In this document: one piece after another, positions 1 to 64,000 of the stretch
Layout: each line of letters begins with the position of its first letter
Numbering within the stretch: position 1 is the stretch's first letter
Program-made: the position numbers and the translations under genes
Origin: a bacterium
Lineage (GTDB): Bacteria > Bacillota > Clostridia > Lachnospirales > Lachnospiraceae
Direction: 5' to 3'
Assembly (NCBI GenBank): GCA_023663725.1
Contig: JAMPGX010000014.1
Span: forward strand, 1 to 64,000
DNA length: 64,000 bases
Notes under the pieces: model-generated
The model's database searches: none
The model's input: only the letters and a program-made list of their open reading frames with translations
What the model was told of the DNA's origin: nothing

Positions 1-178
1 TTATTCCTGAAAGTGTTCTTTTTTTGGTTGGGGACTTTTTTCACAGCCCCTTTTTGTCTCCTTTTCTGTATTTTGCTTTTCTCTGTCAGGATATCTATTA
101 TATTCATAGCATTTTCCCAGAAGTCGGCATGGCCGCCATGGAAGCATGCATAACACGTAAATACGAGGAGGAACAGCA

Positions 179-775
179 ATGATAAAATACGGTTACGTCA
201 GAGTCTCGACCAGAGATCAAAATCCGGAGCGCCAGATCTGCGCGATGCGAGAGCATGGAATCTCTCCTGAATACATCTACACGGACAAAATATCCGGCAA
301 AGACTTCCACAGAACAGAATATCAAAAATTGATGCAAAAGTTGGAAAGGGGAGATCTGCTGGTGATCAAAAGCATCGATCGCCTGGGGCGCAATTATCGC
401 GAGATTCTGGAACAATGGCAGAGAATCTCACGCGAGATCGGCGCAGATATCGAAGTGTTGGATATGCCCCTATTAAATACCAGTGTCAGGCAGGACGATC
501 TGACCGGAATATTTATCTCAGATCTGGTGCTCCAGATTCTGGCCTATGTCGCCGAGACAGAGCGCTCTTTTATCCGAAGCCGCCAGAGCGAAGGCATCGC
601 TGCCGCTCAAGCCAGAGGTGTGCGCTTTGGCCGTCCGAAGATGGAATCCTCCAAAGAGCTTCAGCGGTACTGCCAGCTGTGGGCGCAGGGAGAGATTACC
701 GTAAGGCAGGCCGCAGAAAAACTGGGTATGAGCAGTTCCACTTTCTACAGAAGATGCTTGGAATGGAAAAAGTAA
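179..775 (+). CDS. Serine site-specific recombinase (resolvase/invertase family)
   Basis: A 198-residue small serine recombinase that cuts and rejoins DNA at short dyad sites through a 5'-phosphoserine link. The N-terminal catalytic domain carries YVRVSTRDQN with the presumed nucleophile Ser10, and the SIDRLGRN motif with family arginines. A long helix around residues 120-145 leads into a C-terminal helix-turn-helix of Hin/TnpR type (residues about 160-195, with GRP before it). Length is normal for the Hin/Gin/TnpR group and too short for a large serine integrase. The start follows a good AGGAGGA site. No transposase or phage genes lie beside it. Two 29-bp inverted dyads lie just downstream and are the obvious candidate substrates. 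Family assignment is firm; whether it inverts or resolves is not known. Confidence 0.93.
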   Translation: MIKYGYVRVSTRDQNPERQICAMREHGISPEYIYTDKISGKDFHRTEYQKLMQKLERGDLLVIKSIDRLGRNYREILEQWQRISREIGADIEVLDMPLLNTSVRQDDLTGIFISDLVLQILAYVAETERSFIRSRQSEGIAAAQARGVRFGRPKMESSKELQRYCQLWAQGEITVRQAAEKLGMSSSTFYRRCLEWKK

Positions 776-780
776 AAAGC

Positions 781-904
781 CTGTCTCAAAAGGTAGACTT
801 TTTGAAACACTATCCAATCTAATATGTTTTCAAATTTTTCCTGTGTAATTTAAGCTTTTTACATTATACCGCATCTGCTTCAAAAAGTCTGCATTATGAA
901 ACAG
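781..904. repeat. Pair of 29-bp inverted dyads beside the recombinase gene
   Basis: Left copy 781-809 and right copy 876-904 are inverted repeats matching at 24 of 29 positions, including the 12-mer AGACTTTTTGAA. Each copy is itself an imperfect dyad (TCAAAA ... TTTTTGA), the form expected of serine-recombinase crossover sites. The 66-bp interior has a perfect TATAAT on the minus strand (863-868), pointing away from the membrane-protein gene at 930. Inversion would turn it toward that gene. Alternatives are two sub-sites of a res site, or simple transcript hairpins. Confidence 0.55.
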
Positions 905-929
905 TATCCTCAGATCTATTGGAGGAGCC

Positions 930-2657
930 ATGAAAAATAACTTTGCCAGAAAGCACAGCAATTCCGAAAAACTTTCACATATTAGGGCAAAATTTCAAAA
1001 ATTCCTAATTATCCTCCTCATTCTTGGCGTAATCATTCTAAATCTAAAAAGAATTTTTATGGATTTTGATATTGACGTGGAATATGCCATAACAATGTCC
1101 TACCGCCTAGTCAAAGGCGACCAAATGTTTTCCCAGATGCGGGAGCCTCATCAGACCTCCGCGTTTTTGCTGGCTTTTTTTATCAAAATATGGGTATTGA
1201 TCACCGGAACGACAACAGGACTTGTCCTATATCTAAATATGATAAGCCTGTTGATAAAATATCTGGTAGTACTGTTTTTTTATCATACTTTCAAAAAATA
1301 TTGCGACAGCAGAATTGTCCTGCTTATGTCTTTATTTCTGGCCGCTGTTCAGGTTAAATTCTATGTTCTTCTCGATTTTTCCAATATGCATATATACTCT
1401 TCCATCCTGTTGCTCTGCTGCCTAGCACGTTATCAAAATGCTTCTCGAAATAGATTGTGGCTGTTCCTGTCCGCATTATGTCTATGCCTAGAAATTCTCT
1501 CATATCCCTCCTGTCTTCTGGTATATGTCATTGTAATAGCGCTGATATGCAGTATGTCAAAACAACGTCTAAAGGACTGCTTACTGTTTTCCTCTGTTTG
1601 CGGCATTATGGGAATCTCCTATATAACTTATTTTGGCATCAGGCTTGGCTGGGGCAATTTCTTTCTTGATGTTTATGAGGTGGTAGTGGGCGACGGCTCT
1701 CACTCTGACGGCTTGCTGGTCAAATTCTCCCGTTACCTGTTTGAAGCAGGCCAACATCTGCTGCTATACGGCATACTGGCGGCTGTTTCCCTCATTGCCA
1801 CATTGCTGATATGGCGGCGGCTTCGTCGGGACAAAATGCTTTTGTTCTTTTTTGCCCTGCTTTGGTTGTTTGATCTATTGTGCATCGTAACATGGCAGTA
1901 TGACCGCGTATACTTGTCTACTTTCTGGTGGGCAGAATTCTATCCGCCAATCATAATACTGGGAATATCTCTACTCTCCTATTGCGATGAAACGGAGCGA
2001 AAGCTATTCTGGGCCGGAGTTTTCTTAAGCATGGGGAGTATGTTCTCTGTCCTGCTCCTGACTAATCTTACATTGGGTACAGCTATAGCCTATCAGGTTC
2101 TGGGTGTGGCAGTAGCATTCATTCCTATAGGACATTGGATTATGGCTTTATTAAAAAACTGGGTAATTCCTTTTGCCATGCTCTTGTTCCTAATCCTTTT
2201 CAGGGGATTTTTCCTTTTCCTGAGTATGAGTATGGGGCCACAGCACATTTTTGCCTTGGGCAATATTGTGAAAGCCGGACCTGCCATCGGAATCCTGTCG
2301 GATTATATGGGACCTTATACCATGAATTCCAGTCTGAGCGAATGGCCTTTATATATCCATGCGGGGGACCGCATTCTGGTAGTGTCAGAAGGAGTAGTGG
2401 GTTCACTGAAATATCTTTATGAGGATGTAGTAATATGTGTGGATTCCACAATTTCCACACCTACTTACAACGAAAAGTTATTGACATACTGGGAGCAAAA
2501 TCCAGACAAATTCCCCAATGTGGTGATCGTAGACTGCTGGTTTGGACATCTAAATGTGGATGAAGAATCCTGGATCATGCAGTGGATCTATGAGGAATTC
2601 GGAGCGGATTCTTATCAGGACGGCACTTACCTGCGATACTACCGCAGACAAGAATAA
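930..2657 (+). CDS. Polytopic membrane protein, probable GT-C-type glycosyltransferase
   Basis: A 575-residue integral membrane protein with roughly ten to twelve hydrophobic segments and a soluble C-terminal tail of about 130 residues. After the first membrane segment comes an acidic loop FDIDVEY followed by a KGDQMF stretch. That resembles the catalytic first external loop of GT-C enzymes such as family 39 mannosyltransferases, which use polyprenyl-phosphate sugars outside the membrane. The start has a GGAGGAG site 6 bp upstream. It is followed after 11 bp by a second protein of similar type, so the two are probably co-transcribed. I do not recognise the exact family. The role in surface glycan assembly is inferred from topology and loop composition only. 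Confidence 0.75.
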   Translation: MKNNFARKHSNSEKLSHIRAKFQKFLIILLILGVIILNLKRIFMDFDIDVEYAITMSYRLVKGDQMFSQMREPHQTSAFLLAFFIKIWVLITGTTTGLVLYLNMISLLIKYLVVLFFYHTFKKYCDSRIVLLMSLFLAAVQVKFYVLLDFSNMHIYSSILLLCCLARYQNASRNRLWLFLSALCLCLEILSYPSCLLVYVIVIALICSMSKQRLKDCLLFSSVCGIMGISYITYFGIRLGWGNFFLDVYEVVVGDGSHSDGLLVKFSRYLFEAGQHLLLYGILAAVSLIATLLIWRRLRRDKMLLFFFALLWLFDLLCIVTWQYDRVYLSTFWWAEFYPPIIILGISLLSYCDETERKLFWAGVFLSMGSMFSVLLLTNLTLGTAIAYQVLGVAVAFIPIGHWIMALLKNWVIPFAMLLFLILFRGFFLFLSMSMGPQHIFALGNIVKAGPAIGILSDYMGPYTMNSSLSEWPLYIHAGDRILVVSEGVVGSLKYLYEDVVICVDSTISTPTYNEKLLTYWEQNPDKFPNVVIVDCWFGHLNVDEESWIMQWIYEEFGADSYQDGTYLRYYRRQE

Positions 2658-2668
2658 GGGAGGGCAAA

Positions 2669-4219
2669 ATGTTCAAGATCACAGACTGGGCCTACGCAGC
2701 TACAAACAACGGCGGGCTGGAAACAAAATCAGCAAGTCGGTATGCGCTGATGCTTGCATATACGCTGTACATAATTCTGTTAGGGCTGATCATCACTCTG
2801 TCAATCCTGGAACCGCAGCACAATCTTTTCGCCTGGCAGATGGCCATCGGAACTGTTCTGGGAACCATCACCCTGCTGGCCGCCTTTTATCTCTGGGATA
2901 GGATACATCACAAGAGGACAAAGCAGAACACTTTCGTATATCTGGCGTTATTCTCACTCTACGGCATCTTGCTCTATGTGTTCAGCTGTATTGGCAGAAA
3001 TAGTGTGGATTCTCTCGTAGACTACGCCCATTTATGGAATGCGGCCCTCGAACTGTCTGAGGGAAGAGACCTGACTAACACATTCTACTTTATGACCTAC
3101 GCCAACAATATTAAGCCCATGCTCTACCTGAGCTCCCTCTTCCGCTTTGCAAAGCTTCTGCACCTCAGAGATCCCTTCTACCTGATCCTGTTTATCAGCG
3201 TGCTGGAGGTCCTGAGCGCAGTCTGGGGCGCCACAGTGCTGGCTGGAAATACACCTGCAGAACGCGCCGAATATCGCCTCCCCATTCTCCTTATGTTTGT
3301 GTTCACGCTACCCATATGGGCCAATGTTCAGGCGTTCTACACGGACAGCATGAGCTTTGCTACAAGCGTCGTTGCTCTAGCTCTCTTCAAGCTGTCCCTC
3401 GAAGCCACCTCCATACGCAAAGCCCTGCTGCTGTCAGCGCTGTCTGGCGTGCTGACAGGGCTGGGAATGACCGTAAAGATTACCGTCTTAATCCCCGTCA
3501 TTGGCGGCTTCATCCTTTTCTGCTTCTCCCGCCGCTCTATAAGGTATTGGAAATTGGCGGCGATATTTATCCTCTGTGTCATTGCCACATACGAGCTGAC
3601 ATCACTATATGCTGGAAACTATGCGATTTGGGGGACTGCCAAAGAGACCTCTGAACCAATCATAGACTGGATTGCCTTGGGAATGAAAGGCAATGGAAAC
3701 TACGAAAGCAATCTGGAATACTTCCAGTATGTCATAACATTGCCCTCCAAGCGGGAAAAGGCGCAGTATACTTTACAATACATTTGGAATAACCGCAGTG
3801 ATTTCTGGAATCTAACCCATCTGGCGCAAAAATTCAGATGTAATTTTGCCAGCGGTAACCTGGGAGCAAAGGATTACACTTTTAAATTCGTAAAAGCGCA
3901 CAATCCTCTATGGGAGCTCTTTTCTCCATGGGGAAAGTACTATTGGAGAACCTCGCAGCTGTGTTTTTGCTACATTTTCTCCATCTACACTGTCTATCTG
4001 CTGGGTGCGATAATATCCCTCTACAGGTTATATCAGAAAAAGAGGCTTTCCTCTATGAAAATCGTTGCCGACCTGTCCATGCTGGGCCTGATCATCTTCC
4101 TGATGATATGGGAGGCCAACAACAGACAGCTCTACAACCAGATTCCTATTATCCTCCTGGGGGCTGTTCTGAATATCCGGCTTATCCTCACGCATCCCTC
4201 ACGCCCTTTTTGCCGGTGA
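2669..4219 (+). CDS. Polytopic membrane protein, GT-C/GT39-like
   Basis: A 516-residue protein with about ten membrane segments, starting after a GGGAGGG site. An early loop (residues about 110-150) has VDSLVDYAHLWNAALEL, and a later stretch reads AFYTDSMSF. Both resemble motifs of dolichyl-phosphate-mannose-type and ArnT-like transferases, where acidic and aromatic loop residues hold the lipid-linked donor. It sits 11 bp behind the preceding membrane protein, so the pair may act on the same glycan or lipid. The 3' end overlaps the convergent small gene at 4199-4543 by 21 bp. Function is inferred. A polysaccharide export or polymerase role is possible but less likely, as no Wzy/Wzx hallmark was seen. 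Confidence 0.72.
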   Translation: MFKITDWAYAATNNGGLETKSASRYALMLAYTLYIILLGLIITLSILEPQHNLFAWQMAIGTVLGTITLLAAFYLWDRIHHKRTKQNTFVYLALFSLYGILLYVFSCIGRNSVDSLVDYAHLWNAALELSEGRDLTNTFYFMTYANNIKPMLYLSSLFRFAKLLHLRDPFYLILFISVLEVLSAVWGATVLAGNTPAERAEYRLPILLMFVFTLPIWANVQAFYTDSMSFATSVVALALFKLSLEATSIRKALLLSALSGVLTGLGMTVKITVLIPVIGGFILFCFSRRSIRYWKLAAIFILCVIATYELTSLYAGNYAIWGTAKETSEPIIDWIALGMKGNGNYESNLEYFQYVITLPSKREKAQYTLQYIWNNRSDFWNLTHLAQKFRCNFASGNLGAKDYTFKFVKAHNPLWELFSPWGKYYWRTSQLCFCYIFSIYTVYLLGAIISLYRLYQKKRLSSMKIVADLSMLGLIIFLMIWEANNRQLYNQIPIILLGAVLNIRLILTHPSRPFCR

Positions 4220-4543
4220 TTTTTTCGCATGGGAGACTTTCTGCCCTCTGACGACTATGGACACCGGGTGGCATTTCGCCAGGGGAAGTTTAGTAGCTGC
4301 GGCTTTCTCCTCCTGCATTTTGGCATGGTCGTATGCCCGCTTCGCCCAGGTTCTGTATGATGTGTGCGCTGCCATCTCAGCATTTCTATTAAAAGCATCT
4401 AATATTCCGCTGGCTCTAAGCATCTGATTGGCCTGCGCCTTTGAAACTGCATATTGCGTGACAAGTATCTGTCTGATTGCAGACAACGAATCTTTTTTCA
4501 GGGAAAAGCTTGTTTTCTTCATAACAGCCGCCTTTTCTACCAT
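4199..4543 (-). CDS. Small basic hypothetical protein
   Basis: A 114-residue basic protein of unknown family. It has no signal peptide or membrane segment. The middle part (residues 30-75) is probably helical, and the tail is rich in lysine and proline. An AAGGAG site lies 8 bp before the ATG, which supports real translation. It converges on and overlaps the end of the membrane-protein gene by 21 bp. About 310 bp without a gene follow on its upstream side. Nothing in the neighbourhood suggests a role. Confidence 0.5.
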   Translation of the reverse strand: MVEKAAVMKKTSFSLKKDSLSAIRQILVTQYAVSKAQANQMLRASGILDAFNRNAEMAAHTSYRTWAKRAYDHAKMQEEKAAATKLPLAKCHPVSIVVRGQKVSHAKKSPAKRA

Positions 4544-4857
4544 CTATCTTTTCTCCTTATTGTATGTATGACCTAGCTCTATTATCCGGGCATTACTCAG
4601 ATAGGCCAGAGATTTCTTTGTATGAAAAGAATACTGTTTGGCTTGGCTTCAAGGTATTTTCTGTATAGCATCTCCATATTCTTATTGTCAAATTGAATCT
4701 TCTCCTGACATTAACTACTGCGTGAACAGAATTAAGGACAAACCTTCAACTGGTTTTCGGAAATGCAAAGAATAATATATCCTTAACTGACTTACCTGTA
4801 TTTTACAATTATTTTCTATATATTGCAAGAATAAATCACAAATTAATCATAAATTCA
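4544..4857. other. 314-bp AT-rich gap without a recognised gene
   Basis: AT-rich DNA between the small hypothetical gene and the end of the histidine kinase gene. It should hold the promoter and RBS of the small gene. No convincing hairpin terminator, repeat or RNA gene was seen. Confidence 0.5.
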
Positions 4858-6315
4858 TCATAACCTCCTGTCCACAGGCAGCTCCACCTCAAATACATTC
4901 TCCCCGTCCCTGCGGCTATAGCGAATGCTTCCCCCGTGCTTTTCGACGATGATTCTGGAGATCGCAAGACCAAGGCCGGTGCCGCCGCTCGTCCGTCTCG
5001 ACGCATCCCCCCGAGAAAAGGCATGAAACATCTGCCCTGCCAAATCCGCGGCAATCTCCTCCCCATCATCGGAGACAACTAGCAATACCTTCTGCGCCCC
5101 GCCGAGGAGAGAAACGGATATTCTTTGACCCGTCCGATTGTATCTGCGCGCATTAGTGAGCAGATTCTCGATTGCTCTGGAAATGAGCCCCCGATCAACT
5201 GGTACAGAAATGGGGACCTCTGGAATATTGATGACAAAATCGAATCCCTCTCCTGTAATCTCCTCGTGATACTCGGCGCAGAGCTGACGCAGGAACTCAC
5301 ATATATCCGTATCTTCCCAATACGGCTCATATTCCGGGTTATCCATCTTCAACATCATGAACATATCATCGGACAACTTCTGTACCCTGCCCGCCTTGCC
5401 GTCAATGATCCGATAGACCTCCTCCTTTTTCTCCTCTGGAACCAGCCCCTCCTCCAGAGCGCTCACATAGCTCTTTATCGTGGCAACTGGCGTTCGAATA
5501 TCGTGCGACAGCTCCAGCAGCATCTGATTTTTCTTCTGCGTCATGAGTTCCCTTTCCGCTTTCTCCTCCTCGATCCGCTGGGCCATCAGATTAAAGGTTT
5601 CGACGATCTTCTCGAATTCCGCCTCAGTCTTGATACGGATTCTCACGCCGCTATCCGCTTTCACGCTTTCCTTACTCCCGCATATCGCTGGCCTGCCTGC
5701 GATATTGCCTTGATTCGTACCGGAAAACGAAGCTTTCAGATGTTCCATACCCTCCACTATCGCATCAAGTGGATTCTTGATCTTCTTTTTCAGATAGAGG
5801 CTGATTAGCACGATCTCAAGGATGGAGACAGGAAAAAACAGCGGGAAGATGCTCAATCCGCCGATGTCTCCTTCCCGGTTCAGGAGGAACGTGATGTTGA
5901 TCTCCATCATATCCCTGTCGTAGATACAGAGATACTTGCGGGACTTGTTTTCCGGCTTGATCAGAAAGCCCATATACCCCTGCTGCCCCAGGTGGGAGGT
6001 GATATCCAGCAGCTCCTCCACCGAATAGCGTTCCGTATCAGTCTTCTTTTCCCCGTATACGCTGATTACCCGGTAATCCTCATCCAGTTCCTCCACCCAT
6101 CCCCCCAGACTTTGTATCGCTTCCAGATTGGTCACATCACCATTTTCATCGAAAATACTGTTCGGGAAGACGCTCTCCGGATTGCCCTCTGTCATAACCA
6201 GTAGCTCCAGCAGCATGCAGACGCCGAAGGTAATCACCATGACGATGGCATACAGGATAAAGCTGCCGATCAGTTTTGTGAATATGCTTTTCTTCCATCT
6301 AAAAGTTTTACTCAA
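4858..6315 (-). CDS. Sensor histidine kinase
   Basis: A 485-residue membrane kinase. A first membrane segment lies near residues 14-40, an extracellular sensor loop about 41-150, and a second segment about 152-174. A HAMP-like linker, interrupted by a serine/glycine-rich insert (195-225), precedes the catalytic part. The phosphoacceptor is His271 in SHDIRTP. The ATP domain shows an N box around Asn387, a G1 DDG at about 416-418, and a G2 GGTGLGL at 444-450. The start overlaps the response-regulator stop by 8 bp, so translation is coupled. Its neighbours are an ABC exporter and a permease-peptidase, so it probably senses a peptide, antibiotic or envelope signal and controls that exporter. The ligand is unknown. 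Confidence 0.93.
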   Translation of the reverse strand: MSKTFRWKKSIFTKLIGSFILYAIVMVITFGVCMLLELLVMTEGNPESVFPNSIFDENGDVTNLEAIQSLGGWVEELDEDYRVISVYGEKKTDTERYSVEELLDITSHLGQQGYMGFLIKPENKSRKYLCIYDRDMMEINITFLLNREGDIGGLSIFPLFFPVSILEIVLISLYLKKKIKNPLDAIVEGMEHLKASFSGTNQGNIAGRPAICGSKESVKADSGVRIRIKTEAEFEKIVETFNLMAQRIEEEKAERELMTQKKNQMLLELSHDIRTPVATIKSYVSALEEGLVPEEKKEEVYRIIDGKAGRVQKLSDDMFMMLKMDNPEYEPYWEDTDICEFLRQLCAEYHEEITGEGFDFVINIPEVPISVPVDRGLISRAIENLLTNARRYNRTGQRISVSLLGGAQKVLLVVSDDGEEIAADLAGQMFHAFSRGDASRRTSGGTGLGLAISRIIVEKHGGSIRYSRRDGENVFEVELPVDRRL

Positions 6316-7015
6316 GGCTTTGCTCCCTCTCCAGCTTGTACCCCAGCCCCTTGACAGTTTTCAGCAGCCGAGGCTGTCTGGGATTGTCCTCTATCTTGGC
6401 GCGCAGATTGCTGATATGCACCATGACCGTATTGTCATCCGCCATATAACTGTCCTCCCAGGCGTAGTCAAAGATCTGCTGCCTGGTGAGAATCCTTCCC
6501 TTATTCTGCATAAGCAGTTCCAGAATCAGAAATTCTGTCTTGGTGAGTTCGACCGGTCTGCCGCCTTTCAGAACCACACCTTCCGTCCGGCGGAGAATGA
6601 GATCATGGCAGCTTAGCTCCTCCGCCCGGTCTGTGCCGACGTCTCTGTAGTCATAGCTTCTGCGCAGTTGTGCCTTGATTCTCGCCATCACCTCCATGGG
6701 ATTGTAGGGCTTGGTGATATAGTCGTCGGCCCCCAACTCCAGTCCCAGTATCTTATCATAGTCCTGTCCTCTCGCCGTGATCATAATGGCGGGAATCTTG
6801 CTCTCCGCCCGAATTCTTCTCAGCACGGCAAAGCCGTCCAGCCCCGGCATCATGATATCCAGCAGAACCAGATGCGGTTTTTCGCTTCGGAACAGCTCCA
6901 GCGCGGTCACGCCGTTGTCCGCCTTGATCATCTTGATCTTTTCTCTCTCGGCATAGAGCTCCAGAGCGTCGAGAAGCTCCGTCTCGTCATCAGCCGCCAA
7001 CACCTTGTATTCCAT
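6308..7015 (-). CDS. OmpR/PhoB-family response regulator
   Basis: A 235-residue two-domain regulator. The receiver domain has acidic pair Asp9/Asp10, phospho-acceptor Asp53 in LLDIMMPG, and the conserved Lys of TKPYNP. The C-terminal winged helix (about 130-230) ends in TVKGLGYK, typical of OmpR-type DNA binding. A longer frame reaches 7081, but the ATG at 7015 has a GGAGGAG site 6 bp upstream and begins directly with the receiver fold, so it is preferred. It is the partner of the overlapping kinase gene. A likely target is the direct-repeat site upstream of the ABC ATPase gene (9768-9796). Confidence 0.95.
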   Translation of the reverse strand: MEYKVLAADDETELLDALELYAEREKIKMIKADNGVTALELFRSEKPHLVLLDIMMPGLDGFAVLRRIRAESKIPAIMITARGQDYDKILGLELGADDYITKPYNPMEVMARIKAQLRRSYDYRDVGTDRAEELSCHDLILRRTEGVVLKGGRPVELTKTEFLILELLMQNKGRILTRQQIFDYAWEDSYMADDNTVMVHISNLRAKIEDNPRQPRLLKTVKGLGYKLEREQSLE

Positions 7016-7030
7016 GAGCACTCCTCCAAA

Positions 7031-7191
7031 TTTAAGTCGCTGCGCGACGGCTCTTAAGAGCGAAGTCACTTCGGCACACACATGGGAGAGAAACTTTCAT
7101 GAGGAAATACACTCATGAAAATTTCTCTCGTGCGCTTTCGCAACTTCACCTATAAATCGCTGCGCGATGGCTCTAAAGGGTAAAGTCCCTT
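7031..7191. repeat. Intercistronic repeat: 41-bp direct repeats around a hairpin
   Basis: Copies at 7031-7071 and 7151-7191 match at about 33 of 41 positions, exactly 120 bp apart. Each begins with a TCGCTGCGCGA hairpin-prone core. Between them, 7084-7100 and 7111-7127 form an inverted repeat of about 17 bp (GAGAGAAA and TTTCTCTC arms). The second copy overlaps the last codons of the permease-peptidase gene. It may be a REP-like element that sets relative expression of the exporter and the two-component genes. Confidence 0.6.
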
Positions 7192-8980
7192 ATATCCCCA
7201 ACTCCTCATAGATCAACTGCATGACCGACTGCGAAAAGTCAAAGCCGTCCTTCCAATCGGAATCCAACTGATCCAGGATCATGCACTGCGCCATACCTAT
7301 GTGGTAATACTTGGCGGAACCGTCCACATATCCACTGATGGGATTCATATAATTCTCCGCAAAGCGCTCCGGCGCCAACATCCGATAGATACAGGCCTCC
7401 ATATAGCAGGCGGTTCCCTCCACTCTGATATAGTAGTCCTCCAGAGCCACCACTTCCTCTGGGAGCAGCTCTTTTCTCTCCTCGTCAAGCTCCTTGTATT
7501 GTACGATACACTCCCGTATCCTGTCAATATCGCCCGTCTTTGCCGCCTCCTCGAGAAGCTGCGCCTGCTGCCGGAACAGAGATACCGCTGCCGGTCGGGA
7601 ATCCGCCTCCGTCACAATGATGCTCTCATCAATCTGCGGAGGATACAGAGCTTCCACATGATCGGCAAAATGAGTCAGCTGATAGCAGTGAAACGCCTCA
7701 TGCCAGAGAGTGGCAATATGCTCCTCTCTGCCGTACCCGCTACTTCCCATGCTGATCAGCCCCAGGACAGAAGACATCTTATCCACAGTGGAGGCCAACA
7801 CCTCATAGTGATCGTCCACCGGATAGGCGGTGGCCACAATCGCATGAAACAGAGGTCTGCGCTTTCTCACCTGGTATCCGTCTGTCTCCCAGGTCAGCAC
7901 ATAGTCTCTGTCGCCGTCGTAGATCGCCACAGGATAATCCGTGAGGGCAAAATCTTCAAAGCCTATGCTCCGAACACTCTCCTGCAGGGCCACCGCTCCC
8001 TCATATATGGCAAGGTCCTCCTCAGAGAGCCCATATCTTGCTGTGACGGCGGTTCCCGTGACTAAAACTGCGCCAGCCAAAAAGATTGCCAGCTTTTTTC
8101 CAGTCACACTGATCCTGCCATGTGCCGCCGTCCTGCCGGCGGAGTTCCTCCGGTCAGAGCGCCCCCTGTCCTTGCGTCTCGCCAAAATCCACATGAAAGC
8201 CTTGCGTATGCATACACCCTCCGTGGGATCGCTGCCCCTTCGGAGCAGGAACAGCAGTACCGTGTACCCATAGACTGCCAGCAGTCCCGCCCAAATCGCA
8301 TGGGAGCTAAGCTTCCCGCCAGAGAGGATGTTGCCCGCCTGCGCCTGTATGTCGTGGAGACTGGGAATCAGCTTCAGCAGATATCGGATCAGTTCGCCGC
8401 CAAAGCCGCCCACCATATCCTTGAGCGTCCCCAGAAGGCTGTGGAAAATCCCCGCCAGAGCCACCGCGCTGGCAACTGCGCCCGCCGCAAATCTCGGAAA
8501 CAGGACGCTGAGCATACTGGTCAACATGCTCGCAGCGGCAATATTGATTCCCAGGATCAGATAGGTGGGAAACAGCTTCCACAACTGATCCGCCCTCTGG
8601 CTGGTCAGCATGAGGACCGCCAGCGGCACGAGAAGAATAGCCTCCGAAACCAGTCCGGCCGCCACATTAGCCAGGGCGAGCTCCCCATGGTAGCGCCACT
8701 GGGGAACCTTTCTGATCCATACCAGATGGCTTGTGCCCCGCTCGTACTCATTGGGGATCGTGCCCAGGCTCATGACGACTGCCAGCATACAGGCTATGGC
8801 GTTGATCACCGTCAGCAGGATCGGGGCAAGTATCCGGTAATCGGTAATCTCTATGCCATTGATCGACAACGCCCCCTTGCCTGTGCCAAAGAGAAGCAAT
8901 ATGAGGACTCCGATTGCGGAGACGATATATAGCTCCCTGCGGCGTATTTTTTCCAGAAATGCTGTCCTTGCGATGATCAT
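7190..8980 (-). CDS. ABC-2-type permease fused to an HEXXH metallopeptidase-like domain
   Basis: A 596-residue two-part protein. Residues 1-250 are a six-segment ABC-2 permease of the exporter type, and the neighbouring ATPase gene overlaps it by 4 bp. A basic linker (about 255-295) and one further membrane segment (296-313) lead to a soluble domain of about 280 residues. That domain contains LWHEAFHCYQL, an HEXXH zinc motif with His427, Glu428 and His431. A candidate third ligand is a glutamate downstream, in VTEAD or VEGTACYMEA. Topology suggests the peptidase domain faces outside. I infer export coupled to processing or degradation of a peptide at the surface. Standard exporters of this class end after the permease, so the fusion is unusual. 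The frame is open throughout, so it is not a sequencing join. Confidence 0.85.
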   Translation of the reverse strand: MIIARTAFLEKIRRRELYIVSAIGVLILLLFGTGKGALSINGIEITDYRILAPILLTVINAIACMLAVVMSLGTIPNEYERGTSHLVWIRKVPQWRYHGELALANVAAGLVSEAILLVPLAVLMLTSQRADQLWKLFPTYLILGINIAAASMLTSMLSVLFPRFAAGAVASAVALAGIFHSLLGTLKDMVGGFGGELIRYLLKLIPSLHDIQAQAGNILSGGKLSSHAIWAGLLAVYGYTVLLFLLRRGSDPTEGVCIRKAFMWILARRKDRGRSDRRNSAGRTAAHGRISVTGKKLAIFLAGAVLVTGTAVTARYGLSEEDLAIYEGAVALQESVRSIGFEDFALTDYPVAIYDGDRDYVLTWETDGYQVRKRRPLFHAIVATAYPVDDHYEVLASTVDKMSSVLGLISMGSSGYGREEHIATLWHEAFHCYQLTHFADHVEALYPPQIDESIIVTEADSRPAAVSLFRQQAQLLEEAAKTGDIDRIRECIVQYKELDEERKELLPEEVVALEDYYIRVEGTACYMEACIYRMLAPERFAENYMNPISGYVDGSAKYYHIGMAQCMILDQLDSDWKDGFDFSQSVMQLIYEELGI

Positions 8981-9672
8981 GCGTCAATCCCTCCCATCAT
9001 ATCCAAAAAGATCTCCTCAAGACTCCGAGGGTTGTTGTCAGCTTTATTCCATGTTCCCATCTGCACACCCTTCTTCAAAATGATTCCCCTGTCACAGATT
9101 CGCTCAATGTCGCTCAGGATATGCGAGTTGATCAGTATCGTCCTGCCTGCCTCCCTCAGTCTCCCGATCAACTGGATCATCTCCAGGCGGCCCAGGGCGT
9201 CCAGCCCCGCGGTTGGCTCGTCTAGGATAAGCAGGTCGGGATTGCCCAGGAGCGCCTGCGCCAGAGCCAGTCTCTGCAGCATCCCCTTGGAGTAATTCCT
9301 CACTTTCGTTTTGCTGTTCTCCAGGCCCACGGTGTCCAAAAGCGCGGTTACTTCCGCCCTCATCCCCTGCTTCGGGAGCCTTGAGGTGATACACTTCTGG
9401 ATACCCGCGTAATAGCTCAGCACTTCAAAACCGGTGAGAAAAGGGGGAAAATATGGCGTCTCAGGTGAATAGCCGATATGAATACCCTCCTCAAGCTCGA
9501 TCTGTCCGCCGTCCATGTCCACTAATCCGAGTATCATTTTGATGGTAGTGGTCTTTCCGGCGCCGTTACTTCCCAGGAAAGCGAAGATTTCCCCCCTCTC
9601 CACGCGGAAGCTTAAGTTGTTCACAACGCATTTCTCTCTGTAGCATTTTGTCAGGTTGGTACATTGCAGCAT
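8977..9672 (-). CDS. ABC transporter ATP-binding protein
   Basis: A 231-residue ATPase of the CcmA/BcrA-type exporter group. Walker A is GSNGAGKTT, the signature is a variant YSKGMLQRLALA, and Walker B is LLILDEPTAGLD, followed by the switch histidine in NSHILSD. A longer frame begins at 9756, but the ATG at 9672 has AGGAGGA 8 bp before it and starts at the usual first beta strand. Its stop overlaps the permease-peptidase start by 4 bp, so the two form one transporter. A promoter and response-regulator-type repeats lie 70-120 bp upstream. Confidence 0.95.
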   Translation of the reverse strand: MLQCTNLTKCYREKCVVNNLSFRVERGEIFAFLGSNGAGKTTTIKMILGLVDMDGGQIELEEGIHIGYSPETPYFPPFLTGFEVLSYYAGIQKCITSRLPKQGMRAEVTALLDTVGLENSKTKVRNYSKGMLQRLALAQALLGNPDLLILDEPTAGLDALGRLEMIQLIGRLREAGRTILINSHILSDIERICDRGIILKKGVQMGTWNKADNNPRSLEEIFLDMMGGIDA

Positions 9673-9741
9673 CTGTATTCCTCCTCGAATTTCATTTTCT
9701 ATTATCCCTCCCCATATGCGGTCTGGGAGGATTCTGAATCT

Positions 9742-9796
9742 ATCATACGAGACCAACCTGAAATACAGTTAAGGGTAATCTTAAGATTAGCTTAAA
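9742..9796 (-). promoter_or_regulatory. Candidate response-regulator site and promoter for the ABC exporter
   Basis: On the minus strand three TTAAG/TTAA half-sites recur with about 11-bp spacing (9768-9796), the spacing typical of OmpR/PhoB regulators. A TATGAT -10-like hexamer follows at 9742-9747 with no good -35, as expected of an activated promoter. The distance to the ATPase start is about 70 bp. The link to the adjacent regulator is inferred. Confidence 0.4.
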
Positions 9797-9901
9797 TATA
9801 CGCTAAAAGAGCTGTTATTTCAGCAGATAGAACATCTACTGGAACAACAACCCTTTTTTAGTCAAATGCCTCACGGCAATGAGATTACGACACAGACACT
9901 A

Positions 9902-11395
9902 TCACTGCACCACCAGATTGGAGTAACCCATCAGGCTCTCGTCCACGGCCTGCGCTGCCTCGCGGCCCTCCCGGATGGCCCACACCACCAGAGACTGCCC
10001 TCTGTGCATATCGCCGGCCACGAATACATTCTCCACGCTGGTCTGATACTGTCCGGGCGCCGTCTTGATGTTGGTGCGCTCGTTCAGTTCCACGCCGAAG
10101 GCCTCCGCCACATACTGCTGGCTGCCCAGGAAGCCCGCGGCGATCAATACGATATCGGCCTCCAGCGTCTGCTCGCTGTCAGGAATCTCCCGCATGTTCA
10201 TGCGCCCGCTCTCCGGGTCCTTCTCCCAGGACAGCTTCACCACCTTCACCGCCTGCAGATTGCCCTCCTTGTCTTTCACAAACTCTTTTACGGTGGACTC
10301 GTAGATGCGGGGATCGTGACCGTACAGGGCGATGGCCTCCTCCTGTCCGTAGTCGGTCTTACAGACCTTAGCCCACTGAGGCCAGGGATTGTCCTGCGCC
10401 CTCCTGTCAGGGGCCTTGGGCATCATCTCAAGCTGTGTCACAGACTTCGCCCCATGGCGGATCGCCGTGCCCACACAGTCGTTGCCCGTGTCGCCGCCGC
10501 CGATGATGACAACCGCTTTTCCCTTGGTATCCACATACTTTTTGTCCACAAAATCCGAATCCAACAGGCTCTTCGTGTTGGCCTTGAGGAAGTCCACGGC
10601 AAAATAGATCCCCTTGGCGTCCCTGCCAGGAGCCTTGATGTCTCTGGGGTTGGACGCGCCGCAGGCCAACACGACCCTGTCGTAATCCTGAAGGAGCTTT
10701 GCCGCTTTCACATCCTTTCCCACATCCACACCGGTTCGGAAGACAATTCCCTCCTCCTCCATGATCTTAACCTTGCGGTCAATAATATGCTTCTCCAACT
10801 TCATATTGGGGATGCCGTACATCAGCAGGCCCCCGACCCTGTCCGAGCGCTCGAACACCGTGACGGAATGTCCCCTGCGGTTCAACTGATCCGCCGCCGC
10901 CAGCCCCGAGGGGCCGCTGCCAACGACCGCCACCTTCTTGCCGGTGCGCACCTTGGGCGGATTGGCCACAGCGTAGCCCTGCTCGTAGGCATACTCGATA
11001 ATGGCATACTCATTTTCCTTCGTGGCCACCGGTTCCCCGTTCAGGCCGCAGGTACACGCCGCCTCGCACAGAGCCGGACAGACTCTGGAGGTAAATTCCG
11101 GAAAGCTGCTGGTCTTCTTCAGGCGCTTGTAGGCCTGCTCCCAGTTGCCGTTGTACACCAGATCGTTCCACTCCGGAATCAGATTGTGCAGCGGGCAGCC
11201 GCTGGCCATGCCGCAGAGCATCATGCCCGACTGACAGAATGGAACGCCGCACTCCATACAGCGCGCTCCCTGCAGCTGTTGCTTCTCTCTGGGAAGATGC
11301 TCGTGAAACTCCCGAAAATGCTTGATTCTCTCCAGAGGCGCCTCCGCTTTGGACGTCTCCCTCTCATATTCCATAAAACCTGTTGGTTTTCCCAT
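9902..11395 (-). CDS. gltD: Glutamate synthase small (beta) subunit
   Basis: A 497-residue NADPH-dependent flavoprotein that feeds electrons to the large subunit for making glutamate from glutamine and 2-oxoglutarate. The N-terminal region has the two cysteine groups that bind [4Fe-4S] clusters (RCMECGVPFC and CPALCEAACTCG). The FAD site is VAVVGSGPSGLAAA, and a second Rossmann site, VIIGGGDTGNDC, binds NADPH. The ATG at 11395 is preferred over 11428 because AGGAGGAGGT lies about 10 bp upstream. The gene follows gltB by 29 bp in one operon. Length and motifs match the bacterial enzyme well. Confidence 0.97.
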   Translation of the reverse strand: MGKPTGFMEYERETSKAEAPLERIKHFREFHEHLPREKQQLQGARCMECGVPFCQSGMMLCGMASGCPLHNLIPEWNDLVYNGNWEQAYKRLKKTSSFPEFTSRVCPALCEAACTCGLNGEPVATKENEYAIIEYAYEQGYAVANPPKVRTGKKVAVVGSGPSGLAAADQLNRRGHSVTVFERSDRVGGLLMYGIPNMKLEKHIIDRKVKIMEEEGIVFRTGVDVGKDVKAAKLLQDYDRVVLACGASNPRDIKAPGRDAKGIYFAVDFLKANTKSLLDSDFVDKKYVDTKGKAVVIIGGGDTGNDCVGTAIRHGAKSVTQLEMMPKAPDRRAQDNPWPQWAKVCKTDYGQEEAIALYGHDPRIYESTVKEFVKDKEGNLQAVKVVKLSWEKDPESGRMNMREIPDSEQTLEADIVLIAAGFLGSQQYVAEAFGVELNERTNIKTAPGQYQTSVENVFVAGDMHRGQSLVVWAIREGREAAQAVDESLMGYSNLVVQ

Positions 11396-11424
11396 CTTCT
11401 TATGACCTCCTCCTGTTTGCGGCT

Positions 11425-14400
11425 TCACTTTCTCGTGTTGGCGTAAAATGCCTCAATCTGGGCCTGTTCCGCGCTGAGCCCCTTCTCCTCCATCTGCACG
11501 ATGGTCTTCAGCACTCTCTCGTAATCATGGGGAATGATCTTCTTAAACTTCGGCAGATATTCTCCGAAGCGCTCCAGCACCTCCCTGCCCTTGGCCGAGC
11601 CCGTCATGGCCACATGTTCCTTGATCATCTCCTTCAGCTCCTGCACATCATATTTGGAGGTGATCTCGTAGGAGGATACCATCTCCTTGTTCAGCCTCTT
11701 ATACAGATCATTGCCCTCGTCCAGCACATAGGCCACGCCACCGCTCATACCCGCAGCAAAGTTCTTGCCGGTGCGCCCCAGCACCACCACACAGCCGCCG
11801 GTCATATACTCACAGCCGTGGTCGCCCACGCCCTCCACCACGGCCCTGGCTCCGGAGTTGCGCACGCAAAAGCGCTCTCCCGCCACACCGTTGATGAATG
11901 CCTTGCCGCTGGTAGCGCCATACAGCGCCACATTGCCGATGATGATATTCTCCTCCGCTTTGAAGCGGCTTCCCTTGGGCGGATAGACCACCAGCTTACC
12001 GCCTGACAGTCCCTTGCCAAAGTAGTCGTTGGAATCTCCCACCAGCTCCAGCGTCAGACCGCGAGGGATAAACGCGCCAAATGACTGGCCCCCTGCGCCA
12101 TGGCACAGCACATGATAGGTATCCTCCTCCAACGCATCCCCGAATCTGCGGGTGATCTCACTGCCCAGGATCGTGCCAAAGGTCCGATCCGTGTTGCCCA
12201 CATCCACTTGAAAGCTTCGTTTCTGTCCCGCCCCCAGCGCCTTGGGGAGCTGTTTTAACAGCACCTTCTCATCCAGAGTTTTCTCCAGTTCAAAGTCATA
12301 CACCTGCGCGGGGTCAAAGGTCGCCTTGCCCTTGAGACCCACATAGGGATTGTTCAGAATCTGAGACAAGTCAATCTCCTGCTGTCGCGGGGTCAGATGC
12401 TCCTTCACTCTCAACAGATCCGTGCGTCCTACCAGCTCATCCACGGTCTTTACTCCCAGCCGAGCCATATATTCCCTCAGCTCCTGGGCGATAAAGCGCA
12501 TGAAGTTCTCCACATACTCCGGCTTGCCCTTGAAATTCCTGCGCAGCTCCGGATTCTGCGTGGCCACTCCCACAGGACAGGTGTCCAGATTGCAGACCCG
12601 CATCATGACGCATCCCATGGTGACCAGCGGAGCGGTGGCAAAGCCGAATTCCTCGGCCCCCAATATAGCCGCAATCGCCACATCCCTGCCGCTCATCAGC
12701 TTGCCGTCGGTCTCAATGCGCACCTTACCGCGCAGACCGTTCATGATCAAGGTCTGGTGCGTCTCCGCCAGACCCAGCTCCCAGGGCAGACCCGCATTGT
12801 GAATGGAGCTTCTGGGCGCCGCGCCGGTGCCGCCGTCATAGCCGGACACCAGGATCACCTGCGCGCCCGCCTTGGCCACGCCTGCCGCCACTGTTCCCAC
12901 TCCCGCCTCGGACACCAGCTTAACCGATATCCTGGCCTGGGTATTGGAATTCTTCAGATCATAGATCAGCTGCGCCAGATCTTCTATAGAGTAGATGTCG
13001 TGGTGCGGCGGCGGAGAGATCAGCGACACGCCGGGCGTGGAATGTCTGGTCTTCGCAATCCAGGGATAGACCTTGCCGCCGGGCAGATGTCCGCCCTCGC
13101 CGGGCTTGGCACCCTGGGCCATCTTGATCTGAATCTCCTGAGCGCTGACCAGATAGCGACTGGTCACGCCAAATCGCCCGCTGGCCACCTGCTTGATGGC
13201 TGAGCAGCGGTTCAGGCCGTCCGGCCCCACTGTAAGCCGCTCTGAGTCCTCGCCCCCCTCACCGGAATTGCTCTTGCCATGGAGACGGTTCATGGCGATG
13301 GCCATGGTCTCATGCGCCTCCTTGGAGATGGAGCCGTAGGACATAGCCCCTGTCTTAAAGCGGGTCACAATGCTCTCCACCGGCTCCACGGCGTCGATGG
13401 AGATACCTTTTTTCGGGTAGACAAAGTCCATCAGCCCACGCAGGTTCCTCACTGCTTCCTCATCATTCACCAGGGCAGTGTACTGCTTAAACAGCTCATA
13501 GTTCCCCGTTCTGGTGGACTCCTGCAGCAGATGAATGGTGGCCGGATTGTACAGATGCTCCTCGCCGCCGCTGCGCAGCTTGTGATGCCCCGGGCTGTCC
13601 AGCGTCAGGTCATTGTCGAGCCCCAGAGGGTCAAATGCCTTGGAGTGCAGGCTGTCTATGTCTCTCTCGATATCCTTGAGGGTGATGCCACCCACCCGGC
13701 TCACTGTGCCGGCAAAATATTTATCAATCACACTGGCGTCTATGCCGATGGCCTCAAAGATCTTGGAGCCCTGATAGGACTGTATCGTACTGATGCCCAT
13801 CTTGGAGGCAATCTTGACGATACCGTGCAACACCGCATTATTGTAGTCATCCACCGCCGCATAGTAGTCCTTATCGAGCATATTTTTGTCGATAAGCTCC
13901 CGTATGGACTCCTGGGCCAGATAGGGATTGATGGCGCAGGCTCCATAGCCCAACAGCGTGGCAAAGTGATGTACCTCGCGGGGTTCGCCGGACTCCAGAA
14001 TCAGCGCCACGCGGGTGCGCTTCTTCGTACGCACCAGATATTGGTTGAGCGCCGATACCGCCAACAGCGAGGGGATCGCCACATGGTTCTCGTCCACGCC
14101 CCTGTCGGAGAGGATCAGCACGTTGGCCCCATCGCGGTAAGCCCTGTCCGCCTCCACATACAACCTGTCGATGGCCCGCTCCAGACTGGTATTCTTATAG
14201 TAGGTGATCGGAACCACCTCCACCTGGAAGCCCTCCACCTTCATGTTGCGAATCTTCAATAGATCCGTGGTGGTCAATATCGGATTGTTCACCTTCAGCA
14301 CCTTGCAGTTCTCCGGCGATTCCTGCAACAGATTGCCCTCCGTGCCGATATACACCGTGGTGGACGTCACAATCTCCTCCCGAATAGCGTCGATGGGCGG

Positions 14401-15972
14401 ATTGGTCACCTGAGCGAACAGCTGCTTGAAGTAATGGAAAAGGGGATGATAGGTCCTGCTCAGCACCGGCAGCGGCGTGTCCACTCCCATGGCGGCAATG
14501 GCCTCGCCGCCATTTTGGGCCATAGGCAGGATACTGGTTTTCAGCTCATCGTAGGTATATCCAAAAGCCTTCTGTATCCGCTGTCTCTCCTCGTCCGTAT
14601 ATTCCGGCACCCTCTGGTTGGGGATGCGCAGATCGTGCAGCTCCACCAGATTGCTGTCCAGCCACTCGCCATAGGGCTGGCGGGAGGCGTAGCTCTCCTT
14701 GAGCTGTTCATCGTCGATGACCTCCCCTCTGACGGTATCCACCAGCAGCATCTTGCCCGGACGCAGGCGGTCCTTGCGTCTGATCTTGGAGGGCTCCACA
14801 TCCAACACGCCCACCTCGGAGGACAGAATCAATTGATCATCGTCCGTGATCATATAACGGGAAGGGCGCAGACCGTTGCGATCCAGCACCGCCCCCATCA
14901 CGTCCCCGTCGGAGAAGAGGATGGAAGCCGGCCCGTCCCAGGGCTCCATCATCGTGGCATAATACTGATAGAAATCTCTCTTGCTCTGGGACATGGCCCG
15001 ATTGTTAGCCCAGGGCTCTGGGATGGCAATCATCACCGCCAGCGGCAGCTCCATGCCGCTCATCACCAGGAACTCCAGCGTGTTGTCCAGCATGGCGGAG
15101 TCGGAGCCGGTCTTGTTGATCGCAGGCAGCACCTTGTGGAGCCGTCCCGCCAGGTGTTCGGAGGACATATTTTCCTCTCTGGCCAACATTTTATCCGCAT
15201 TGCCCCGAATCGTGTTGATCTCCCCGTTATGTACGATAAAGCGGTTGGGATGAGCCCTCTCCCAGCTGGGGTTGGTGTTGGTGGAAAAACGGGAGTGAAC
15301 CATGGCGATGGCTGACTCGTAGTCCGGACTCTGGAGATCCGCGAAGAAAGTCCGCAGCTGCCCCACCAGGAACATTCCCTTGTAGACGATGGTGCGGCTG
15401 GACAGGGATACCACATAGGTGTCCTCCGTGGACTGTTCAAACACGCGGCGGGCGATGTAGAGTCTGCGGTCAAAGGGCAGACCCTTCTCCACGTCCGCGG
15501 GCTTTTCCACGAAGGCCTGCATGATGCAGGGCATACATTCCACGGCCTTGTGTCCCAGCACATTGGGATAAGTCGGCACCTCTCTCCAGCCCAGGAACTT
15601 AAGCCCCTCCTTCTCTATGATGACCTCGAACATCTTTTTCGCCTGATTGCGGCGCAGCTCCTCCCAGGGAAAGAAGAACATACCTACGCCGTACTCTCTT
15701 TCTTCGCCGATAGAGATGTCGAGGGCCTTGGTCACTCTCTTAAAAAATTTGTGTGGCACTTGAGTTAAGATGCCCACGCCGTCTCCGGTCTTGCCCTCCG
15801 CGTCCTTGCCGGCTCTGTGCTCCAGGTTCTCCACGATCTTCAGGGCGTTCTCGACCGTGGCGTGGCTCTTGTCGCCCTTTATGTTCACGCAGGCGCCAAT
15901 GCCGCAGTTGTCATGCTCAAATTCCTCGCGGTATAGGGGGGCCTTGGGAAGCGGGTTATTTACGTCAAACAT
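11425..15972 (-). CDS. gltB: Glutamate synthase large (alpha) subunit
   Basis: A 1515-residue enzyme with the usual four parts. The N-terminal glutaminase has its nucleophile at Cys23 in CGIGACVN, after a short propeptide. A central linker domain follows, then an FMN and 3Fe-4S synthase barrel (CNLDTCPVG cysteines), and a C-terminal beta-helix domain rich in glycine. An open frame extends to 16272, but its extra 100 residues are translated repeat DNA. The ATG at 15972 has AAAGGAGA 10 bp upstream and places the catalytic cysteine correctly. It is translated before gltD. The leader contains two structured elements (16030-16421) that could affect expression. Confidence 0.97.
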   Translation of the reverse strand: MFDVNNPLPKAPLYREEFEHDNCGIGACVNIKGDKSHATVENALKIVENLEHRAGKDAEGKTGDGVGILTQVPHKFFKRVTKALDISIGEEREYGVGMFFFPWEELRRNQAKKMFEVIIEKEGLKFLGWREVPTYPNVLGHKAVECMPCIMQAFVEKPADVEKGLPFDRRLYIARRVFEQSTEDTYVVSLSSRTIVYKGMFLVGQLRTFFADLQSPDYESAIAMVHSRFSTNTNPSWERAHPNRFIVHNGEINTIRGNADKMLAREENMSSEHLAGRLHKVLPAINKTGSDSAMLDNTLEFLVMSGMELPLAVMIAIPEPWANNRAMSQSKRDFYQYYATMMEPWDGPASILFSDGDVMGAVLDRNGLRPSRYMITDDDQLILSSEVGVLDVEPSKIRRKDRLRPGKMLLVDTVRGEVIDDEQLKESYASRQPYGEWLDSNLVELHDLRIPNQRVPEYTDEERQRIQKAFGYTYDELKTSILPMAQNGGEAIAAMGVDTPLPVLSRTYHPLFHYFKQLFAQVTNPPIDAIREEIVTSTTVYIGTEGNLLQESPENCKVLKVNNPILTTTDLLKIRNMKVEGFQVEVVPITYYKNTSLERAIDRLYVEADRAYRDGANVLILSDRGVDENHVAIPSLLAVSALNQYLVRTKKRTRVALILESGEPREVHHFATLLGYGACAINPYLAQESIRELIDKNMLDKDYYAAVDDYNNAVLHGIVKIASKMGISTIQSYQGSKIFEAIGIDASVIDKYFAGTVSRVGGITLKDIERDIDSLHSKAFDPLGLDNDLTLDSPGHHKLRSGGEEHLYNPATIHLLQESTRTGNYELFKQYTALVNDEEAVRNLRGLMDFVYPKKGISIDAVEPVESIVTRFKTGAMSYGSISKEAHETMAIAMNRLHGKSNSGEGGEDSERLTVGPDGLNRCSAIKQVASGRFGVTSRYLVSAQEIQIKMAQGAKPGEGGHLPGGKVYPWIAKTRHSTPGVSLISPPPHHDIYSIEDLAQLIYDLKNSNTQARISVKLVSEAGVGTVAAGVAKAGAQVILVSGYDGGTGAAPRSSIHNAGLPWELGLAETHQTLIMNGLRGKVRIETDGKLMSGRDVAIAAILGAEEFGFATAPLVTMGCVMMRVCNLDTCPVGVATQNPELRRNFKGKPEYVENFMRFIAQELREYMARLGVKTVDELVGRTDLLRVKEHLTPRQQEIDLSQILNNPYVGLKGKATFDPAQVYDFELEKTLDEKVLLKQLPKALGAGQKRSFQVDVGNTDRTFGTILGSEITRRFGDALEEDTYHVLCHGAGGQSFGAFIPRGLTLELVGDSNDYFGKGLSGGKLVVYPPKGSRFKAEENIIIGNVALYGATSGKAFINGVAGERFCVRNSGARAVVEGVGDHGCEYMTGGCVVVLGRTGKNFAAGMSGGVAYVLDEGNDLYKRLNKEMVSSYEITSKYDVQELKEMIKEHVAMTGSAKGREVLERFGEYLPKFKKIIPHDYERVLKTIVQMEEKGLSAEQAQIEAFYANTRK

Positions 15973-16029
15973 TAATGATGTCTCCTTTCTGGGTAGGGGA
16001 TTGCACAATTTGGTTACTATGCAAGTGTC

Positions 16030-16179
16030 ATTGTGCACATTGTATATTCCAACGCAGGCGCGCTCTCGCTCCGTTCTCACTGTAACGGTACTAAGCTCGT
16101 GCCGAATGAATTCGGCAAACCTCGCTAAGTACCGACAGTTCGAAAGGGCACTGCTTTTGGAATATACAATGTACACAAT
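16030..16179. repeat. Nested stem-loop element 1 in the gltB leader
   Basis: Outer arms 16030-16052 and 16157-16179 are inverted repeats matching at 22 of 23 positions. An inner stem pairs about 16080-16095 with 16123-16138. The core GCCGAATGAATTCGGC (16101-16116) is a perfect hairpin. The core and its GAGGTTTG flank recur in element 2 in the opposite orientation. No transposase-like coding sequence is inside, so it is MITE-like or a structured RNA. Confidence 0.7.
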
Positions 16180-16280
16180 TCGGTACTGGCAGTAAACAGT
16201 TTTGCAAACACTTATATTTAGGTTCTTTAGGTGATTGCATAACCCAGTTGCAATGCTAGTGTCATTGTGCAAGACAGCTT

Positions 16281-16421
16281 TGGGTAGGCAATTGTTCCTG
16301 GTAGGACCGTTTGAACACGTCGTTGCTTAGCGAGGTTTGCCGAATTTATTCGGCCGAGCTTAGCAACGCAACGTGTTCAACCGAGCGAGAGCGCGTCCGG
16401 ACAGGAATAATTACCTGCCCA
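16281..16421. repeat. Nested stem-loop element 2 in the gltB leader
   Basis: Outer arms 16281-16300 and 16402-16421 pair at 17 of 20 positions, more with G-T wobble. An inner stem pairs 16311-16330 with 16359-16380, and the core GCCGAATTTATTCGGC is at 16339-16354. It shares its core and the GAGCGAGAGCGCG box with element 1, inverted, but the outer arms are unrelated in sequence. A 14-bp direct repeat, AGTGTCATTGTGCA, occurs at 16024-16037 and again at 16258-16271. Confidence 0.7.
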
Positions 16422-16466
16422 AAGCGTCCCCTTGCCGATTCCCATAATTATTAGCCGCTCGCATAC

Positions 16467-16505
16467 AAAAAGCCGCAATGGGGCCTTTATGCACCTCATT
16501 GCGAC
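16467..16505 (-). terminator. Rho-independent terminator after the HAD-CPBP gene
   Basis: On the minus strand a GTCGCAATGAGG arm pairs with CCCCATTGCGGC at about 10 of 12 positions, with a short loop, and is followed by five T. It lies about 70 bp after the HAD-CPBP stop codon and so separates that operon from gltB. Confidence 0.7.
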
Positions 16506-16573
16506 TTACTTATAGGATACTATACAACATTTTTTCCGGTCTGTAAATAAAAACTTTTTGCAGAGTTGTCAGA

Positions 16574-18097
16574 TTATTCGACAACTGGGCCTTTTATCTT
16601 TCTTTTGACAGAATTCAGCAGATAGAGGCCCAGAATTACGGCGGATATTAGTGCAATAGCTGCGGGCCAGGTATAGAGGAGGGTGTCCGTGATGGGGGTG
16701 TAGCGTAGCATGTAGGCCAGGATGTTGGCCAGCATATGTATAAGCACCGGCCAGAGGAAGCTGCCAAAGTACTCGTACAGGTATGCGATCAGCAGGCCCA
16801 TGAGGAATCCATAGGCGCCCTGCACCGGATTCAGATGGTATAGACCGAACAGCAGGGAGGACACTGGCATGGCGACGGTCAGTCCGCAGCTCTTTTTCAG
16901 CTCATGGTACAGGATACCGCGAAAGAGCAGTTCCTCCGCCAGAGGGGTGATAATTCCATAGCAGAGCAGGCCCACCGCCAGGGACGCGGAGAACTGGCTC
17001 TGGGCCACCGCGCGGTACGCGGCGGAGCCGCCGGTAATTCCGGACAGGTCAAAGAGCAGATTGAGGCCCAGCACAGCGCAGCAGCTGATAAGCAGCGCGG
17101 CGATGTAACGCCAGGGGCGCTCTCTGCGCAGATGGCTGAGCGCCATGCGTCTTCTGGCCTCGCGGAGTGCGGGCAGAGCCAGGCGCAGCAGGCTAAGGCC
17201 CGCCGCAGCATAGGAGATGGCGCTCACGATACTCTTCAGATTGCCTGTATAGCCCAGTTCTCCGGTGACGCTGTCTCGGCAGTAGAGGATAGGCCACAGC
17301 GCCTGCGGCACATAGGGCTCTGCCACCGCCGCCAGGTATAGCGCTGCGAAGGATACCGCCTGCCGAACCAGCATAAACAACAGAAAGGGAAGCAGCATGG
17401 ACCGTACTGTCATCCCCCTTGTCGGCCGCAGCTCGCACAGTTCTCTCAGCAGCAGCTCATGGAGCTCCTCCACGCTTTCCACAATATAGTCCGCGTGGGC
17501 CTCCTTGAGCTCCTCCATACCGCCGTAGCCATAGGTGACGCCGATACTCTCCACGTTCATGGCGCGGGCGCCCTCCATGTCAAAGCGGCGGTCGCCGATC
17601 ATATAGACCTCCTGGCAAATGATGGGCCTGTCCCCGAAGAGCTGGCGCAGGGCTTCCTGCACCACCTGATCCTTGCTGACCCTCCTGCCGTCCAACTCGC
17701 TGCCCACCACCGCCTGAAAATACTGCCTGATGTCAAAGTGCTCCAGGATTTTCTCCACAAATACTGTGGGCTTGCTGGAGGCCACCGCCAGCTGGAAGTC
17801 CTTATTTTTCAGATCTCTGAGCATATCCGCTATGCCGGGATAGATCTCATTCTCATACAGGCCCGTCGTGCTGAAGCGCTCCCTGTATTTTTCTATAGCC
17901 CTGTCCGCCTGTTCCCCGTCCATGCCGTAGAACTCCATGAAGCTGTCTTTCAGCGGGGGACCGATAAAGGGCTCCAGCTTATCGAGGTCCGGCTCTTCTA
18001 TGCCAAAATCGCGCAGCGCATACTGCACGCAGGTGGTGATGCCCACCTTGGGGTCGGTCAAAGTGCCGTCCAGGTCAAATAGTAAGTATTTTTTCAT
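16574..18097 (-). CDS. HAD phosphatase fused to a CPBP (CAAX-type) membrane protease
   Basis: A 507-residue two-domain protein. Residues 1-220 form a HAD hydrolase of the phosphoglycolate phosphatase/PpaX type, with DLDGTLTD (Asp8, Asp10), SSKP and the MIGDRRFD acidic motif. Residues 230-500 form a membrane domain with the CPBP glutamyl-protease motifs: EELLFRG (Glu388, Glu389, Arg393), FGLYH (His421) and HMLAN (His454, Asn458). The cytosolic phosphatase may release phosphate from a nucleotide or sugar phosphate, and the membrane part may cleave peptides or act as an immunity-type protein. The two domains normally occur as separate proteins. The start lies 3 bp after the GreA-like stop, so it is the last gene of that operon. 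Confidence 0.88.
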   Translation of the reverse strand: MKKYLLFDLDGTLTDPKVGITTCVQYALRDFGIEEPDLDKLEPFIGPPLKDSFMEFYGMDGEQADRAIEKYRERFSTTGLYENEIYPGIADMLRDLKNKDFQLAVASSKPTVFVEKILEHFDIRQYFQAVVGSELDGRRVSKDQVVQEALRQLFGDRPIICQEVYMIGDRRFDMEGARAMNVESIGVTYGYGGMEELKEAHADYIVESVEELHELLLRELCELRPTRGMTVRSMLLPFLLFMLVRQAVSFAALYLAAVAEPYVPQALWPILYCRDSVTGELGYTGNLKSIVSAISYAAAGLSLLRLALPALREARRRMALSHLRRERPWRYIAALLISCCAVLGLNLLFDLSGITGGSAAYRAVAQSQFSASLAVGLLCYGIITPLAEELLFRGILYHELKKSCGLTVAMPVSSLLFGLYHLNPVQGAYGFLMGLLIAYLYEYFGSFLWPVLIHMLANILAYMLRYTPITDTLLYTWPAAIALISAVILGLYLLNSVKRKIKGPVVE

Positions 18098-18100
18098 CTG

Positions 18101-18604
18101 TCAGAATCCTCTCAGCTTGACGCTGTCGTCGTCCTGCGTGTTCTCGATCTGCGTGATCTCCACATCATAGCCGATGGAATCGTTCACCTGTACATGCACG
18201 GTCTCACCCACCTTATGGCCCATCAGCGCCTTGCCCAGCGGGGACTCGTTGCTGATCAGACCTTCCAGGGAATTGCCGCGCACCGTGGTGACGATCCGAT
18301 ACTTCTCCACACTGCCGTCGTCCAGCATCCGCACCGTCACTGTGTTGTTCATCCCCACCTCGTCCTCGGCGGAGTCATCGGAGATCACCTGAGCCGTGCG
18401 GATCATGCGCTCCAGATAGCGGATTCGGCTCTCGTTCTGATTCTTGACCTTCTTAGCCGCATAGTACTCAAAGTTCTCGCTGAGATCCCCGTGAGCCCTG
18501 GCCTCCTTGACGTCCTCCAACGCCTTGGGGCGTACCACCAGCCGGCGGTACTCGATCTCCTCCTCCATCTTCCGTATATCGCTTTGCGTCAGTTTATCGT
18601 ACAT
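18101..18604 (-). CDS. greA: GreA/GreB-family transcription elongation factor
   Basis: A 167-residue protein that would rescue backtracked RNA polymerase by promoting transcript cleavage. The N-terminal coiled coil includes HGDLSENFEYYAAK, holding the conserved acidic tip residues (D and E in GDLSEN). The C-terminal FKBP-like domain has the expected SPLGKALMGHKVGE motif. Length is slightly above the usual 155-160. It lies between the MraY-like gene (61 bp upstream) and the HAD-CPBP gene (3 bp downstream), so the three are probably co-transcribed. A second greA elsewhere in the genome is possible and would make this a paralogue. Confidence 0.92.
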   Translation of the reverse strand: MYDKLTQSDIRKMEEEIEYRRLVVRPKALEDVKEARAHGDLSENFEYYAAKKVKNQNESRIRYLERMIRTAQVISDDSAEDEVGMNNTVTVRMLDDGSVEKYRIVTTVRGNSLEGLISNESPLGKALMGHKVGETVHVQVNDSIGYDVEITQIENTQDDDSVKLRGF

Positions 18605-18665
18605 GTCTCATCCCTCTTTCTCTCTTCCCAACTCACAGCCAGAACCTGCTGTATGGCTTCGCCGC

Positions 18666-19628
18666 TCACTTGACCCCATAGATCACCGCCGCCGCCAGAA
18701 TGATCTGAATGATGGCAAAGCGGAACACCGTCTGGGTGTTGGACCAGTTCCACACCTTTCGCACATGATCGTGCAGAGGCGTCCGCACATGATTCATGAT
18801 ATGTATCTTCAGGAAACGGATCAGCGACACCTTCAGGAGCCCCAATCCTCCGTCCAGAATCAGCACCAGCGCCACCGGAATATACAGCAGCGGGCTGCCT
18901 GTCTTCAGGATGGCGATGCTGATGAACAGTCCCATGGCCCGGGAACCGGCATCCCCCATCAGCAGGCGGCTGGGCGTGGCATTGTACCACAGATACCCCA
19001 GAATGCAGACGCAGAAGAGCAGAATCATAAAGGAAAAATCGTCGGCAAGACTTTTGATCTGATCGATGATATAGATCGTCATCAGGCTGATGATGGTCAG
19101 CGTGCCCGACAGACCGTCCACGCCGTCGGAGCAGTTGGTCACATTGACCGAGGTCCATACCAGCACCACCGCCAGCAGAGCGAACACCACCGGATGCAGC
19201 GTAAACTTCACACCGAACATGGCCAGCTCCACGACGCTGGAATTGTAGTGCAGAAAAGTGATGGCCACCAGCGCCGCCACGCACAGGTCCAGAAAGCCTT
19301 TCTTATACTCTCCCCAGGGATTCTTGGAGGCATCGTCCAGAAACCCCGTCATCATGCAGATGATGACCAGCACCAGATAGATCGCGTTCTCCATGGAGAA
19401 GGGGATAAAGAGCACCGCCGCCACCACGAAGACCAGCACAAAGATAATGCCCGCCCCCCTGGGCTTGCCGGCGGAGAGCTTGCCGTCATGGGCAAAATCA
19501 CGTCCGATGTCCTTGGGCAGATAGATTCCCAGCTTCGAGATGACGGTGATCGTCGCCAGAAACGCGAACAGTATTCCCGCAAACGCGGCAATGGAGGCAT
19601 ACCCCTCCGGTATCAGCGTATGTATCAT
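18666..19628 (-). CDS. mraY: MraY/WecA-superfamily phospho-sugar transferase
   Basis: A 320-residue membrane enzyme with about ten segments that moves a sugar-phosphate from a UDP-sugar to undecaprenyl phosphate. Visible motifs are GFLDD, NCSDGVDGLSG, LLMGDAGSRAMG and TPLHDHVRK. These match MraY in order, but the usual H-H-H motif reads H-D-H. It is placed with greA and a HAD-CPBP gene, away from any mur cluster. It may be the cell's lipid I synthase in its lineage-specific form, or a paralogue serving another wall polymer. Family is sure; substrate is less sure. An AAAGGTAA-type RBS supports the start. Confidence 0.88.
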   Translation of the reverse strand: MIHTLIPEGYASIAAFAGILFAFLATITVISKLGIYLPKDIGRDFAHDGKLSAGKPRGAGIIFVLVFVVAAVLFIPFSMENAIYLVLVIICMMTGFLDDASKNPWGEYKKGFLDLCVAALVAITFLHYNSSVVELAMFGVKFTLHPVVFALLAVVLVWTSVNVTNCSDGVDGLSGTLTIISLMTIYIIDQIKSLADDFSFMILLFCVCILGYLWYNATPSRLLMGDAGSRAMGLFISIAILKTGSPLLYIPVALVLILDGGLGLLKVSLIRFLKIHIMNHVRTPLHDHVRKVWNWSNTQTVFRFAIIQIILAAAVIYGVK

Positions 19629-19733
19629 GACCTGTTACCTTTCTTTCCTTATCTATTCATATGATATAGTATAGCTTATTTTACCACATAATGAAAGAGC
19701 CAACTTGAAAATGTCGGCCCCTTTACATCGTCA

Positions 19734-21677
19734 TTATTTGATAATCCCCTGCTCTCTCTTGCGCATAAATTTCTGGTGATACATCAGGTCGTCCGCCTTT
19801 TTGATGAAATAGTCCAGCGTATGATTGCTGAGCTTGTCCGTGTAAGAGCCGATGCTGGCTTGGATTGCATACACCTTATCCGACGCCTCGTTGTACGCCT
19901 GAATTCCCTGCCTGATCTTGTCGATGATCTCTGCGGTGCGCGCGCCGATGTCCCTGCCGGCCAGGGCGATCAAAAACTCGTCGCCGCCGATCCTGGCCGC
20001 AAATTCCTGCCGGATACTGCGCTTGATAATCGTGCCCAGGCTCTGCAGCGCCGCGTCCCCCTCGGCATGTCCGTAAGTGTCATTGATCTGCTTGAGCCCA
20101 TCCATGTCCAGCGAGATGATGGACAGCTCCATGTCCCCCGATTTTTCCAGCAGACTGTTGATCTCGTGATAAAAGCCGTTGCGGTTATACAGTCCCGTCA
20201 ACAGATCCTTCATATACATTTTCACCAGCTGACTGCGGGATCTCTGCAATTCCATCAGATGACGGAAGCTGGCCAGAAACGCAGAGTAGGCATTGTACCA
20301 GAAACGCTCGCTGTCAAAGCTGGCGACGGTATAGCCGATGCTCTTTCCCTGCAGATGTACCATTGCCACCAGCAGATAGTCGCTCTCCCCCAGAGTCTCG
20401 TGAAGGTTCGGAATGATCTCCCCGAATTCCATATCCACCCAATCACTGACGTTGGCTTTCCCGCCGTCCGACATCCACGGCTCGATATTGTGATACCGCT
20501 TCACCCTGAGCCTCTGCGTATAATCTTCGGTCTCCTCCGCTTTGCCCAAGCCGCCGAAATCAATCATGTCCTCCTCCAGAAAGCCGTCATTGGCACAGAA
20601 CCAGAAATCCCTGTACTGCAGCGCACCCATAAATCCCTGCAGCACCTCCAGCGACTCGTCCAACGCCCCGAGCATGCCGAAATTCACTACCATCTGATTG
20701 AGGTCCCCCTGATATTTGAGCAGGTGCTTGAGCTCTCCCTTGAGCGCCACTATCTCATTCGTCACCCCCTGTTCCTCTTTCCCCTCGCAGCCACAGGATT
20801 GTCCGAGCTGCATGGCATTGGGAACAGAATGCTCCCTCCCCTGGCAGCTGACTAAGTCGTCCTCGTCAAGAACCTCAAAAATCTTCTGGGAGAGTCCCTG
20901 ATAGTTATAGATCCCTGTGGTCAGCTGCGGCTGATGATACCGCGCCATCTCTATGCCGTCGAAGCCGCTGACCGCGATGTCCTCCGGAACCCGCAGCCCC
21001 CGCTCCTTCAGGCAGGAACAGACCTCCAGAGCCATGGAGTCATTGGCGCAGATGATGGCCTCCGGTTGCTCCAGACCCTCCGCAATGTCCGCAAACATCT
21101 GCCGCATGGCCTTGCGGCAGGGTTCCTCCCAGAACGCGCCGTAATAGACCCTGCACTGCTCGCTGGGAATCCCCGCCTTCTCCATGGTTTCCCAATATGT
21201 CCGCTCCCGCTCGAGCGAGAAGGAATTGTCCGGCATACCGCCCATAAAGTACACCCGCCGATAGCCGTGGTGTAAAATCATATGCTCCACGATCTCCCGA
21301 AAGCAGTCCACATAGTTCATCACCAGATTAATACATCCCTCGAAGCTCTTATCCACAGTGATAACCGGAACATGGGCGCACCTGGCCCGCTCTACCAGAT
21401 CAAGCTGCGCATCATCCTGCTTGAAGGTCTCCGACATCAGCACCACCGCGTCAAAGCGCTCGACACTGACCGCAGAAAATATTTTCTGCTCACCCTTGTC
21501 ATTGATATCATTGAAATAAAAATCCGACAGAGTGGAGAAGAACACAAGCTTGCAGTGATGTTTTCCCGCCTCCTGTATCGCGCTCTTTATAATTCGAATC
21601 TGTTCATCCTTGTAGAAGTTAGCCAGGATAAAGGCTATTACCTTATAGTCTTTTCCGTCTGAGTACTTAATGCCCAT
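19734..21677 (-). CDS. Sugar-sensor (LacI-type ligand domain) diguanylate cyclase
   Basis: A 647-residue cytosolic protein. Residues about 8-290 form a type 1 periplasmic-binding fold as in LacI/GalR regulators (FDAVVLMSE, AIICANDSMAL and VSGFDGIEMARY), but without the DNA-binding helix-turn-helix. A middle region of unclear fold (about 310-470) follows. A C-terminal GGDEF domain contains the intact active site RIGGDEFLIAL and DMDGLKQIND. It would make cyclic di-GMP when a sugar binds. The ATG at 21677 has an AGAAGGGAG site, so the frame to 21710 is not used. It lies just downstream of the GH2 and GH3 genes, which suggests it senses their products. Confidence 0.9.
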   Translation of the reverse strand: MGIKYSDGKDYKVIAFILANFYKDEQIRIIKSAIQEAGKHHCKLVFFSTLSDFYFNDINDKGEQKIFSAVSVERFDAVVLMSETFKQDDAQLDLVERARCAHVPVITVDKSFEGCINLVMNYVDCFREIVEHMILHHGYRRVYFMGGMPDNSFSLERERTYWETMEKAGIPSEQCRVYYGAFWEEPCRKAMRQMFADIAEGLEQPEAIICANDSMALEVCSCLKERGLRVPEDIAVSGFDGIEMARYHQPQLTTGIYNYQGLSQKIFEVLDEDDLVSCQGREHSVPNAMQLGQSCGCEGKEEQGVTNEIVALKGELKHLLKYQGDLNQMVVNFGMLGALDESLEVLQGFMGALQYRDFWFCANDGFLEEDMIDFGGLGKAEETEDYTQRLRVKRYHNIEPWMSDGGKANVSDWVDMEFGEIIPNLHETLGESDYLLVAMVHLQGKSIGYTVASFDSERFWYNAYSAFLASFRHLMELQRSRSQLVKMYMKDLLTGLYNRNGFYHEINSLLEKSGDMELSIISLDMDGLKQINDTYGHAEGDAALQSLGTIIKRSIRQEFAARIGGDEFLIALAGRDIGARTAEIIDKIRQGIQAYNEASDKVYAIQASIGSYTDKLSNHTLDYFIKKADDLMYHQKFMRKREQGIIK

Positions 21678-21728
21678 GCGCGCTCCCTTCTGTCGTCCGT
21701 CACGAAGCAACCGTTTTTCCTTCTCCTG

Positions 21729-24700
21729 CTACACTCCAAATTGTACTGCTTCCAGGTCATAATTGCTGCCCGGCAGGAAGATCAATTCCACGGTTCCCCT
21801 GCCCTTCAACGCTTCAATCACAAAACTCTGCGGCGCATACTCTGCGGTTCCCGGTACCTCCAACACTCGAGAGGTCGTCTCATTGCCATCCTGTGTAAAG
21901 TGTATGTGAACAGTATTGCCAGGCAGAGGCGAGCGCCCCCACAGCGTCACCCGACTGGCGCCCTTCCCGCCAAAGTCCATATCCTCATAAACAATCGTCA
22001 CATTGTTGCCGATGCCCACCACGGCCCGTTCCTCCACCTGGAAGCTGTCACCGTACACCCTGCTGCACTCTGCCCCGTATAACTTGGCATAGGCTTTCTC
22101 CAATCGAGTGAAGGAAAAGCCCTTGATATGCACTTTGCGGCTCTGAAGGCGAAAAGCGATGGTCGTCAGCCCTTTGAGTCTGCGTGGCAGCTTCCAGCTC
22201 TCCTCCTGATACACATTCCACTGGGACGGCTTCTGATAGGGAGCGATGAGCAGAAGCGTGCCATCCTCCTCCGGCTCTCCCTCCCAGATCTCAAGCTCAT
22301 ACAGATCGCTGCTCAGGGCAAACACTGGTACGGTGATCTCGTCAGAGCCATATTCTCCAAAATCCAGATTTCGGTAAATCACACCGCTGACGCCGTCTCT
22401 GGATGTAGCGATCCCCTTTTCATTGCCGTTGGTGATCTCTCCAATGGTATCGCTAAAGAGCCCTGCTGAGACGAACTCATAGGGATTGATGAATGCCTGC
22501 CCCAGTCCCTGGGATTTGAGCTCCAGCTGAGAAATATATCGGGCTGGACTCTGCCCACACTGGCAACGCACATAAAATTCCCCATCCCCGATGGCAGTGA
22601 TTCTGGCACGGCGGGCGTCCAGCTCTTCCACTTTGGCAAAAGTAACCGGAATACCATTCTGATTGACCACTTTCCAATATAGAGAACGCTCCGTCGCATC
22701 AGCAGGGCATATCCTGGCCTCCACCGTGATGCTGGGACGACTTTCATCCATCACACAGCCCTCCCGCGCCAACAGCTCCACCTTGCGGACAGGAATCGGC
22801 AGCTTCTCGCATTTTTTCGCGGATATATCACCGCATCCGGCTGTATGCGCCGCCCTCCTGCTCACGTCCTCCCTGGCGCTGATGCCGGGTCTTGGACCGG
22901 CCAATGTCACAGGGAGCTCCAGACAGGCCGGTTCCAGCTTCCAGCCACTCGCTGAGATCTTCACGCGGTTCCCAGTCTTGCCTTCATGTATATCATCCTC
23001 CGAACATGGCCTCGATGCCACCACCGCCAACAATTTCCCGTTAAAGAGCTTGCGCACAGAACCCTTGTAGGCATCATAATCCGTGCTGTCCCCATTGTCC
23101 ATTCCCAGCAGGCGTCCCGCTCCCTCCAGGGTCAGCTCCACATAATTCATCGCGTTTTCCACCGGATATCCATTCTCGTCCACCGCGCTGATCGTGACAA
23201 AGCACAAATCCTCCCCGTCTCCCGCAAGCTGCTCCTTGTCCGCCTCCAGCACCAGATGTCTGGCCTCCCCAAAGGAATGTCGGGACTCTCTGGCGATCTC
23301 TCTGCCATCCCCGTCATAGGCGACAACCGTAATCTCCCCCTGCTCATAGGGCACCTGCCAGTTCCCCTGCAGCCGTTTACCCCGCACATGGTCAAGCGAC
23401 TGCCTGCCCTGAGAACGACCGTTGACATAGAGCTCCACACTGTCTCCATTGGAGCAGGCGCGCACATCGATGAGTTGCCCTGGGTTCCAGTCCCAATAGG
23501 GATAGAGATGCACCATAGGACGCTCCGCCGCAGAGACCCATTCCGCTTGAAACAGATAGTAGGCGTCCTTGGGAAAACCAGCCGTGTCGACATACCCAAA
23601 GTAGGAGTTCTTGGTGTGATAGGGAGTGGGCTCCCCGATATAGTCAAAGCCCGTCCACAAGAACTGTCCCAGGGAAAAATCCGCATCCCTGTCGTCGATA
23701 ATGCAGGCCTCCACACTGCGGGCTCCCCAGCTGGTGCTGGAGTTGCCCAGAGCCGAGCACTGCTCATCCTCCTCCGCCAGCACGGACTGCCGCAGGGGAA
23801 AGCGATAGATGCCCCTGCTCTGCACCACGGAGGCAGTCTCGCTGCCATAGATGATCCAGTCAGGATGCTCATGGTGATGCAGCGCGTAATATTTCTCTCC
23901 GTAATTGTAGCCCGCCACCTTCACGATATCCGCACAGTTCTGAGCGCCCTCCCACGGCATGTAATTGGAACCAATCGTAATCCTCGCATTGCCGAGCGGA
24001 TCGTGGCAGCGGACAGCCGCCACTAGTCTGCGGGTAATCTCCTCGCCGTGGGCATCCGCATGGGTATCATAGATCTCATTGCCGATGGACCAGAGAAACA
24101 GGCTGGGATGGTTTCGGTCCCGCCGAATCCAGGAGCGTACATCTCTCTCCGCCCACTCCTTGAAGAATCGGCTGTAATCATAGGAGGTCTTGGAGCGCTC
24201 CCACATGTCAAAGGCCTCCGAGAGCACCAGTATTCCCATCTCATCCGCCAGCTCCATCACCTCCAAAGCCGGCATGTTATGGCTGGTGCGCAGGGCATTA
24301 GTCCCCATTTCCTTGAGGATGCGCAGCTTCCGGCGCATTGCCTCCTTATGGAAGGCCGCGCCCAGACATCCCAGATCATGGTGCTCGCACACGCCCTGTA
24401 TCTTCACATGCCTGCCATTCAGGAAAAATCCTCTGTCCGGCGTAAACTCCATGCGCCGCAGACCGACAGTGACCTGCTGGCTGTCAATGGGCCGTATGGA
24501 CGACGCGCAGTCTGCCTGCGCCGCATCATACAGCTCTATGCGCAGCTGATAGCAGACGGGATGATTCAGGTCCCACTCCTCAAGCCCTGTCAATTCTGTC
24601 TTGAGGGTAAAGCAGAACTGGCCGTCAGCCCGCCTGAACAGTTCTCCGTCCCCCAGCTCCCTCACCTGGTCTGTCTCCCTCCACAGGCTGTAATGGCAAC

Positions 24701-25271
24701 GGACGCTCTCCCGAACATCCCCCGCGCACTCTGTCTCTATCTCCATCCTATAACAGCTATTCTCGTCCTTCCCACAGTCTGGTCCCTGCTGCCAGAGCGT
24801 ATGCACATAGGTGCCGTCAAAAGGCAGATATACCGGAGGACATATTTTCAGCCACACATTCCGGTAGATTCCCGCGCCTGAGTACCAACGGCTGTTAGGG
24901 CTTAAGTGGCGCACCTGCATCAACAGCTCATTCTCCCCCTGTTGCAGATAATCCGTGATATCATAGTCGAAGGCGGAATAGCCATACTTCCAGTCGCCCA
25001 CCTTCTGGCGGTTGACATAGAAGGTGCTGTCCATGTAGACGCCGTCAAAGCGGATGAATGTCCGCTGCCCTGGCTGTGGGCTGACTGTGAGCAATTTGCG
25101 ATACCAGCCGGTGCTGTTCTCATAGAGCCCATGTGTGTCATAGATCAGCCAGTCGTGGGGTACATCCACCGGACAGAACTCTCCCGTCCGCCCCAGTATA
25201 GCGGATAATTCCGTTCCCGGCTCGGTCTTCAGGAAGCTCCAGTTGTCATTGAACAATACACCGTATTCCAT
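21729..25271 (-). CDS. Glycoside hydrolase family 2 (beta-galactosidase-like), multidomain
   Basis: An 1180-residue GH2 enzyme. The N-terminal sugar-binding domain (1-145) is followed by an immunoglobulin-like domain and a TIM barrel (about 285-600). The acid/base is Glu399 in WSIGNE, and the nucleophile is probably Glu478 in YGSETA. Later domains include a further immunoglobulin-like module and two beta-sandwich domains near the C terminus, one ending in FLPGSNYDLEAVQFG, likely carbohydrate binding. No signal peptide is present, so it acts in the cytosol on imported oligosaccharides. The ATG at 25271 has an AAGGAG site. The substrate could be a galactoside or another beta-linked sugar. Confidence 0.92.
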   Translation of the reverse strand: MEYGVLFNDNWSFLKTEPGTELSAILGRTGEFCPVDVPHDWLIYDTHGLYENSTGWYRKLLTVSPQPGQRTFIRFDGVYMDSTFYVNRQKVGDWKYGYSAFDYDITDYLQQGENELLMQVRHLSPNSRWYSGAGIYRNVWLKICPPVYLPFDGTYVHTLWQQGPDCGKDENSCYRMEIETECAGDVRESVRCHYSLWRETDQVRELGDGELFRRADGQFCFTLKTELTGLEEWDLNHPVCYQLRIELYDAAQADCASSIRPIDSQQVTVGLRRMEFTPDRGFFLNGRHVKIQGVCEHHDLGCLGAAFHKEAMRRKLRILKEMGTNALRTSHNMPALEVMELADEMGILVLSEAFDMWERSKTSYDYSRFFKEWAERDVRSWIRRDRNHPSLFLWSIGNEIYDTHADAHGEEITRRLVAAVRCHDPLGNARITIGSNYMPWEGAQNCADIVKVAGYNYGEKYYALHHHEHPDWIIYGSETASVVQSRGIYRFPLRQSVLAEEDEQCSALGNSSTSWGARSVEACIIDDRDADFSLGQFLWTGFDYIGEPTPYHTKNSYFGYVDTAGFPKDAYYLFQAEWVSAAERPMVHLYPYWDWNPGQLIDVRACSNGDSVELYVNGRSQGRQSLDHVRGKRLQGNWQVPYEQGEITVVAYDGDGREIARESRHSFGEARHLVLEADKEQLAGDGEDLCFVTISAVDENGYPVENAMNYVELTLEGAGRLLGMDNGDSTDYDAYKGSVRKLFNGKLLAVVASRPCSEDDIHEGKTGNRVKISASGWKLEPACLELPVTLAGPRPGISAREDVSRRAAHTAGCGDISAKKCEKLPIPVRKVELLAREGCVMDESRPSITVEARICPADATERSLYWKVVNQNGIPVTFAKVEELDARRARITAIGDGEFYVRCQCGQSPARYISQLELKSQGLGQAFINPYEFVSAGLFSDTIGEITNGNEKGIATSRDGVSGVIYRNLDFGEYGSDEITVPVFALSSDLYELEIWEGEPEEDGTLLLIAPYQKPSQWNVYQEESWKLPRRLKGLTTIAFRLQSRKVHIKGFSFTRLEKAYAKLYGAECSRVYGDSFQVEERAVVGIGNNVTIVYEDMDFGGKGASRVTLWGRSPLPGNTVHIHFTQDGNETTSRVLEVPGTAEYAPQSFVIEALKGRGTVELIFLPGSNYDLEAVQFGV

Positions 25272-25299
25272 ATCTGATATTCTCCTTGCTGCTAATAGC

Positions 25300-25334
25300 A
25301 AAAGGCTGCCGCCTGAAGACTCAAACGGCAGCCT
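25300..25334 (-). terminator. Hairpin between the GH3 and GH2 genes
   Basis: Minus-strand arms AGGCTGCCG and CGGCAGCCT (25304-25334) pair perfectly and are followed by four T. The short T run suggests partial termination, lowering GH2 expression relative to GH3. Confidence 0.55.
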
Positions 25335-25366
25335 GAATTAGAGCTGCGATGATACCGCCTGCCGTG

Positions 25367-27520
25367 TTATGCCAGCTTTACGGTGAAGCTGATGCAATCC
25401 TTGCCGGTCAGTTCTCTGGTGCGCGCATCTGGCTGTCCCAGTCCCACGCTGACGGTGAAAGATTTACCCTCCACCAGTCTCTCGCCTTCCTCATTGACTA
25501 CGGTAAAGGCCTCCGCGCCGATGGGAACTGTGACGGACGCCTCGCCGCCGGCCTCCACCCATGTTCTGGCAAAGCCGCACAGCTTGGCCGCCGGCGTTGC
25601 GTCGGGAGCCTCCTGCGCTTTGATATATACCTGTACCACCTCTCCAGTACCCGTCTGTCCCTGATTGGTCAGCTTCACATGCAATTTGAACGCATCCGGG
25701 TTGTCCAGCGTGATCTCGGTGCCGCAGGCCGCAGGACTGCCGGAGCAGCTCACCGCGGACACTGTCACATCCCCGTAGGTGAGGCCGTAGCCAAAGGGAT
25801 ACAGCGGCTCGGACTCTATGTAGCGGTAAGTCCTGCCCTTCATGGAGTAATCCTCAAAGTCAGGCAACTCCTCCGTGTCTCTGTAGAAGGTGATCGGCAG
25901 CTTGCCGGAGGGAGAGACCTCGCCAAACAAGATCTGAGCCACAACGCGGCCGCCTCTCGCGCCCGGATACCAGAGCTGCATCACGGCGTCTGCCTGTTCC
26001 TGCTCGACGCGCAGATCCATGGCGCTACCGGTCATATTCAACACGACTGTGGGCTTGCCCACCTTCAGCACCGCCTCCACCAGCTCCCTCTGAGACTCGG
26101 GCAGCAGCAGATCGGTCTTGTCTCCGGAGGCGTAGCTGTTGCCGGTATCGCCCTCCTCGCCCTCCAGTGTCTCGTCCAGGCCAACGCACAAGATCACCAC
26201 GTCACTGTTCTCCGCCACGCTGACGGCCTCCCGCACACGGTCCTGTTTCCAGCCAAGGCCCTCCACGCGATCCCGAAACAGATGGCAGCCCTCGGAGTAA
26301 TATACCCTCACGTCATCGCCCACGGCATCCTGAATGCCCTCCAACACCGTGATATACCGGGAGGAGGTTCCGTGATAGTTGCCCACCAGCGCCACACGGC
26401 TGTTGGCGTTGGGGCCTACTACGCCGATACTCTGAAGCTGGTCTTTCTTCAGAGGCAGTATGCCGTTGTTCTTCAGCAGAACGACGCCCTCAGCCGTAGC
26501 TCTGTCAGCCAGCGCCAGATGCTCCCTGCACTCGATCTTGTCATAGCCGATCTGATCATACTCTGTCTCGTCAAACAGCCCCAGCAGGAATCGGGTGGTA
26601 AACAACCGCTCCGCTGCCAAAGTGATATCCTCCTCTGTCACCAGGCCGTCCTGATACGCCTTCATCATGTGCAGATAGGTATTGCCGCAGTTCACGTCAC
26701 AACCTGTTTTCAAGGCCAGGGCCGCGGACTCCTCAGCCGTGTCCGTCACCATATGATTCTCATGAAAGTCGCGGATTGCCCAGCAGTCAGACACATAGTG
26801 GCCCTCGAACTTCCACTCTCCCCGCAGGATATCCTGCATCAAGGTCTTGCTGCCGCAGCAGGGCTCTCCATTGGTGCGGTTATAGGCCCCCATGACGGCC
26901 TCCACATCGGCTTCCTTCACCAGTTTCTCAAAAGCGGGCAGATAGGTTTCCCACATGTCCTTTTTGGATGCCTTGGCATCAAACTTATGGCGCACCGCCT
27001 CCGGCCCTGAGTGTACCGCGAAATGCTTGGCGCAGGCCGCCGCCTGCATCACCTCGCCGTCCCCCTGCAGTCCCTCCACAAAGGCCTTGCCCAGCTCCCC
27101 TGTCAGAAAGGGATCCTCGCCGTAGGTCTCATGGCCTCTGCCCCATCTGGGATCTCTGAAAATATTGACGTTGGGGGACCAGAAGGTCAGTCCCTTGTAG
27201 ATATCCCTGTCCTCGTGCGCGCTGTACGCGTTGTACTTGGCGCGGCCCTCCACGCCGATCACACCGCCGACCTGCTCCATCAGCTCCGTGTCGAAAGCCG
27301 CCGCCATGCCGATAGCCTGGGGAAAGCTTGTCGCCACACCCGCGCGGGCAACGCCGTGCAGCCCCTCGTTCCACCAGTTGTATGCCGGAACATTCAGCCT
27401 GGGAATGGCCGGCGCGTCAAACCGAAGCTGCGACGCCTTCTCCTCCAGCGTCATCTGGCTGACCAGTTCTTTTGCTCTCTTTCTCGCACTCTCTCTGTCT
27501 CTCAAGATCGTCTCCTCCAT
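25367..27520 (-). CDS. Glycoside hydrolase family 3 (beta-glucosidase/beta-xylosidase)
   Basis: A 717-residue cytosolic GH3 enzyme. The (beta/alpha)8 domain has WWNEGLHGVAR, the Lys165-His166 pair and nucleophile Asp245 in YVSDCWAI. The second domain (about 350-560) follows, and a fibronectin III-like C-terminal domain (about 620-715) ends the protein. The NEGLHGVAR stretch and overall form are closest to beta-xylosidase or exo-glucosidase subgroups. The ATG at 27520 has only a weak site. A TTG five codons later (27505) is preceded by GGAGGA at good spacing and may be the real start. A partial terminator separates it from the GH2 gene, so the two probably act in one hemicellulose or glycoside pathway. 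Confidence 0.93.
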   Translation of the reverse strand: MEETILRDRESARKRAKELVSQMTLEEKASQLRFDAPAIPRLNVPAYNWWNEGLHGVARAGVATSFPQAIGMAAAFDTELMEQVGGVIGVEGRAKYNAYSAHEDRDIYKGLTFWSPNVNIFRDPRWGRGHETYGEDPFLTGELGKAFVEGLQGDGEVMQAAACAKHFAVHSGPEAVRHKFDAKASKKDMWETYLPAFEKLVKEADVEAVMGAYNRTNGEPCCGSKTLMQDILRGEWKFEGHYVSDCWAIRDFHENHMVTDTAEESAALALKTGCDVNCGNTYLHMMKAYQDGLVTEEDITLAAERLFTTRFLLGLFDETEYDQIGYDKIECREHLALADRATAEGVVLLKNNGILPLKKDQLQSIGVVGPNANSRVALVGNYHGTSSRYITVLEGIQDAVGDDVRVYYSEGCHLFRDRVEGLGWKQDRVREAVSVAENSDVVILCVGLDETLEGEEGDTGNSYASGDKTDLLLPESQRELVEAVLKVGKPTVVLNMTGSAMDLRVEQEQADAVMQLWYPGARGGRVVAQILFGEVSPSGKLPITFYRDTEELPDFEDYSMKGRTYRYIESEPLYPFGYGLTYGDVTVSAVSCSGSPAACGTEITLDNPDAFKLHVKLTNQGQTGTGEVVQVYIKAQEAPDATPAAKLCGFARTWVEAGGEASVTVPIGAEAFTVVNEEGERLVEGKSFTVSVGLGQPDARTRELTGKDCISFTVKLA

Positions 27521-27687
27521 CTCTTTTACAATATAGGCACTTCATTCTGCCAAATCCGCACACTAGTACTATGCTACTACACAAAGTTATGACTTCTGCC
27601 TAAAACGAAAATATAACCATATTTCCTCATATAGCATACCAGAAGCCGTCATTTTTTTCTCGCCAGATTATGCTATTTTTTAGGCAT

Positions 27688-28248
27688 TTATTGCGGGGTT
27701 GTCCTCTGATTGGCCATATCTTCTCTGCTCCATTGCACTATCTCGCCATATGCAAAGGGACGGTACTCTCCGGTTACTGCCTGCATCATTATGGCGTGGC
27801 CGGCAACAACTACCCTCTCATAGACCGCGTACTTCTCCAGCACTTTCAATACCCTGTCCCGCACCAGCTGGCGACTTTCCCACGTCCTCTCGCCCTCTGG
27901 CGGATAAACACCTTCGCAGGCATCATATTCCTGGCACAGCCGCAATAACTCCTCCTGCTCCCTCACACTGTGTGTCCTGTCGGAATCCCATTCGTGAAGA
28001 TCCCGTTCAACGCACAGGCGGATACTCAGCTCGCGGGCCATAATGCCAGCGCTCTGCAGCGCCCTCGCATAAGGAGAGGAGATAATAATCTGCGGACTCA
28101 CCTTTCGCAGTTCGCGGGCGGCCGCCAGAATCTGCTCCTCCCCTGACGCGGTCAGTCCGGCAAATTCTTTTCCGAAAGGGATATTGCCCCAATCCCCCAC
28201 GCTCTGATAATCCGGCTCTCCATGTCTCACAAAATAAAATATCGTCAT
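27688..28248 (-). CDS. Histidine phosphatase (phosphoglycerate mutase-like) family protein
   Basis: A 186-residue enzyme with the RHGEPDY motif near the N terminus (catalytic His9), SSPYARALQSA and the second histidine in VAGHAIMM. This is the standard layout of the branch that includes CobC and small broad-specificity phosphatases. An AAGAGGT site precedes the ATG. It follows the Nudix gene by 38 bp, so the two may act together on nucleotide or sugar phosphates. The natural substrate cannot be read from the sequence. Confidence 0.92.
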   Translation of the reverse strand: MTIFYFVRHGEPDYQSVGDWGNIPFGKEFAGLTASGEEQILAAARELRKVSPQIIISSPYARALQSAGIMARELSIRLCVERDLHEWDSDRTHSVREQEELLRLCQEYDACEGVYPPEGERTWESRQLVRDRVLKVLEKYAVYERVVVAGHAIMMQAVTGEYRPFAYGEIVQWSREDMANQRTTPQ

Positions 28249-28286
28249 CGGATACCTCTTTCCGCATTCCCAGCCTCATCCGCACC

Positions 28287-28715
28287 TCACGCATAGGCCC
28301 TCAGCATCCTCTCGATCATCTCCAGATCCTTCTTCTCCTCCTCCCTGTCATAGGTATAATTCTCCGGAACCGAGTCAAAAAGCTCGATGCGCCCCATCTC
28401 ATTCTCCGGCAGCACTCCCAGGGAATGGGCCTCCGCGTAGTAAACCCGGCCGTTGTTGCGTCCCTTTCCGTCCTCCCACACGAACTCATAATCCCACAGC
28501 GGAATCAACCGTACGTCGGTAATTCCCGTCTCCTCATACAATTCGCGCCTGGCAGCCTCCATCGGTGTCTCACCCTGTTCTACATGGCCGCCCGGATGCT
28601 CAAAGCTCCGCCGGTATTTGTGCCAGCAATAGACCCATTTGTCTTGATATCGGGTAAAGATCACTACGAATTCGATATGCTCCAGCCTTCCCGCCGGATA
28701 GCCTGTCTTGGGCAT
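28287..28715 (-). CDS. Nudix hydrolase
   Basis: A 142-residue Nudix protein. The box runs over residues 43-65 with GGHVEQGETPMEAARREL followed by YEETGI, and contains the metal-binding REXXEE glutamates. Nudix enzymes split nucleoside diphosphates linked to another group. An AAGGAG site lies just before the start. It is probably co-transcribed with the histidine phosphatase. The particular substrate is unknown. Confidence 0.93.
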   Translation of the reverse strand: MPKTGYPAGRLEHIEFVVIFTRYQDKWVYCWHKYRRSFEHPGGHVEQGETPMEAARRELYEETGITDVRLIPLWDYEFVWEDGKGRNNGRVYYAEAHSLGVLPENEMGRIELFDSVPENYTYDREEEKKDLEMIERMLRAYA

Positions 28716-29035
28716 GTGCTTTCTCCTTTCCTTTCGAGCGATTGCCTATACCATATCTAGTTATTTATTTTATCATATTATGGAGCATTTGGCATCCTGT
28801 TTTTTACTTTTTACACTTTTCATTTTCTGTAGATAATGTTATGATACATTATGTATAGGTCCAGAGAGGGAAAAATGACCGACAGCCAATATTGGGAACA
28901 GTCAGTACTTTTTTTCTTAATTGTGTGAAATTGTGTGAAGTCATATCTTTGAGCACTGTATTCCGTTCTTGTTCACGGATATTTCTGCCAATTAACAAGA
29001 ATAGGCTAAACATACACAACAGAAAGGAACACATA
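28716..29035 (+). promoter_or_regulatory. Divergent intergenic region with possible attenuator and tandem repeat
   Basis: This 320-bp gap separates the divergent Nudix gene and the 29036 operon. A 17-codon frame with an AGAGGG site begins at 28875 and overlaps a hairpin (about 28875-28907, core CCAATATTGG) followed by seven T at 28909-28915, which resembles an attenuator. Directly after it TTGTGTGAA occurs twice (28921-28929 and 28931-28939), a possible operator. An AT-rich promoter-like stretch lies at 28811-28845. None of this is tested. Confidence 0.4.
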
Positions 29036-29398
29036 ATGGAGACTACAAAACTGGAACAGCTGGAAGCGCTGGAGACACTGGCGCAGTTCAATGACCGCCT
29101 GCTGAACAATCTTCCGACATTGATCAGCGAATTATCCGGTGGACGGAAGACGGACACCGACGCATATCTGAAAAATATCATTGAAATCATCGGCTGGGAG
29201 ATTACCGTCATGAATGCCATCTCTGCACTGTTTGAGGAAGCCAAGGTATCGATGGATAAAGAGGAGTTCAATCAATCCGTGCTGGCCCTGAACTCTGCGC
29301 TGGCCTCTGGAACGGATTCGGAGATCGCCACTGCCCTTGGAAACCTGACACCGCATTTTGAGACGCTGCGGACAGCGGCACAGGAAATTCTTGCCTAG
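29036..29398 (+). CDS. Small acidic helical protein, unknown function
   Basis: A 120-residue acidic protein without signal peptide or membrane segment, predicted by eye to be nearly all helical with leucine-rich heptads. The ATG at 29036 has an AAAGGA site; a longer frame from 28892 lacks one. It lies 16 bp before a CgeB-like glycosyltransferase and is surely co-transcribed with it. A role as a partner or chaperone for glycosylation is only a guess. No family is recognised. Confidence 0.7.
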   Translation: METTKLEQLEALETLAQFNDRLLNNLPTLISELSGGRKTDTDAYLKNIIEIIGWEITVMNAISALFEEAKVSMDKEEFNQSVLALNSALASGTDSEIATALGNLTPHFETLRTAAQEILA

Positions 29399-29414
29399 AA
29401 AGAGAATTCTTACG

Positions 29415-30569
29415 ATGAAAATACTTTTTTATGACATGGGAAGTTATACTTATCAGGACCTTCTGTACTATCTGAAAAAAGCCGGCCATCAGTGCAGAAC
29501 TGTCTACTACCGTTTTGCGGACAGGTTTGAGGATGATTTTTTCGTCTACCGTTTCTCGCGGTATCTGACAGAGGATTCCTATGACGCGGTCATCAGCGTC
29601 AACTTTTTCCCGCTGGTGGCGCGGCTGTGCCATGAGCACAATATCAAGTATCTGGCCTGGAGCTATGACAGTCCTCTGGAGGAGGGGCTGAAGGAATACT
29701 TCTCTTATGAGACCAACCATATCTTTCTGTTTGACCGCATAGAGGTGGAGCAGTACCGCTCCGAGGGGTATAACCGGGTATTCCATCTGCCTCTGGCTGT
29801 GAACGCCAAGCGGCTGGACGCCCTGTCTTTTACCCCCGCGCAGATCGACTCCTGGCGGGCGGATGTCTCCTTTGTGGGAAAGCTCTATGATTCCCCTCTG
29901 GAAACGCTGCTCTTTCCGGCAGACGAATACTGCAAGGGATTCGTGGAAGGGCTGATTCAGGCGCAGCTGCGGGTCTACGGCTATAATTTTCTGGAAGCTC
30001 TGATCACAGATGAGTTCTTAGAAAAGCTGAACGATTCCTTTCGAAAGCTCGGACAGACCGCCGTCTCCCTCAACCGCCGAGGACTGGCCTTTGCCATCGC
30101 CGCCCAGATCACCCATCTGGAGCGTACCTTTCTGATCGAGCAGATGGGGGAACTGTACGACACCCATTTTTACTCCGCGGAGCGCTATGACTTTGCCACT
30201 CCTGTGAAGTACTGCGGCCTGGTGAAATACCTCACGGAGATGCCGGGCGTTTTCCGGTACAGCCGCCTGAACCTCTGCCCGACCTTAAAGAGCATCCAGT
30301 CCGGCATCCCGCTGCGTTCCCTGGATATCATGGGGGCCGGGGGGCTGCTGTTTTCCAACTTCCAGCCGGAGCTGGCGGAGTATTTTGAGGATCAACGGGA
30401 TGTGCTCATGTATGAGAGCATGGAGGATGCCTTTGCTAAGGCGGATTTTTACCTGAAACACGAGGATATGCGCAGAGAGATCGCCCTGAACGGATACCGG
30501 AAGGTCTGTCAGGATTTTACCTATCCGGACAGAATCAGACAGATGTTGGAGACAGCGGGGTTAGCTTAG
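29415..30569 (+). CDS. CgeB-like glycosyltransferase
   Basis: A 384-residue GT-B-type protein of the CgeB/DUF3880 group. The N-terminal half contains LAWSYDSPLEE, a motif typical of these proteins. The C-terminal half has SIQSGIPLRSLDIMGAGG and LVxx-type tail helices that match the donor-binding domain of CgeB-like transferases. The ATG at 29415 is chosen because the frame upstream (to 29358) lies inside the preceding gene. These proteins often accompany flagellin genes in Clostridia, where protein glycosylation is suspected. The sugar donor and target are unknown. Confidence 0.82.
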   Translation: MKILFYDMGSYTYQDLLYYLKKAGHQCRTVYYRFADRFEDDFFVYRFSRYLTEDSYDAVISVNFFPLVARLCHEHNIKYLAWSYDSPLEEGLKEYFSYETNHIFLFDRIEVEQYRSEGYNRVFHLPLAVNAKRLDALSFTPAQIDSWRADVSFVGKLYDSPLETLLFPADEYCKGFVEGLIQAQLRVYGYNFLEALITDEFLEKLNDSFRKLGQTAVSLNRRGLAFAIAAQITHLERTFLIEQMGELYDTHFYSAERYDFATPVKYCGLVKYLTEMPGVFRYSRLNLCPTLKSIQSGIPLRSLDIMGAGGLLFSNFQPELAEYFEDQRDVLMYESMEDAFAKADFYLKHEDMRREIALNGYRKVCQDFTYPDRIRQMLETAGLA

Positions 30570-30595
30570 GGCTGGCGGTGCTGTCTCTGCCCGAT

Positions 30596-31093
30596 CTATA
30601 CCTCCAGCATGCTTTCCCTGAGCACTTCCCCATATGCCGCGTACAGAACACGCGCATTATGCTCCTGCGTCGGGCCATCATCAGCCTTCCAGCCCTCCAA
30701 TACCTTTAGATACGGCAGATCGGGATACCGCCTCGTCAGCCGCTCCCTGCTACTCTCCGAAGCACAGTAAAAGAACATGGAGATATTTAACGGTTTGGCC
30801 AGATACGGTTCGTTGGGCAGATTTTCGTGGAGCAACAGGTGAAGCTGCTTACATCTCAGCAGATTATAGCCCACATTGTCTGTAAGCGTACACTGCTCGA
30901 AACCGGGAAGGTCTACCGTGATCAGCAGTTGCGGGTCCTGAGACTTGATCTCGTGGAAAATAGCATCCGCATTTTGCGCCGTATAGCGCAGACAGAGAAC
31001 CTCCGCCTTCTTCTCCTCTGTCAGTTTTCGCTGAAATTCTTCCATGCCGCCTATATTGTTTACCGGCTGTTCTGAGATAATCATAATCTTCAT
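30596..31093 (-). CDS. Hypothetical protein, possibly glycosyltransferase-related
   Basis: A 165-residue protein with alternating strand and helix pattern, starting MKIMIISEQ and containing DPQLLITVDLPGFEQC. This resembles the N-terminal Rossmann half of CgeB-like transferases without the donor-binding half. It faces the CgeB-like gene tail to tail with 26 bp between them. It may be a stand-alone binding protein or a shortened transferase. No catalytic residue can be named. Confidence 0.6.
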   Translation of the reverse strand: MKIMIISEQPVNNIGGMEEFQRKLTEEKKAEVLCLRYTAQNADAIFHEIKSQDPQLLITVDLPGFEQCTLTDNVGYNLLRCKQLHLLLHENLPNEPYLAKPLNISMFFYCASESSRERLTRRYPDLPYLKVLEGWKADDGPTQEHNARVLYAAYGEVLRESMLEV

Positions 31094-31241
31094 TGTCTGT
31101 ACCCGCCTATCAAAAAATCTGTTGTGTCAAAACGAAATGGTTTTCACTCCATATCATCTCATAGTTCTGATTAACGCTCCCTACCGTCCTAGCCATAATC
31201 CATTCCTTTTCAACGCATATTGCTTCTTACAAAAATACGAA

Positions 31242-32068
31242 TTAGCAACCAAGACTCCCTATGATTTCTTCCAGTCTGTCCGCCCAAGTTTGATCGGCGG
31301 CTCTCTGTCTTTGATTATCTATGATCGTTTTCGCATATTCTGGGCTAGCATCTCGATAATTTTTTCCTGATACATCGCCCTGATCGTGCGAACCACATCC
31401 CTGTACACAGCATATATACAAATGAGCTGCATCTGCTCCGTCGGTTCTGGAGCCATCGTTTTCTTCATCTCGTTTTATATATCTCTCATCTCTCGACCCA
31501 CCGTGAGGTACAAAGATGGATTTTCGGTATATTGGATAATAGCGCTTAGTAAATTGATCGTGATATCCATCAATGGATACGATCTGCATACAGTTTAAGT
31601 TAAGATCCAAAGTACTTTTGTAAAATATAGGTGTATCTACCTGTATATTATGTAATTTGACATTTTTTATCTCCCAGTAATTCTCTCCATTCCCAATGGG
31701 TAGATTGACCCCTGTATTATTAAACGTAATAACATGTGTATTTTCATCAATCTCAGAATCCATCTCAAGGATTTTCAGAAAAAAATCATTCTCTGTGGTG
31801 TCTATAAAAACAGCGTTTCGTGTCCGCACAGCCATATAGTCAATAAAATAACACAGTGTCTCCAACTTCCCTTTTTAAAAAATGGTCATAGCTATCCTCC
31901 CCACTTATTCTTTCCATCTGCCTATCAATACTTTTTCCCGCAAAAGGCAAAGCCGTACTCCTCGTCGAACTGCATCTTGAACTCCAGGAACATTGCATTT
32001 CTATAGCGATGATCCGTGATCGCGTCATCCTCCAGATCCTGGCTCCCTATGTTTGCCATCCTTGCCAT
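31242..32068 (-). pseudogene. Broken CgeB-like glycosyltransferase gene
   Basis: The remains read in the minus direction. An ATG at 32068 with a GGAAGGG site starts a 75-residue frame that ends at 31840. The next frame, ending at 31242, carries on the sequence after a frame change near 31860 (CYFIDYMAVR ... IFVPHGGS, a CgeB-like feature). From about 31490 the likely coding frame shifts again, to one encoding VYRDVVRTIRAMYQEKIIEM. The donor-binding domain is missing. At least two frame changes plus an internal deletion make a working protein unlikely. Confidence 0.6.
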
Positions 32069-32244
32069 AATATACCCTTCCACAGCTATTTCCCTACCTT
32101 CATATTTTCAGTATATCTGTTTCTTTCTGTAAAGTCAAATATCTCACTATAATTCAAATTGCCACTATTTATTTTCTACGAATTATGCTAAGATACATAT
32201 ATAAAAAATTTTTGGTTAAAAGGGAAGATAAAAGAGGTGAAAAC

Positions 32245-32796
32245 ATGATGACGCCATCCGAGCTGTGTCAGGAGACAGAAGAATATTTTCAGCAGTTGAA
32301 CCATGACAAGGCTGCCGCACAGAACGCTTACCAGCATATTCTCGACACGATCGATGCAGCGCTTGCGAGAAACGACTATGCCTTGCTGGAAGGGTTAATC
32401 CCCTATATCGAATCCAGCGATGGACAGCTTGCTTTACAATACATCGGCAAGACCCACCGCCTTCTGCGTATGCTGAATATCATTGCTCTGGAAAATAAGT
32501 ATCACCGGCCGCCTTTCTGCATAGATTGCGACAACGCCAGCGCTCTGTGGGAAAAATATATGCTGACTCTGTTCGCTTTTCGCCGTCTGCTCTTTCAGCT
32601 CTCGGACAGCTCTGCTGAGGAGGCGGTGGCCTATCTGCAGAGCCGCCCCCTATCCCATTTTGCCGCCTATTTGTTGACTCAGGATGACCGTCTGATACCA
32701 GACCGTGAACTGTATGAGAATATAGCTGCCGTCTACGCGCAGGAGTGGAATGCGGCGGATACACAACAGTTTTTTGCGCTGGCTGGACTGTCTTAG
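32245..32796 (+). CDS. Hypothetical helical protein paired with a glycosyltransferase
   Basis: A 183-residue mostly helical acidic protein. The chosen ATG at 32245 follows AGAGGTGA; a longer frame to 32185 has no site. It is 50 bp ahead of a PF13712-type glycosyltransferase. The same pairing, a helical protein then a PF13712-type transferase, recurs at 38263-39583, so the two genes form a repeated module. The protein could be a TPR-like partner that recognises the target. No family is recognised. Confidence 0.7.
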   Translation: MMTPSELCQETEEYFQQLNHDKAAAQNAYQHILDTIDAALARNDYALLEGLIPYIESSDGQLALQYIGKTHRLLRMLNIIALENKYHRPPFCIDCDNASALWEKYMLTLFAFRRLLFQLSDSSAEEAVAYLQSRPLSHFAAYLLTQDDRLIPDRELYENIAAVYAQEWNAADTQQFFALAGLS

Positions 32797-32846
32797 TCAC
32801 ACCGCACCGACTCAGCCATTGCCGCCTTATGTACGGAGGAGTTTAT

Positions 32847-33590
32847 ATGAACGACCATAAATTCGCCTTTATCATATGCACCAATGATGCTTTACTCTTG
32901 GAGGAGAGTCTGCACTACATCGACCATCTGGCTGTTCCTGCCGGATATGAGACCGAATTGCTCACGATAGGAGATGCGCCCTGTATGACTCAGGGCTACA
33001 ATGAGGCCATGCAGACCTCCGACGCGAAATACAAGATCTATATACATCAGGATGTATTCCTCCTAAACCGAAATATCCTGCAGGATCTTCTGTCCATATT
33101 CAGCTCGGACCCTCAGATCGGTATGATCGGTCTGGTGGGCGCTGAGAGAGTTGCCGCGGACGGCGTCATGTGGCATACCCACAGAACCGGCAATATCTAT
33201 ACAAACCCACCCATCGCCCCCTATCCCGCGCTTGCCGACTATCGTTACAGCCCCCAGGAAGGCTGGGAGTATGTCGCGATGATAGACGGATTCTTTATGG
33301 CCACCTGCCGTGATCTGCCATGGAACACTGACCGACTGGACGGCTGGGATTTTTATGACGTCTACCAGAGTATACATTTTTTATCAGAAGGGTACAAGAT
33401 CGCCGTTCCCCGCCAAAGACATCCCTGGTGTTTGCATGACAATAACGGACTGATGAATCTGTCCCATTATGAGCGCTATCGTCGAATGTTTATGCAAGAT
33501 TACCGACAATATCTGGGAGTCTCTTACCAGGAGATCCTTTCCGATGCCTCCAACGGCCACTCGCTCATATCACCCTCAGATATTCCATGA
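32847..33590 (+). CDS. Glycosyltransferase, GT2-like family PF13712 (copy 1)
   Basis: A 247-residue GT-A-type protein. Features are the N-terminal FAFIICTND, then GYNEAMQTSDAKYKIYIHQD, where the HQD replaces the usual DXD metal site, and a later IDGFFMATCRDLPW acceptor-side motif. The ATG at 32847 has ACGGAGGAG 7 bp upstream. It is clearly related to the product of 38924-39583 (same opening and same HQD motif). Its end overlaps the convergent aepY gene by 26 bp. The sugar is not known; transfer in surface glycan synthesis is inferred. Confidence 0.88.
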   Translation: MNDHKFAFIICTNDALLLEESLHYIDHLAVPAGYETELLTIGDAPCMTQGYNEAMQTSDAKYKIYIHQDVFLLNRNILQDLLSIFSSDPQIGMIGLVGAERVAADGVMWHTHRTGNIYTNPPIAPYPALADYRYSPQEGWEYVAMIDGFFMATCRDLPWNTDRLDGWDFYDVYQSIHFLSEGYKIAVPRQRHPWCLHDNNGLMNLSHYERYRRMFMQDYRQYLGVSYQEILSDASNGHSLISPSDIP

Positions 33591-34686
33591 ATCCAACCTT
33601 GTTGTCCACAGGACTGGTAGAGGGTCTGCCCAAGTCTGCTCTGGCCCCAATAGCGCATTTTACTTCTATCATAGTTAGTCGATGCCCCGTTTTCGCCGCG
33701 GCAAGCTCCCTGTCCAGCGCCTCAAAGCTGTCCACCGACACAGCATAGGAATAGCCGCATGCCTTGGCTATGGCCGGCAGATCAATCTGTCCCGCCACCG
33801 TGGGCATCCCCCCCACAGTCTCATGGGCCCCATTGTTAATTACCACATGCACGAGATTATGAGGATGGCTTGAGCCGATCACAGCCATCGCCCCCATGTG
33901 CATCAGCACGGCGCCGTCCCCGTCAATGCACCAGACGGTAGCATGCGGCTTATTGATTGCAATGCCCAGAGCGATAGAGGAACTGTGTCCCATGGAGCCG
34001 ACCGTCAGGAAGTCATACTTATGGCTCTGCCCATTGGCGCTCCTTATCTCATACAATTCCCGACTGGCTTTCCCCGTTGTCGAGACAATCGGATCCTCCC
34101 CAGATACAGCCGTAATGTGCCTTATGATCTCCTCCCGCGTCATCGCGTTCCCGTTCTCATATTCCACATTCCTGTCGTAAGCTAAAGCGCCTTTCCGCAC
34201 CACGAACGAGACGCTCTTTCCTGCGGCAAGCACCTCTCTGAACCCTCTCATAACCTCGCTCAACTCCTGAGGTTCCGTTTCTTTGCTCACTACAAAGGAA
34301 GCGATGTCCATATCCTCCAACAGCCTGAGCGTAATCTCCCCCTGATAGACATGCTGGGGCTCATCGTGAACGCCCGGCTCCCCCCGCCATCCGATGATGA
34401 ACAAGGTAGGGATAGCATAGACCCTGTCATTTAACAGCGATGCCACAGGGTTAATGATATTACCCTGCCCGCTGTTCTGCATATATACCGCGGGAATCCT
34501 GCCCGTGGCCAGATGGTAGCCTGCGGCTATCGCGGTACAGTTTCCCTCATTGGCAGCTATCAGATGATGGGCAGGGTCAATGCCATATGTGCGCATCAGA
34601 TAATTGCACAGGGCTTTCAACTGAGAATCCGGTACCCCCGTATAGAAATCGACGCCTAACATGCCCACAAACTCTTCTACTCTCAC
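33565..34686 (-). CDS. aepY: Phosphonopyruvate decarboxylase
   Basis: A 373-residue ThDP enzyme that turns phosphonopyruvate into phosphonoacetaldehyde, pulling the unfavourable PEP mutase step forward. The pyrimidine-binding half shows FYTGVPDS and ANEGNCTAIAAGY with the catalytic glutamate. The diphosphate half shows the GDG-type motif CIDGDGAVLMHMG followed by INNGAHETVGG. Length fits the family. It is the last gene of a four-gene operon (phnW, pepM, cytidylyltransferase, aepY) and overlaps the preceding gene by 4 bp. Sulfopyruvate decarboxylase is a relative, but the pepM context makes phosphonopyruvate far more likely. Confidence 0.94.
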   Translation of the reverse strand: MRVEEFVGMLGVDFYTGVPDSQLKALCNYLMRTYGIDPAHHLIAANEGNCTAIAAGYHLATGRIPAVYMQNSGQGNIINPVASLLNDRVYAIPTLFIIGWRGEPGVHDEPQHVYQGEITLRLLEDMDIASFVVSKETEPQELSEVMRGFREVLAAGKSVSFVVRKGALAYDRNVEYENGNAMTREEIIRHITAVSGEDPIVSTTGKASRELYEIRSANGQSHKYDFLTVGSMGHSSSIALGIAINKPHATVWCIDGDGAVLMHMGAMAVIGSSHPHNLVHVVINNGAHETVGGMPTVAGQIDLPAIAKACGYSYAVSVDSFEALDRELAAAKTGHRLTMIEVKCAIGARADLGRPSTSPVDNKVGFMEYLRVI

Positions 34687-35405
34687 TTTCGCTCCCCTCC
34701 ATGACCAGCAGCCCGAAGCTGCATTTCCAACGCCTCCAGCTCTATTGGCGTGTCAATCTCATAGATGCAGTCTTCCTTGATCGGCTGCACATAAAGCCTG
34801 AGCTTATCTAAATTGCGATCCACTACCTCGTCCCAAAACAGGCTCTCATGTCCCTCGTCGCCATAAGCCTCCTCTATGGCATCCTTCAGAATCATCGCCT
34901 CTCTCTGTCGGAAAAAAGAGATACCCACCATATTATAGCAGTCGCGCCCACCCTTTCCCACACGGAGGATGTGTCCCTGTGAATCCTGTCCGAAGACCCA
35001 GTCTTCAGAATAGCCCGCCACATATTTGCCCCAATAACAGGACTGCGTCATATGCGCCTCAAAGACCTCTGGCCCTGCGATATATAAATCCGCCTCACAG
35101 ATAAAGCAATCACCTTTCTCAAGTACAGAGGCCGCGTAATGGACAGATGAAATATTGTTCACCGATTGATAATCCGGATTGGCGATCAGAGTAACGTTGT
35201 CATACTTCCTCTCCAGATAGTCAAACTGCTCCTTCAGATATCCAACCACCACATATATGCCGGCAACGCCTCTTCTCTGCAGACCCGCAATTACCGTCTC
35301 GATCATAGGTACCCCGTTTACCTTGATCAGGGGCTTTGGCGTACTCTCCGTAAGAGGGCGCATCCTGGTTCCCATTCCTGACGCCATAACAATTGCATAT
35401 TCCAT
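34683..35405 (-). CDS. Nucleotidyltransferase, probable AEP (or phosphocholine-like) cytidylyltransferase
   Basis: A 240-residue enzyme of the LicC/PntC group, with the activating loop MASGMGTRMRPLTESTPKPL and the NNISS motif near residue 90. The ATG at 35405 has GGGGAGAG upstream and places the loop at residue 8; a longer frame to 35480 is not needed. Because it lies between pepM and aepY I infer that it makes CMP-2-aminoethylphosphonate from CTP and AEP, as PntC does. It is related to the licC product at 41137-41853, so the two may have divided labour between AEP and phosphocholine. Confidence 0.85.
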   Translation of the reverse strand: MEYAIVMASGMGTRMRPLTESTPKPLIKVNGVPMIETVIAGLQRRGVAGIYVVVGYLKEQFDYLERKYDNVTLIANPDYQSVNNISSVHYAASVLEKGDCFICEADLYIAGPEVFEAHMTQSCYWGKYVAGYSEDWVFGQDSQGHILRVGKGGRDCYNMVGISFFRQREAMILKDAIEEAYGDEGHESLFWDEVVDRNLDKLRLYVQPIKEDCIYEIDTPIELEALEMQLRAAGHGGERK

Positions 35406-35495
35406 TACTAACTCTCCCCTATATGCCGCCAGGCAACCCGCCTGCGGCACTGCGCCGATCCGTATTGGGACGTTCAACATCCCAACCGACTCCCT

Positions 35496-36791
35496 CTATA
35501 GCTCGTCAATCAATGTGAGTATCTCACTGATTGGCAGCAGCCTGCTGTCCACCTCCTGGGCACGATGGTTCCTCAAGATATCCTCGGCTGTCCGCTGCAT
35601 GGCCGGAAATGCGCTTCTGGTCAGCTGATTCGCATAGATCACAATGTTCACGCCATGCTTGATCAGCTCCTCCTCTGTGACAGAGTTGAAAGAGGTCGGG
35701 ACTACCACGATAGGAGTCTGTCTGTCTTCCTCCCGGAAGTTGTCACAGAACGCCAGAATCTCCGCCGGATCCTTTTTGCGGCTATGTATCATAATCCCAT
35801 CCGCGCCGGCACCCACATAAGCTCTGGCCCGCTGCAGTGCATCCTCCATGCCCTGCTCCAGAATCAGGCTTTCAATGCGGGCAATAACCATGAAGTCATC
35901 TGTCAACTGCGCCCTCTTGCCAATAGCGATCTTCTCGCAGAAATGCTCTATCGTATCCTGCGTCTGCGCCACCTCGGTGCCAAACAGCGAATTCCTCTTA
36001 AGCCCTGTCTTGTCCTCAATGATGATGGCGGAAACGCCCATCCTCTCCAGCGTGCGAACCGTGTAGGCAAAATGCTCCACCAGCCCCCCCGTATCCCCGT
36101 CAAAGATAATAGGTTTGGTCGTCACCTCCATGATATCGTCTATGGTGCGCAAGCGCGAGGTCAAGTCCACCAGCTCTATATCCGGCTTTCCCTTGGCTGT
36201 GGAATCACACAGCGAGCTTACCCACATCGCGTCAAACTGATCGAGTTCTCCGTTTCGCTCCACCACAGTCTTCTCAGCGATCAATCCTGTCAGACCGCTG
36301 TGTACCTCGATGGTCTTAACGATGGGACAGAGAGGCAGCAGACGCCGCAGCCTCTTCCTGCGATATTCAGGCATACCGGCCTTTTCCCGAATGCGTGCAT
36401 CAATTCTCTTCACATTGTCATTGTAGGTATAAGGCACATCTATGATCTCGCCGCCATATTCCCGCAATGTCTCCTCCACCCTGTCCCGCAACGCCCTCAA
36501 AGGACCACTTGTCCAGTTATCCCCGTGAATCACATAGTCCGGCCGGATACGGCGGATAACTTCATCATAGCTGATCTCGTCCTGCGTGACTATCTGGCTG
36601 ATCCCTGGAATCTCCGATACCATTCTGACTCTCTCCTCAAAGGAGACCGTGGGAAACCGATTGAAACGGATCATAGCGGCGTCGCTCAGGATACCGACTA
36701 CCACTTTCCCCCGCTCCATCGCCTTATAAAGAATATTTAGATGCCCCTCGTGAATTACATCCGTGCAAAAACAAGTATATACGGTCTTCAT
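35496..36791 (-). CDS. pepM: Phosphoenolpyruvate mutase with N-terminal nucleotidyltransferase domain
   Basis: A 431-residue bifunctional protein. Residues 1-130 are a TagD-like cytidylyltransferase fold with HEGH at 14-17. Residues 150-430 are a PEP mutase/isocitrate lyase-type barrel with the diagnostic EDKX5NS motif (Glu259 to Ser268). PEP mutase forms the carbon-phosphorus bond of phosphonopyruvate, the first step of nearly all natural phosphonates. The N-terminal domain is common in this subgroup but its exact reaction is unsettled. Since a separate CTP transferase gene follows, the operon has two possible CTP-using activities. Confidence 0.96.
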   Translation of the reverse strand: MKTVYTCFCTDVIHEGHLNILYKAMERGKVVVGILSDAAMIRFNRFPTVSFEERVRMVSEIPGISQIVTQDEISYDEVIRRIRPDYVIHGDNWTSGPLRALRDRVEETLREYGGEIIDVPYTYNDNVKRIDARIREKAGMPEYRRKRLRRLLPLCPIVKTIEVHSGLTGLIAEKTVVERNGELDQFDAMWVSSLCDSTAKGKPDIELVDLTSRLRTIDDIMEVTTKPIIFDGDTGGLVEHFAYTVRTLERMGVSAIIIEDKTGLKRNSLFGTEVAQTQDTIEHFCEKIAIGKRAQLTDDFMVIARIESLILEQGMEDALQRARAYVGAGADGIMIHSRKKDPAEILAFCDNFREEDRQTPIVVVPTSFNSVTEEELIKHGVNIVIYANQLTRSAFPAMQRTAEDILRNHRAQEVDSRLLPISEILTLIDEL

Positions 36792-36836
36792 CTCTTCTCT
36801 GTCCTCTCTTATCCTGCCGCTTTCCGCCGCAGGGTT

Positions 36837-38006
36837 CTATCCCTGTATGCCCGCCGTCACTGCATCGACTTGCGCCGCGTACTGGATGGGAATGGATACC
36901 TGATACTGCTGCAACGCCTCACGAAGCACCACAAAGAAATCTCTGATATCCTGCTCATCTATGGCGCCCAGTGCACACAGACGGAACGTGTTGGCCTGGG
37001 CAACCTTGCCGGGATAGATCGTAAAGCCTCTCTCATAGCAGTAATCGTGAATTTTCTCAAAATCCCAGTTTGCATCATCCGGATAAAGCACGGAAACCAC
37101 CAGACCTGCCTGCCATTCCCTCCTGATCAGATCCCTGAAGCCCAACTCCTCCAGCCCCCGATGGATAGCCTGAAACACCCTGGTATGCCGATTCCATTTT
37201 GCCTCTTCCCCCTCAGCAAAATATTCCTTCAGAGCCTGCCGAACCGCATAGATCGTCTGAACTGGCGGCGTAAAGTGCATCTCTCCCGTCCTCTCAAAGC
37301 AGTCATACTGCAAGAACAGATTACAATAATAGGAGCGCTTAGGATAAGAACGAGATTGCTCTATGATTTCTCTCTTCCCAATGACAAAGGATAGGCCTGT
37401 CATGGCCATCAGACCCTTCTGAGCGGAAGCCATGCAGAAATCCATGTTCTCCGCCTCGATATCTATCGGGCGCATCGCCAGAGTGGAGGTAGTATCCACG
37501 ATGAACACAGCGTGATATTGATGCGCCAGCGCCCCGATCTCCCTGACCGGATTGAGAATGCCCGTACCCGTCTCATTGTGCGTGGCATATACCAGCGCAA
37601 TGTCCTCATTCTCCGCCAGAGTCCGCTCCACCTGCCCTAAATCGGGAAGCTGATCGGACGGAAACCGCAGATTGATATGAGGCAGGCCGTAATACTCACA
37701 AATCTCCACCGCCCTGGCGCTATAAGCCCCATTATTTACAATCAGAACACGCCCTCCCTCAGGCAGCAGAGAATTGAGGCAGATATCCATATTGATCGTA
37801 CCGCTTCCACAGAAAAGAACGGACGTATACTTTTCCTGGTCTCCGTGGACGATCCTTACCAAATCCTCCCGAAGCTCCTTCATCATGCAGGCGAATTCCT
37901 TCTCCCTCGGACAGATATCCGGCACCACCTGAGCCAGCTTAACCGTGTCCGTTGTGGTAGCCGGCCCCGGATTCAGCAGAATATTGCGTTTAATTGGATA
38001 ATTCAT
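36837..38006 (-). CDS. phnW: 2-Aminoethylphosphonate transaminase
   Basis: A 389-residue class V aminotransferase that makes AEP from phosphonoacetaldehyde in the biosynthetic direction. The opening ILLNPGPATTTDTV is typical, and the PLP lysine is Lys197 in SAQKGLMA. The ATG at 38006 has AAGGAGAT at good spacing, so the 10 extra residues to 38036 are excluded. It is the first gene of the phosphonate operon, under a strong promoter at 38060-38088. No phosphonatase (phnX) lies nearby, which supports synthesis rather than breakdown of AEP. Confidence 0.93.
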   Translation of the reverse strand: MNYPIKRNILLNPGPATTTDTVKLAQVVPDICPREKEFACMMKELREDLVRIVHGDQEKYTSVLFCGSGTINMDICLNSLLPEGGRVLIVNNGAYSARAVEICEYYGLPHINLRFPSDQLPDLGQVERTLAENEDIALVYATHNETGTGILNPVREIGALAHQYHAVFIVDTTSTLAMRPIDIEAENMDFCMASAQKGLMAMTGLSFVIGKREIIEQSRSYPKRSYYCNLFLQYDCFERTGEMHFTPPVQTIYAVRQALKEYFAEGEEAKWNRHTRVFQAIHRGLEELGFRDLIRREWQAGLVVSVLYPDDANWDFEKIHDYCYERGFTIYPGKVAQANTFRLCALGAIDEQDIRDFFVVLREALQQYQVSIPIQYAAQVDAVTAGIQG

Positions 38007-38059
38007 AATAGCTTGATCTCCTTTTTGAAGACACATCCGACGTCAATTGCTGTGTTTAC

Positions 38060-38088
38060 AGTATATCTTTTTTTTTATAGAGCGTCAA
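38060..38088 (-). promoter_or_regulatory. Sigma-A promoter of the phosphonate operon
   Basis: On the minus strand TTGACG (38083-38088) and TATACT (38060-38065) are separated by exactly 17 bp. The -10 lies about 54 bp upstream of the phnW start. The match to the housekeeping consensus is close, so the operon is probably expressed constitutively unless repressed. Confidence 0.75.
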
Positions 38089-38262
38089 CAGCCGTACAAA
38101 CATTTATTATCGGTCGAATTTACAGCACATTTTTCGCTATCCATTTTTTCCGACCTATGGTAATATATAGACATAACTGGCTTTGCGCAGTCCGGACATG
38201 TATCCGAAACTATCGGACCGCGAGACCAATTGTGCATTTTTCTGGGAAAGTGGAAAAGAATT

Positions 38263-38934
38263 ATGAATGTATCAGAACAATATCAGGAAATATCAAGGCT
38301 AAAGCAGGAGATCAATGTCCGCCTCTCCCACGGAACCGATTATGCGGCCATCAAGAAATTGGCACAGTTCCTCGCTGAGAATCCTAACTATCAGAAATTG
38401 TACAAGCTTGAAAATCAACTGATTAAATTGCAACATTTTCTGACGATCTGGCGTGAAGAGCAGGAAAGGATGACCGGACAGGTAAAAACTGACAATATAT
38501 TCTATCAGATTAACTCTCTTGACGAATTAGAGCAGAAGTACTGTCGGATAGAATATTACGGCCTGCGAATAGAGAATCATGTCCCGGAACCCTATTGCAG
38601 TCAATTACTGGACTGGCTTCTGGAGCACAGGGTCAGCGGCATTGCCCTGGGAATCATCATCAGAAACAGAACGGAGAAGGGCATGGAAAATATATTATGC
38701 GTTGCTCGGGAGTTAAAACGAAAGATGGATTTGCCCAATGCGGTTTATCTGCTGCAATATGCCCGTGAGAAATACCCTGGCGTGGAAGCGTTTCTTCTGG
38801 AAGAGGCGGATTGCTGGATGCAGGTCGGACAGTGGAGATCGGCTCTTTCGCTATTACAAAAGCTTGAAACTCCTACGGCAGAGATACTGGAAATTATGAC
38901 AGAATTGCGACAGGTGATCGAAAATGATGAATGA
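38263..38934 (+). CDS. Hypothetical helical protein paired with a glycosyltransferase (copy 2)
   Basis: A 223-residue mainly helical protein, perhaps with TPR-like hairpins in its second half (residues 140-215). The ATG at 38263 lies after a weak GGAAAAG site. It is divergent from the phosphonate operon. It overlaps the next gene by 11 bp, so translation is coupled and the two products likely work together. Position and fold type echo the gene at 32245-32796, but sequence likeness by eye is low. No family is recognised. Confidence 0.7.
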   Translation: MNVSEQYQEISRLKQEINVRLSHGTDYAAIKKLAQFLAENPNYQKLYKLENQLIKLQHFLTIWREEQERMTGQVKTDNIFYQINSLDELEQKYCRIEYYGLRIENHVPEPYCSQLLDWLLEHRVSGIALGIIIRNRTEKGMENILCVARELKRKMDLPNAVYLLQYAREKYPGVEAFLLEEADCWMQVGQWRSALSLLQKLETPTAEILEIMTELRQVIENDE

Positions 38935-39583
38935 ACATAAATTCTGCTTTATTATATGCACCAACAACGAGCTACAGCTGGAGGAATGCATCCTATATAT
39001 CAAACTCCTGCACGTCCCCGAAGGATATCAGACAGAGCTGCTCACAATCCGGAATGCCGTCTCCATGACCTCTGGCTACAACGAGGGAATGAGAGCCTCA
39101 GATGCAAAATACAAGATCTATCTTCATCAGGATAGTTTTATCGTGGAGCCCTTTTTTCTGGATAAACTGCTGCAATTATTTCAACAGGACAAGAGCATCG
39201 GCATGATAGGCACATTGGGAACGGAACATCTGTCCCCTGATGGCATAATGTGGCATGAGGACAGATGCGGGGACGCCTATCTATTGGACCAGCATGGGGG
39301 AAGCCACATCAATCAATTCACACAGGGCTATCGGGAAGTCGAGGCGTTAGATGGACTGTTGATGGCCACTCAATATGATCTTCCCTGGCGTGAGGATATC
39401 TTTCAGGACTGGCATTTTTATGATGTATCTCAGTGCATGGAATTTCGCCGGTCCGGTTATAAGGTCATTGTGCCCGGGCAGGAAAAGAATTGGGTCATCC
39501 ACAGCTGTGGAATATGCTCTCTGTTGCATTATGAGGATGACCGCAGGCTTTTGCTTCAGACCTATCCCGAGATATGCGGCTGA
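38924..39583 (+). CDS. Glycosyltransferase, GT2-like family PF13712 (copy 2)
   Basis: A 219-residue GT-A-type protein, paralogous to the product of 32847-33590. It opens FCFIICTNNE and has GYNEGMRASDAKYKIYLHQD with the same HQD motif, and LDGLLMATQYDLPW later. The start overlaps the stop of the paired hypothetical gene. The last 22 bp overlap the convergent transporter gene. The two paralogues bracket the AEP operon, so one may attach the sugar that receives AEP. This link is inferred. Confidence 0.87.
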   Translation: MMNEHKFCFIICTNNELQLEECILYIKLLHVPEGYQTELLTIRNAVSMTSGYNEGMRASDAKYKIYLHQDSFIVEPFFLDKLLQLFQQDKSIGMIGTLGTEHLSPDGIMWHEDRCGDAYLLDQHGGSHINQFTQGYREVEALDGLLMATQYDLPWREDIFQDWHFYDVSQCMEFRRSGYKVIVPGQEKNWVIHSCGICSLLHYEDDRRLLLQTYPEICG

Positions 39584-41133
39584 TGCCCATTGCTAACGCT
39601 TTCCTGTTCCGACTCTTCTCTGTACTTCTTCGCGTCCTTCAGAAAACTGACTGCGATTAACACAATAACCATCCCAATGGGAAATGCCGTCACAATGCTC
39701 ACAGATTGAAGATTTCCCATAGAACTCTCCGCGAACAGCAGGGCGACAGGCAGCAGAATCAGCAGAACGCACCACATCAGCTGGATCAGCTTGTGCGGCT
39801 GCCTGCCATCTTCAAGCCTGCGATAGCTGTAACAGGACGCAGTCAGCGCAATAGAGTCAAAAGAGGTCGCATAGAAGGCCACCATTGTAACCAAGACAAG
39901 CGCCATCATAAATGTGCCACAGGGCAATGAGCGGATCACTTCAACGATGAGACCATACAGATCACCTGTCTCAACATACAGCGCCACATAATCCCTGACA
40001 CCGCTCATCTGCTTTCCCAGGGAATAGTTACCTAGCACGATGAAGCTGGTCAGCGTGGAGCCCACGCCAAATCCATAGCCTCCAAGGATCGTCTGACGCA
40101 CAGTCCTGCCCTGAGAAATACTGCCTATAAAAAACGGGGCTGCCACGCACCAGACCATCCAATAAGCCCAATAATATACTGTCCAGTTCTGCGGGAAAGC
40201 GGATGTCCGCAGTGGATCAGTAAAGGTTGCCAGTTCAAAGAAGTGTTGAACCATCCTCCCAAAGGAGCTCAGCCCCGTCTCTATTATATATCTGGCTTCT
40301 CCGCCAAATAGCAGGACATAGGCCAGCAATCCAAAAAACAGATAAATGCAGGCTCTGGCAAGCAGATGTATCCCCTTAAACCCATGTAGAAGCGAATAAG
40401 TATATATCACGCAGGTGACAATCAGAATAACCGTGTTGATCACAGCATTGTCAACCTCCATATGAAAAAGCTCCCTGATCATGACAGTCATCAGAGGCGT
40501 GGCAATGCTGAACGTAGTTGCCGTTCCCGCCAGCAAAGCAAATACTGCCAGCAGATCAATCAGCCTGCCGACAATGCCATCTGTGTGTTTACCCAGGAGC
40601 GGCCGACAAGCCTCAGAGTACCTCTGACGCCCTCTCTTCCTCACATGAAGCATAAAGCCAAAAGCAACCGCCAGTACCAGGTAAAAGCCCCATGGGATAA
40701 AGCTCCAGTGGAACTGGGGATATACTCCAGCCCAGTCCTGAATGCTCCCCATCTCCGCCAGATGCGGATCCGAGGCAACCATAATCCACTCAGAGAACGA
40801 ATAAAACAGGATATCCGCGGCAAGCCCACAGGTAAACATCATGGAGCCCCATGCGAAAAAAGAGTATTTCGGCCGCTCGCCCTGCGCTCCGAGAACAATA
40901 TCCCCATATCTGGAGGCCGCGAGAAACAGTGACAGCAGGAAGATTCCCAAGCCGATCACCAGATAATACGCGCCAAGGGTATCGCCGAAAAAAAAGCGGA
41001 CCTGGCTCAGCGCGACATTGGACTGTTCTGGGAACAGAAAAAATACCACGCACAACGCCACTATGATTCCCAGTGGCACTATCGTTATCATCCAGTCAAG
41101 CTCTCCATGTTTACTATACTTTTTCCTATCCAT
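39562..41133 (-). CDS. BCCT-family transporter, probable choline uptake
   Basis: A 523-residue secondary transporter with 12 membrane segments of the betaine/carnitine/choline family. The substrate-binding region shows the tryptophan-rich stretch YYWAYWMVWCVAAPFF of segment 8. It directly follows licC (3 bp) and licA in one operon, which points to choline import for phosphocholine making. In lic1 loci of other bacteria LicB, a different kind of permease, does this job. Betaine or carnitine as substrate cannot be ruled out from sequence alone. The start has GAGG 8 bp upstream, inside the end of licC. Confidence 0.92.
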   Translation of the reverse strand: MDRKKYSKHGELDWMITIVPLGIIVALCVVFFLFPEQSNVALSQVRFFFGDTLGAYYLVIGLGIFLLSLFLAASRYGDIVLGAQGERPKYSFFAWGSMMFTCGLAADILFYSFSEWIMVASDPHLAEMGSIQDWAGVYPQFHWSFIPWGFYLVLAVAFGFMLHVRKRGRQRYSEACRPLLGKHTDGIVGRLIDLLAVFALLAGTATTFSIATPLMTVMIRELFHMEVDNAVINTVILIVTCVIYTYSLLHGFKGIHLLARACIYLFFGLLAYVLLFGGEARYIIETGLSSFGRMVQHFFELATFTDPLRTSAFPQNWTVYYWAYWMVWCVAAPFFIGSISQGRTVRQTILGGYGFGVGSTLTSFIVLGNYSLGKQMSGVRDYVALYVETGDLYGLIVEVIRSLPCGTFMMALVLVTMVAFYATSFDSIALTASCYSYRRLEDGRQPHKLIQLMWCVLLILLPVALLFAESSMGNLQSVSIVTAFPIGMVIVLIAVSFLKDAKKYREESEQESVSNGHQPHISG

Positions 41134-41136
41134 TCC

Positions 41137-41853
41137 TTAATCCTCGATATATCTCTGATATCTGCCATCCAGCGCCGCCAGTTCCTCCAGGCTGTCCACC
41201 TCGATGACGTCTCCGGACTGCATGGGCCGGATGCCCAACTCAAAGTCCTCCGGATGGCAGAACATTGCCACATCATCCCAATAGATCTGCCGATTCTGTC
41301 GGACCTCAAACTCCAGCTCCAGATATGTCCGCAGCTTCCTCCCATCCTCCGCGCTCCAACGGGAGATACTGTATAACTGCCAACCGCCCCTTCCGCCCGT
41401 CCGACTACAGGATGTGACAATGCCATCCATCACAGTCTGCAGCCATTCATCCGTATTGCCATCCACCCAGACGCTGTTATAGCCTGAGCGCTCGAACTCT
41501 GGTGAAAGAATCCGCGGATTGCGTATGATCTGATCCCCGTCAAGAATGATCACATCCTCAAGGTGTTCTCTCGCCACATAGAGCGACGCGATATTATTAC
41601 AGGTATCATACCATGGATTATCAATCAACTCTATCCCCGGATATTCTCTCCGCAGGCTCTCAAACTGCTCCTTCCGATAACCCACAACGATATAGAGCTC
41701 CGTAATTCCATGACCGCGCAGGCCCTGAATGATCGTGTCAATCATCCGCACACCATCCACCCTCACCAAAGGCTTGGGAATCTCCAGGGTTACTGGCCGT
41801 AGTCTTTTTCCAATTCCCGCGGCCATGATAATCGCACGTTTCACCCTATGCAT
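41137..41853 (-). CDS. licC: Phosphocholine cytidylyltransferase
   Basis: A 238-residue CTP transferase that would make CDP-choline from phosphocholine. The loop AIIMAAGIGKRLRPVTLEIPK and the NNIAS motif are those of LicC. IYWDDVAMF and the downstream acidic residues match the choline/metal site region. The ATG at 41853 follows a GGGGGGAG site and overlaps licA by 8 bp; the longer frame to 41955 lies inside licA. It is a paralogue of the nucleotidyltransferase in the AEP operon. Assignment depends on the licA and BCCT neighbours. Confidence 0.9.
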   Translation of the reverse strand: MHRVKRAIIMAAGIGKRLRPVTLEIPKPLVRVDGVRMIDTIIQGLRGHGITELYIVVGYRKEQFESLRREYPGIELIDNPWYDTCNNIASLYVAREHLEDVIILDGDQIIRNPRILSPEFERSGYNSVWVDGNTDEWLQTVMDGIVTSCSRTGGRGGWQLYSISRWSAEDGRKLRTYLELEFEVRQNRQIYWDDVAMFCHPEDFELGIRPMQSGDVIEVDSLEELAALDGRYQRYIED

Positions 41854-42787
41854 CGACTTCTCCCCCCGCCGCTTCACCTCTACCTCCCTGTTCCTCCCTG
41901 ACGACTCTGTAGTAGTCCTTCGCATACTGATATTGTGAGAGTGCATACCCTCCAAACTCTACTCCGCACTGTCTTTTATATTCACACCAGTTACTCCATA
42001 GGAGTCCGCAGGCGGCAATATAACAGTATATCTTGACTCTGATATCATCGCCGCATCCCTCTGAAAAATACGCCGCTATGAGCCTGTCAATCTGCGGCCT
42101 GTCGTACATGGAATAGACGGCAAACATAGCCACATCTATATGTGGATCGTACATCGCCGCATATTCCCAGTCAATCAGACGCACGTCCACATCCTCGCCG
42201 CTCTCCATAATCAGAAAGTTGTCGGCGACCGCGTCTATATGGGCGAGCGCTTTCTGTCCGGCATGCGCGTCTATAAAAGGCTTCAGCGAGCGTACATTTT
42301 CCTTGGTGACAGAATAGTCTTCATAGACAGAGCTGGCGCCATCCCACAGCGACTCATAAAAGTCAATCTGCCCAAACAAGTCAAATTCAAACTCTACCGT
42401 CAGCTTCATCTCATGAAGCTCCCGAAGCCGCCTCATACATCTCCACACATCATCCGGCCTCCGTGCGTCACACACCCGTGCGCCATCCCAATACTCCGCA
42501 ATCTTACAGCCATTATCCCCGTTCATATAGACAATGTTATCGCTGATGCCCTTGCCCGCAATCACACGATATACGTCCGCCTCCTGCCTGCGATCAATCA
42601 GACGATCGGTTCCCTCCCCCGGAATACGGACTATATATTTTTTCCCATCGCAGACAAAAAGAAAGGAATGGTTCGTCATCCCCTTTTTCAAGACCATCAT
42701 CTCCGACACGCGCTCCGCCGGGACATGAAGCGCCTCGCACACACTATTGATGGCGTATGCTCTAAGTTGATCCTCATGAATACCCAC
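41846..42787 (-). CDS. licA: Choline kinase
   Basis: A 313-residue aminoglycoside-phosphotransferase-fold kinase. The Brenner motif is HIDAVADN (His183, Asp185, Asn190) and the metal-binding Asp206 is in LIDWEYA. ATP binding uses MTNHSFLF and YIVRIPG. It begins with GTG at 42787 preceded by GGAGGAG at 8 bp. It is first in the licA-licC-BCCT operon, downstream of the flagellin gene. No licD phosphotransferase was found in the window, so the last step must be by a gene elsewhere or by an unrecognised one here. Confidence 0.93.
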   Translation of the reverse strand: MGIHEDQLRAYAINSVCEALHVPAERVSEMMVLKKGMTNHSFLFVCDGKKYIVRIPGEGTDRLIDRRQEADVYRVIAGKGISDNIVYMNGDNGCKIAEYWDGARVCDARRPDDVWRCMRRLRELHEMKLTVEFEFDLFGQIDFYESLWDGASSVYEDYSVTKENVRSLKPFIDAHAGQKALAHIDAVADNFLIMESGEDVDVRLIDWEYAAMYDPHIDVAMFAVYSMYDRPQIDRLIAAYFSEGCGDDIRVKIYCYIAACGLLWSNWCEYKRQCGVEFGGYALSQYQYAKDYYRVVREEQGGRGEAAGGEVDA

Positions 42788-42833
42788 TTCGCAGTCTCCT
42801 CCGTTTCATAACGGCATATTTTCTGACATTCAT

Positions 42834-42867
42834 AGGCCAGCTTCATGGAAAACCATAAAGCTGGCCT
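42834..42867 (-). terminator. Hairpin after the licA start region / between flagellin and licA
   Basis: A strong inverted repeat, AGGCCAGCTT with AAGCTGGCCT, and a short A/T-rich loop lie just after the flagellin stop codon. There is no T run on the minus strand, so it may stabilise the flagellin mRNA or terminate weakly before licA. Confidence 0.6.
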
Positions 42868-42873
42868 GATGTG

Positions 42874-44346
42874 CTATCCCAGCAAAGCCAAGACTCCCTG
42901 ATTATTATTATTCGCCTGTGTCAACATAGCTATTCCGGCCTGCTCCAGGATATTGTGGTTGGCATACTCCACCATGAGCTTCGCCATATCTGAGTCCCTG
43001 ACAGCAGATTCTGCCGCCTGCGTATTTTCCACTATATTGTCCAGATTCGCAATAGTATGCTCCAGCCGATTCTGGTATGCACCCATTCTGCTGCGCTCCT
43101 CGCTCACAAACTTTGTCGCCGTCTTGAAGCTGGAGATCGCTTGGCGCGCCTTGGCCTGAGTGCCTACGTCAACCCCTCGTATCTTCAGAGTGACTGTGGA
43201 GATAGACGGGAGCTCTATCGCCATCTCATGTCCCTCCTCCGCTCCGACCTGCAGAACCACCCAGTCAACCTTGGCCAGCTTGTCGGCATCGTCCACAGAA
43301 TAGGCGGTACCGGGGGCAAATTTCCCGTATTCTCCCCTTGCCTTTATATTGTCATAAGTTGCATTTGACCACCCTGGCCATGTCACAGCAGTGTCAGCCG
43401 ACGATTTGATGGATAGAGACTCTCTGGATCTGTCATCATATATTATTAACTTCTTATTCGCCAGATCCACCGTCAAATTGGTGTAATGATTCCGAGGATT
43501 ACCCCCGTCAGTCGCAGCCACAATACGGTTCAGCAGCTCGTCGGCGGTAGTTACGTCTTTGAGACCTACATTATAGATATAATGGCTGCCGCTTTGCTCC
43601 TTGCTGTTGCCGGAATCCAGCGTAAATTTAATACTGTAGTGATTGGTGCAGGTACAGCAGGTGGTATGGAACCCGTTGTTCTCCAGCTCCTTCAATTGCT
43701 GCTCGCTCCCTGTAAATTGAGAGAAATCCAAAGTCGCCGCCTCATGATTGATCGTCGCCGTTCCATTTGACGTTGTTGTGCTGCCATCCGCGTTCGTAGT
43801 CGTCATCACATAATTCTTCGTAGTTTGATGTATCTCCGACATCACGCCCGAAGTAGAACCCTGTCCTACCCAGGCCGGCAGTCCCCCTGCGATAATCACC
43901 TGAGAATTGCCCTCCGGCAGAGGAACATCCTTCCCCTTCAGCACCGGAATCTCATTGAATGTAGCCTTGTCCGAAATAGCGTCAATCTCCTCCTTGAGCT
44001 GCGCGATCTCGCGCTGGATATACGACCGATCCTCATCTGTGAGGCTGCCATTGGCCGCCTTGACGCTGAGCTCTGTTCCGCGGTGCAGCATCTCATGCAC
44101 CTCGGCCATCGCTCCGTCCGCAATCTGTACCATTGAGATGCCATCCTGCGCATTGAGCGACGCCTGCGCAAGACCTCTGATCTGTCTCCTCATCTTCTCT
44201 GAGATAGCAAGCCCAGCCGCATCATCCGCCGCCCTGTTTATCCTGTAACCAGATGACAATCGCTCGGATAATTTATCCCGCCGTTTGCTGGTGCCAGTAT
44301 ACATTCTATTGGCATTCATAGCCAATAAATTATGCTGTATTACCAT
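42874..44346 (-). CDS. fliC: Flagellin
   Basis: A 490-residue flagellar filament protein. The conserved N-terminal D0/D1 region runs from NLLAMNANR through RLSSGYRINRAADDAAGLAISEKM (about residues 5-100). The matching C-terminal region ends MLTQANNNNQGVLALLG. The middle domain (140-400) is variable and carries the cysteine group TTCCTCTN (Cys230, Cys231, Cys233). The ATG at 44346 has AAGGAGGAA at good spacing, so the eight residues to 44370 are not used. It has its own sigma-28 promoter. Its place among glycan genes suggests that its serines and threonines are glycosylated by the neighbours. Confidence 0.96.
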   Translation of the reverse strand: MVIQHNLLAMNANRMYTGTSKRRDKLSERLSSGYRINRAADDAAGLAISEKMRRQIRGLAQASLNAQDGISMVQIADGAMAEVHEMLHRGTELSVKAANGSLTDEDRSYIQREIAQLKEEIDAISDKATFNEIPVLKGKDVPLPEGNSQVIIAGGLPAWVGQGSTSGVMSEIHQTTKNYVMTTTNADGSTTTSNGTATINHEAATLDFSQFTGSEQQLKELENNGFHTTCCTCTNHYSIKFTLDSGNSKEQSGSHYIYNVGLKDVTTADELLNRIVAATDGGNPRNHYTNLTVDLANKKLIIYDDRSRESLSIKSSADTAVTWPGWSNATYDNIKARGEYGKFAPGTAYSVDDADKLAKVDWVVLQVGAEEGHEMAIELPSISTVTLKIRGVDVGTQAKARQAISSFKTATKFVSEERSRMGAYQNRLEHTIANLDNIVENTQAAESAVRDSDMAKLMVEYANHNILEQAGIAMLTQANNNNQGVLALLG

Positions 44347-44404
44347 TTCTTTCCTCCTTGAAAAACGCACTTGCTTCCTTGCATGGTAAATTATACCATT
44401 TAAT

Positions 44405-44432
44405 TTATCGGATGAAAGACTGGATAAATTTA
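44405..44432 (-). promoter_or_regulatory. Sigma-28 (SigD) promoter of flagellin
   Basis: On the minus strand TAAA (44429-44432) is followed by 17 bp and CCGATAA (44405-44411), close to the motility-sigma consensus. The -10 lies about 60 bp upstream of the ATG. A small inverted repeat, ATGGTA with TACCAT, lies just after it. Confidence 0.8.
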
Positions 44433-44463
44433 TAGCTTGGTCATGGATTTGAAATATAGTTCA

Positions 44464-45756
44464 CTATATATCTCGTTCCCGCTCTCGGAGGAATTCCCCA
44501 TACAGAGGACAAATATATTGATCTATCTCGTATAACTTTAATGTACTCAGCACATCCTCCCAGTTTATCACCGCCAAAGCCATCACCAGTACAGCGTTCT
44601 CCTTTTGACAGCTGTACTCCTCTACACCGTATACCCTTTTGCCAAACATCATTGCTTTATTTTCTGATGTGTCCGTTACTACAAATCCCTCAAAAGGAAT
44701 ACCATTATTGAGAAAATAATTCGCCACTACCTGCCCATACCATCCAGCCCCATATATGTATATAGATTTAGACTGAGTCAATTCTACCATTGCGTTTTGG
44801 AACTCCTCCTCATATCCCAACACCATGATATTGACCATTCGCTCCAACTCATTCAAATATCTGTCATATCCGTTCCCTAACTCCTCCTTAGCTGCTCTCA
44901 TTAAGGCTTTGAACTCCTCTGAGCCAATCTTCCTTCTTGCTAAAACATCTACAAAGCCATGATGCCCTCGCGTCTCATATACCCCTAAATAGAATTGATA
45001 TTTTCCATCTGTATATTGATTATATTGATCCATAAATCTTGAGAATTGTGCCCGCCAGATCAATAACTTTTTTAAATCTCTATCCGAACGCTTGGACCAG
45101 GAGCCATCAGCCCCAAATCTGTATACGCTCATTATTCTATCCATATAATACATTTTCCCTTTTGTAAATGCGAAGAAATCTGTGGGTACATCCCCAACCT
45201 CTCTGCACTCCAGAAAAATACCTTCTAATATAAATGCATCCTTCCTATGCATTTTAGCTGCTGTTGCAATAGGAGGAAAACGCCTGTCAAGCACATCCCT
45301 CGCTTCGAGATCTCTGCTCCGATCAAAATTATTCTGTACATCAAGGCGATTATTTTTGCATCTCCACATAATCGCATTATGAACAACACATGAGTATTCC
45401 GGGTGTGCCTCTAAAAAATCAGCCTGAATTTGTAGCTTGTGGCGATCTATCCAAAAATCATCTCCCTCGCAAAACGCAACATACTTACCTCTGATCATCG
45501 GGACCAGGAGTTGTTGCGTAATCTTCACTCCCTTACTCCATTGATTTTCCTTTTCATAAACTATTCGAAAAACATCTGGATATTTCGCCTCATACTCCTT
45601 TAATATTACTTGCGTCCCATCAGTCGACGCGTCATCATGAATGATATATTCAACCTCGAAATCTGTTTCCTGCATCAATAAGCCTTCCAGCATATCCTGT
45701 ACATAGTCAGCCTGATTATAAGTCAGACATATCACGGTAACTAACGGCTGTGACAT
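44464..45756 (-). CDS. Family 2 glycosyltransferase with C-terminal nucleotide-binding-like domain
   Basis: A 430-residue protein. Residues 1-250 are a GT-A domain with VTVICLTYNQADY, HDDASTDGT and GDDFW in the donor site. From about residue 325 a Rossmann-like domain starts with YIYGAGWYGQVVANY, a motif found in sugar-transferase tails and polysaccharide modifying proteins. An AAGGAGG site precedes the ATG. It lies just upstream of the flagellin promoter and 34 bp after the dehydrogenase gene. The product could transfer a sugar or pentitol phosphate to the flagellin glycan. The acceptor is not known. Confidence 0.9.
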   Translation of the reverse strand: MSQPLVTVICLTYNQADYVQDMLEGLLMQETDFEVEYIIHDDASTDGTQVILKEYEAKYPDVFRIVYEKENQWSKGVKITQQLLVPMIRGKYVAFCEGDDFWIDRHKLQIQADFLEAHPEYSCVVHNAIMWRCKNNRLDVQNNFDRSRDLEARDVLDRRFPPIATAAKMHRKDAFILEGIFLECREVGDVPTDFFAFTKGKMYYMDRIMSVYRFGADGSWSKRSDRDLKKLLIWRAQFSRFMDQYNQYTDGKYQFYLGVYETRGHHGFVDVLARRKIGSEEFKALMRAAKEELGNGYDRYLNELERMVNIMVLGYEEEFQNAMVELTQSKSIYIYGAGWYGQVVANYFLNNGIPFEGFVVTDTSENKAMMFGKRVYGVEEYSCQKENAVLVMALAVINWEDVLSTLKLYEIDQYICPLYGEFLRERERDI

Positions 45757-45790
45757 ATTCTCCCTCCTTTTCTTTGAGTCGTTCTCGCCA

Positions 45791-46861
45791 CTATAAGAGC
45801 AGTTCCTGCTTTTCCACTATAATCTTTATATATTCCTCTTTCTTATCGCGCATGACCTCCAATCCACTCAATAATTCTTCAAAATCAAATCTATGTGTAA
45901 TGTATTTTTCCGGACATATTTTGCCATTCCGAAGCCTATCCAACACATAGTGCCAGTCATCATCCGCGTCATGTGTAAAGGAAGAATTCCAGCTTCCCTG
46001 AACAGTCAACTGGTTCCTCAGAATTTTCCAATAAATATTCTTTTCTAGTATGATATTAGAAACTGGATTGCCTACAAGCTGTACGACCCCTCCGGGCGCT
46101 ACACTGTCAATCCCCTCACTGATCGTTTCATTCTTGCCAACACACTCAAAATATACATCCACTCCCTGCCCATCCGTCCGGTCCATCAGCCATTCATGCG
46201 GAGACATGCTCCTACTGTCACAGAAATCTTTATCTGGCAGGCCAAGCTCAATAGCAGCCTTATGTTGTATATCCTTGTTTCCCACCACAAAGACATTTGA
46301 AATATCTGCTTCCTTTAGAAACATTGTCAGCCATATTCCAATTGCCCCCAATCCACAGACCGCCACCTTAGCTGACGGAATCAGACTCTTCAACAAAGCA
46401 TGCCTCATAGCATGCACGGCCACAGCCATAGGCTCCATAATTGCAGCCTGCCCATAGGTCACAATATCTGGCAATTCCAGCAGATTCCATTGTGGCACTG
46501 CCACATACTCTGCAAATCCTCCATTCCTTCTTGAGCCTAGATAACTGTATTCACGGCATAGCTCATAATGTCCTTCACGACAAGGGATGCACTTTCTGCA
46601 GGGTATCAATGGAAAGATGCACACTCTCTTGCCCATCCAGCTTCTGTCGGCATACCTGCCCACATCCACTACTTTTCCTGAAAACTCATGACCTACTATC
46701 AAGGGATAGTAATAGGAACCTGTCTGAAAGATTCTCGGTATATCCGAACCGCAGACCCCTGCTGCATGTATCTCAATCAAGACATCATTATCCATTAGAG
46801 GCGGAATCGCTACATCTTCATATCTCAGATCATTGATATCATGTAAAACATATGCTTTCAT
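45791..46861 (-). CDS. Zinc-dependent medium-chain dehydrogenase, TarJ-like
   Basis: A 356-residue reductase. The catalytic zinc site uses CGSDIPR and GHEFSGKVVDVG. The structural zinc cysteines are in CRKCIPCREGHYELC, and the Rossmann motif is VAVCGLGAIGIW. Such enzymes reduce ketose phosphates to polyol phosphates (for example TarJ, ribulose-5-phosphate to ribitol-5-phosphate) or do the reverse. The cytidylyltransferase at 47950 and the epimerase at 48672 support a CDP-pentitol role. The ATG at 46861 has a GAGGAATA site; the codon four residues earlier is less likely. Galactitol or sorbitol dehydrogenase are alternatives. Confidence 0.88.
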   Translation of the reverse strand: MKAYVLHDINDLRYEDVAIPPLMDNDVLIEIHAAGVCGSDIPRIFQTGSYYYPLIVGHEFSGKVVDVGRYADRSWMGKRVCIFPLIPCRKCIPCREGHYELCREYSYLGSRRNGGFAEYVAVPQWNLLELPDIVTYGQAAIMEPMAVAVHAMRHALLKSLIPSAKVAVCGLGAIGIWLTMFLKEADISNVFVVGNKDIQHKAAIELGLPDKDFCDSRSMSPHEWLMDRTDGQGVDVYFECVGKNETISEGIDSVAPGGVVQLVGNPVSNIILEKNIYWKILRNQLTVQGSWNSSFTHDADDDWHYVLDRLRNGKICPEKYITHRFDFEELLSGLEVMRDKKEEYIKIIVEKQELLL

Positions 46862-46874
46862 TTTATTCCTCATC

Positions 46875-47909
46875 TCAATATTTCATCTCCAATTTGACAT
46901 ACGCCAAATATTGTCCCAATGAACAAATCCCCTCCTGCACCAGCTGTCTTTTGTCCAGATAGTGTTTTACTGCCTGCAATGAATCTTTTAACATCGGCTT
47001 GATCCAACTCCCTTGCCCTGATTCCCTGTCTATTTTTAAGAAATAGTTGTTTAAACGCATAACCCAATAAATGTATTGATTATCTCCACACCAGCTCATG
47101 AATTTCCACTGGTTCTCCTTGATGGAATATTCATAATCGATGGGATACTCGCTAAAAACACTATATTGTCCAGTTTCCATAGAATATATGAAAATTTCAT
47201 TTCCAAGTCCTGGCATCATCCAGATGTGCTTTTTCGTTACACATAATCTGGTACATATATATTTATCCTGCACTGATACAATAGGGATAAAATTGTCTGT
47301 CATCTTATACACTGTGTTACCGGCCAATGCATATATAGTACCGTTTGCATAAGTTATGTTGGAGATATCGTCGGGTAATGTTATATGCTTGATTGAATCT
47401 ATCTGGTAATGATTCAGGTTATACCGAATGCCAACCTTATGCATGCGATTAATCAAAAACATACTATCTCCGCAAAAACATCCTGTGTCAAAGATATATC
47501 CATCGCCACTATATGGTATATCGATGGTATACCTCTGCGTTGTTTTCGAGCGGGAATCAAATACTACTACAGCCGCCACATCACGGAGAAAAAAGAAAAG
47601 TCTTTCTCTATAGCGACACATACTTACAAATCGCTTATCATAACATCCCAGATCATGATAAATGATCGTATTGCCTTCTAGCTTTGATTCCGCAATCCAC
47701 GCTCCATTTGCATCCACAGCATATATCGCATCATTGATCACAGTAATATATGTCACCTTACTTTTTAAGGCGTCTCTTTGCATTACATCAACTTCTCCAT
47801 TGGATAGATCTACCTGAAGAAAAGCGCCACTATTTTCTGCTATATAGAGCATCTTATTATTATGCATACAACAACAATTGCCTTGTATAAATTCAATATC
47901 ACTTTTCAT
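46875..47909 (-). CDS. Beta-propeller-like protein of unknown function
   Basis: A 344-residue protein made of repeating short strands with hydrophobic-glycine turns, suggesting a six- or seven-bladed beta-propeller. Eight cysteines are scattered along it. The ATG at 47909 has a GGAG site 9 bp before it; a GTG start 36 bp earlier is possible but has none. There is no signal peptide. It sits inside the pentitol module between the cytidylyltransferase and the dehydrogenase. It might bind or sense a sugar polymer, or be an enzyme. No family is recognised. Confidence 0.72.
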   Translation of the reverse strand: MKSDIEFIQGNCCCMHNNKMLYIAENSGAFLQVDLSNGEVDVMQRDALKSKVTYITVINDAIYAVDANGAWIAESKLEGNTIIYHDLGCYDKRFVSMCRYRERLFFFLRDVAAVVVFDSRSKTTQRYTIDIPYSGDGYIFDTGCFCGDSMFLINRMHKVGIRYNLNHYQIDSIKHITLPDDISNITYANGTIYALAGNTVYKMTDNFIPIVSVQDKYICTRLCVTKKHIWMMPGLGNEIFIYSMETGQYSVFSEYPIDYEYSIKENQWKFMSWCGDNQYIYWVMRLNNYFLKIDRESGQGSWIKPMLKDSLQAVKHYLDKRQLVQEGICSLGQYLAYVKLEMKY

Positions 47910-47949
47910 GTATCCGTTCTCCAATCCCTCATGATAACAGATCACGCAT

Positions 47950-48666
47950 TTACACCGTTTTCTCTAACACCTTCTGCCGAAAACGCTCTAAGTCAGCCTC
48001 CGTTGTGATTTTGAAGTTCCCCTCATCACCATCTATCATAACAATGTCAAGTCCTGCCATAACAGCTGGTTCCGTAGAACCGTTGACCCTTAATAACTGC
48101 TCCGAGGAAAGCGCCCTGTTTGCATGGTAATAGACTCCCAGCCGAAATACCTCCGGCGCTTGTCCCGCAAAGACTTTTTTCCTGTCAAGCAGGGAATCCA
48201 CCCGCTTTCCATCGCAGCTGAGATAAACTGTATCCTTCATCGACAACACCGGCATTACCCCATCGTGTTCGCCGATTCTGGCAAAGCATGCCTTTATAAA
48301 TTCCTTCTCTACAAGGGGTCTCGCCGCATCGTGAATCATTATACAGCTATCGTCAGGCGCATATTGTTTCACGTCCTCCAAACCATTCAAGATCGAAAGC
48401 TGTCTGTTTTTCCCCGGTCTCGAAAACCCTTTAAGCTTGTGTAAATATTGATTGTGCCCCATACTTTGTCTGATAAAGGCATGCCATGCATCATCCGCCA
48501 CAATCTGTATCGCGTCTATAACATCATTGTCCAAAAACTTTTCAAGGCTATAGGCTATAACCGGCTTCCCCTGCACCGCCAAATATTGTTTGGGAATATT
48601 GCTGTGAAGCCGCACCCCTGTCCCTCCTGCCAATATAATCGCCGTATTCACACCATTTGCCCCCAT
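47950..48666 (-). CDS. IspD/TarI-family cytidylyltransferase
   Basis: A 238-residue enzyme with AIILAGGTGVRLHSNIPKQ, DAARPLV and GNFKITTEADL, as in IspD and TarI. These join CTP to a sugar-alcohol phosphate (ribitol-5-phosphate in TarI, methylerythritol phosphate in IspD). The epimerase-like gene upstream and the dehydrogenase downstream favour a CDP-pentitol product over an isoprenoid function. It is separated from the epimerase gene by only 5 bp. Which pentitol (ribitol, arabinitol or xylitol) is made is an open question. Confidence 0.88.
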   Translation of the reverse strand: MGANGVNTAIILAGGTGVRLHSNIPKQYLAVQGKPVIAYSLEKFLDNDVIDAIQIVADDAWHAFIRQSMGHNQYLHKLKGFSRPGKNRQLSILNGLEDVKQYAPDDSCIMIHDAARPLVEKEFIKACFARIGEHDGVMPVLSMKDTVYLSCDGKRVDSLLDRKKVFAGQAPEVFRLGVYYHANRALSSEQLLRVNGSTEPAVMAGLDIVMIDGDEGNFKITTEADLERFRQKVLEKTV

Positions 48667-48671
48667 ATATT

Positions 48672-49358
48672 CTAATTCCGACCAGCCAATTGTGCCGCCT
48701 CGCCGTATTTCCGAATTTCGGCTATTATTTCACTGTATGGCCTGTTTTTCCCAAAAAGAAGCGTAGTTCCCAGCACAAATCCGGATACTCCTTTGGGCTG
48801 AAACTGTATGATCTTATCCGCGCTGCATGCGCCATCCCAATAAACAGTAAAATCCATTTCCGCCTTCATAGATAGCAACTTGTCGATCTTTCCGCCAACA
48901 TAGGGCAGATACATCTGCGCAGCATTGCCTGGATTCACCGACATGACAAGCACCTTCTTGACAATCCGAAGCATCTCGTATACTGTCTCGATGCTGGTTC
49001 CCGGATTGATGGCAATCCCCGGTACCATCCCCGCATCAATAATCTTCTGCAAAGTTGTGGATGGATGGTATTCTGCCTCCGGATGAATATAAACTGTATC
49101 TCCTGGACGCAACTTCTTTAAAAACATATGAATGTTATTGTTGGGATGCTCAATCATCAGATGTACATCAAGAGGACTCTGGGTAGCGGTAGCTATATAG
49201 GCCATATCATTGATAGACATCGCAAAATTAGGAACATATCTACCATCCATAATGTCAATATGGAAAGAGTCTATACCAGCCTCATCCAACTCTCTTACTT
49301 CCCTCTCCAAGTTGCCATAATTTGCGCACATCATTGATGCGTTCAATTCAAAGTACAT
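48672..49358 (-). CDS. Ribulose-phosphate 3-epimerase family protein
   Basis: A 228-residue TIM barrel of the ribulose-phosphate epimerase type. Visible motifs are FHIDIMDGRYVPNFAMS (metal-binding His and Asp), DVHLMIEHP and the second catalytic Asp in YWDGACS. The last differs from the usual VDGG. AGGAGGAA precedes the ATG. Because it is embedded in a CDP-pentitol set and not in the pentose phosphate pathway, it may feed xylulose-5-phosphate, or another pentulose phosphate, to the dehydrogenase. Psicose/allulose-phosphate epimerase is another possibility. Confidence 0.88.
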   Translation of the reverse strand: MYFELNASMMCANYGNLEREVRELDEAGIDSFHIDIMDGRYVPNFAMSINDMAYIATATQSPLDVHLMIEHPNNNIHMFLKKLRPGDTVYIHPEAEYHPSTTLQKIIDAGMVPGIAINPGTSIETVYEMLRIVKKVLVMSVNPGNAAQMYLPYVGGKIDKLLSMKAEMDFTVYWDGACSADKIIQFQPKGVSGFVLGTTLLFGKNRPYSEIIAEIRKYGEAAQLAGRN

Positions 49359-49386
49359 TGCATTCCTCCTCGTAAGAACAGCTTCA

Positions 49387-50481
49387 CTAACGCAAAAAGT
49401 TTTTATTAGCGTACACTATTGTATATTTTTCTCTATGTCTCTCAAAAAAATAGGTAATCAACCTCTCAGATAAAAATCCTGGATATCGGTTCATATATGT
49501 ATCTTCCCGCTCCCCGCCGTGTGCTGCCACCGCATCCAAAATAGGATAAAGCCAGCTGCATAGCTCTCGCAGTACTTCTCTGCGGGCGATAATCATGTTG
49601 CAAGGAGAATACAAATACCCCTCAAAAAACCTTTTGGCATCATCATACTCGTCCGGAAGCTCGTTTCTGAAATATTCCATCATATATTCCCAGTCGGCAC
49701 TGTCATGCCTTTCCATATAATTATCCGCTATACTGGGGCCGACATACAACGGCACTGGCAGAATGACATCCACATGGTTAGCAATAATGCGCGGCACCCA
49801 GTCAACGGGCAACAGAAAATGCCTCCTGTAATGTGCCAATCCTACATAATCCTCCCTGGCATTTTTCCATACCCAATACAGGCCCGTAAGTTCACAGTAT
49901 TGCCTGTTTTTATGGGATATGTTTTCCCCCTCACAATCGGTGATGACCTCCGGCGATATTCTCTGACTGGTCAACGCCGCTCCAACCTGCAGCATCGTTT
50001 CATCCTCTGTCATATGGTATTCGTCTGTCAACGGCATATCCAGAATTGAGCATGCCACATAAATTCTTGCCGTCTTGTGTGGACAGCACACTTCCGTCTG
50101 CAAATCGTTGACAAGCCTAAAGGTTCTTCCCATACTGCGCCAATATTTGTGGATAAATTGATTGCGAAGCCGCATATCCAGCTCCACAGTCAGAGGTATG
50201 ATCTTCTTCATGCCTGCATCCCGTAGTTCCTTCACGACCTTGGGGTGATTGGCTCCACGCATACCTATATAAACGGGATAGTCCGTACACAGGCCGCTCC
50301 CAATCAGACGAACAGGAATGCCATCCACCGTATCCTTGTTTTCTGACATATTGTCAACCAGAAACGCTTCGGTCAGGACATCGGGATACAGATACTCCAG
50401 ATACTTCCGCAATGTTCTCCCTCTGGAATGCGCACCAGCTATATATATTCTCGTTGAAGTCCTCTCCCGCCCCTCTCTCAT
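49387..50481 (-). CDS. DUF4422-domain glycosyltransferase with N-terminal Rossmann-like domain
   Basis: A 364-residue protein. Residues 1-115 look like a Rossmann-type domain (TRIYIAGAHSRGRTLRKYL), while 135-364 are a DUF4422 domain with YCELTGLYWVWKN and VGLAHYRRHF, found in capsule glycosyltransferases. The start overlaps the fumarase-like alpha gene by 4 bp, so it is translated with that operon. It probably attaches a sugar that bears, or receives, the group made by the upstream genes. The donor is not known. Confidence 0.87.
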   Translation of the reverse strand: MREGRERTSTRIYIAGAHSRGRTLRKYLEYLYPDVLTEAFLVDNMSENKDTVDGIPVRLIGSGLCTDYPVYIGMRGANHPKVVKELRDAGMKKIIPLTVELDMRLRNQFIHKYWRSMGRTFRLVNDLQTEVCCPHKTARIYVACSILDMPLTDEYHMTEDETMLQVGAALTSQRISPEVITDCEGENISHKNRQYCELTGLYWVWKNAREDYVGLAHYRRHFLLPVDWVPRIIANHVDVILPVPLYVGPSIADNYMERHDSADWEYMMEYFRNELPDEYDDAKRFFEGYLYSPCNMIIARREVLRELCSWLYPILDAVAAHGGEREDTYMNRYPGFLSERLITYFFERHREKYTIVYANKNFLR

Positions 50482-51347
50482 GATACTCTATTCTCCAAAA
50501 TAACAGAGGCATGCCTTGGCTCAAAACAGCAACATGGCCTCATGCATACGATCCGTACGCCGCTCGCTCTCTGCGGACCAACCTTCATAAATGTTGCCAA
50601 CACCGATGTGCTCCCCCCCAGCCCGATGGGGCCAATTCCCGCTTGATTGACACGCTCCGTAATCTCACTTTCCAGCTGGCTCTGGTTCTCGTAGTCTCCC
50701 TCCACCAAGGCCTGCAACATCATTGCTGTGGCTTCATAATGAGACCTTCCAATTCCAACTGCAAGTGTACACGGCGTGCAGCCCAACAGCGTTGCCCCCT
50801 CCGTTGCCCACGAGACGATTTCATCCACTACATTGCCAATATCATGCCTGTGAAATACTCGGTATGTCTTTGCCCTGATTGCAGGTCCTCCGCCAAACAT
50901 AAGTATATGCAGTCTGATCAAGTCCTCCTCAATACTTCTAATCATGATCGGCGCCATCTCCAAAGCTCCCGGGTCTTCATACAACCCCTGAGATTGATCC
51001 AGCCTATCGCACGCCTCTCCCTTAACTGCCATGGGACGTCCGGGCAGTTTTCTCAGCCCTTGCGCAATACCTTCTTTGACTGCCTCCAATAATCCACCTG
51101 TAACCGGACAATTAGGGCCTATTTCCAGCAAAAGATGAGGAATACCTGTATCATCGCAGAGCGGGCTCCTGTTTTCTTCTGCAATCTCTGCATTTTTAAG
51201 TATTATCTCCAACGCCCACCTTGCCCGCTCGTTATCTTCCGCAGCAATCCGCCGCTGGTAAGCAGCTTTCTTATCCGCTAAGAATGTGGAACCAGCACAA
51301 ACCAAGGTGTCGCACACTTTTTCAACTATCTCCTTGTAATCTTGCAT
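50478..51347 (-). CDS. Class I fumarase/tartrate dehydratase-type alpha subunit
   Basis: A 289-residue protein of the Fumerase N-domain family (TtdA/FumA-like), which uses a [4Fe-4S] cluster to remove or add water at a dicarboxylic acid. Features are CDDTGIPHLLLEIG, MFGGGPAIRAK and GCTPCTLAVGIGRSHYEA, with conserved cysteines at the presumed cluster site. AGGAGC precedes the ATG. The matching beta subunit lies directly upstream (14 bp). Linkage to a CitE-like lyase and a glycan operon argues that the substrate is not plain fumarate. Tartrate, mesaconate or a phosphonate analogue are candidates. Confidence 0.9.
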   Translation of the reverse strand: MQDYKEIVEKVCDTLVCAGSTFLADKKAAYQRRIAAEDNERARWALEIILKNAEIAEENRSPLCDDTGIPHLLLEIGPNCPVTGGLLEAVKEGIAQGLRKLPGRPMAVKGEACDRLDQSQGLYEDPGALEMAPIMIRSIEEDLIRLHILMFGGGPAIRAKTYRVFHRHDIGNVVDEIVSWATEGATLLGCTPCTLAVGIGRSHYEATAMMLQALVEGDYENQSQLESEITERVNQAGIGPIGLGGSTSVLATFMKVGPQRASGVRIVCMRPCCCFEPRHASVILENRVS

Positions 51348-51361
51348 TCCGCTCCTCGTTT

Positions 51362-51865
51362 CTAATAGATGCTCTCGTCGTGCGCTGCGGCAACAATGGC
51401 AGGATATTCCCTGACTTCGATTTCATAAAAGGCCTCCATGCCCAATTCTGGAAAAGCCACAACACGACGGGATAGCGTGTTTTTCTCCAAAAGGGCAGTG
51501 ACAGGGGGCATAACCGCATAGACGGAATGATATTGATTCAACAGTTCAATGGTCTTCCTCCCGATTGCCCCCTTTCCCAGATGCATTTTTACACCTGCTT
51601 GGGAAAGCATCGGAAAGCTGCTTTCTATCTCGACTTTATTGCTAGATGTAGGTCCCACTCCCGCAGCGCTGACTGCCGTGTGAAAGATTACGCTTCCCTC
51701 CAACTCAATCCCATATTGTTCCAGCTTTCTATCCTCAATCAGCTTACAGATTCTGGGCAGGACAGCATCGCGACCACAATATATTTTCCCTGTTATCCGT
51801 ATCATCTCTCCAACATGCAACCCCTGCACTACCTCATTGGAAATCGGTGTCTGTATGTTTCTCAT
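51362..51865 (-). CDS. Class I fumarase/tartrate dehydratase-type beta subunit
   Basis: A 167-residue partner of the alpha subunit, with the Fumerase C-domain signature VGPTSSNKVE and the GKIYCGRDAVLPR opening. A GGAGAT site precedes the ATG, and only 2 bp separate it from the CitE-like stop. Together the two subunits would form a two-subunit dehydratase of the TtdAB kind. As the local operon makes an unknown product, the reaction is only described as hydration or dehydration of a hydroxy-acid. Confidence 0.9.
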   Translation of the reverse strand: MRNIQTPISNEVVQGLHVGEMIRITGKIYCGRDAVLPRICKLIEDRKLEQYGIELEGSVIFHTAVSAAGVGPTSSNKVEIESSFPMLSQAGVKMHLGKGAIGRKTIELLNQYHSVYAVMPPVTALLEKNTLSRRVVAFPELGMEAFYEIEVREYPAIVAAAHDESIY

Positions 51866-51867
51866 GT

Positions 51868-53034
51868 TTAGATCTCCATCCCGTCTTTTTTCACTTCCGC
51901 GAAAAGTTGAATGAAACTACTTTCATTCTCTATTACACCAAATGCACGCGCACGCATATATATCTTTTCCGCCCAGTTCGTGTGAGGTTTGACTTCGTTC
52001 ATCTTATTGCCGCCTTCCCCTTTAAACACGCCTCCCTCTTCGTTATGCAGAATATTGACCGCGTCCTGATATTCTTCTTTTGTCACTGCCTGCATTGCGT
52101 TAACGTATTTAATATGTGTGGGGTGTATCACCGTCCTACCGATAAACCCATTCGCCTTATCCAAAATCACCTCTCTCAGTAGTCCGTCCACTTCCATATT
52201 GACAATGGGAATTCTCTTCAACAGGCAATCTTCAATATCATGACTGGGCAGCGCTTCAAACATCATCTGCTTACTTGCACGAAAATACTCCCACACCGGA
52301 CCGGATACCACATAGTCATTGTTGCGCCCAAAAACATTAATAATATCTGACAGAATCTCACGTACTGTCAGAATGTCATAGATTGAATAGTCCACTCCCC
52401 TTCTCACGCCAAAGCAGGAGGAAAAGTCCGTTGCTCCAACACGCACCTGCAACACGATATCCTTATATTGCTCCAGAATCTTCCGGATTCCAATCAATTC
52501 GTCCATTCGCGTCTCTTTTAGAGCAACCTCCACGTCCTCTATTATAGGCATTGCGTATATAATTTCATCAAACTTTTTATTCAGGTTTTCTAAATACTCC
52601 AAATATGCGCTGCCATTACGAGTGTTAAACTTAGGGAAATTAATTCCTGTCAAAACCCGCACCTGGTGTTTTGTCAACTGTTCCGCAAAACGCTCAAACT
52701 GCTGTTGATTTCTGACGCGACAGAAAATCAGCGGAATATCCTCATATGACAATACTCCGCCATCCAACGCGTCTGCAAGCCTGTCCAAAGTGTTAAGCAC
52801 ATTTTGCTCCGCCTGTTCCACCTGATCTTCCGGACATGCGTCCTCAAAGCAAAATACCATGGAAGTAAGCTCCGGTATCTGACGACCCAATATTTTATCT
52901 GCGAAATCCTTAGTACCCGGCATGTAGATTGTGGCGCCCAGACAGTATTGAAGAAAACTCTTATCGGTATATTTGTTGAATTCCTCTGGCTCAACCACAA
53001 AGCTGAAGCCTGGACTATATTTGTGATGTCTCAT
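51868..53034 (-). CDS. CitE/HpcH-HpaI-like C-C bond lyase
   Basis: A 388-residue TIM-barrel protein of the citrate lyase beta/HpcH aldolase superfamily, longer than CitE (about 290). The segments LQVRVGATDFSSCFGVRRG, MPIIEDVEVAL and RTVIHPTHIKYVN carry the family's Arg, Glu and Asp residues that bind magnesium and the keto acid. The layout matches the PF15617-type stand-alone lyases. Such enzymes join or cleave a pyruvate- or acetate-like unit and an aldehyde. GAGGTGA lies just before the ATG. It stands 6 bp after the unassigned TIM-barrel gene. The true substrate is unknown. Confidence 0.87.
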   Translation of the reverse strand: MRHHKYSPGFSFVVEPEEFNKYTDKSFLQYCLGATIYMPGTKDFADKILGRQIPELTSMVFCFEDACPEDQVEQAEQNVLNTLDRLADALDGGVLSYEDIPLIFCRVRNQQQFERFAEQLTKHQVRVLTGINFPKFNTRNGSAYLEYLENLNKKFDEIIYAMPIIEDVEVALKETRMDELIGIRKILEQYKDIVLQVRVGATDFSSCFGVRRGVDYSIYDILTVREILSDIINVFGRNNDYVVSGPVWEYFRASKQMMFEALPSHDIEDCLLKRIPIVNMEVDGLLREVILDKANGFIGRTVIHPTHIKYVNAMQAVTKEEYQDAVNILHNEEGGVFKGEGGNKMNEVKPHTNWAEKIYMRARAFGVIENESSFIQLFAEVKKDGMEI

Positions 53035-53040
53035 CTTTTG

Positions 53041-53934
53041 TCACCTCACAGCCCCTTTAGGAGACTGTTTTGCCTCCGGATAATATTCATCAATGACCCT
53101 TTTTACCAAAGAAACCTGTTTTGCCCTCTTTTTTGCATCGTCAGCAGTAGAGTCCCAGCTGTGAGTAGCCGCAACAGAACCGCCTGTCTTCAAATAAATC
53201 GGCGCCGCTACCCGTATCATCTCAGGCACTTCATAATGACGTATGAACCCCCCCGTTGACTTGGGATTTTCCGTATGAATGTCTATCGGAATATCTATTG
53301 CCTGACGCATAGCCGCCAACATCTGCAATTGAATATCTCTCACGGGATTGACGGAATTAGCTCCCAGCATTTCAAGAACCTTTGCTGAACACGGATTTCC
53401 ATGTCCCATATGGGCCGAGATTTTAAAGTGACAGTCCTCTGGGATCTCACCTGCATTTCTCATCTCATTAAGCAGCCATAGGCAGCCCTCATCATATACG
53501 AGAAAGGATCTGCAGCCAAAGCCCGCCGCTCTCTTCACATCCTCCACCGCCCGTACAATCTGTTCCTGTCCCCGCAGACGATATCCCATTCTAACCCCTT
53601 CCGGCGTATTCACCGAAGCGCTGGTATCCGTAGTAGCCCTAGGGCCGATAGCCAGTATCAAATCCGTCTCCGCTTGCCTGGCCAGCCTGACCATCTCCAT
53701 GATCTCATTGTCAGTGAGCATCATGATGCCTTTCGTCTGAGTTACACGGTGAAGCACTATCCCATATTGATCCATCGCCTCCAAAAGCGCTTCCATAACC
53801 TTGGGACCCTGGATTCCAGGAACCTCAAATCGGTATTGCCCTCCGTCACTAAAACGCTTTTCTGAAGTCGGCAGATCATACGCATCTCCCGATGGCAAGC
53901 CAATTGTCTGTAAAAATTCTCGTGTTTTCCGCAC
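53041..53934 (-). CDS. TIM-barrel-like protein of unassigned family
   Basis: A 297-residue soluble protein with strand-helix repeats ending in LILAIGPRATTDTS, FLVYDEGCLWLLNEM, HFKISAHMGHGNPCSAKVL and IPIDIHTENPKSTGG. These look like successive strand ends of a TIM barrel, with acidic and histidine residues that could bind metal. It starts with GTG at 53934 behind GAGAGGG. Distant likeness to the U32 peptidase group is suspected, but the U32 cysteine signature is missing. In the operon it lies between the AepY-like and CitE-like genes and is likely a lyase or isomerase on the same substrate. Function unknown. Confidence 0.78.
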   Translation of the reverse strand: MRKTREFLQTIGLPSGDAYDLPTSEKRFSDGGQYRFEVPGIQGPKVMEALLEAMDQYGIVLHRVTQTKGIMMLTDNEIMEMVRLARQAETDLILAIGPRATTDTSASVNTPEGVRMGYRLRGQEQIVRAVEDVKRAAGFGCRSFLVYDEGCLWLLNEMRNAGEIPEDCHFKISAHMGHGNPCSAKVLEMLGANSVNPVRDIQLQMLAAMRQAIDIPIDIHTENPKSTGGFIRHYEVPEMIRVAAPIYLKTGGSVAATHSWDSTADDAKKRAKQVSLVKRVIDEYYPEAKQSPKGAVR

Positions 53935-53955
53935 TTTCCATCCCTCTCCTTCAAT

Positions 53956-55080
53956 TTATTTCCGCAATTCATTCTGAAACTCTTCAATCAGGTTCCCATA
54001 TGAAACCTTCAAAGGAGGAAGTTTGCCCTTAAGTCCCTTGTGAATCCGCATGTCTATGAAGAATGGACCTTTGCTTGCCTCAAACTTCTTCAGCGCCTTC
54101 ACCAGAGCTTCCTCCGTCTCAACGACCGCCCCCACGGTCCGATATCCCGCCCCTTCCGCTATCTTTGTAAGATCCACAATATGACCCGCTGACGGCTGGC
54201 CTCCCACAGATTCATGCGCTCCATTGTTCAATACGACATGAAGCATATTGGAGCTCTTTATTTTACCCGCCATCGTAAACGCTCCCATATGCATCAACGC
54301 GGCCGCATCTCCATCAAGACATACCACAAGCCGCTCACTGTCTCCCAGCGCCAGCCCCAACGCAACAGAGGACGCATGTCCCATAGAACCCACATTTAAA
54401 AAGTCATGCTCATGCCCCTCGCCTCTCTTCTCCCTCAAAAAGAATAATTCCCGCGTAGCTCTACCTGTTGTAGCAACATATACCGCATCGTCCGGCAGTG
54501 TTTCAAGAATGATTTCTATCGCATCCTCTCTGCTCAGCGGATATTTTTTGTCAGTAATATTTTCTTTTTCAACTGCTGCAAACATACCTTTTGTCCCGAT
54601 AATCGCAACGGGCTTTCCATTCTCCCGAGCCTCGGATACTGCACAGGCCATCTGCTTCTCAATCCTGTCTGCCGCTGCTATCTCATATGGAATCCCCCAC
54701 AGTTCAAGAAGCTTAAGCGTCACCTCGCCCTGCTTTATATGTTGTGGATGGTCATCCGTCCCCGGCTCGCCTCTCCATCCAATCAGAAGGAGCATAGGAA
54801 CTCCATATACATGAGAATCAGCCAGAGAGAGCAGTGGATTCATCGCATTTCCCATACCAGAATTCTGCATATACACCAGAGGGATTTTTCCAGTAGCAAA
54901 GTAATACCCTGATGCAATGGCAATGGCATTCCCTTCGTTGGCAGCAATTATATGCTTATCCTGTGGTATATGCTCCAACAGGCTATTGCAAAATCCATTT
55001 AAATAGGAGTCCGGTACACCGGTAAAAAAATCCACTCCCTGCTGCCGCAAAATACTTAATAATTTATTCTGATCCATCAT
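53956..55080 (-). CDS. AepY-like ThDP-dependent decarboxylase (paralogue)
   Basis: A 374-residue ThDP enzyme closely related to phosphonopyruvate decarboxylase at 33565-34686. Both halves are present: FFTGVPDS and ANEGNAIAIASGY with catalytic Glu49, then VCLDGDAAALMHMG and LNNGAHESVGG. The usual GDG of the diphosphate motif reads GDA at 257-259. The start at 55080 has a GGGAGA site; a longer frame to 55119 overlaps the upstream gene. No PEP mutase gene is in this operon, so it may use phosphonopyruvate made at 35 kb, or another 3-substituted pyruvate such as sulfopyruvate. Family is firm; substrate is open. Confidence 0.9.
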   Translation of the reverse strand: MMDQNKLLSILRQQGVDFFTGVPDSYLNGFCNSLLEHIPQDKHIIAANEGNAIAIASGYYFATGKIPLVYMQNSGMGNAMNPLLSLADSHVYGVPMLLLIGWRGEPGTDDHPQHIKQGEVTLKLLELWGIPYEIAAADRIEKQMACAVSEARENGKPVAIIGTKGMFAAVEKENITDKKYPLSREDAIEIILETLPDDAVYVATTGRATRELFFLREKRGEGHEHDFLNVGSMGHASSVALGLALGDSERLVVCLDGDAAALMHMGAFTMAGKIKSSNMLHVVLNNGAHESVGGQPSAGHIVDLTKIAEGAGYRTVGAVVETEEALVKALKKFEASKGPFFIDMRIHKGLKGKLPPLKVSYGNLIEEFQNELRK

Positions 55081-55108
55081 ATTCTTTTTCTCCCAACCAA
55101 ACGAAAGC

Positions 55109-56503
55109 CTACTGTTCATCTGGGACGCACTTCGTCAGCTCCCTCACTGAGATCAATTGCCCAAAGAATCCCCTGAAATGGAAATCCTTTGTAATCTGAT
55201 TCATAAAATTATAGTTCAATATCAGCATTGCATCTGAGTTATCCGGCACATAGTCACACATTCTCTGCACACTCTGTCCACATCTGCTCTTGCTATGAAC
55301 ATCCCTTGCCAGAAAGCCTTTGATTACGACATCCGTCTTCGCCAATATATGGTATAGTACGGTGGCAAGCTCCATATCCCCATATATGTACAGTTTTGTC
55401 ACATTCATTTGATGAAGCTTCTCCTGCAACAGTTGTGATGCCTCTCCACAGTTCAAAAGGCGCTCCGTTATCTCCATATGCTCCTTATAAATATATGCCG
55501 GATGAGGCCTGTTTTCATGTAGATTGCGCGCTCCCCAAAAATAGATTCTGGGATCCTGCAGAGCCGGATTATTTAACATCTCTAGATATTCCCTGTGGTA
55601 AGGATGAGATGGATTCAAAACATCCTTAAACCAGTAATCATCCTGCGACAGCATGAACCATCTGTAGAGCGGCTTCGCAATAACCTCATCGGCGTTAAAT
55701 TCCTCAATACAACGTTTTGCAAATTCTGGAAATTCCCAGAAATTTCTTTCCTGTAATACAATGGAAATACGAACCCAATTGATCTCTCCCTTATATCTCA
55801 ATTCCCGTATAAATCCCAAATTGTGCATCACCTGCTCGTAACTGTCATGTCCTCCGTTCAGGTACTTGAACGTAGTTCTCACAAAGCTGTTGGGCGTAAT
55901 AGTAACATACACAGGATATTGAGCCAGATGCTTTATACGCTCCCAGTGCGCCTCGTCAAAGAAGGCGCCGTTTGTCTCAAACCCTATTTGACATTTTTCA
56001 TTCTCAGGATGTAATTGCTCCAACATATTCATCAGATAGGGGCTTGCAAAGCAATCTCCATTTCCATCTGTGAGAATCTTTACCGTTTCCTTTCTGTTTA
56101 AATACGGCAGTATTTTGTCCAGAATGACATTCAGTCTTCTTTTGTATTCCTCATCCGGAGTAAAGACTTGATTTCTGCAGGATGGACAACTATGATTACA
56201 TATGAAATCACATGCCACGCTGTACTTAGTTGGAAGCTCCTCGGGCATGACCCGCATAGCCTCCTTCTCCTCAATTTCAGGCAGGGAATTGTTTTCCAAA
56301 AAAGGACAGGAAGATTTTCTGCAGAATTCAAAATTTCCATGCCTAATCGCTTCCCTTATTTTATTCGCATTTTCACTATTCCATACTGTTTCCAGACTTT
56401 GCTCCACTAGATTGCCCAGGTTGGCGTCCGTCCAAGCACATAGCCGGCACCCCCCGTTCGGGTCCAGATGTAGGGAGTTAAACGGCCTATCACAAAACTT
56501 CAT
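55109..56503 (-). CDS. Radical SAM protein with N-terminal SPASM-like cysteines (copy A)
   Basis: A 464-residue enzyme. Cysteines 4, 19, 22, 61 and 66 form a SPASM-like auxiliary cluster region placed before the core, the reverse of the usual order. The radical SAM cluster motif is CNHSCPSC (Cys102, Cys106, Cys109). The core spans about 95-330. From about residue 365 a Rossmann-like tail starts at KLYIYGDMELA, as in sugar-modifying proteins. It begins behind AGGAGGACTG. A paralogue lies at 60274-61656. Radical SAM/SPASM enzymes can epimerise, dehydrogenate or cross-link sugars and peptides; here a glycan substituent is more likely. Substrate unknown. Confidence 0.88.
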   Translation of the reverse strand: MKFCDRPFNSLHLDPNGGCRLCAWTDANLGNLVEQSLETVWNSENANKIREAIRHGNFEFCRKSSCPFLENNSLPEIEEKEAMRVMPEELPTKYSVACDFICNHSCPSCRNQVFTPDEEYKRRLNVILDKILPYLNRKETVKILTDGNGDCFASPYLMNMLEQLHPENEKCQIGFETNGAFFDEAHWERIKHLAQYPVYVTITPNSFVRTTFKYLNGGHDSYEQVMHNLGFIRELRYKGEINWVRISIVLQERNFWEFPEFAKRCIEEFNADEVIAKPLYRWFMLSQDDYWFKDVLNPSHPYHREYLEMLNNPALQDPRIYFWGARNLHENRPHPAYIYKEHMEITERLLNCGEASQLLQEKLHQMNVTKLYIYGDMELATVLYHILAKTDVVIKGFLARDVHSKSRCGQSVQRMCDYVPDNSDAMLILNYNFMNQITKDFHFRGFFGQLISVRELTKCVPDEQ

Positions 56504-56518
56504 CCTCAGTCCTCCTCG

Positions 56519-57517
56519 CTACAAATTGACGATTCTGTCCTCTTTCAAAATTTTCCATTGGTATAATTTTATAAGCACAGTCTTTATTACATATCCTATG
56601 TATGTTAAAGTCTCTCCACTATACCTCACAATCTTCAGGATTATACAAAAGTTCTCCCTGGTGGGATACCGCATAAATATTGCGACGCTTCCTGCCAGCC
56701 GATCTTTTTTCACACCACATAAATCCAGAGAAATGCCCTTGTTGACTTTCGCCCAATGCTCCAGCCTGCGCATCATCAGGAAATCCTCCGCCTTTAGATT
56801 TTTATGTCCCTGTACCGACATAAAATTCTTCTCCCTATCAGAAACCCTGTATCTATAACACCCAACCACATCCGGCATACAATATATATTCCCCTCTACG
56901 ACCTCCATCAGCAAATGCGTTCTATCTGATACGCGCTTGGATGCTTTATATACAATGGAATAGTCTTTTTCGCTTTGCCGAAACAGATTCCTCGAGGTTT
57001 TTGTCATGCTATGACCCGGAACCTCCCACCGCTCATAATCCGCTAACGTATAAACTTCTTTATCAAACTTCCAGAATACCGTTCTCGAAGGAATCGTATT
57101 CTCCTCAATTGGATCGTCGTTCCCATCCACAACCCTGCAGCGATGACATACTCCCACATATTCAGGATGCGTTTCCAGAAAATCCACATCTTTCTGAATG
57201 CGCAAGTCATCACACCAATAGTCATCCCCCTCACAGCCTGCAACATATTTTCCCCTCGCATGAATATCCAATGAATACGCGTTTTTTGTACACCCTACAT
57301 TTCTTTTATGGTGAATCACCCGAATGATATCAGGATACTTTTGGGCATATCCGTCTACGATTTCTCGGGTAGAATCTGTTGAACAATCTTCCCCAATCAA
57401 TATCTCATATCTGTATTCCGTCTTCTGAGACAAGATGCTCTCAATGGCCTGGACTATATATTTTTCATGATTATACGCCAATATTTTGACAGTGACCATA
57501 ATCTCACTTGTGTTCAT
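56519..57517 (-). CDS. Family 2 glycosyltransferase
   Basis: A 332-residue GT-A transferase with VTVKILAYNHEKYIVQAI, GEDCSTDSTREI and the EGDDYW donor-site motif. The C-terminal part has hydrophobic stretches that may lie on the membrane. The start overlaps the MmgE/PrpD stop by 4 bp and follows GGTGGAG, so translation is coupled. It resembles the N-terminal domain of the transferase at 44464-45756. It likely adds one sugar of the glycan that carries the operon's special group. The sugar is unknown. Confidence 0.9.
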   Translation of the reverse strand: MNTSEIMVTVKILAYNHEKYIVQAIESILSQKTEYRYEILIGEDCSTDSTREIVDGYAQKYPDIIRVIHHKRNVGCTKNAYSLDIHARGKYVAGCEGDDYWCDDLRIQKDVDFLETHPEYVGVCHRCRVVDGNDDPIEENTIPSRTVFWKFDKEVYTLADYERWEVPGHSMTKTSRNLFRQSEKDYSIVYKASKRVSDRTHLLMEVVEGNIYCMPDVVGCYRYRVSDREKNFMSVQGHKNLKAEDFLMMRRLEHWAKVNKGISLDLCGVKKDRLAGSVAIFMRYPTRENFCIILKIVRYSGETLTYIGYVIKTVLIKLYQWKILKEDRIVNL

Positions 57518-58953
57518 ACAGCTCCACCTTCCCGTTTATACTGGTTGAGCAGTTGAGAAATAGACTCAAAAGCATCCTCTTGTCTTACATTTCTACAGTT
57601 TTCTATCAATCGGTCACATTCCATGGGAAGTAATACGTTATCAGCACACATTCTAACCTTCTCTGCCATTTCCTCCCAGGTCAACAAATACTTCCCCTCT
57701 CCCCTTGGTATTTGTACCCAATCCTCCTCTGTTTTTCCATTTTCCATGTAAACTCTGATATTTGCGCCCCGAATTCCCTGTTGACGATTTTCCAGAGAGG
57801 CGTCCTCTATAATTCTTATTTTATCTATCAATCCCCACACCTCTTGCCCTGCCGTTTCCACAACGAGATCTGACAGAGTAAATCCTCCAGTTATCAATGC
57901 TACCGCCGTGGCATAGCATATGGAGAATTTCGCCTCCTCAGCCGATCTCGGACGACATATACCGCCTGCTGACCGTATTGCGCTCGGGTATGTATAAATA
58001 TCTATTCTTTGTATCTGACTCGGAACTTCTATCGTATCCCATATTCTTTTTCTCAACGCTAATACGGCGTCAATGCAGCTATGCGTATGCCTGCATGTTG
58101 GATAGAGCTTCAGATAACTCTCACTGATTGTGAATTTCGTCCCCAGGCCCTGAAAGATAATATTTTCGTCTATCTCCTCCGCAAAGGCGTTAAACCATCC
58201 CTTGCAGCTCTCCAGCGGAAATTCCGGCCCTATCAGTCCTTTCCCCGCCAGCACTGCGGAAAACACCCCTATTCGCGCAGCATTTGCGGCATTGATAGGC
58301 TTACATGCCTGCCCACTTTCGTCTATCACCAACAGACCGCTCGCTTGGAGTGCGGCCAGCGAAATGGCATTATAGATTCCCTCTTCGCTGAGCCCAAGCA
58401 GCTTTGCGCAGGCGGCGCCAGCGGCAATTCCACCCGCCACCCCTGTGGCATGAAAGCCTTTTTGGTACAATCCCGGCTGAGCGGCACCGGCAATCCGATT
58501 GAATACCTCATATCCCACATTGGCGGCCAATAGTATTTCTCTCCATGTCACACTCAGTTTCTCTCCCAATGCAAATACCGAGGAAAAGACAGACGTACCA
58601 ATATGTCCCGCCGATATTCGATTCCCATCATCCATATCTGCACCATGCGCATACATGGCATTTAGGTATGCGGCACTTTCTGCCGGAAACTTAACCTGAT
58701 CAAATAATACCGATGCCTGCCCTTTACCTCCCATTTCCTTAAAGTACTCCAAATTAATCCTGTTAAATACGCGATTCACCTTATAGCCTGCGAAGCATGC
58801 CGCATAATAATCTGCAATAAACAGCTTTGTCCTCTCGACAACTTCACTGTCCAGCATATCAGCATTTAACTCAGATATAAACTTGCTCAAACAATGTGTA
58901 ATATGATCCATATTCATTCCCAAGCTTTTACCTAGATTTGTGCCATACCGCAT
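57514..58953 (-). CDS. MmgE/PrpD-family dehydratase/decarboxylase-like protein
   Basis: A 479-residue MmgE/PrpD protein. This family includes 2-methylcitrate dehydratase and cis-aconitate decarboxylase. Visible features are the helical N-terminal domain with AHGADMDDGNR and GHIGTSVFSSVFAL, a glycine- and alanine-rich GFHATGVAGGIAAGAACAKLLGLS, and the C-terminal domain from about 270 with LYPTCRHTHSCIDAV. The start codon is uncertain: 58953 follows the previous stop by 3 bp without a clear RBS, while internal ATGs at 58917 and 58911 are alternatives. No citrate synthase gene is near, so a role on an unusual tricarboxylic or hydroxy-acid is suggested. Confidence 0.9.
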   Translation of the reverse strand: MRYGTNLGKSLGMNMDHITHCLSKFISELNADMLDSEVVERTKLFIADYYAACFAGYKVNRVFNRINLEYFKEMGGKGQASVLFDQVKFPAESAAYLNAMYAHGADMDDGNRISAGHIGTSVFSSVFALGEKLSVTWREILLAANVGYEVFNRIAGAAQPGLYQKGFHATGVAGGIAAGAACAKLLGLSEEGIYNAISLAALQASGLLVIDESGQACKPINAANAARIGVFSAVLAGKGLIGPEFPLESCKGWFNAFAEEIDENIIFQGLGTKFTISESYLKLYPTCRHTHSCIDAVLALRKRIWDTIEVPSQIQRIDIYTYPSAIRSAGGICRPRSAEEAKFSICYATAVALITGGFTLSDLVVETAGQEVWGLIDKIRIIEDASLENRQQGIRGANIRVYMENGKTEEDWVQIPRGEGKYLLTWEEMAEKVRMCADNVLLPMECDRLIENCRNVRQEDAFESISQLLNQYKREGGAV

Positions 58954-58956
58954 TTA

Positions 58957-60249
58957 CTATATCAAATCCGTGTTAAGCATATCACATATCAGGTTCTCTC
59001 CCGCTTCGTTTTCTATTATCAGCTTATCCTGTATGAATCGCAGAGCTTCCTTCTCCTTATCTCTGGTTTTGCACAGGATACATATTTCCGCATATCGCCT
59101 TCTGAGATCACTACATGCAGGAACATTATCACCTTCCACATATCGGGGGGAAAACGTTACCACAGCTTCATGAGATGTTATTTCTTCCACTCCATATATC
59201 TTATGAATTCTCCCCGGTTTCAGAGTCGGGCACAGCTGCATAATTCTCATGCCATACAAATGCGAAATATCCGCTTCCTGAATGATGTTCTCAAACTTCC
59301 CCGTGATAGCAAACTGGACCAGCATCTGAATCAAATCTATTTTGGTTGCGAGCTGAAAGAGTCTCTCATATTCTCCTCCCGAAAACCGATATCCTGGGTC
59401 ATATAGACGGATCGTATCTCCATCCACAAAGCCCTGGAAGAAAACAGGGCCATTTGTAATGCCTATCCCTTTTAACATGCGGATAACTCTGTCATGAACA
59501 TTGTTCCAATACATCGCCGCATGCTTTGAGGGACTCGCGGAAGCTATAGCCACTCTGTCCAGCCCCCCGTCCTCCCCGCCGACATACCGATCTCCAGTTC
59601 GCACAAGAATAGCCTTTCCCTCCATAAACAGATAGGACGCGGTAAAGTCCTCTTTCTTTTCCATATACTTTTCTATTACAACATCACCGGAAGCTGACTC
59701 TTTATATGCATATTCTACTGCTGGACCAAGCTCCGCCGCCGCGCGGCACACGGTCTGTCCTCTTGACCCTCTGCTGTCTGCCGGCTTTACCAATACCGGC
59801 AATATTTCCTCAATACAGCCGCTTGTCTGGTACACTTCCAGTTCTTGGAGCGAATATGTATCAATGATGTCCACTCCGTACTTCCTACAGCATTCTTTGA
59901 AGGCCACTTTGTCTGTCAATATGCGGAACTGCTCTTTAGTCCCAAAACAGGGAACACCAAGCCTTTCGCATATAGCCTGATACGGCACCTGGCAGGGATC
60001 CAGAGAAATGCTGATCACTCCATGAATATGCTCAGCTCTGCAGAAACTCACTATTCCATCCACATTCTTCACGTCATACATTAGCGCCACGTCTGCCATC
60101 TCTTTTGCCGGAGAACTCTCCAGATAGTCTGTCACATACGCTGTCAACCCTAATCTATGCGCCGCTTCTACCACCTTGCAGTGCTGAAAGCTGCCACCCA
60201 GGATCAAAATGCGTTTCCCTGCACACGTTGAGGCAAATGAATTATTCAC
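58957..60249 (-). CDS. ATP-grasp ligase
   Basis: A 430-residue ATP-grasp protein of the carbamoyl-phosphate-synthase/PurK-like type. An N-terminal Rossmann domain (RILILGGSFQHCK) precedes the ATP-binding lobes with VLVKPADSRGSRGQ, VVIEKYME and a C-terminal half containing VFFQGFVDGDTIRLYDPGYR. Such ligases join a carboxylate to an amine via an acyl phosphate. It starts with GTG at 60249 behind GGGAGGAG; a TTG five codons earlier is inside that RBS. It is a strong candidate to couple the acid made by the operon to an amino sugar or amino acid. Confidence 0.92.
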   Translation of the reverse strand: MNNSFASTCAGKRILILGGSFQHCKVVEAAHRLGLTAYVTDYLESSPAKEMADVALMYDVKNVDGIVSFCRAEHIHGVISISLDPCQVPYQAICERLGVPCFGTKEQFRILTDKVAFKECCRKYGVDIIDTYSLQELEVYQTSGCIEEILPVLVKPADSRGSRGQTVCRAAAELGPAVEYAYKESASGDVVIEKYMEKKEDFTASYLFMEGKAILVRTGDRYVGGEDGGLDRVAIASASPSKHAAMYWNNVHDRVIRMLKGIGITNGPVFFQGFVDGDTIRLYDPGYRFSGGEYERLFQLATKIDLIQMLVQFAITGKFENIIQEADISHLYGMRIMQLCPTLKPGRIHKIYGVEEITSHEAVVTFSPRYVEGDNVPACSDLRRRYAEICILCKTRDKEKEALRFIQDKLIIENEAGENLICDMLNTDLI

Positions 60250-60273
60250 GTCAGCTCCTCCCAACTTTCCTGA

Positions 60274-61656
60274 TTACAGCAACTCTCTGACCGTGATGAT
60301 TTTGCCCTCATAACCCTCATCGCGAAGATCCCTTACGATCTCGTTATAGGAGCCCAGAACCGTCACAAGAATAGTATCCACCTCAGACAGATCTTTTCCC
60401 CATATACCCCGAATCGGGAGATTTCTGCATGTCTTGCAGCTTCCAGCATTACCCTTTCGCTTATCAATGAAGAACTCTATGTTGATTCCCTCTGCCCTGG
60501 ATATCACATCATAACACATTTCCCCATATATCCATGCGCTGTAGATTGCAAGCTTATGGACCTCCTGCTCACGGAATTTGTTCGTCAAATATTCCCCTGT
60601 ATTCTCCTTCTGCAGCAGGTTATAGAATAGCTTCACAAAGACATCACTGTATACCGCCGGATGTCTCCTCGCATCTCTGTCATGATTTTCCTCTGTCCAG
60701 TCCCAAACCTTCGGATGCTTCAGAATCGGATCTTGCATGACCTTCAGATAGTTCTCGTGATGCGGGTGAAGCGGATTCAGAACATTCTTATACCAATACC
60801 CCTCCGCATCCAGACAGAACCATCTGTTTAACGGCTTGATTTGAATCGTATCAGGATCATACTCTTCCAGACAGGTACGAATAAACGAAGGAATTTCGCA
60901 ATAGTTGCTCTCCTGTACTACCATATTGATCCTGAAGCTCGCTATCTTTCCCTCTTTTCTCAATCCACTGATGAATTTTAAATTCCTTTTGCATGCTTCC
61001 AGGCTGTCGTGTCCTCCTGATAAATATCTATAAGTATAGCGTTCAAAGCTATTGGGCGTAATCGTAAAATTAATAGGATATTGATGCAACTGCGAAATTG
61101 CCTCCCAGTGCTTTTCGTCCAACATAACCCCATTGGTCTCAAAAGAAATATGGAATTCAGGGTCTTCAGGCTTTAGCTCCTGCAAGAACTCCATGATAAA
61201 CGGGGATGCAAAACAATCTCCCATGCCGCAAGTAATAATAAATTTAGCCTTATTTGCAAAAGGCAACACGGCCTCCTTGAGCTTTTTCATCCGCTCTATA
61301 TAAGCTTCGTCCGGATGAAAAAAGCTACTACGGCAGGAAGGGCATGTATGATTACAAAACTTGTCATAAGATATATTCATTTCTATCGGTGTCGGCGTGG
61401 GCTGATAATTTTTCCCAATTTCATCATCAATCTCTTCCAGCCTGCCACTGGCACAGTAAGGACATTCTTCCTTTCTGCAATACCGAAAGCTTCCATCACG
61501 AATAGATTCTCTTGCTTTTTCCGCCTGTTCGTTCATCCACAAATCTTCCAAAGAACTTTCCAGCGGATTACCTAATAATAAATCCATCCAAGAACATGTT
61601 TTAACATAGGTCTCCTTTACATACATCTGCTCAAACGGCCTTTTACAAAATAGCAT
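60274..61656 (-). CDS. Radical SAM protein with N-terminal SPASM-like cysteines (copy B)
   Basis: A 460-residue paralogue of the 55109-56503 product, with the same order of parts. N-terminal cysteines are 4, 21, 60, 65 and 68, and the CNHTCPSC motif holds Cys101, Cys105 and Cys108. FITCGMGDCFASPF and HISFETNGVMLDEKHW follow in the core. The C-terminal tail from about 370 (LAIYSAWIYGEM) is Rossmann-like. AAGGAGGA lies just before the ATG. It lies between the AsnB and ATP-grasp genes. Two such enzymes in one operon suggest two related chemical steps on one product. Reaction unknown. Confidence 0.88.
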   Translation of the reverse strand: MLFCKRPFEQMYVKETYVKTCSWMDLLLGNPLESSLEDLWMNEQAEKARESIRDGSFRYCRKEECPYCASGRLEEIDDEIGKNYQPTPTPIEMNISYDKFCNHTCPSCRSSFFHPDEAYIERMKKLKEAVLPFANKAKFIITCGMGDCFASPFIMEFLQELKPEDPEFHISFETNGVMLDEKHWEAISQLHQYPINFTITPNSFERYTYRYLSGGHDSLEACKRNLKFISGLRKEGKIASFRINMVVQESNYCEIPSFIRTCLEEYDPDTIQIKPLNRWFCLDAEGYWYKNVLNPLHPHHENYLKVMQDPILKHPKVWDWTEENHDRDARRHPAVYSDVFVKLFYNLLQKENTGEYLTNKFREQEVHKLAIYSAWIYGEMCYDVISRAEGINIEFFIDKRKGNAGSCKTCRNLPIRGIWGKDLSEVDTILVTVLGSYNEIVRDLRDEGYEGKIITVRELL

Positions 61657-63579
61657 TTAATTTATCCTCCTTTTTTCTAAAAACATTTGGCACCATGTCT
61701 CCAAGCCAATTGCCCTCCACATACTTGTAAACTCCATGTTACTGATTGTTTCTGCATGTTCAAATAATTGTTTCACATACTCTGCACTAATCAAACCCCT
61801 ATTGTGCATATTGGGATAGATCATATCGTGGAAATATTCCCTGAAGCTTTTTGATGTCACCATCGTTCTTTTGTCCAATGCCATAATCTGCTTTTTTCTA
61901 TATGCAAAATCACGGCCAAAATATTTCGCCACTATTTCTTTAAAGATGTATTTCCCCTGAACCCATTCCAACGGATTTTGAGATAAGTTAACCGGCGAAC
62001 AATCCGCAAATCTGATCAACATATCTTCGGGCAGACACATTACATGATCGACCACTTCATTATCCAAAAGGGGGACTCTATTTTCTATGGAACTTGCCAT
62101 AGTCATCTTATCCTGCCTCAGTAACGCTTCAGGCAAACGCTCAAAAATCTCAAACTTTAAGTGTTTCGTAAAATTTGAGCCTGTGAAGCGGTTAAATATG
62201 TCCACTTGTTCCTGAATTAATTTCTCTGTATCATTCCAACCTATAGAAGTGAGGTTGGTAATCGTCTGGTCAGTCATCACCGCATACTGTGCGTAGCTGT
62301 CATAGCTTCTTAGACTACCGCCGCTGTTTTTCTGCAAAAAAGGCTGAAAGACACCTGTTGCAAATCGGCTATAGCCTCCTGCAATCTCATCGGAGCCCTC
62401 ACCGCTCAGCAGCACTGTCACATATTCTCTGGCCCGCTCTGCCAATTTCATAAAGCATACGAAAAAGGGTTGATAAACCGGTGCATCATTGTGCCAGATC
62501 ATGCGCTCATAATGATTTACAAAGTAATCTTCCTCTACGGTAAATTTATGCAAGTCCAGACATAGACGATTACCGACATGATCTATATATTTTTCCTCGC
62601 CTATCACCCCTTTCTCATCTATAATGGAGACGGCATCATTTAAATTATCACCTCTACGTTGATTGGCAAAATAGCTGACCAGCGTAGAGTCAATCCCACC
62701 AGATAACTGACAACCAACTTTAACATCACTGACCATTTGCCTGGAAACCGCTCTGGCGATAATGTCCTCTGTTGCTTCCATCGCGTCCTCTATAGAATGG
62801 TACTTTTGTTCATTTCTCACATATTGATCCAGATTATAATAGTTCCATTTCTTAATCCCCCCATTATAGGTAACCCGCAGCGCCGTTCCCGGTTCCACTA
62901 AAAATGCATTTTGCAACAGAACTTTTTCGCTTGGTCTGGAAAAGATGAGCCTTGCATTAAACGCGTCCAAATCAAGCCTGCGTTCAAAATCCCTTAACTG
63001 AATGATGCTTTTAAGCTCGGATGCAAATGCCACTCTGTTATTGTATAATGCATAGTATAGCGGCTTGATTCCATATCGGTCTCGCGCCATCATCACACAA
63101 TTGTATCTCAAGTCCGTTATGACAATCGCAAACATCCCGTTTAGCTTGGGTAGCATTTGCTCAAAGCCATATTCAAGATACAAATTCATGATTACTTCCG
63201 TATCTGTAGAACTTCTGAACTGATATCCCATATCTATCAGCTGCGCTCTTAGTTCTGCGTCATTGTATATCTCACCGTTGAACGCAAGGACCACCTTCCC
63301 GTCAAGTGCTGTCATTGGCTGATGTCCCTCCAGCGATAAGTCCTTTATGCTCAGCCTGTTGAATCCGATGATTCCATCTATAGGATTCCTCAGATCGATT
63401 CCGGCAGTTTCCACTGCCGAATATGACTTACCGGTTTCAAAGCATATCGCACACACCCCTGTATCATCCGGTCCTCTATGCTTCTGAACATGAACTGCAC
63501 ATTGAAAATCACTTAATATCTCTTGATCAAATCTCTTTGCTGAATGATTGAGATTGATTAATCCGGCTATCCCGCACAT
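61657..63579 (-). CDS. asnB: AsnB-type glutamine-dependent amidotransferase
   Basis: A 640-residue asparagine-synthetase-like enzyme. The glutaminase domain starts with Cys2 in MCGIAGLINL and includes FNRLSIKDLS and FNGEIYND. The synthetase domain has the pyrophosphatase motif CQLSGGIDSTLVSYF and VLLSGEGSDEIAGGY. The ATG at 63579 is required to make the cysteine N-terminal and has GGGAGGAAG before it; the six codons upstream are not used. In glycan loci AsnB relatives amidate a sugar acid or another carboxylate rather than aspartate. Its place beside an ATP-grasp and an aminotransferase supports that here. Confidence 0.92.
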   Translation of the reverse strand: MCGIAGLINLNHSAKRFDQEILSDFQCAVHVQKHRGPDDTGVCAICFETGKSYSAVETAGIDLRNPIDGIIGFNRLSIKDLSLEGHQPMTALDGKVVLAFNGEIYNDAELRAQLIDMGYQFRSSTDTEVIMNLYLEYGFEQMLPKLNGMFAIVITDLRYNCVMMARDRYGIKPLYYALYNNRVAFASELKSIIQLRDFERRLDLDAFNARLIFSRPSEKVLLQNAFLVEPGTALRVTYNGGIKKWNYYNLDQYVRNEQKYHSIEDAMEATEDIIARAVSRQMVSDVKVGCQLSGGIDSTLVSYFANQRRGDNLNDAVSIIDEKGVIGEEKYIDHVGNRLCLDLHKFTVEEDYFVNHYERMIWHNDAPVYQPFFVCFMKLAERAREYVTVLLSGEGSDEIAGGYSRFATGVFQPFLQKNSGGSLRSYDSYAQYAVMTDQTITNLTSIGWNDTEKLIQEQVDIFNRFTGSNFTKHLKFEIFERLPEALLRQDKMTMASSIENRVPLLDNEVVDHVMCLPEDMLIRFADCSPVNLSQNPLEWVQGKYIFKEIVAKYFGRDFAYRKKQIMALDKRTMVTSKSFREYFHDMIYPNMHNRGLISAEYVKQLFEHAETISNMEFTSMWRAIGLETWCQMFLEKRRIN

Positions 63580-63593
63580 ATATCTTCCTCCCA

Positions 63594-64000
63594 TCAATTC
63601 GTTGTTGCCTGCTCCAACAAATTGATAATATATTCGATTTGTTCAAACTCTATATCATCCCAAAGCGGAAGTGTAAGAATCTCCTTGCCCAACTGTCTGG
63701 CTACCGGCAATTCAGCTAATTTATATTTATTTCTAAAGCAAGCCTGATCCGCTGTCAATGGATAGAAATATTTTCGTGCAAAAATATCATGCTCTACATA
63801 CATATCGTATACTTCATCCCTGCTCATTGGAAAATCAGAAGTAATTCTCACTGGAAGATACGCGTAGTTTTTTGCCTCGTTCTCCTCTTGGGCGACCAGT
63901 TCGATGCCTCTGATCTTCAAAAGCTTACGCACATAAAATTCATATCTTTCTTTTCTATGCTTCAGAACGTCATCTATATGCTTTAAATTACACAATCCCA
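63594..64000 (-). CDS. DegT/DnrJ/EryC1/StrS-type aminotransferase, C-terminal part
   Basis: Only the last 133-135 residues are inside the window; the rest lies beyond its end. The visible stretch GLCNLKHIDDVLKHRKERYEFY and the ending FYPLTADQA ... LPVARQLGKEILTLPLWDD match the C-terminal domain of PLP-dependent sugar aminotransferases (the usual reading is HPLH or YPLH then SE..LSLP). These convert a keto-sugar to an amino-sugar nucleotide. It is the gene before asnB in the operon, with 14 bp between. The PLP lysine is outside the window. Confidence 0.85.
   Translation of the reverse strand, partial: GLCNLKHIDDVLKHRKERYEFYVRKLLKIRGIELVAQEENEAKNYAYLPVRITSDFPMSRDEVYDMYVEHDIFARKYFYPLTADQACFRNKYKLAELPVARQLGKEILTLPLWDDIEFEQIEYIINLLEQATTN

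Follow-up and report, generated by a model that had tools for sequence, protein, structure and literature searches.

An operon of 19 minus-strand genes runs through the end of the window (the whole stretch of DNA that was analysed, 64,000 nt of contig JAMPGX010000014.1 from a member of the Lachnospiraceae), from a LicD gene, its upstream start at contig positions 64808-66340, to a GT2 glycosyltransferase gene ending at window position 44464, with gaps of -11 to +92 bp between neighboring genes. An earlier note on this DNA had described at least 11 closely spaced same-strand genes; with 19 genes and no gap above 92 bp this description is borne out, and the operon is longer than the note stated. 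All of the gene types that it named were found on the minus strand, and their labels are backed by Pfam and NCBIfam searches. Flagellin genes flank the operon on both sides (contig positions 42874-44370 and 70092-70913). The genes within the window, in the order of transcription, are:

63594..64000, continuing to contig 64715, minus strand: DegT-type sugar aminotransferase, C-terminal part in the window (PF01041 on both parts)
61657..63597, minus strand: AsnB-type amidotransferase, local addition (PF00733, PF13537)
60274..61656, minus strand: radical SAM protein 1, local addition (PF04055)
58957..60264, minus strand: ATP-grasp ligase with L-amino-acid-ligase-like C terminus, putatively forming an amide bond (CPSase_L_D2 above gathering score)
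57514..58953, minus strand: MmgE/PrpD-family enzyme, tail-specific (PF03972 and PF19305)
56519..57517, minus strand: GT2 glycosyltransferase (PF00535)
55109..56503, minus strand: radical SAM protein 2 with N-terminal SPASM, local addition (PF13186, PF04055)
53956..55119, minus strand: AepY2, ThDP-dependent 2-oxo acid decarboxylase carrying the name phosphonopyruvate decarboxylase (TIGR03297)
53041..53934, minus strand: X297, 297 aa, module marker without Pfam or NCBIfam match; putative TIM-barrel pyruvate-type aldolase
51868..53034, minus strand: CitE-like C-C bond lyase of the Ter type, tail-specific (PF15617, 391.6 bits)
51362..51865, minus strand: FumB, fumarase/tartrate-dehydratase-like beta subunit (Fumerase_C, PF05683), under all NCBIfam cut-offs shown
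50478..51347, minus strand: FumA, fumarase/tartrate-dehydratase-like alpha subunit (Fumerase, PF05681; TIGR00722 passed)
49387..50481, minus strand: DUF4422 protein (PF14393), which we take to be glycosyltransferase-like
45791..49358, minus strand: four genes of a putative pentitol-type set (PF00834, PF01128, no match, PF08240)
44464..45756, minus strand: GT2 glycosyltransferase, with which the operon ends ahead of flagellin (PF00535)

The putative pentitol-type set consists of a ribulose-phosphate epimerase, an IspD/TarI-like cytidylyltransferase, an unmatched protein (46875-47945) and a zinc alcohol dehydrogenase. In the ATP-grasp protein, matches to three further Pfam families, PylC-like_N, LAL_C2 and Dala_Dala_lig_C, fell below their gathering scores. 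The aldo-keto reductase (AKR) that usually precedes AepY in gene order is absent from the module of the window genome. A separate, ordinary PEP-mutase phosphonate cassette with AepX and AepY1 occupies positions 33565-38036 of the window, 17 kb off and outside the region singled out in the earlier note.

Protein families of the module

The label CitE-like, given from the outset, holds in so far as the protein is a C-C bond lyase, and fails as regards citrate lyase, since the family is the tellurium-operon C-C lyase family PF15617. FumA passes the cut-off of the TIGR00722 subfamily (112.5 vs 100.65 bits) and stays below the fumarase/tartrate dehydratase equivalogs (116.9 and 65.8 bits against cut-offs of 276 and 365), as does FumB (79 and 63.3 bits against 238 and 264). 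The nearest FumAB pair found outside the module, in genome G046, is located in an operon with a CHA-aldolase-like RraA protein, a TRAP transporter and LysR. PrpD fails both TIGR02330 and NF006943 (42.6 and 48.4 bits against 458 and 575), and its closest PDB relatives are IRG1/cis-aconitate decarboxylase and IDS-epimerase.

X297, which did not figure in the gene list of the earlier note, is the most conserved member of the module and its best marker. Besides having no Pfam or NCBIfam match, it yielded none to PF01136 (peptidase U32) at 0.001; a relative at 33% identity matches PF01136 weakly (25.3 bits vs a cut-off of 22.4), and two of the four X297 relatives from plasmid records, one of them this weak matcher, are annotated as U32 family peptidase. 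Four residues (K170, D217, E234 and K248, numbered along the aligned stretch) are invariant in X297, four distant relatives included, and one distant relative lies near a gluconate/galactonate-dehydratase-like protein. Searches of the PDB gave best E-values of 1.1 with the single sequence and 0.14 with a profile. Because the only structure model, built from a single sequence, is poor (pLDDT 38.5), the putative TIM-barrel fold and pyruvate-type aldolase role of X297 rest on distant context. No X297 was found in viral contigs and phages.

Distribution of the module and its two tails

Separate searches for X297, full-length CitE and FumA returned the identical 8 of 299 genomes of the family, so that the grouping of these genes is not due to chance. 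In the other seven module genomes of the family, identity to the window proteins is 75-86% for X297, 56-77% for CitE and 57-68% for FumA; outside the eight, CitE gave 14 partial matches of no more than 41%, and FumA a single match of 48%, in G046. In a single pass over 84,980 species genomes (GTDB), 341 X297 relatives were found, and loci were read for the best 80 of these, hence for the less divergent modules. The counts below refer to 87 loci, including two duplicates (L012/L033 and L014/L060) that were dropped from the trees and from the glycan-setting counts; gene calls are simple ORF choices, by which a few genes were possibly lost (e.g., X297 in L099).

X297 is present in 86 loci, CitE in 82, FumA in 79, FumB in 77 and PrpD in 74, and the adjacent pairs include FumB-FumA (74 loci), CitE-FumB (63), X297-CitE (61), AepY-X297 (58) and AKR-AepY (54). 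As judged from gene content and order, this is a conserved module, the fullest form of which is PrpD, AKR, AepY, X297, CitE, FumB and FumA; the chain is not fixed, because the window genome lacks AKR and three module genomes lack CitE. Records carrying the module are named as Bacillota, Bacteroidota, Fibrobacterota, Spirochaetota and Lentisphaerota; Mediterraneibacter glycyrrhizinilyticus An427 (L024) is one strain with it. The expectation that the operon's gene set would stay together elsewhere is thus satisfied by the core module (8 of 299 family genomes, 87 loci) and not by the radical SAM, AsnB and DUF4422 genes: radical SAM relatives occur in five of 91 locus records (two of which represent a single locus), those of AsnB in three (L043, L101 and L102) and those of DUF4422 in one. 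With relatives in so few loci, radical SAM and AsnB proteins are ruled out as core members. Among the titles and abstract openings of the literature matches listed, in which subscription journals are thinly covered, the gene set was undescribed; a pathway carried by many gut and rumen bacteria thus seems not to have been described in the literature searched, as far as that coverage reaches.

The loci carry one of two tails. AepY, usually accompanied by an aldo-keto reductase, is the only tail in 58 of the 87 loci, and the alternative, a 2-hydroxyacid dehydrogenase plus an ATP-grasp ligase, in 24; a single locus (L047, labelled AepY) has both, and four (L030, L077, L089 and L099, kept outside the trees and the glycan-setting counts) have neither. 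By these counts, the AepY tail and the reductase tail are almost mutually exclusive.

Tail types were then compared with trees built from proteins of at least 80% of the length of the window protein. The CitE tree has a single split by tail type, i.e. one tail change vs a shuffled mean of 20.2, and the PrpD tree has three changes, or two without the PrpD adjoining the 2-hydroxyacid dehydrogenase of L047. Tail changes number 13 in the X297 tree, 11-12 in FumA and 10 in FumB. Since the observed counts of 13, 11 and 10 lie under the lowest of 100 shuffles (17, 15 and 16, respectively), these three proteins are not independent of the tail either; for FumA, none of 500 shuffles was as low as the observed count, and a single reductase-type clade was rejected. 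CitE and PrpD track the tail closely, and FumA/FumB much less. X297 is perhaps also much less tail-linked than CitE and PrpD, its sequences being so alike that the tree is poorly resolved.

Surface-glycan setting and relation to known pathways

Of the glycan-type gene clusters that were counted, one or more occur in 29 of the 38 long AepY-type loci, the other nine showing none, and in all 22 long reductase-type loci. Reductase-type loci contain an ATP-grasp gene in 24 of 24 cases and DegT in 21 of 24. An ATP-grasp gene is present in only 22 of 57 AepY-type loci, so that an amide linkage is weakly indicated for this type. A match to the window's flagellin was seen in L083 only, out of 87 other loci, each read over about 36 kb at most; this rules out a flagellum-specific role as a general rule, and answers mostly in the negative the earlier note's question whether the gene set lies beside flagellin in other genomes. 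Outside the window genome, capsule/exopolysaccharide-type loci are the rule, as far as gene content can tell. In the window genome itself, flagellin is a likely acceptor, because flagellin genes flank the operon. The gene set matches no named pathway, in keeping with the earlier note, and its glycan setting is mostly that of surface-polysaccharide loci.

AepY2 passes the TIGR03297 cut-off (422.7 vs 312.5 bits) and is 45% identical to AepY1 of the PEP-mutase cassette in the window. Between its group and the AepYs of PEP-mutase genomes (taken as the longest open stretch per fetched piece), 17 positions are conserved differently; Arg354, present in 22 of 22 comparison AepYs, is replaced by Pro in 96% of 56 module AepYs. 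Among 32 module genomes tested, many of which are draft assemblies of untold completeness, PEP mutase exceeded the cut-off in three, all of the AepY type: the L055 and L100 genomes and the window genome, in which it sits in the cassette with AepY1. Matches below the cut-off were seen in two further module genomes, and likewise in 6 of 14 control genomes. An AepY over the cut-off is present in 34 of the 299 family genomes, and the three of these without any PEP mutase match are module genomes. Because PEP mutase is below cut-off or absent in 19 of the 22 AepY-type genomes tested, the “phosphonopyruvate decarboxylase” of the AepY2 type probably acts on another 2-oxo acid.

Comparison with known systems yields partial likenesses. 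PEP-mutase/AepXYZ phosphonate tailoring shares with the module the TIGR03297 ThDP decarboxylase and the surface glycan setting; however, most module genomes tested have no over-cut-off PEP mutase, on which ground plain AEP phosphonate synthesis was rejected, the conserved positions of the module AepY differ, and that pathway is not known to involve X297, CitE, FumAB or PrpD. Kinship with the Ter module is seen in the CitEs, which are about 43-44% identical (medians) to an Alkaliphilus Ter protein, and in the ATP-grasp protein of L035, which matches ATPgrasp_Ter (36.5 vs 29.1 bits). In the annotated Alkaliphilus operon, TerD and a phosphoribosyltransferase are present near the CitE relative, whereas the Pfam scans of CitE's surroundings in the window gave a match to neither family, and the Ter metabolite pathway was rejected for want of these partners. 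The CHA/HMG aldolase pathways offer the same logic of pyruvate aldol chemistry and (de)hydration that we propose for the module, and in G046 a FumAB-like pair shares its operon with the CHA-aldolase-like RraA; the window's operon yielded no recognisable RraA protein, and X297 may stand in its place there. The 2-methylcitrate cycle and itaconate formation (PrpD, IRG1) have the PrpD superfamily in common with the module, but the module PrpD is far below the cut-offs, and PrpB and PrpC were not recognised in the window's operon. The N-acyl amino-sugar pathways of O-antigens and flagellin resemble the module locus in combining DegT with an amide-forming type of ligase; they employ an acyltransferase, and the module has instead an ATP-grasp protein and a seven-gene acid supply.

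Proposed pathway and alternative explanations

An acid-type glycan substituent is the best reading of the gene set on sequence grounds. That the module makes a small hydroxylated acid, by way of a 2-oxo acid, for a surface glycan is a proposition on which we are evenly divided. Somewhat more tentatively still, we propose an undescribed pathway in which a new aldolase-type family, X297, and a divergent Fe-S hydro-lyase would lead to a hitherto unseen class of hydroxy-acid glycan substituents in gut and rumen bacteria from at least five phyla, with tails that bring their own CitE and PrpD being swapped whole onto a shared front end to give two product types.

The front end common to all versions, X297 as a pyruvate-type aldolase and FumA/FumB as an Fe-S hydro-lyase, would link pyruvate to either an aldehyde or another 2-oxo acid and then eliminate or shift water, so as to leave a 2-oxo acid with a further acid group on its C3 side. 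In the AepY tail, which is that of the window, this 2-oxo acid would be decarboxylated by AepY and normally then reduced by AKR to an alcohol; the reductase tail would instead convert it into a 2-hydroxy acid, by means of either a 2-hydroxyacid dehydrogenase (PF02826) or Ldh_2 (PF02615). CitE and PrpD would act in the tail-specific part. The ATP-grasp ligase, of the L-amino-acid-ligase type, may subsequently couple the acid to the amino sugar that DegT would supply, and the glycosyltransferases would place the acid-bearing sugar; the order of the steps is likewise putative. As an example product, we considered 2,4-dihydroxy-2-methylbutanoate, formed via 4-hydroxy-4-methyl-2-oxoglutarate, which is speculation.

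A catabolic role, in which the operon would degrade an imported acid akin to tricarballylate, itaconate or a branched 2-oxo acid and would lie in glycan loci by happenstance, would also fit the DctM transporter gene, with a small protein, found directly before PrpD in 11 of the 87 loci and the LysR gene found in 10, as well as the TRAP/LysR operon around the nearest outside FumAB and the proximity of PrpD to IRG1/cis-aconitate decarboxylase. We regard it as unlikely, as 76 loci have no DctM gene, the core is interleaved with ATP-grasp, DegT, flippase and sugar transferase genes, and acid-forming reductases are retained through the tail swap. The TIGR03297 score of AepY2, the cassette at 33565-38036 and the PEP mutases of the L055 and L100 genomes could be taken to mean that AepY2 acts on true phosphonopyruvate from the window's PEP mutase, the other genes tailoring the phosphonate. 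This is improbable, given that just three of 22 AepY-type genomes have an over-cut-off PEP mutase, that AepY1 is already near AepX in the window, that 17 positions set the two AepY groups apart, and that reductase-type loci contain no AepY.

It is very improbable that the module constitutes a second natural route to C-P or C-S compounds, in which phosphonopyruvate or sulfopyruvate would arise independently of PEP mutase. AepY2 does retain 45% identity to the cassette AepY, and the best match of the Ldh_2 protein in L095 is L-sulfolactate dehydrogenase, below its cut-off (272.4 vs 500 bits); yet we know of no chemistry by which enzymes of these families would form either bond, the core revealed no recognisable genes for handling sulfite or phosphonate, and the arginine invariant in comparison AepYs is lost. 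We give least credence to a chance assembly of unrelated genes, without a joint pathway, in a recombination-prone surface-glycan island. Such islands are mosaic, and radical SAM, AsnB and glycosyltransferase genes vary among the loci, so that this explanation holds for the local additions; for the core it is refuted by the coincidence of X297, CitE and FumA in the same eight genomes and by the retention of the set across five named phyla.

The pathway proposed here, with its hydroxy-acid glycan substituents, would be widespread and unnamed, and its marker protein is without a family model. The database name of AepY2 is probably wrong, and would predict phosphonates in many genomes without an over-cut-off PEP mutase. 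The tail swap provides a direct test, since one front end would lead to two predicted product classes. Substituents on the capsule and flagellum help to decide how gut bacteria fare in their encounters with antibodies, phages and lectins.

The operon and its flanks

Nineteen minus-strand genes, running from a LicD gene (contig position 66340) to a GT2 gene that ends at 44464, with intergenic gaps of -11 to +92 bp, form a single transcription-like unit. The gene types named in the earlier note were backed by Pfam and NCBIfam, while a gene omitted from its title, coding for a 297-aa protein (X297), yielded no match in either. Flagellin genes flank the operon on both sides (42874-44370, and 6092-6913 of L002, the stretch of the same contig beyond the window's end), representing two of the 11 flagellin-type matches in this genome. 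Neither a flippase nor a polymerase was recognised in the operon genes scanned, which makes a cytoplasmic flagellin glycan plausible in this genome. Three LicD-family genes surround the operon start (64808-70047 of the contig), and two of these share a divergent run with a DUF3880 glycosyltransferase. The features referred to below are:

53041-53934, minus strand: X297, the module marker
53956-55119, minus strand: AepY2, the AepY of the module
33565-38036: phosphonate cassette of the ordinary kind (AepY1, a nucleotidyltransferase, a fusion of PEP mutase with a cytidylyltransferase-like domain, and a class V aminotransferase)
39562-42787: set of choline-phosphate-like appearance (BCCT transporter, LicC-like nucleotidyltransferase, choline-kinase-like protein)

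A trio resembling the last set lies close to the module in another family genome, G081 (locus L018).

Co-occurrence and composition of the module

X297, the CitE-like C-C lyase and the fumarase-like alpha subunit (FumA) were each searched against the same 299 family genomes, the window's own included. X297 matched in eight; full-length CitE (at least 56% identity) was found in the same eight, 14 others having only partial matches of at most 41%, and FumA (at least 57%) again in these eight, plus one extra genome, G046, at 48%. The gene grouping observed in the earlier note holds up, on firmer ground than had been claimed. Among the literature matches listed, no paper describes the gene set in its title or the start of its abstract.

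A single pattern-based scan, covering 84,980 species genomes, returned at least 341 X297 relatives by profile, a lower bound; the best 80 were fetched, with record titles, mostly metagenome-assembled, that include Clostridia, Bacteroidales, Fibrobacter, Spirochaetales and Victivallales. Together with seven other family genomes they give 87 loci, two of which are duplicates. Since loci were picked by X297, the counts among them are conditional, the 299-genome test being the unconditional one: X297 86, CitE 82, FumA 79, FumB 77, PrpD 74, AepY 59, aldo-keto reductase (AKR) 54, D-2-hydroxyacid dehydrogenase 20 and Ldh_2 protein 6, with Pfam naming of new families resting on one example each. The most frequent order is PrpD-AKR-AepY-X297-CitE-FumB-FumA. 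Three AepY-type modules (L041, L042, L046) lack CitE, and no copy turned up in the rest of those genomes. A LysR gene occurs in 10 module loci, and a small protein accompanies a DctM-type transporter gene in 11 (L013, L055, L065, L066, L069, L070, L076, L080, L085, L087 and L094), where the transporter may import a precursor.

AepY and the 2-hydroxyacid dehydrogenase/Ldh_2 reductases, the two alternative tails, almost exclude each other: 58 loci carry AepY only, 24 a reductase only, four neither and one, L047, both. In the latter, a 2-hydroxyacid dehydrogenase, next to a PrpD of its own, and a PrpD-AKR-AepY set share one X297-CitE-FumAB. Despite its AepY tail, the window genome yielded no module-type AKR (best match 33%, partial); in G060 the best match is 37%, also partial. 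By record title, Bacillota and Bacteroidota each carry both tail types; two Fibrobacterota records and one of Lentisphaerota are of the reductase type, one of Spirochaetota of the AepY type. ATP-grasp and DegT genes accompany 24/24 and 21/24 reductase-type loci, and 22/57 and 18/57 AepY-type loci, respectively.

On the CitE tree (78 rows) the tail label changes once (100 shuffles: mean 20.2, minimum 17), and on the PrpD tree (73 rows) three times (19.4, minimum 15), falling to two without the PrpD beside the dehydrogenase of L047. FumA (76 rows; 11 changes against 19.1, minimum 15), FumB (74 rows; 10 against 18.6, minimum 16) and X297 (82 rows; 13 against 21.1, minimum 17) lean towards the tail too, but far less; with sequences that share about 74-89% identity with the window protein, the X297 tree is weak evidence. 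Concatenated FumA and FumB (72 rows) give nine changes. The FumA likelihood tree has 12, at least five forced by well-supported branches, and all 500 shuffles gave more; one clade uniting the reductase-type FumAs was rejected (p-AU 2e-180). We conclude that FumAB, and perhaps X297, have been exchanged between tails on several occasions, and that tail-specific molecules are the substrates of CitE and PrpD.

Candidate substrates

AepY2 scores over the curated phosphonopyruvate decarboxylase cut-off and shares 45% identity with AepY1 of the PEP-mutase cassette. Yet PEP mutase over its cut-off was found in only three of 32 module genomes tested, and in only 3/22 of those with an AepY tail; of the 19 lacking it, two have a weak sub-cut-off match, a level also reached by 6/14 control genomes. 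AepY over cut-off occurs in 34/299 family genomes, and the three of these without any PEP mutase match (G060, G238, G260) are module genomes. Fifty-six module AepYs were set against 22 others (AepY1, one from L055, and 20 from family genomes with a PEP mutase match, in one case below cut-off); among conserved columns, 78 agree between the two groups and 17 differ. One of the 17 is Arg354 of AepY1, near the C terminus, present in 22/22 comparison AepYs and replaced by proline in 96% of module AepYs; our guess is that it binds the phosphonate. The scarcity of PEP mutase and the differing positions suggest that AepY2 acts on a different 2-oxo acid.

Relatives of X297 outside the module offer hints. 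That of Thermomicrobium (46%) neighbours an IclR regulator, sugar transporter genes and a gluconate/galactonate-dehydratase-like protein; the Streptomyces setting (37%), read by eye, resembles a similar sugar-acid operon; and on an Enterobacter plasmid (33%) a 2-hydroxyacid dehydrogenase and an aminotransferase are close by. These settings fit an enzyme making or cleaving a 2-oxo acid; a Nonomuraea relative (35%) had no clear gene context. On an Enterobacter chuandaensis plasmid, an operon with the look of a natural-product cluster (L104, 10898-23135) combines an X297 relative, a 2-hydroxyacid dehydrogenase and an aminotransferase with a nucleotidyltransferase and two iron-containing redox enzymes.

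Among FumAB pairs found outside the module, the nearest, in G046, shares an operon with a DUF1932 oxidoreductase, a TRAP transporter and an RraA protein scoring 146.4 of 179 bits with 4-carboxy-4-hydroxy-2-oxoadipate (CHA) aldolase. The catabolic-looking operon at L166 (4752-11744) contains FumAB relatives (47-48%), a CHA-aldolase-like RraA, DUF6282, a DUF1932 oxidoreductase and a TAXI-TRAP transporter. The window's ATP-grasp and one reductase-type ATP-grasp resemble L-amino-acid ligases. An ATP-grasp ligase requires a carboxylate, and therefore the keto acid should bear a second acid group, which would suit the AepY-like decarboxylase.

The glycan setting

Among the genes around the module are those for DegT, sugar transferase PF02397 and flippase PF13440, family-named on examples, and for RmlA- and RmlB-like proteins, named from sequence. 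Counting these together with GT2, NeuB/CMP-synthetase-like and second ATP-grasp clusters, at least one glycan-type cluster is present in 29/38 long AepY-type and 22/22 long reductase-type loci. The stress that the earlier note laid on flagellin, radical SAM and AsnB did not extend to other loci; apart from the present one, L083 alone among the module loci shows a flagellin-like gene close by. The outline of its reading, a pathway to an acid for a surface glycan, is probably right.
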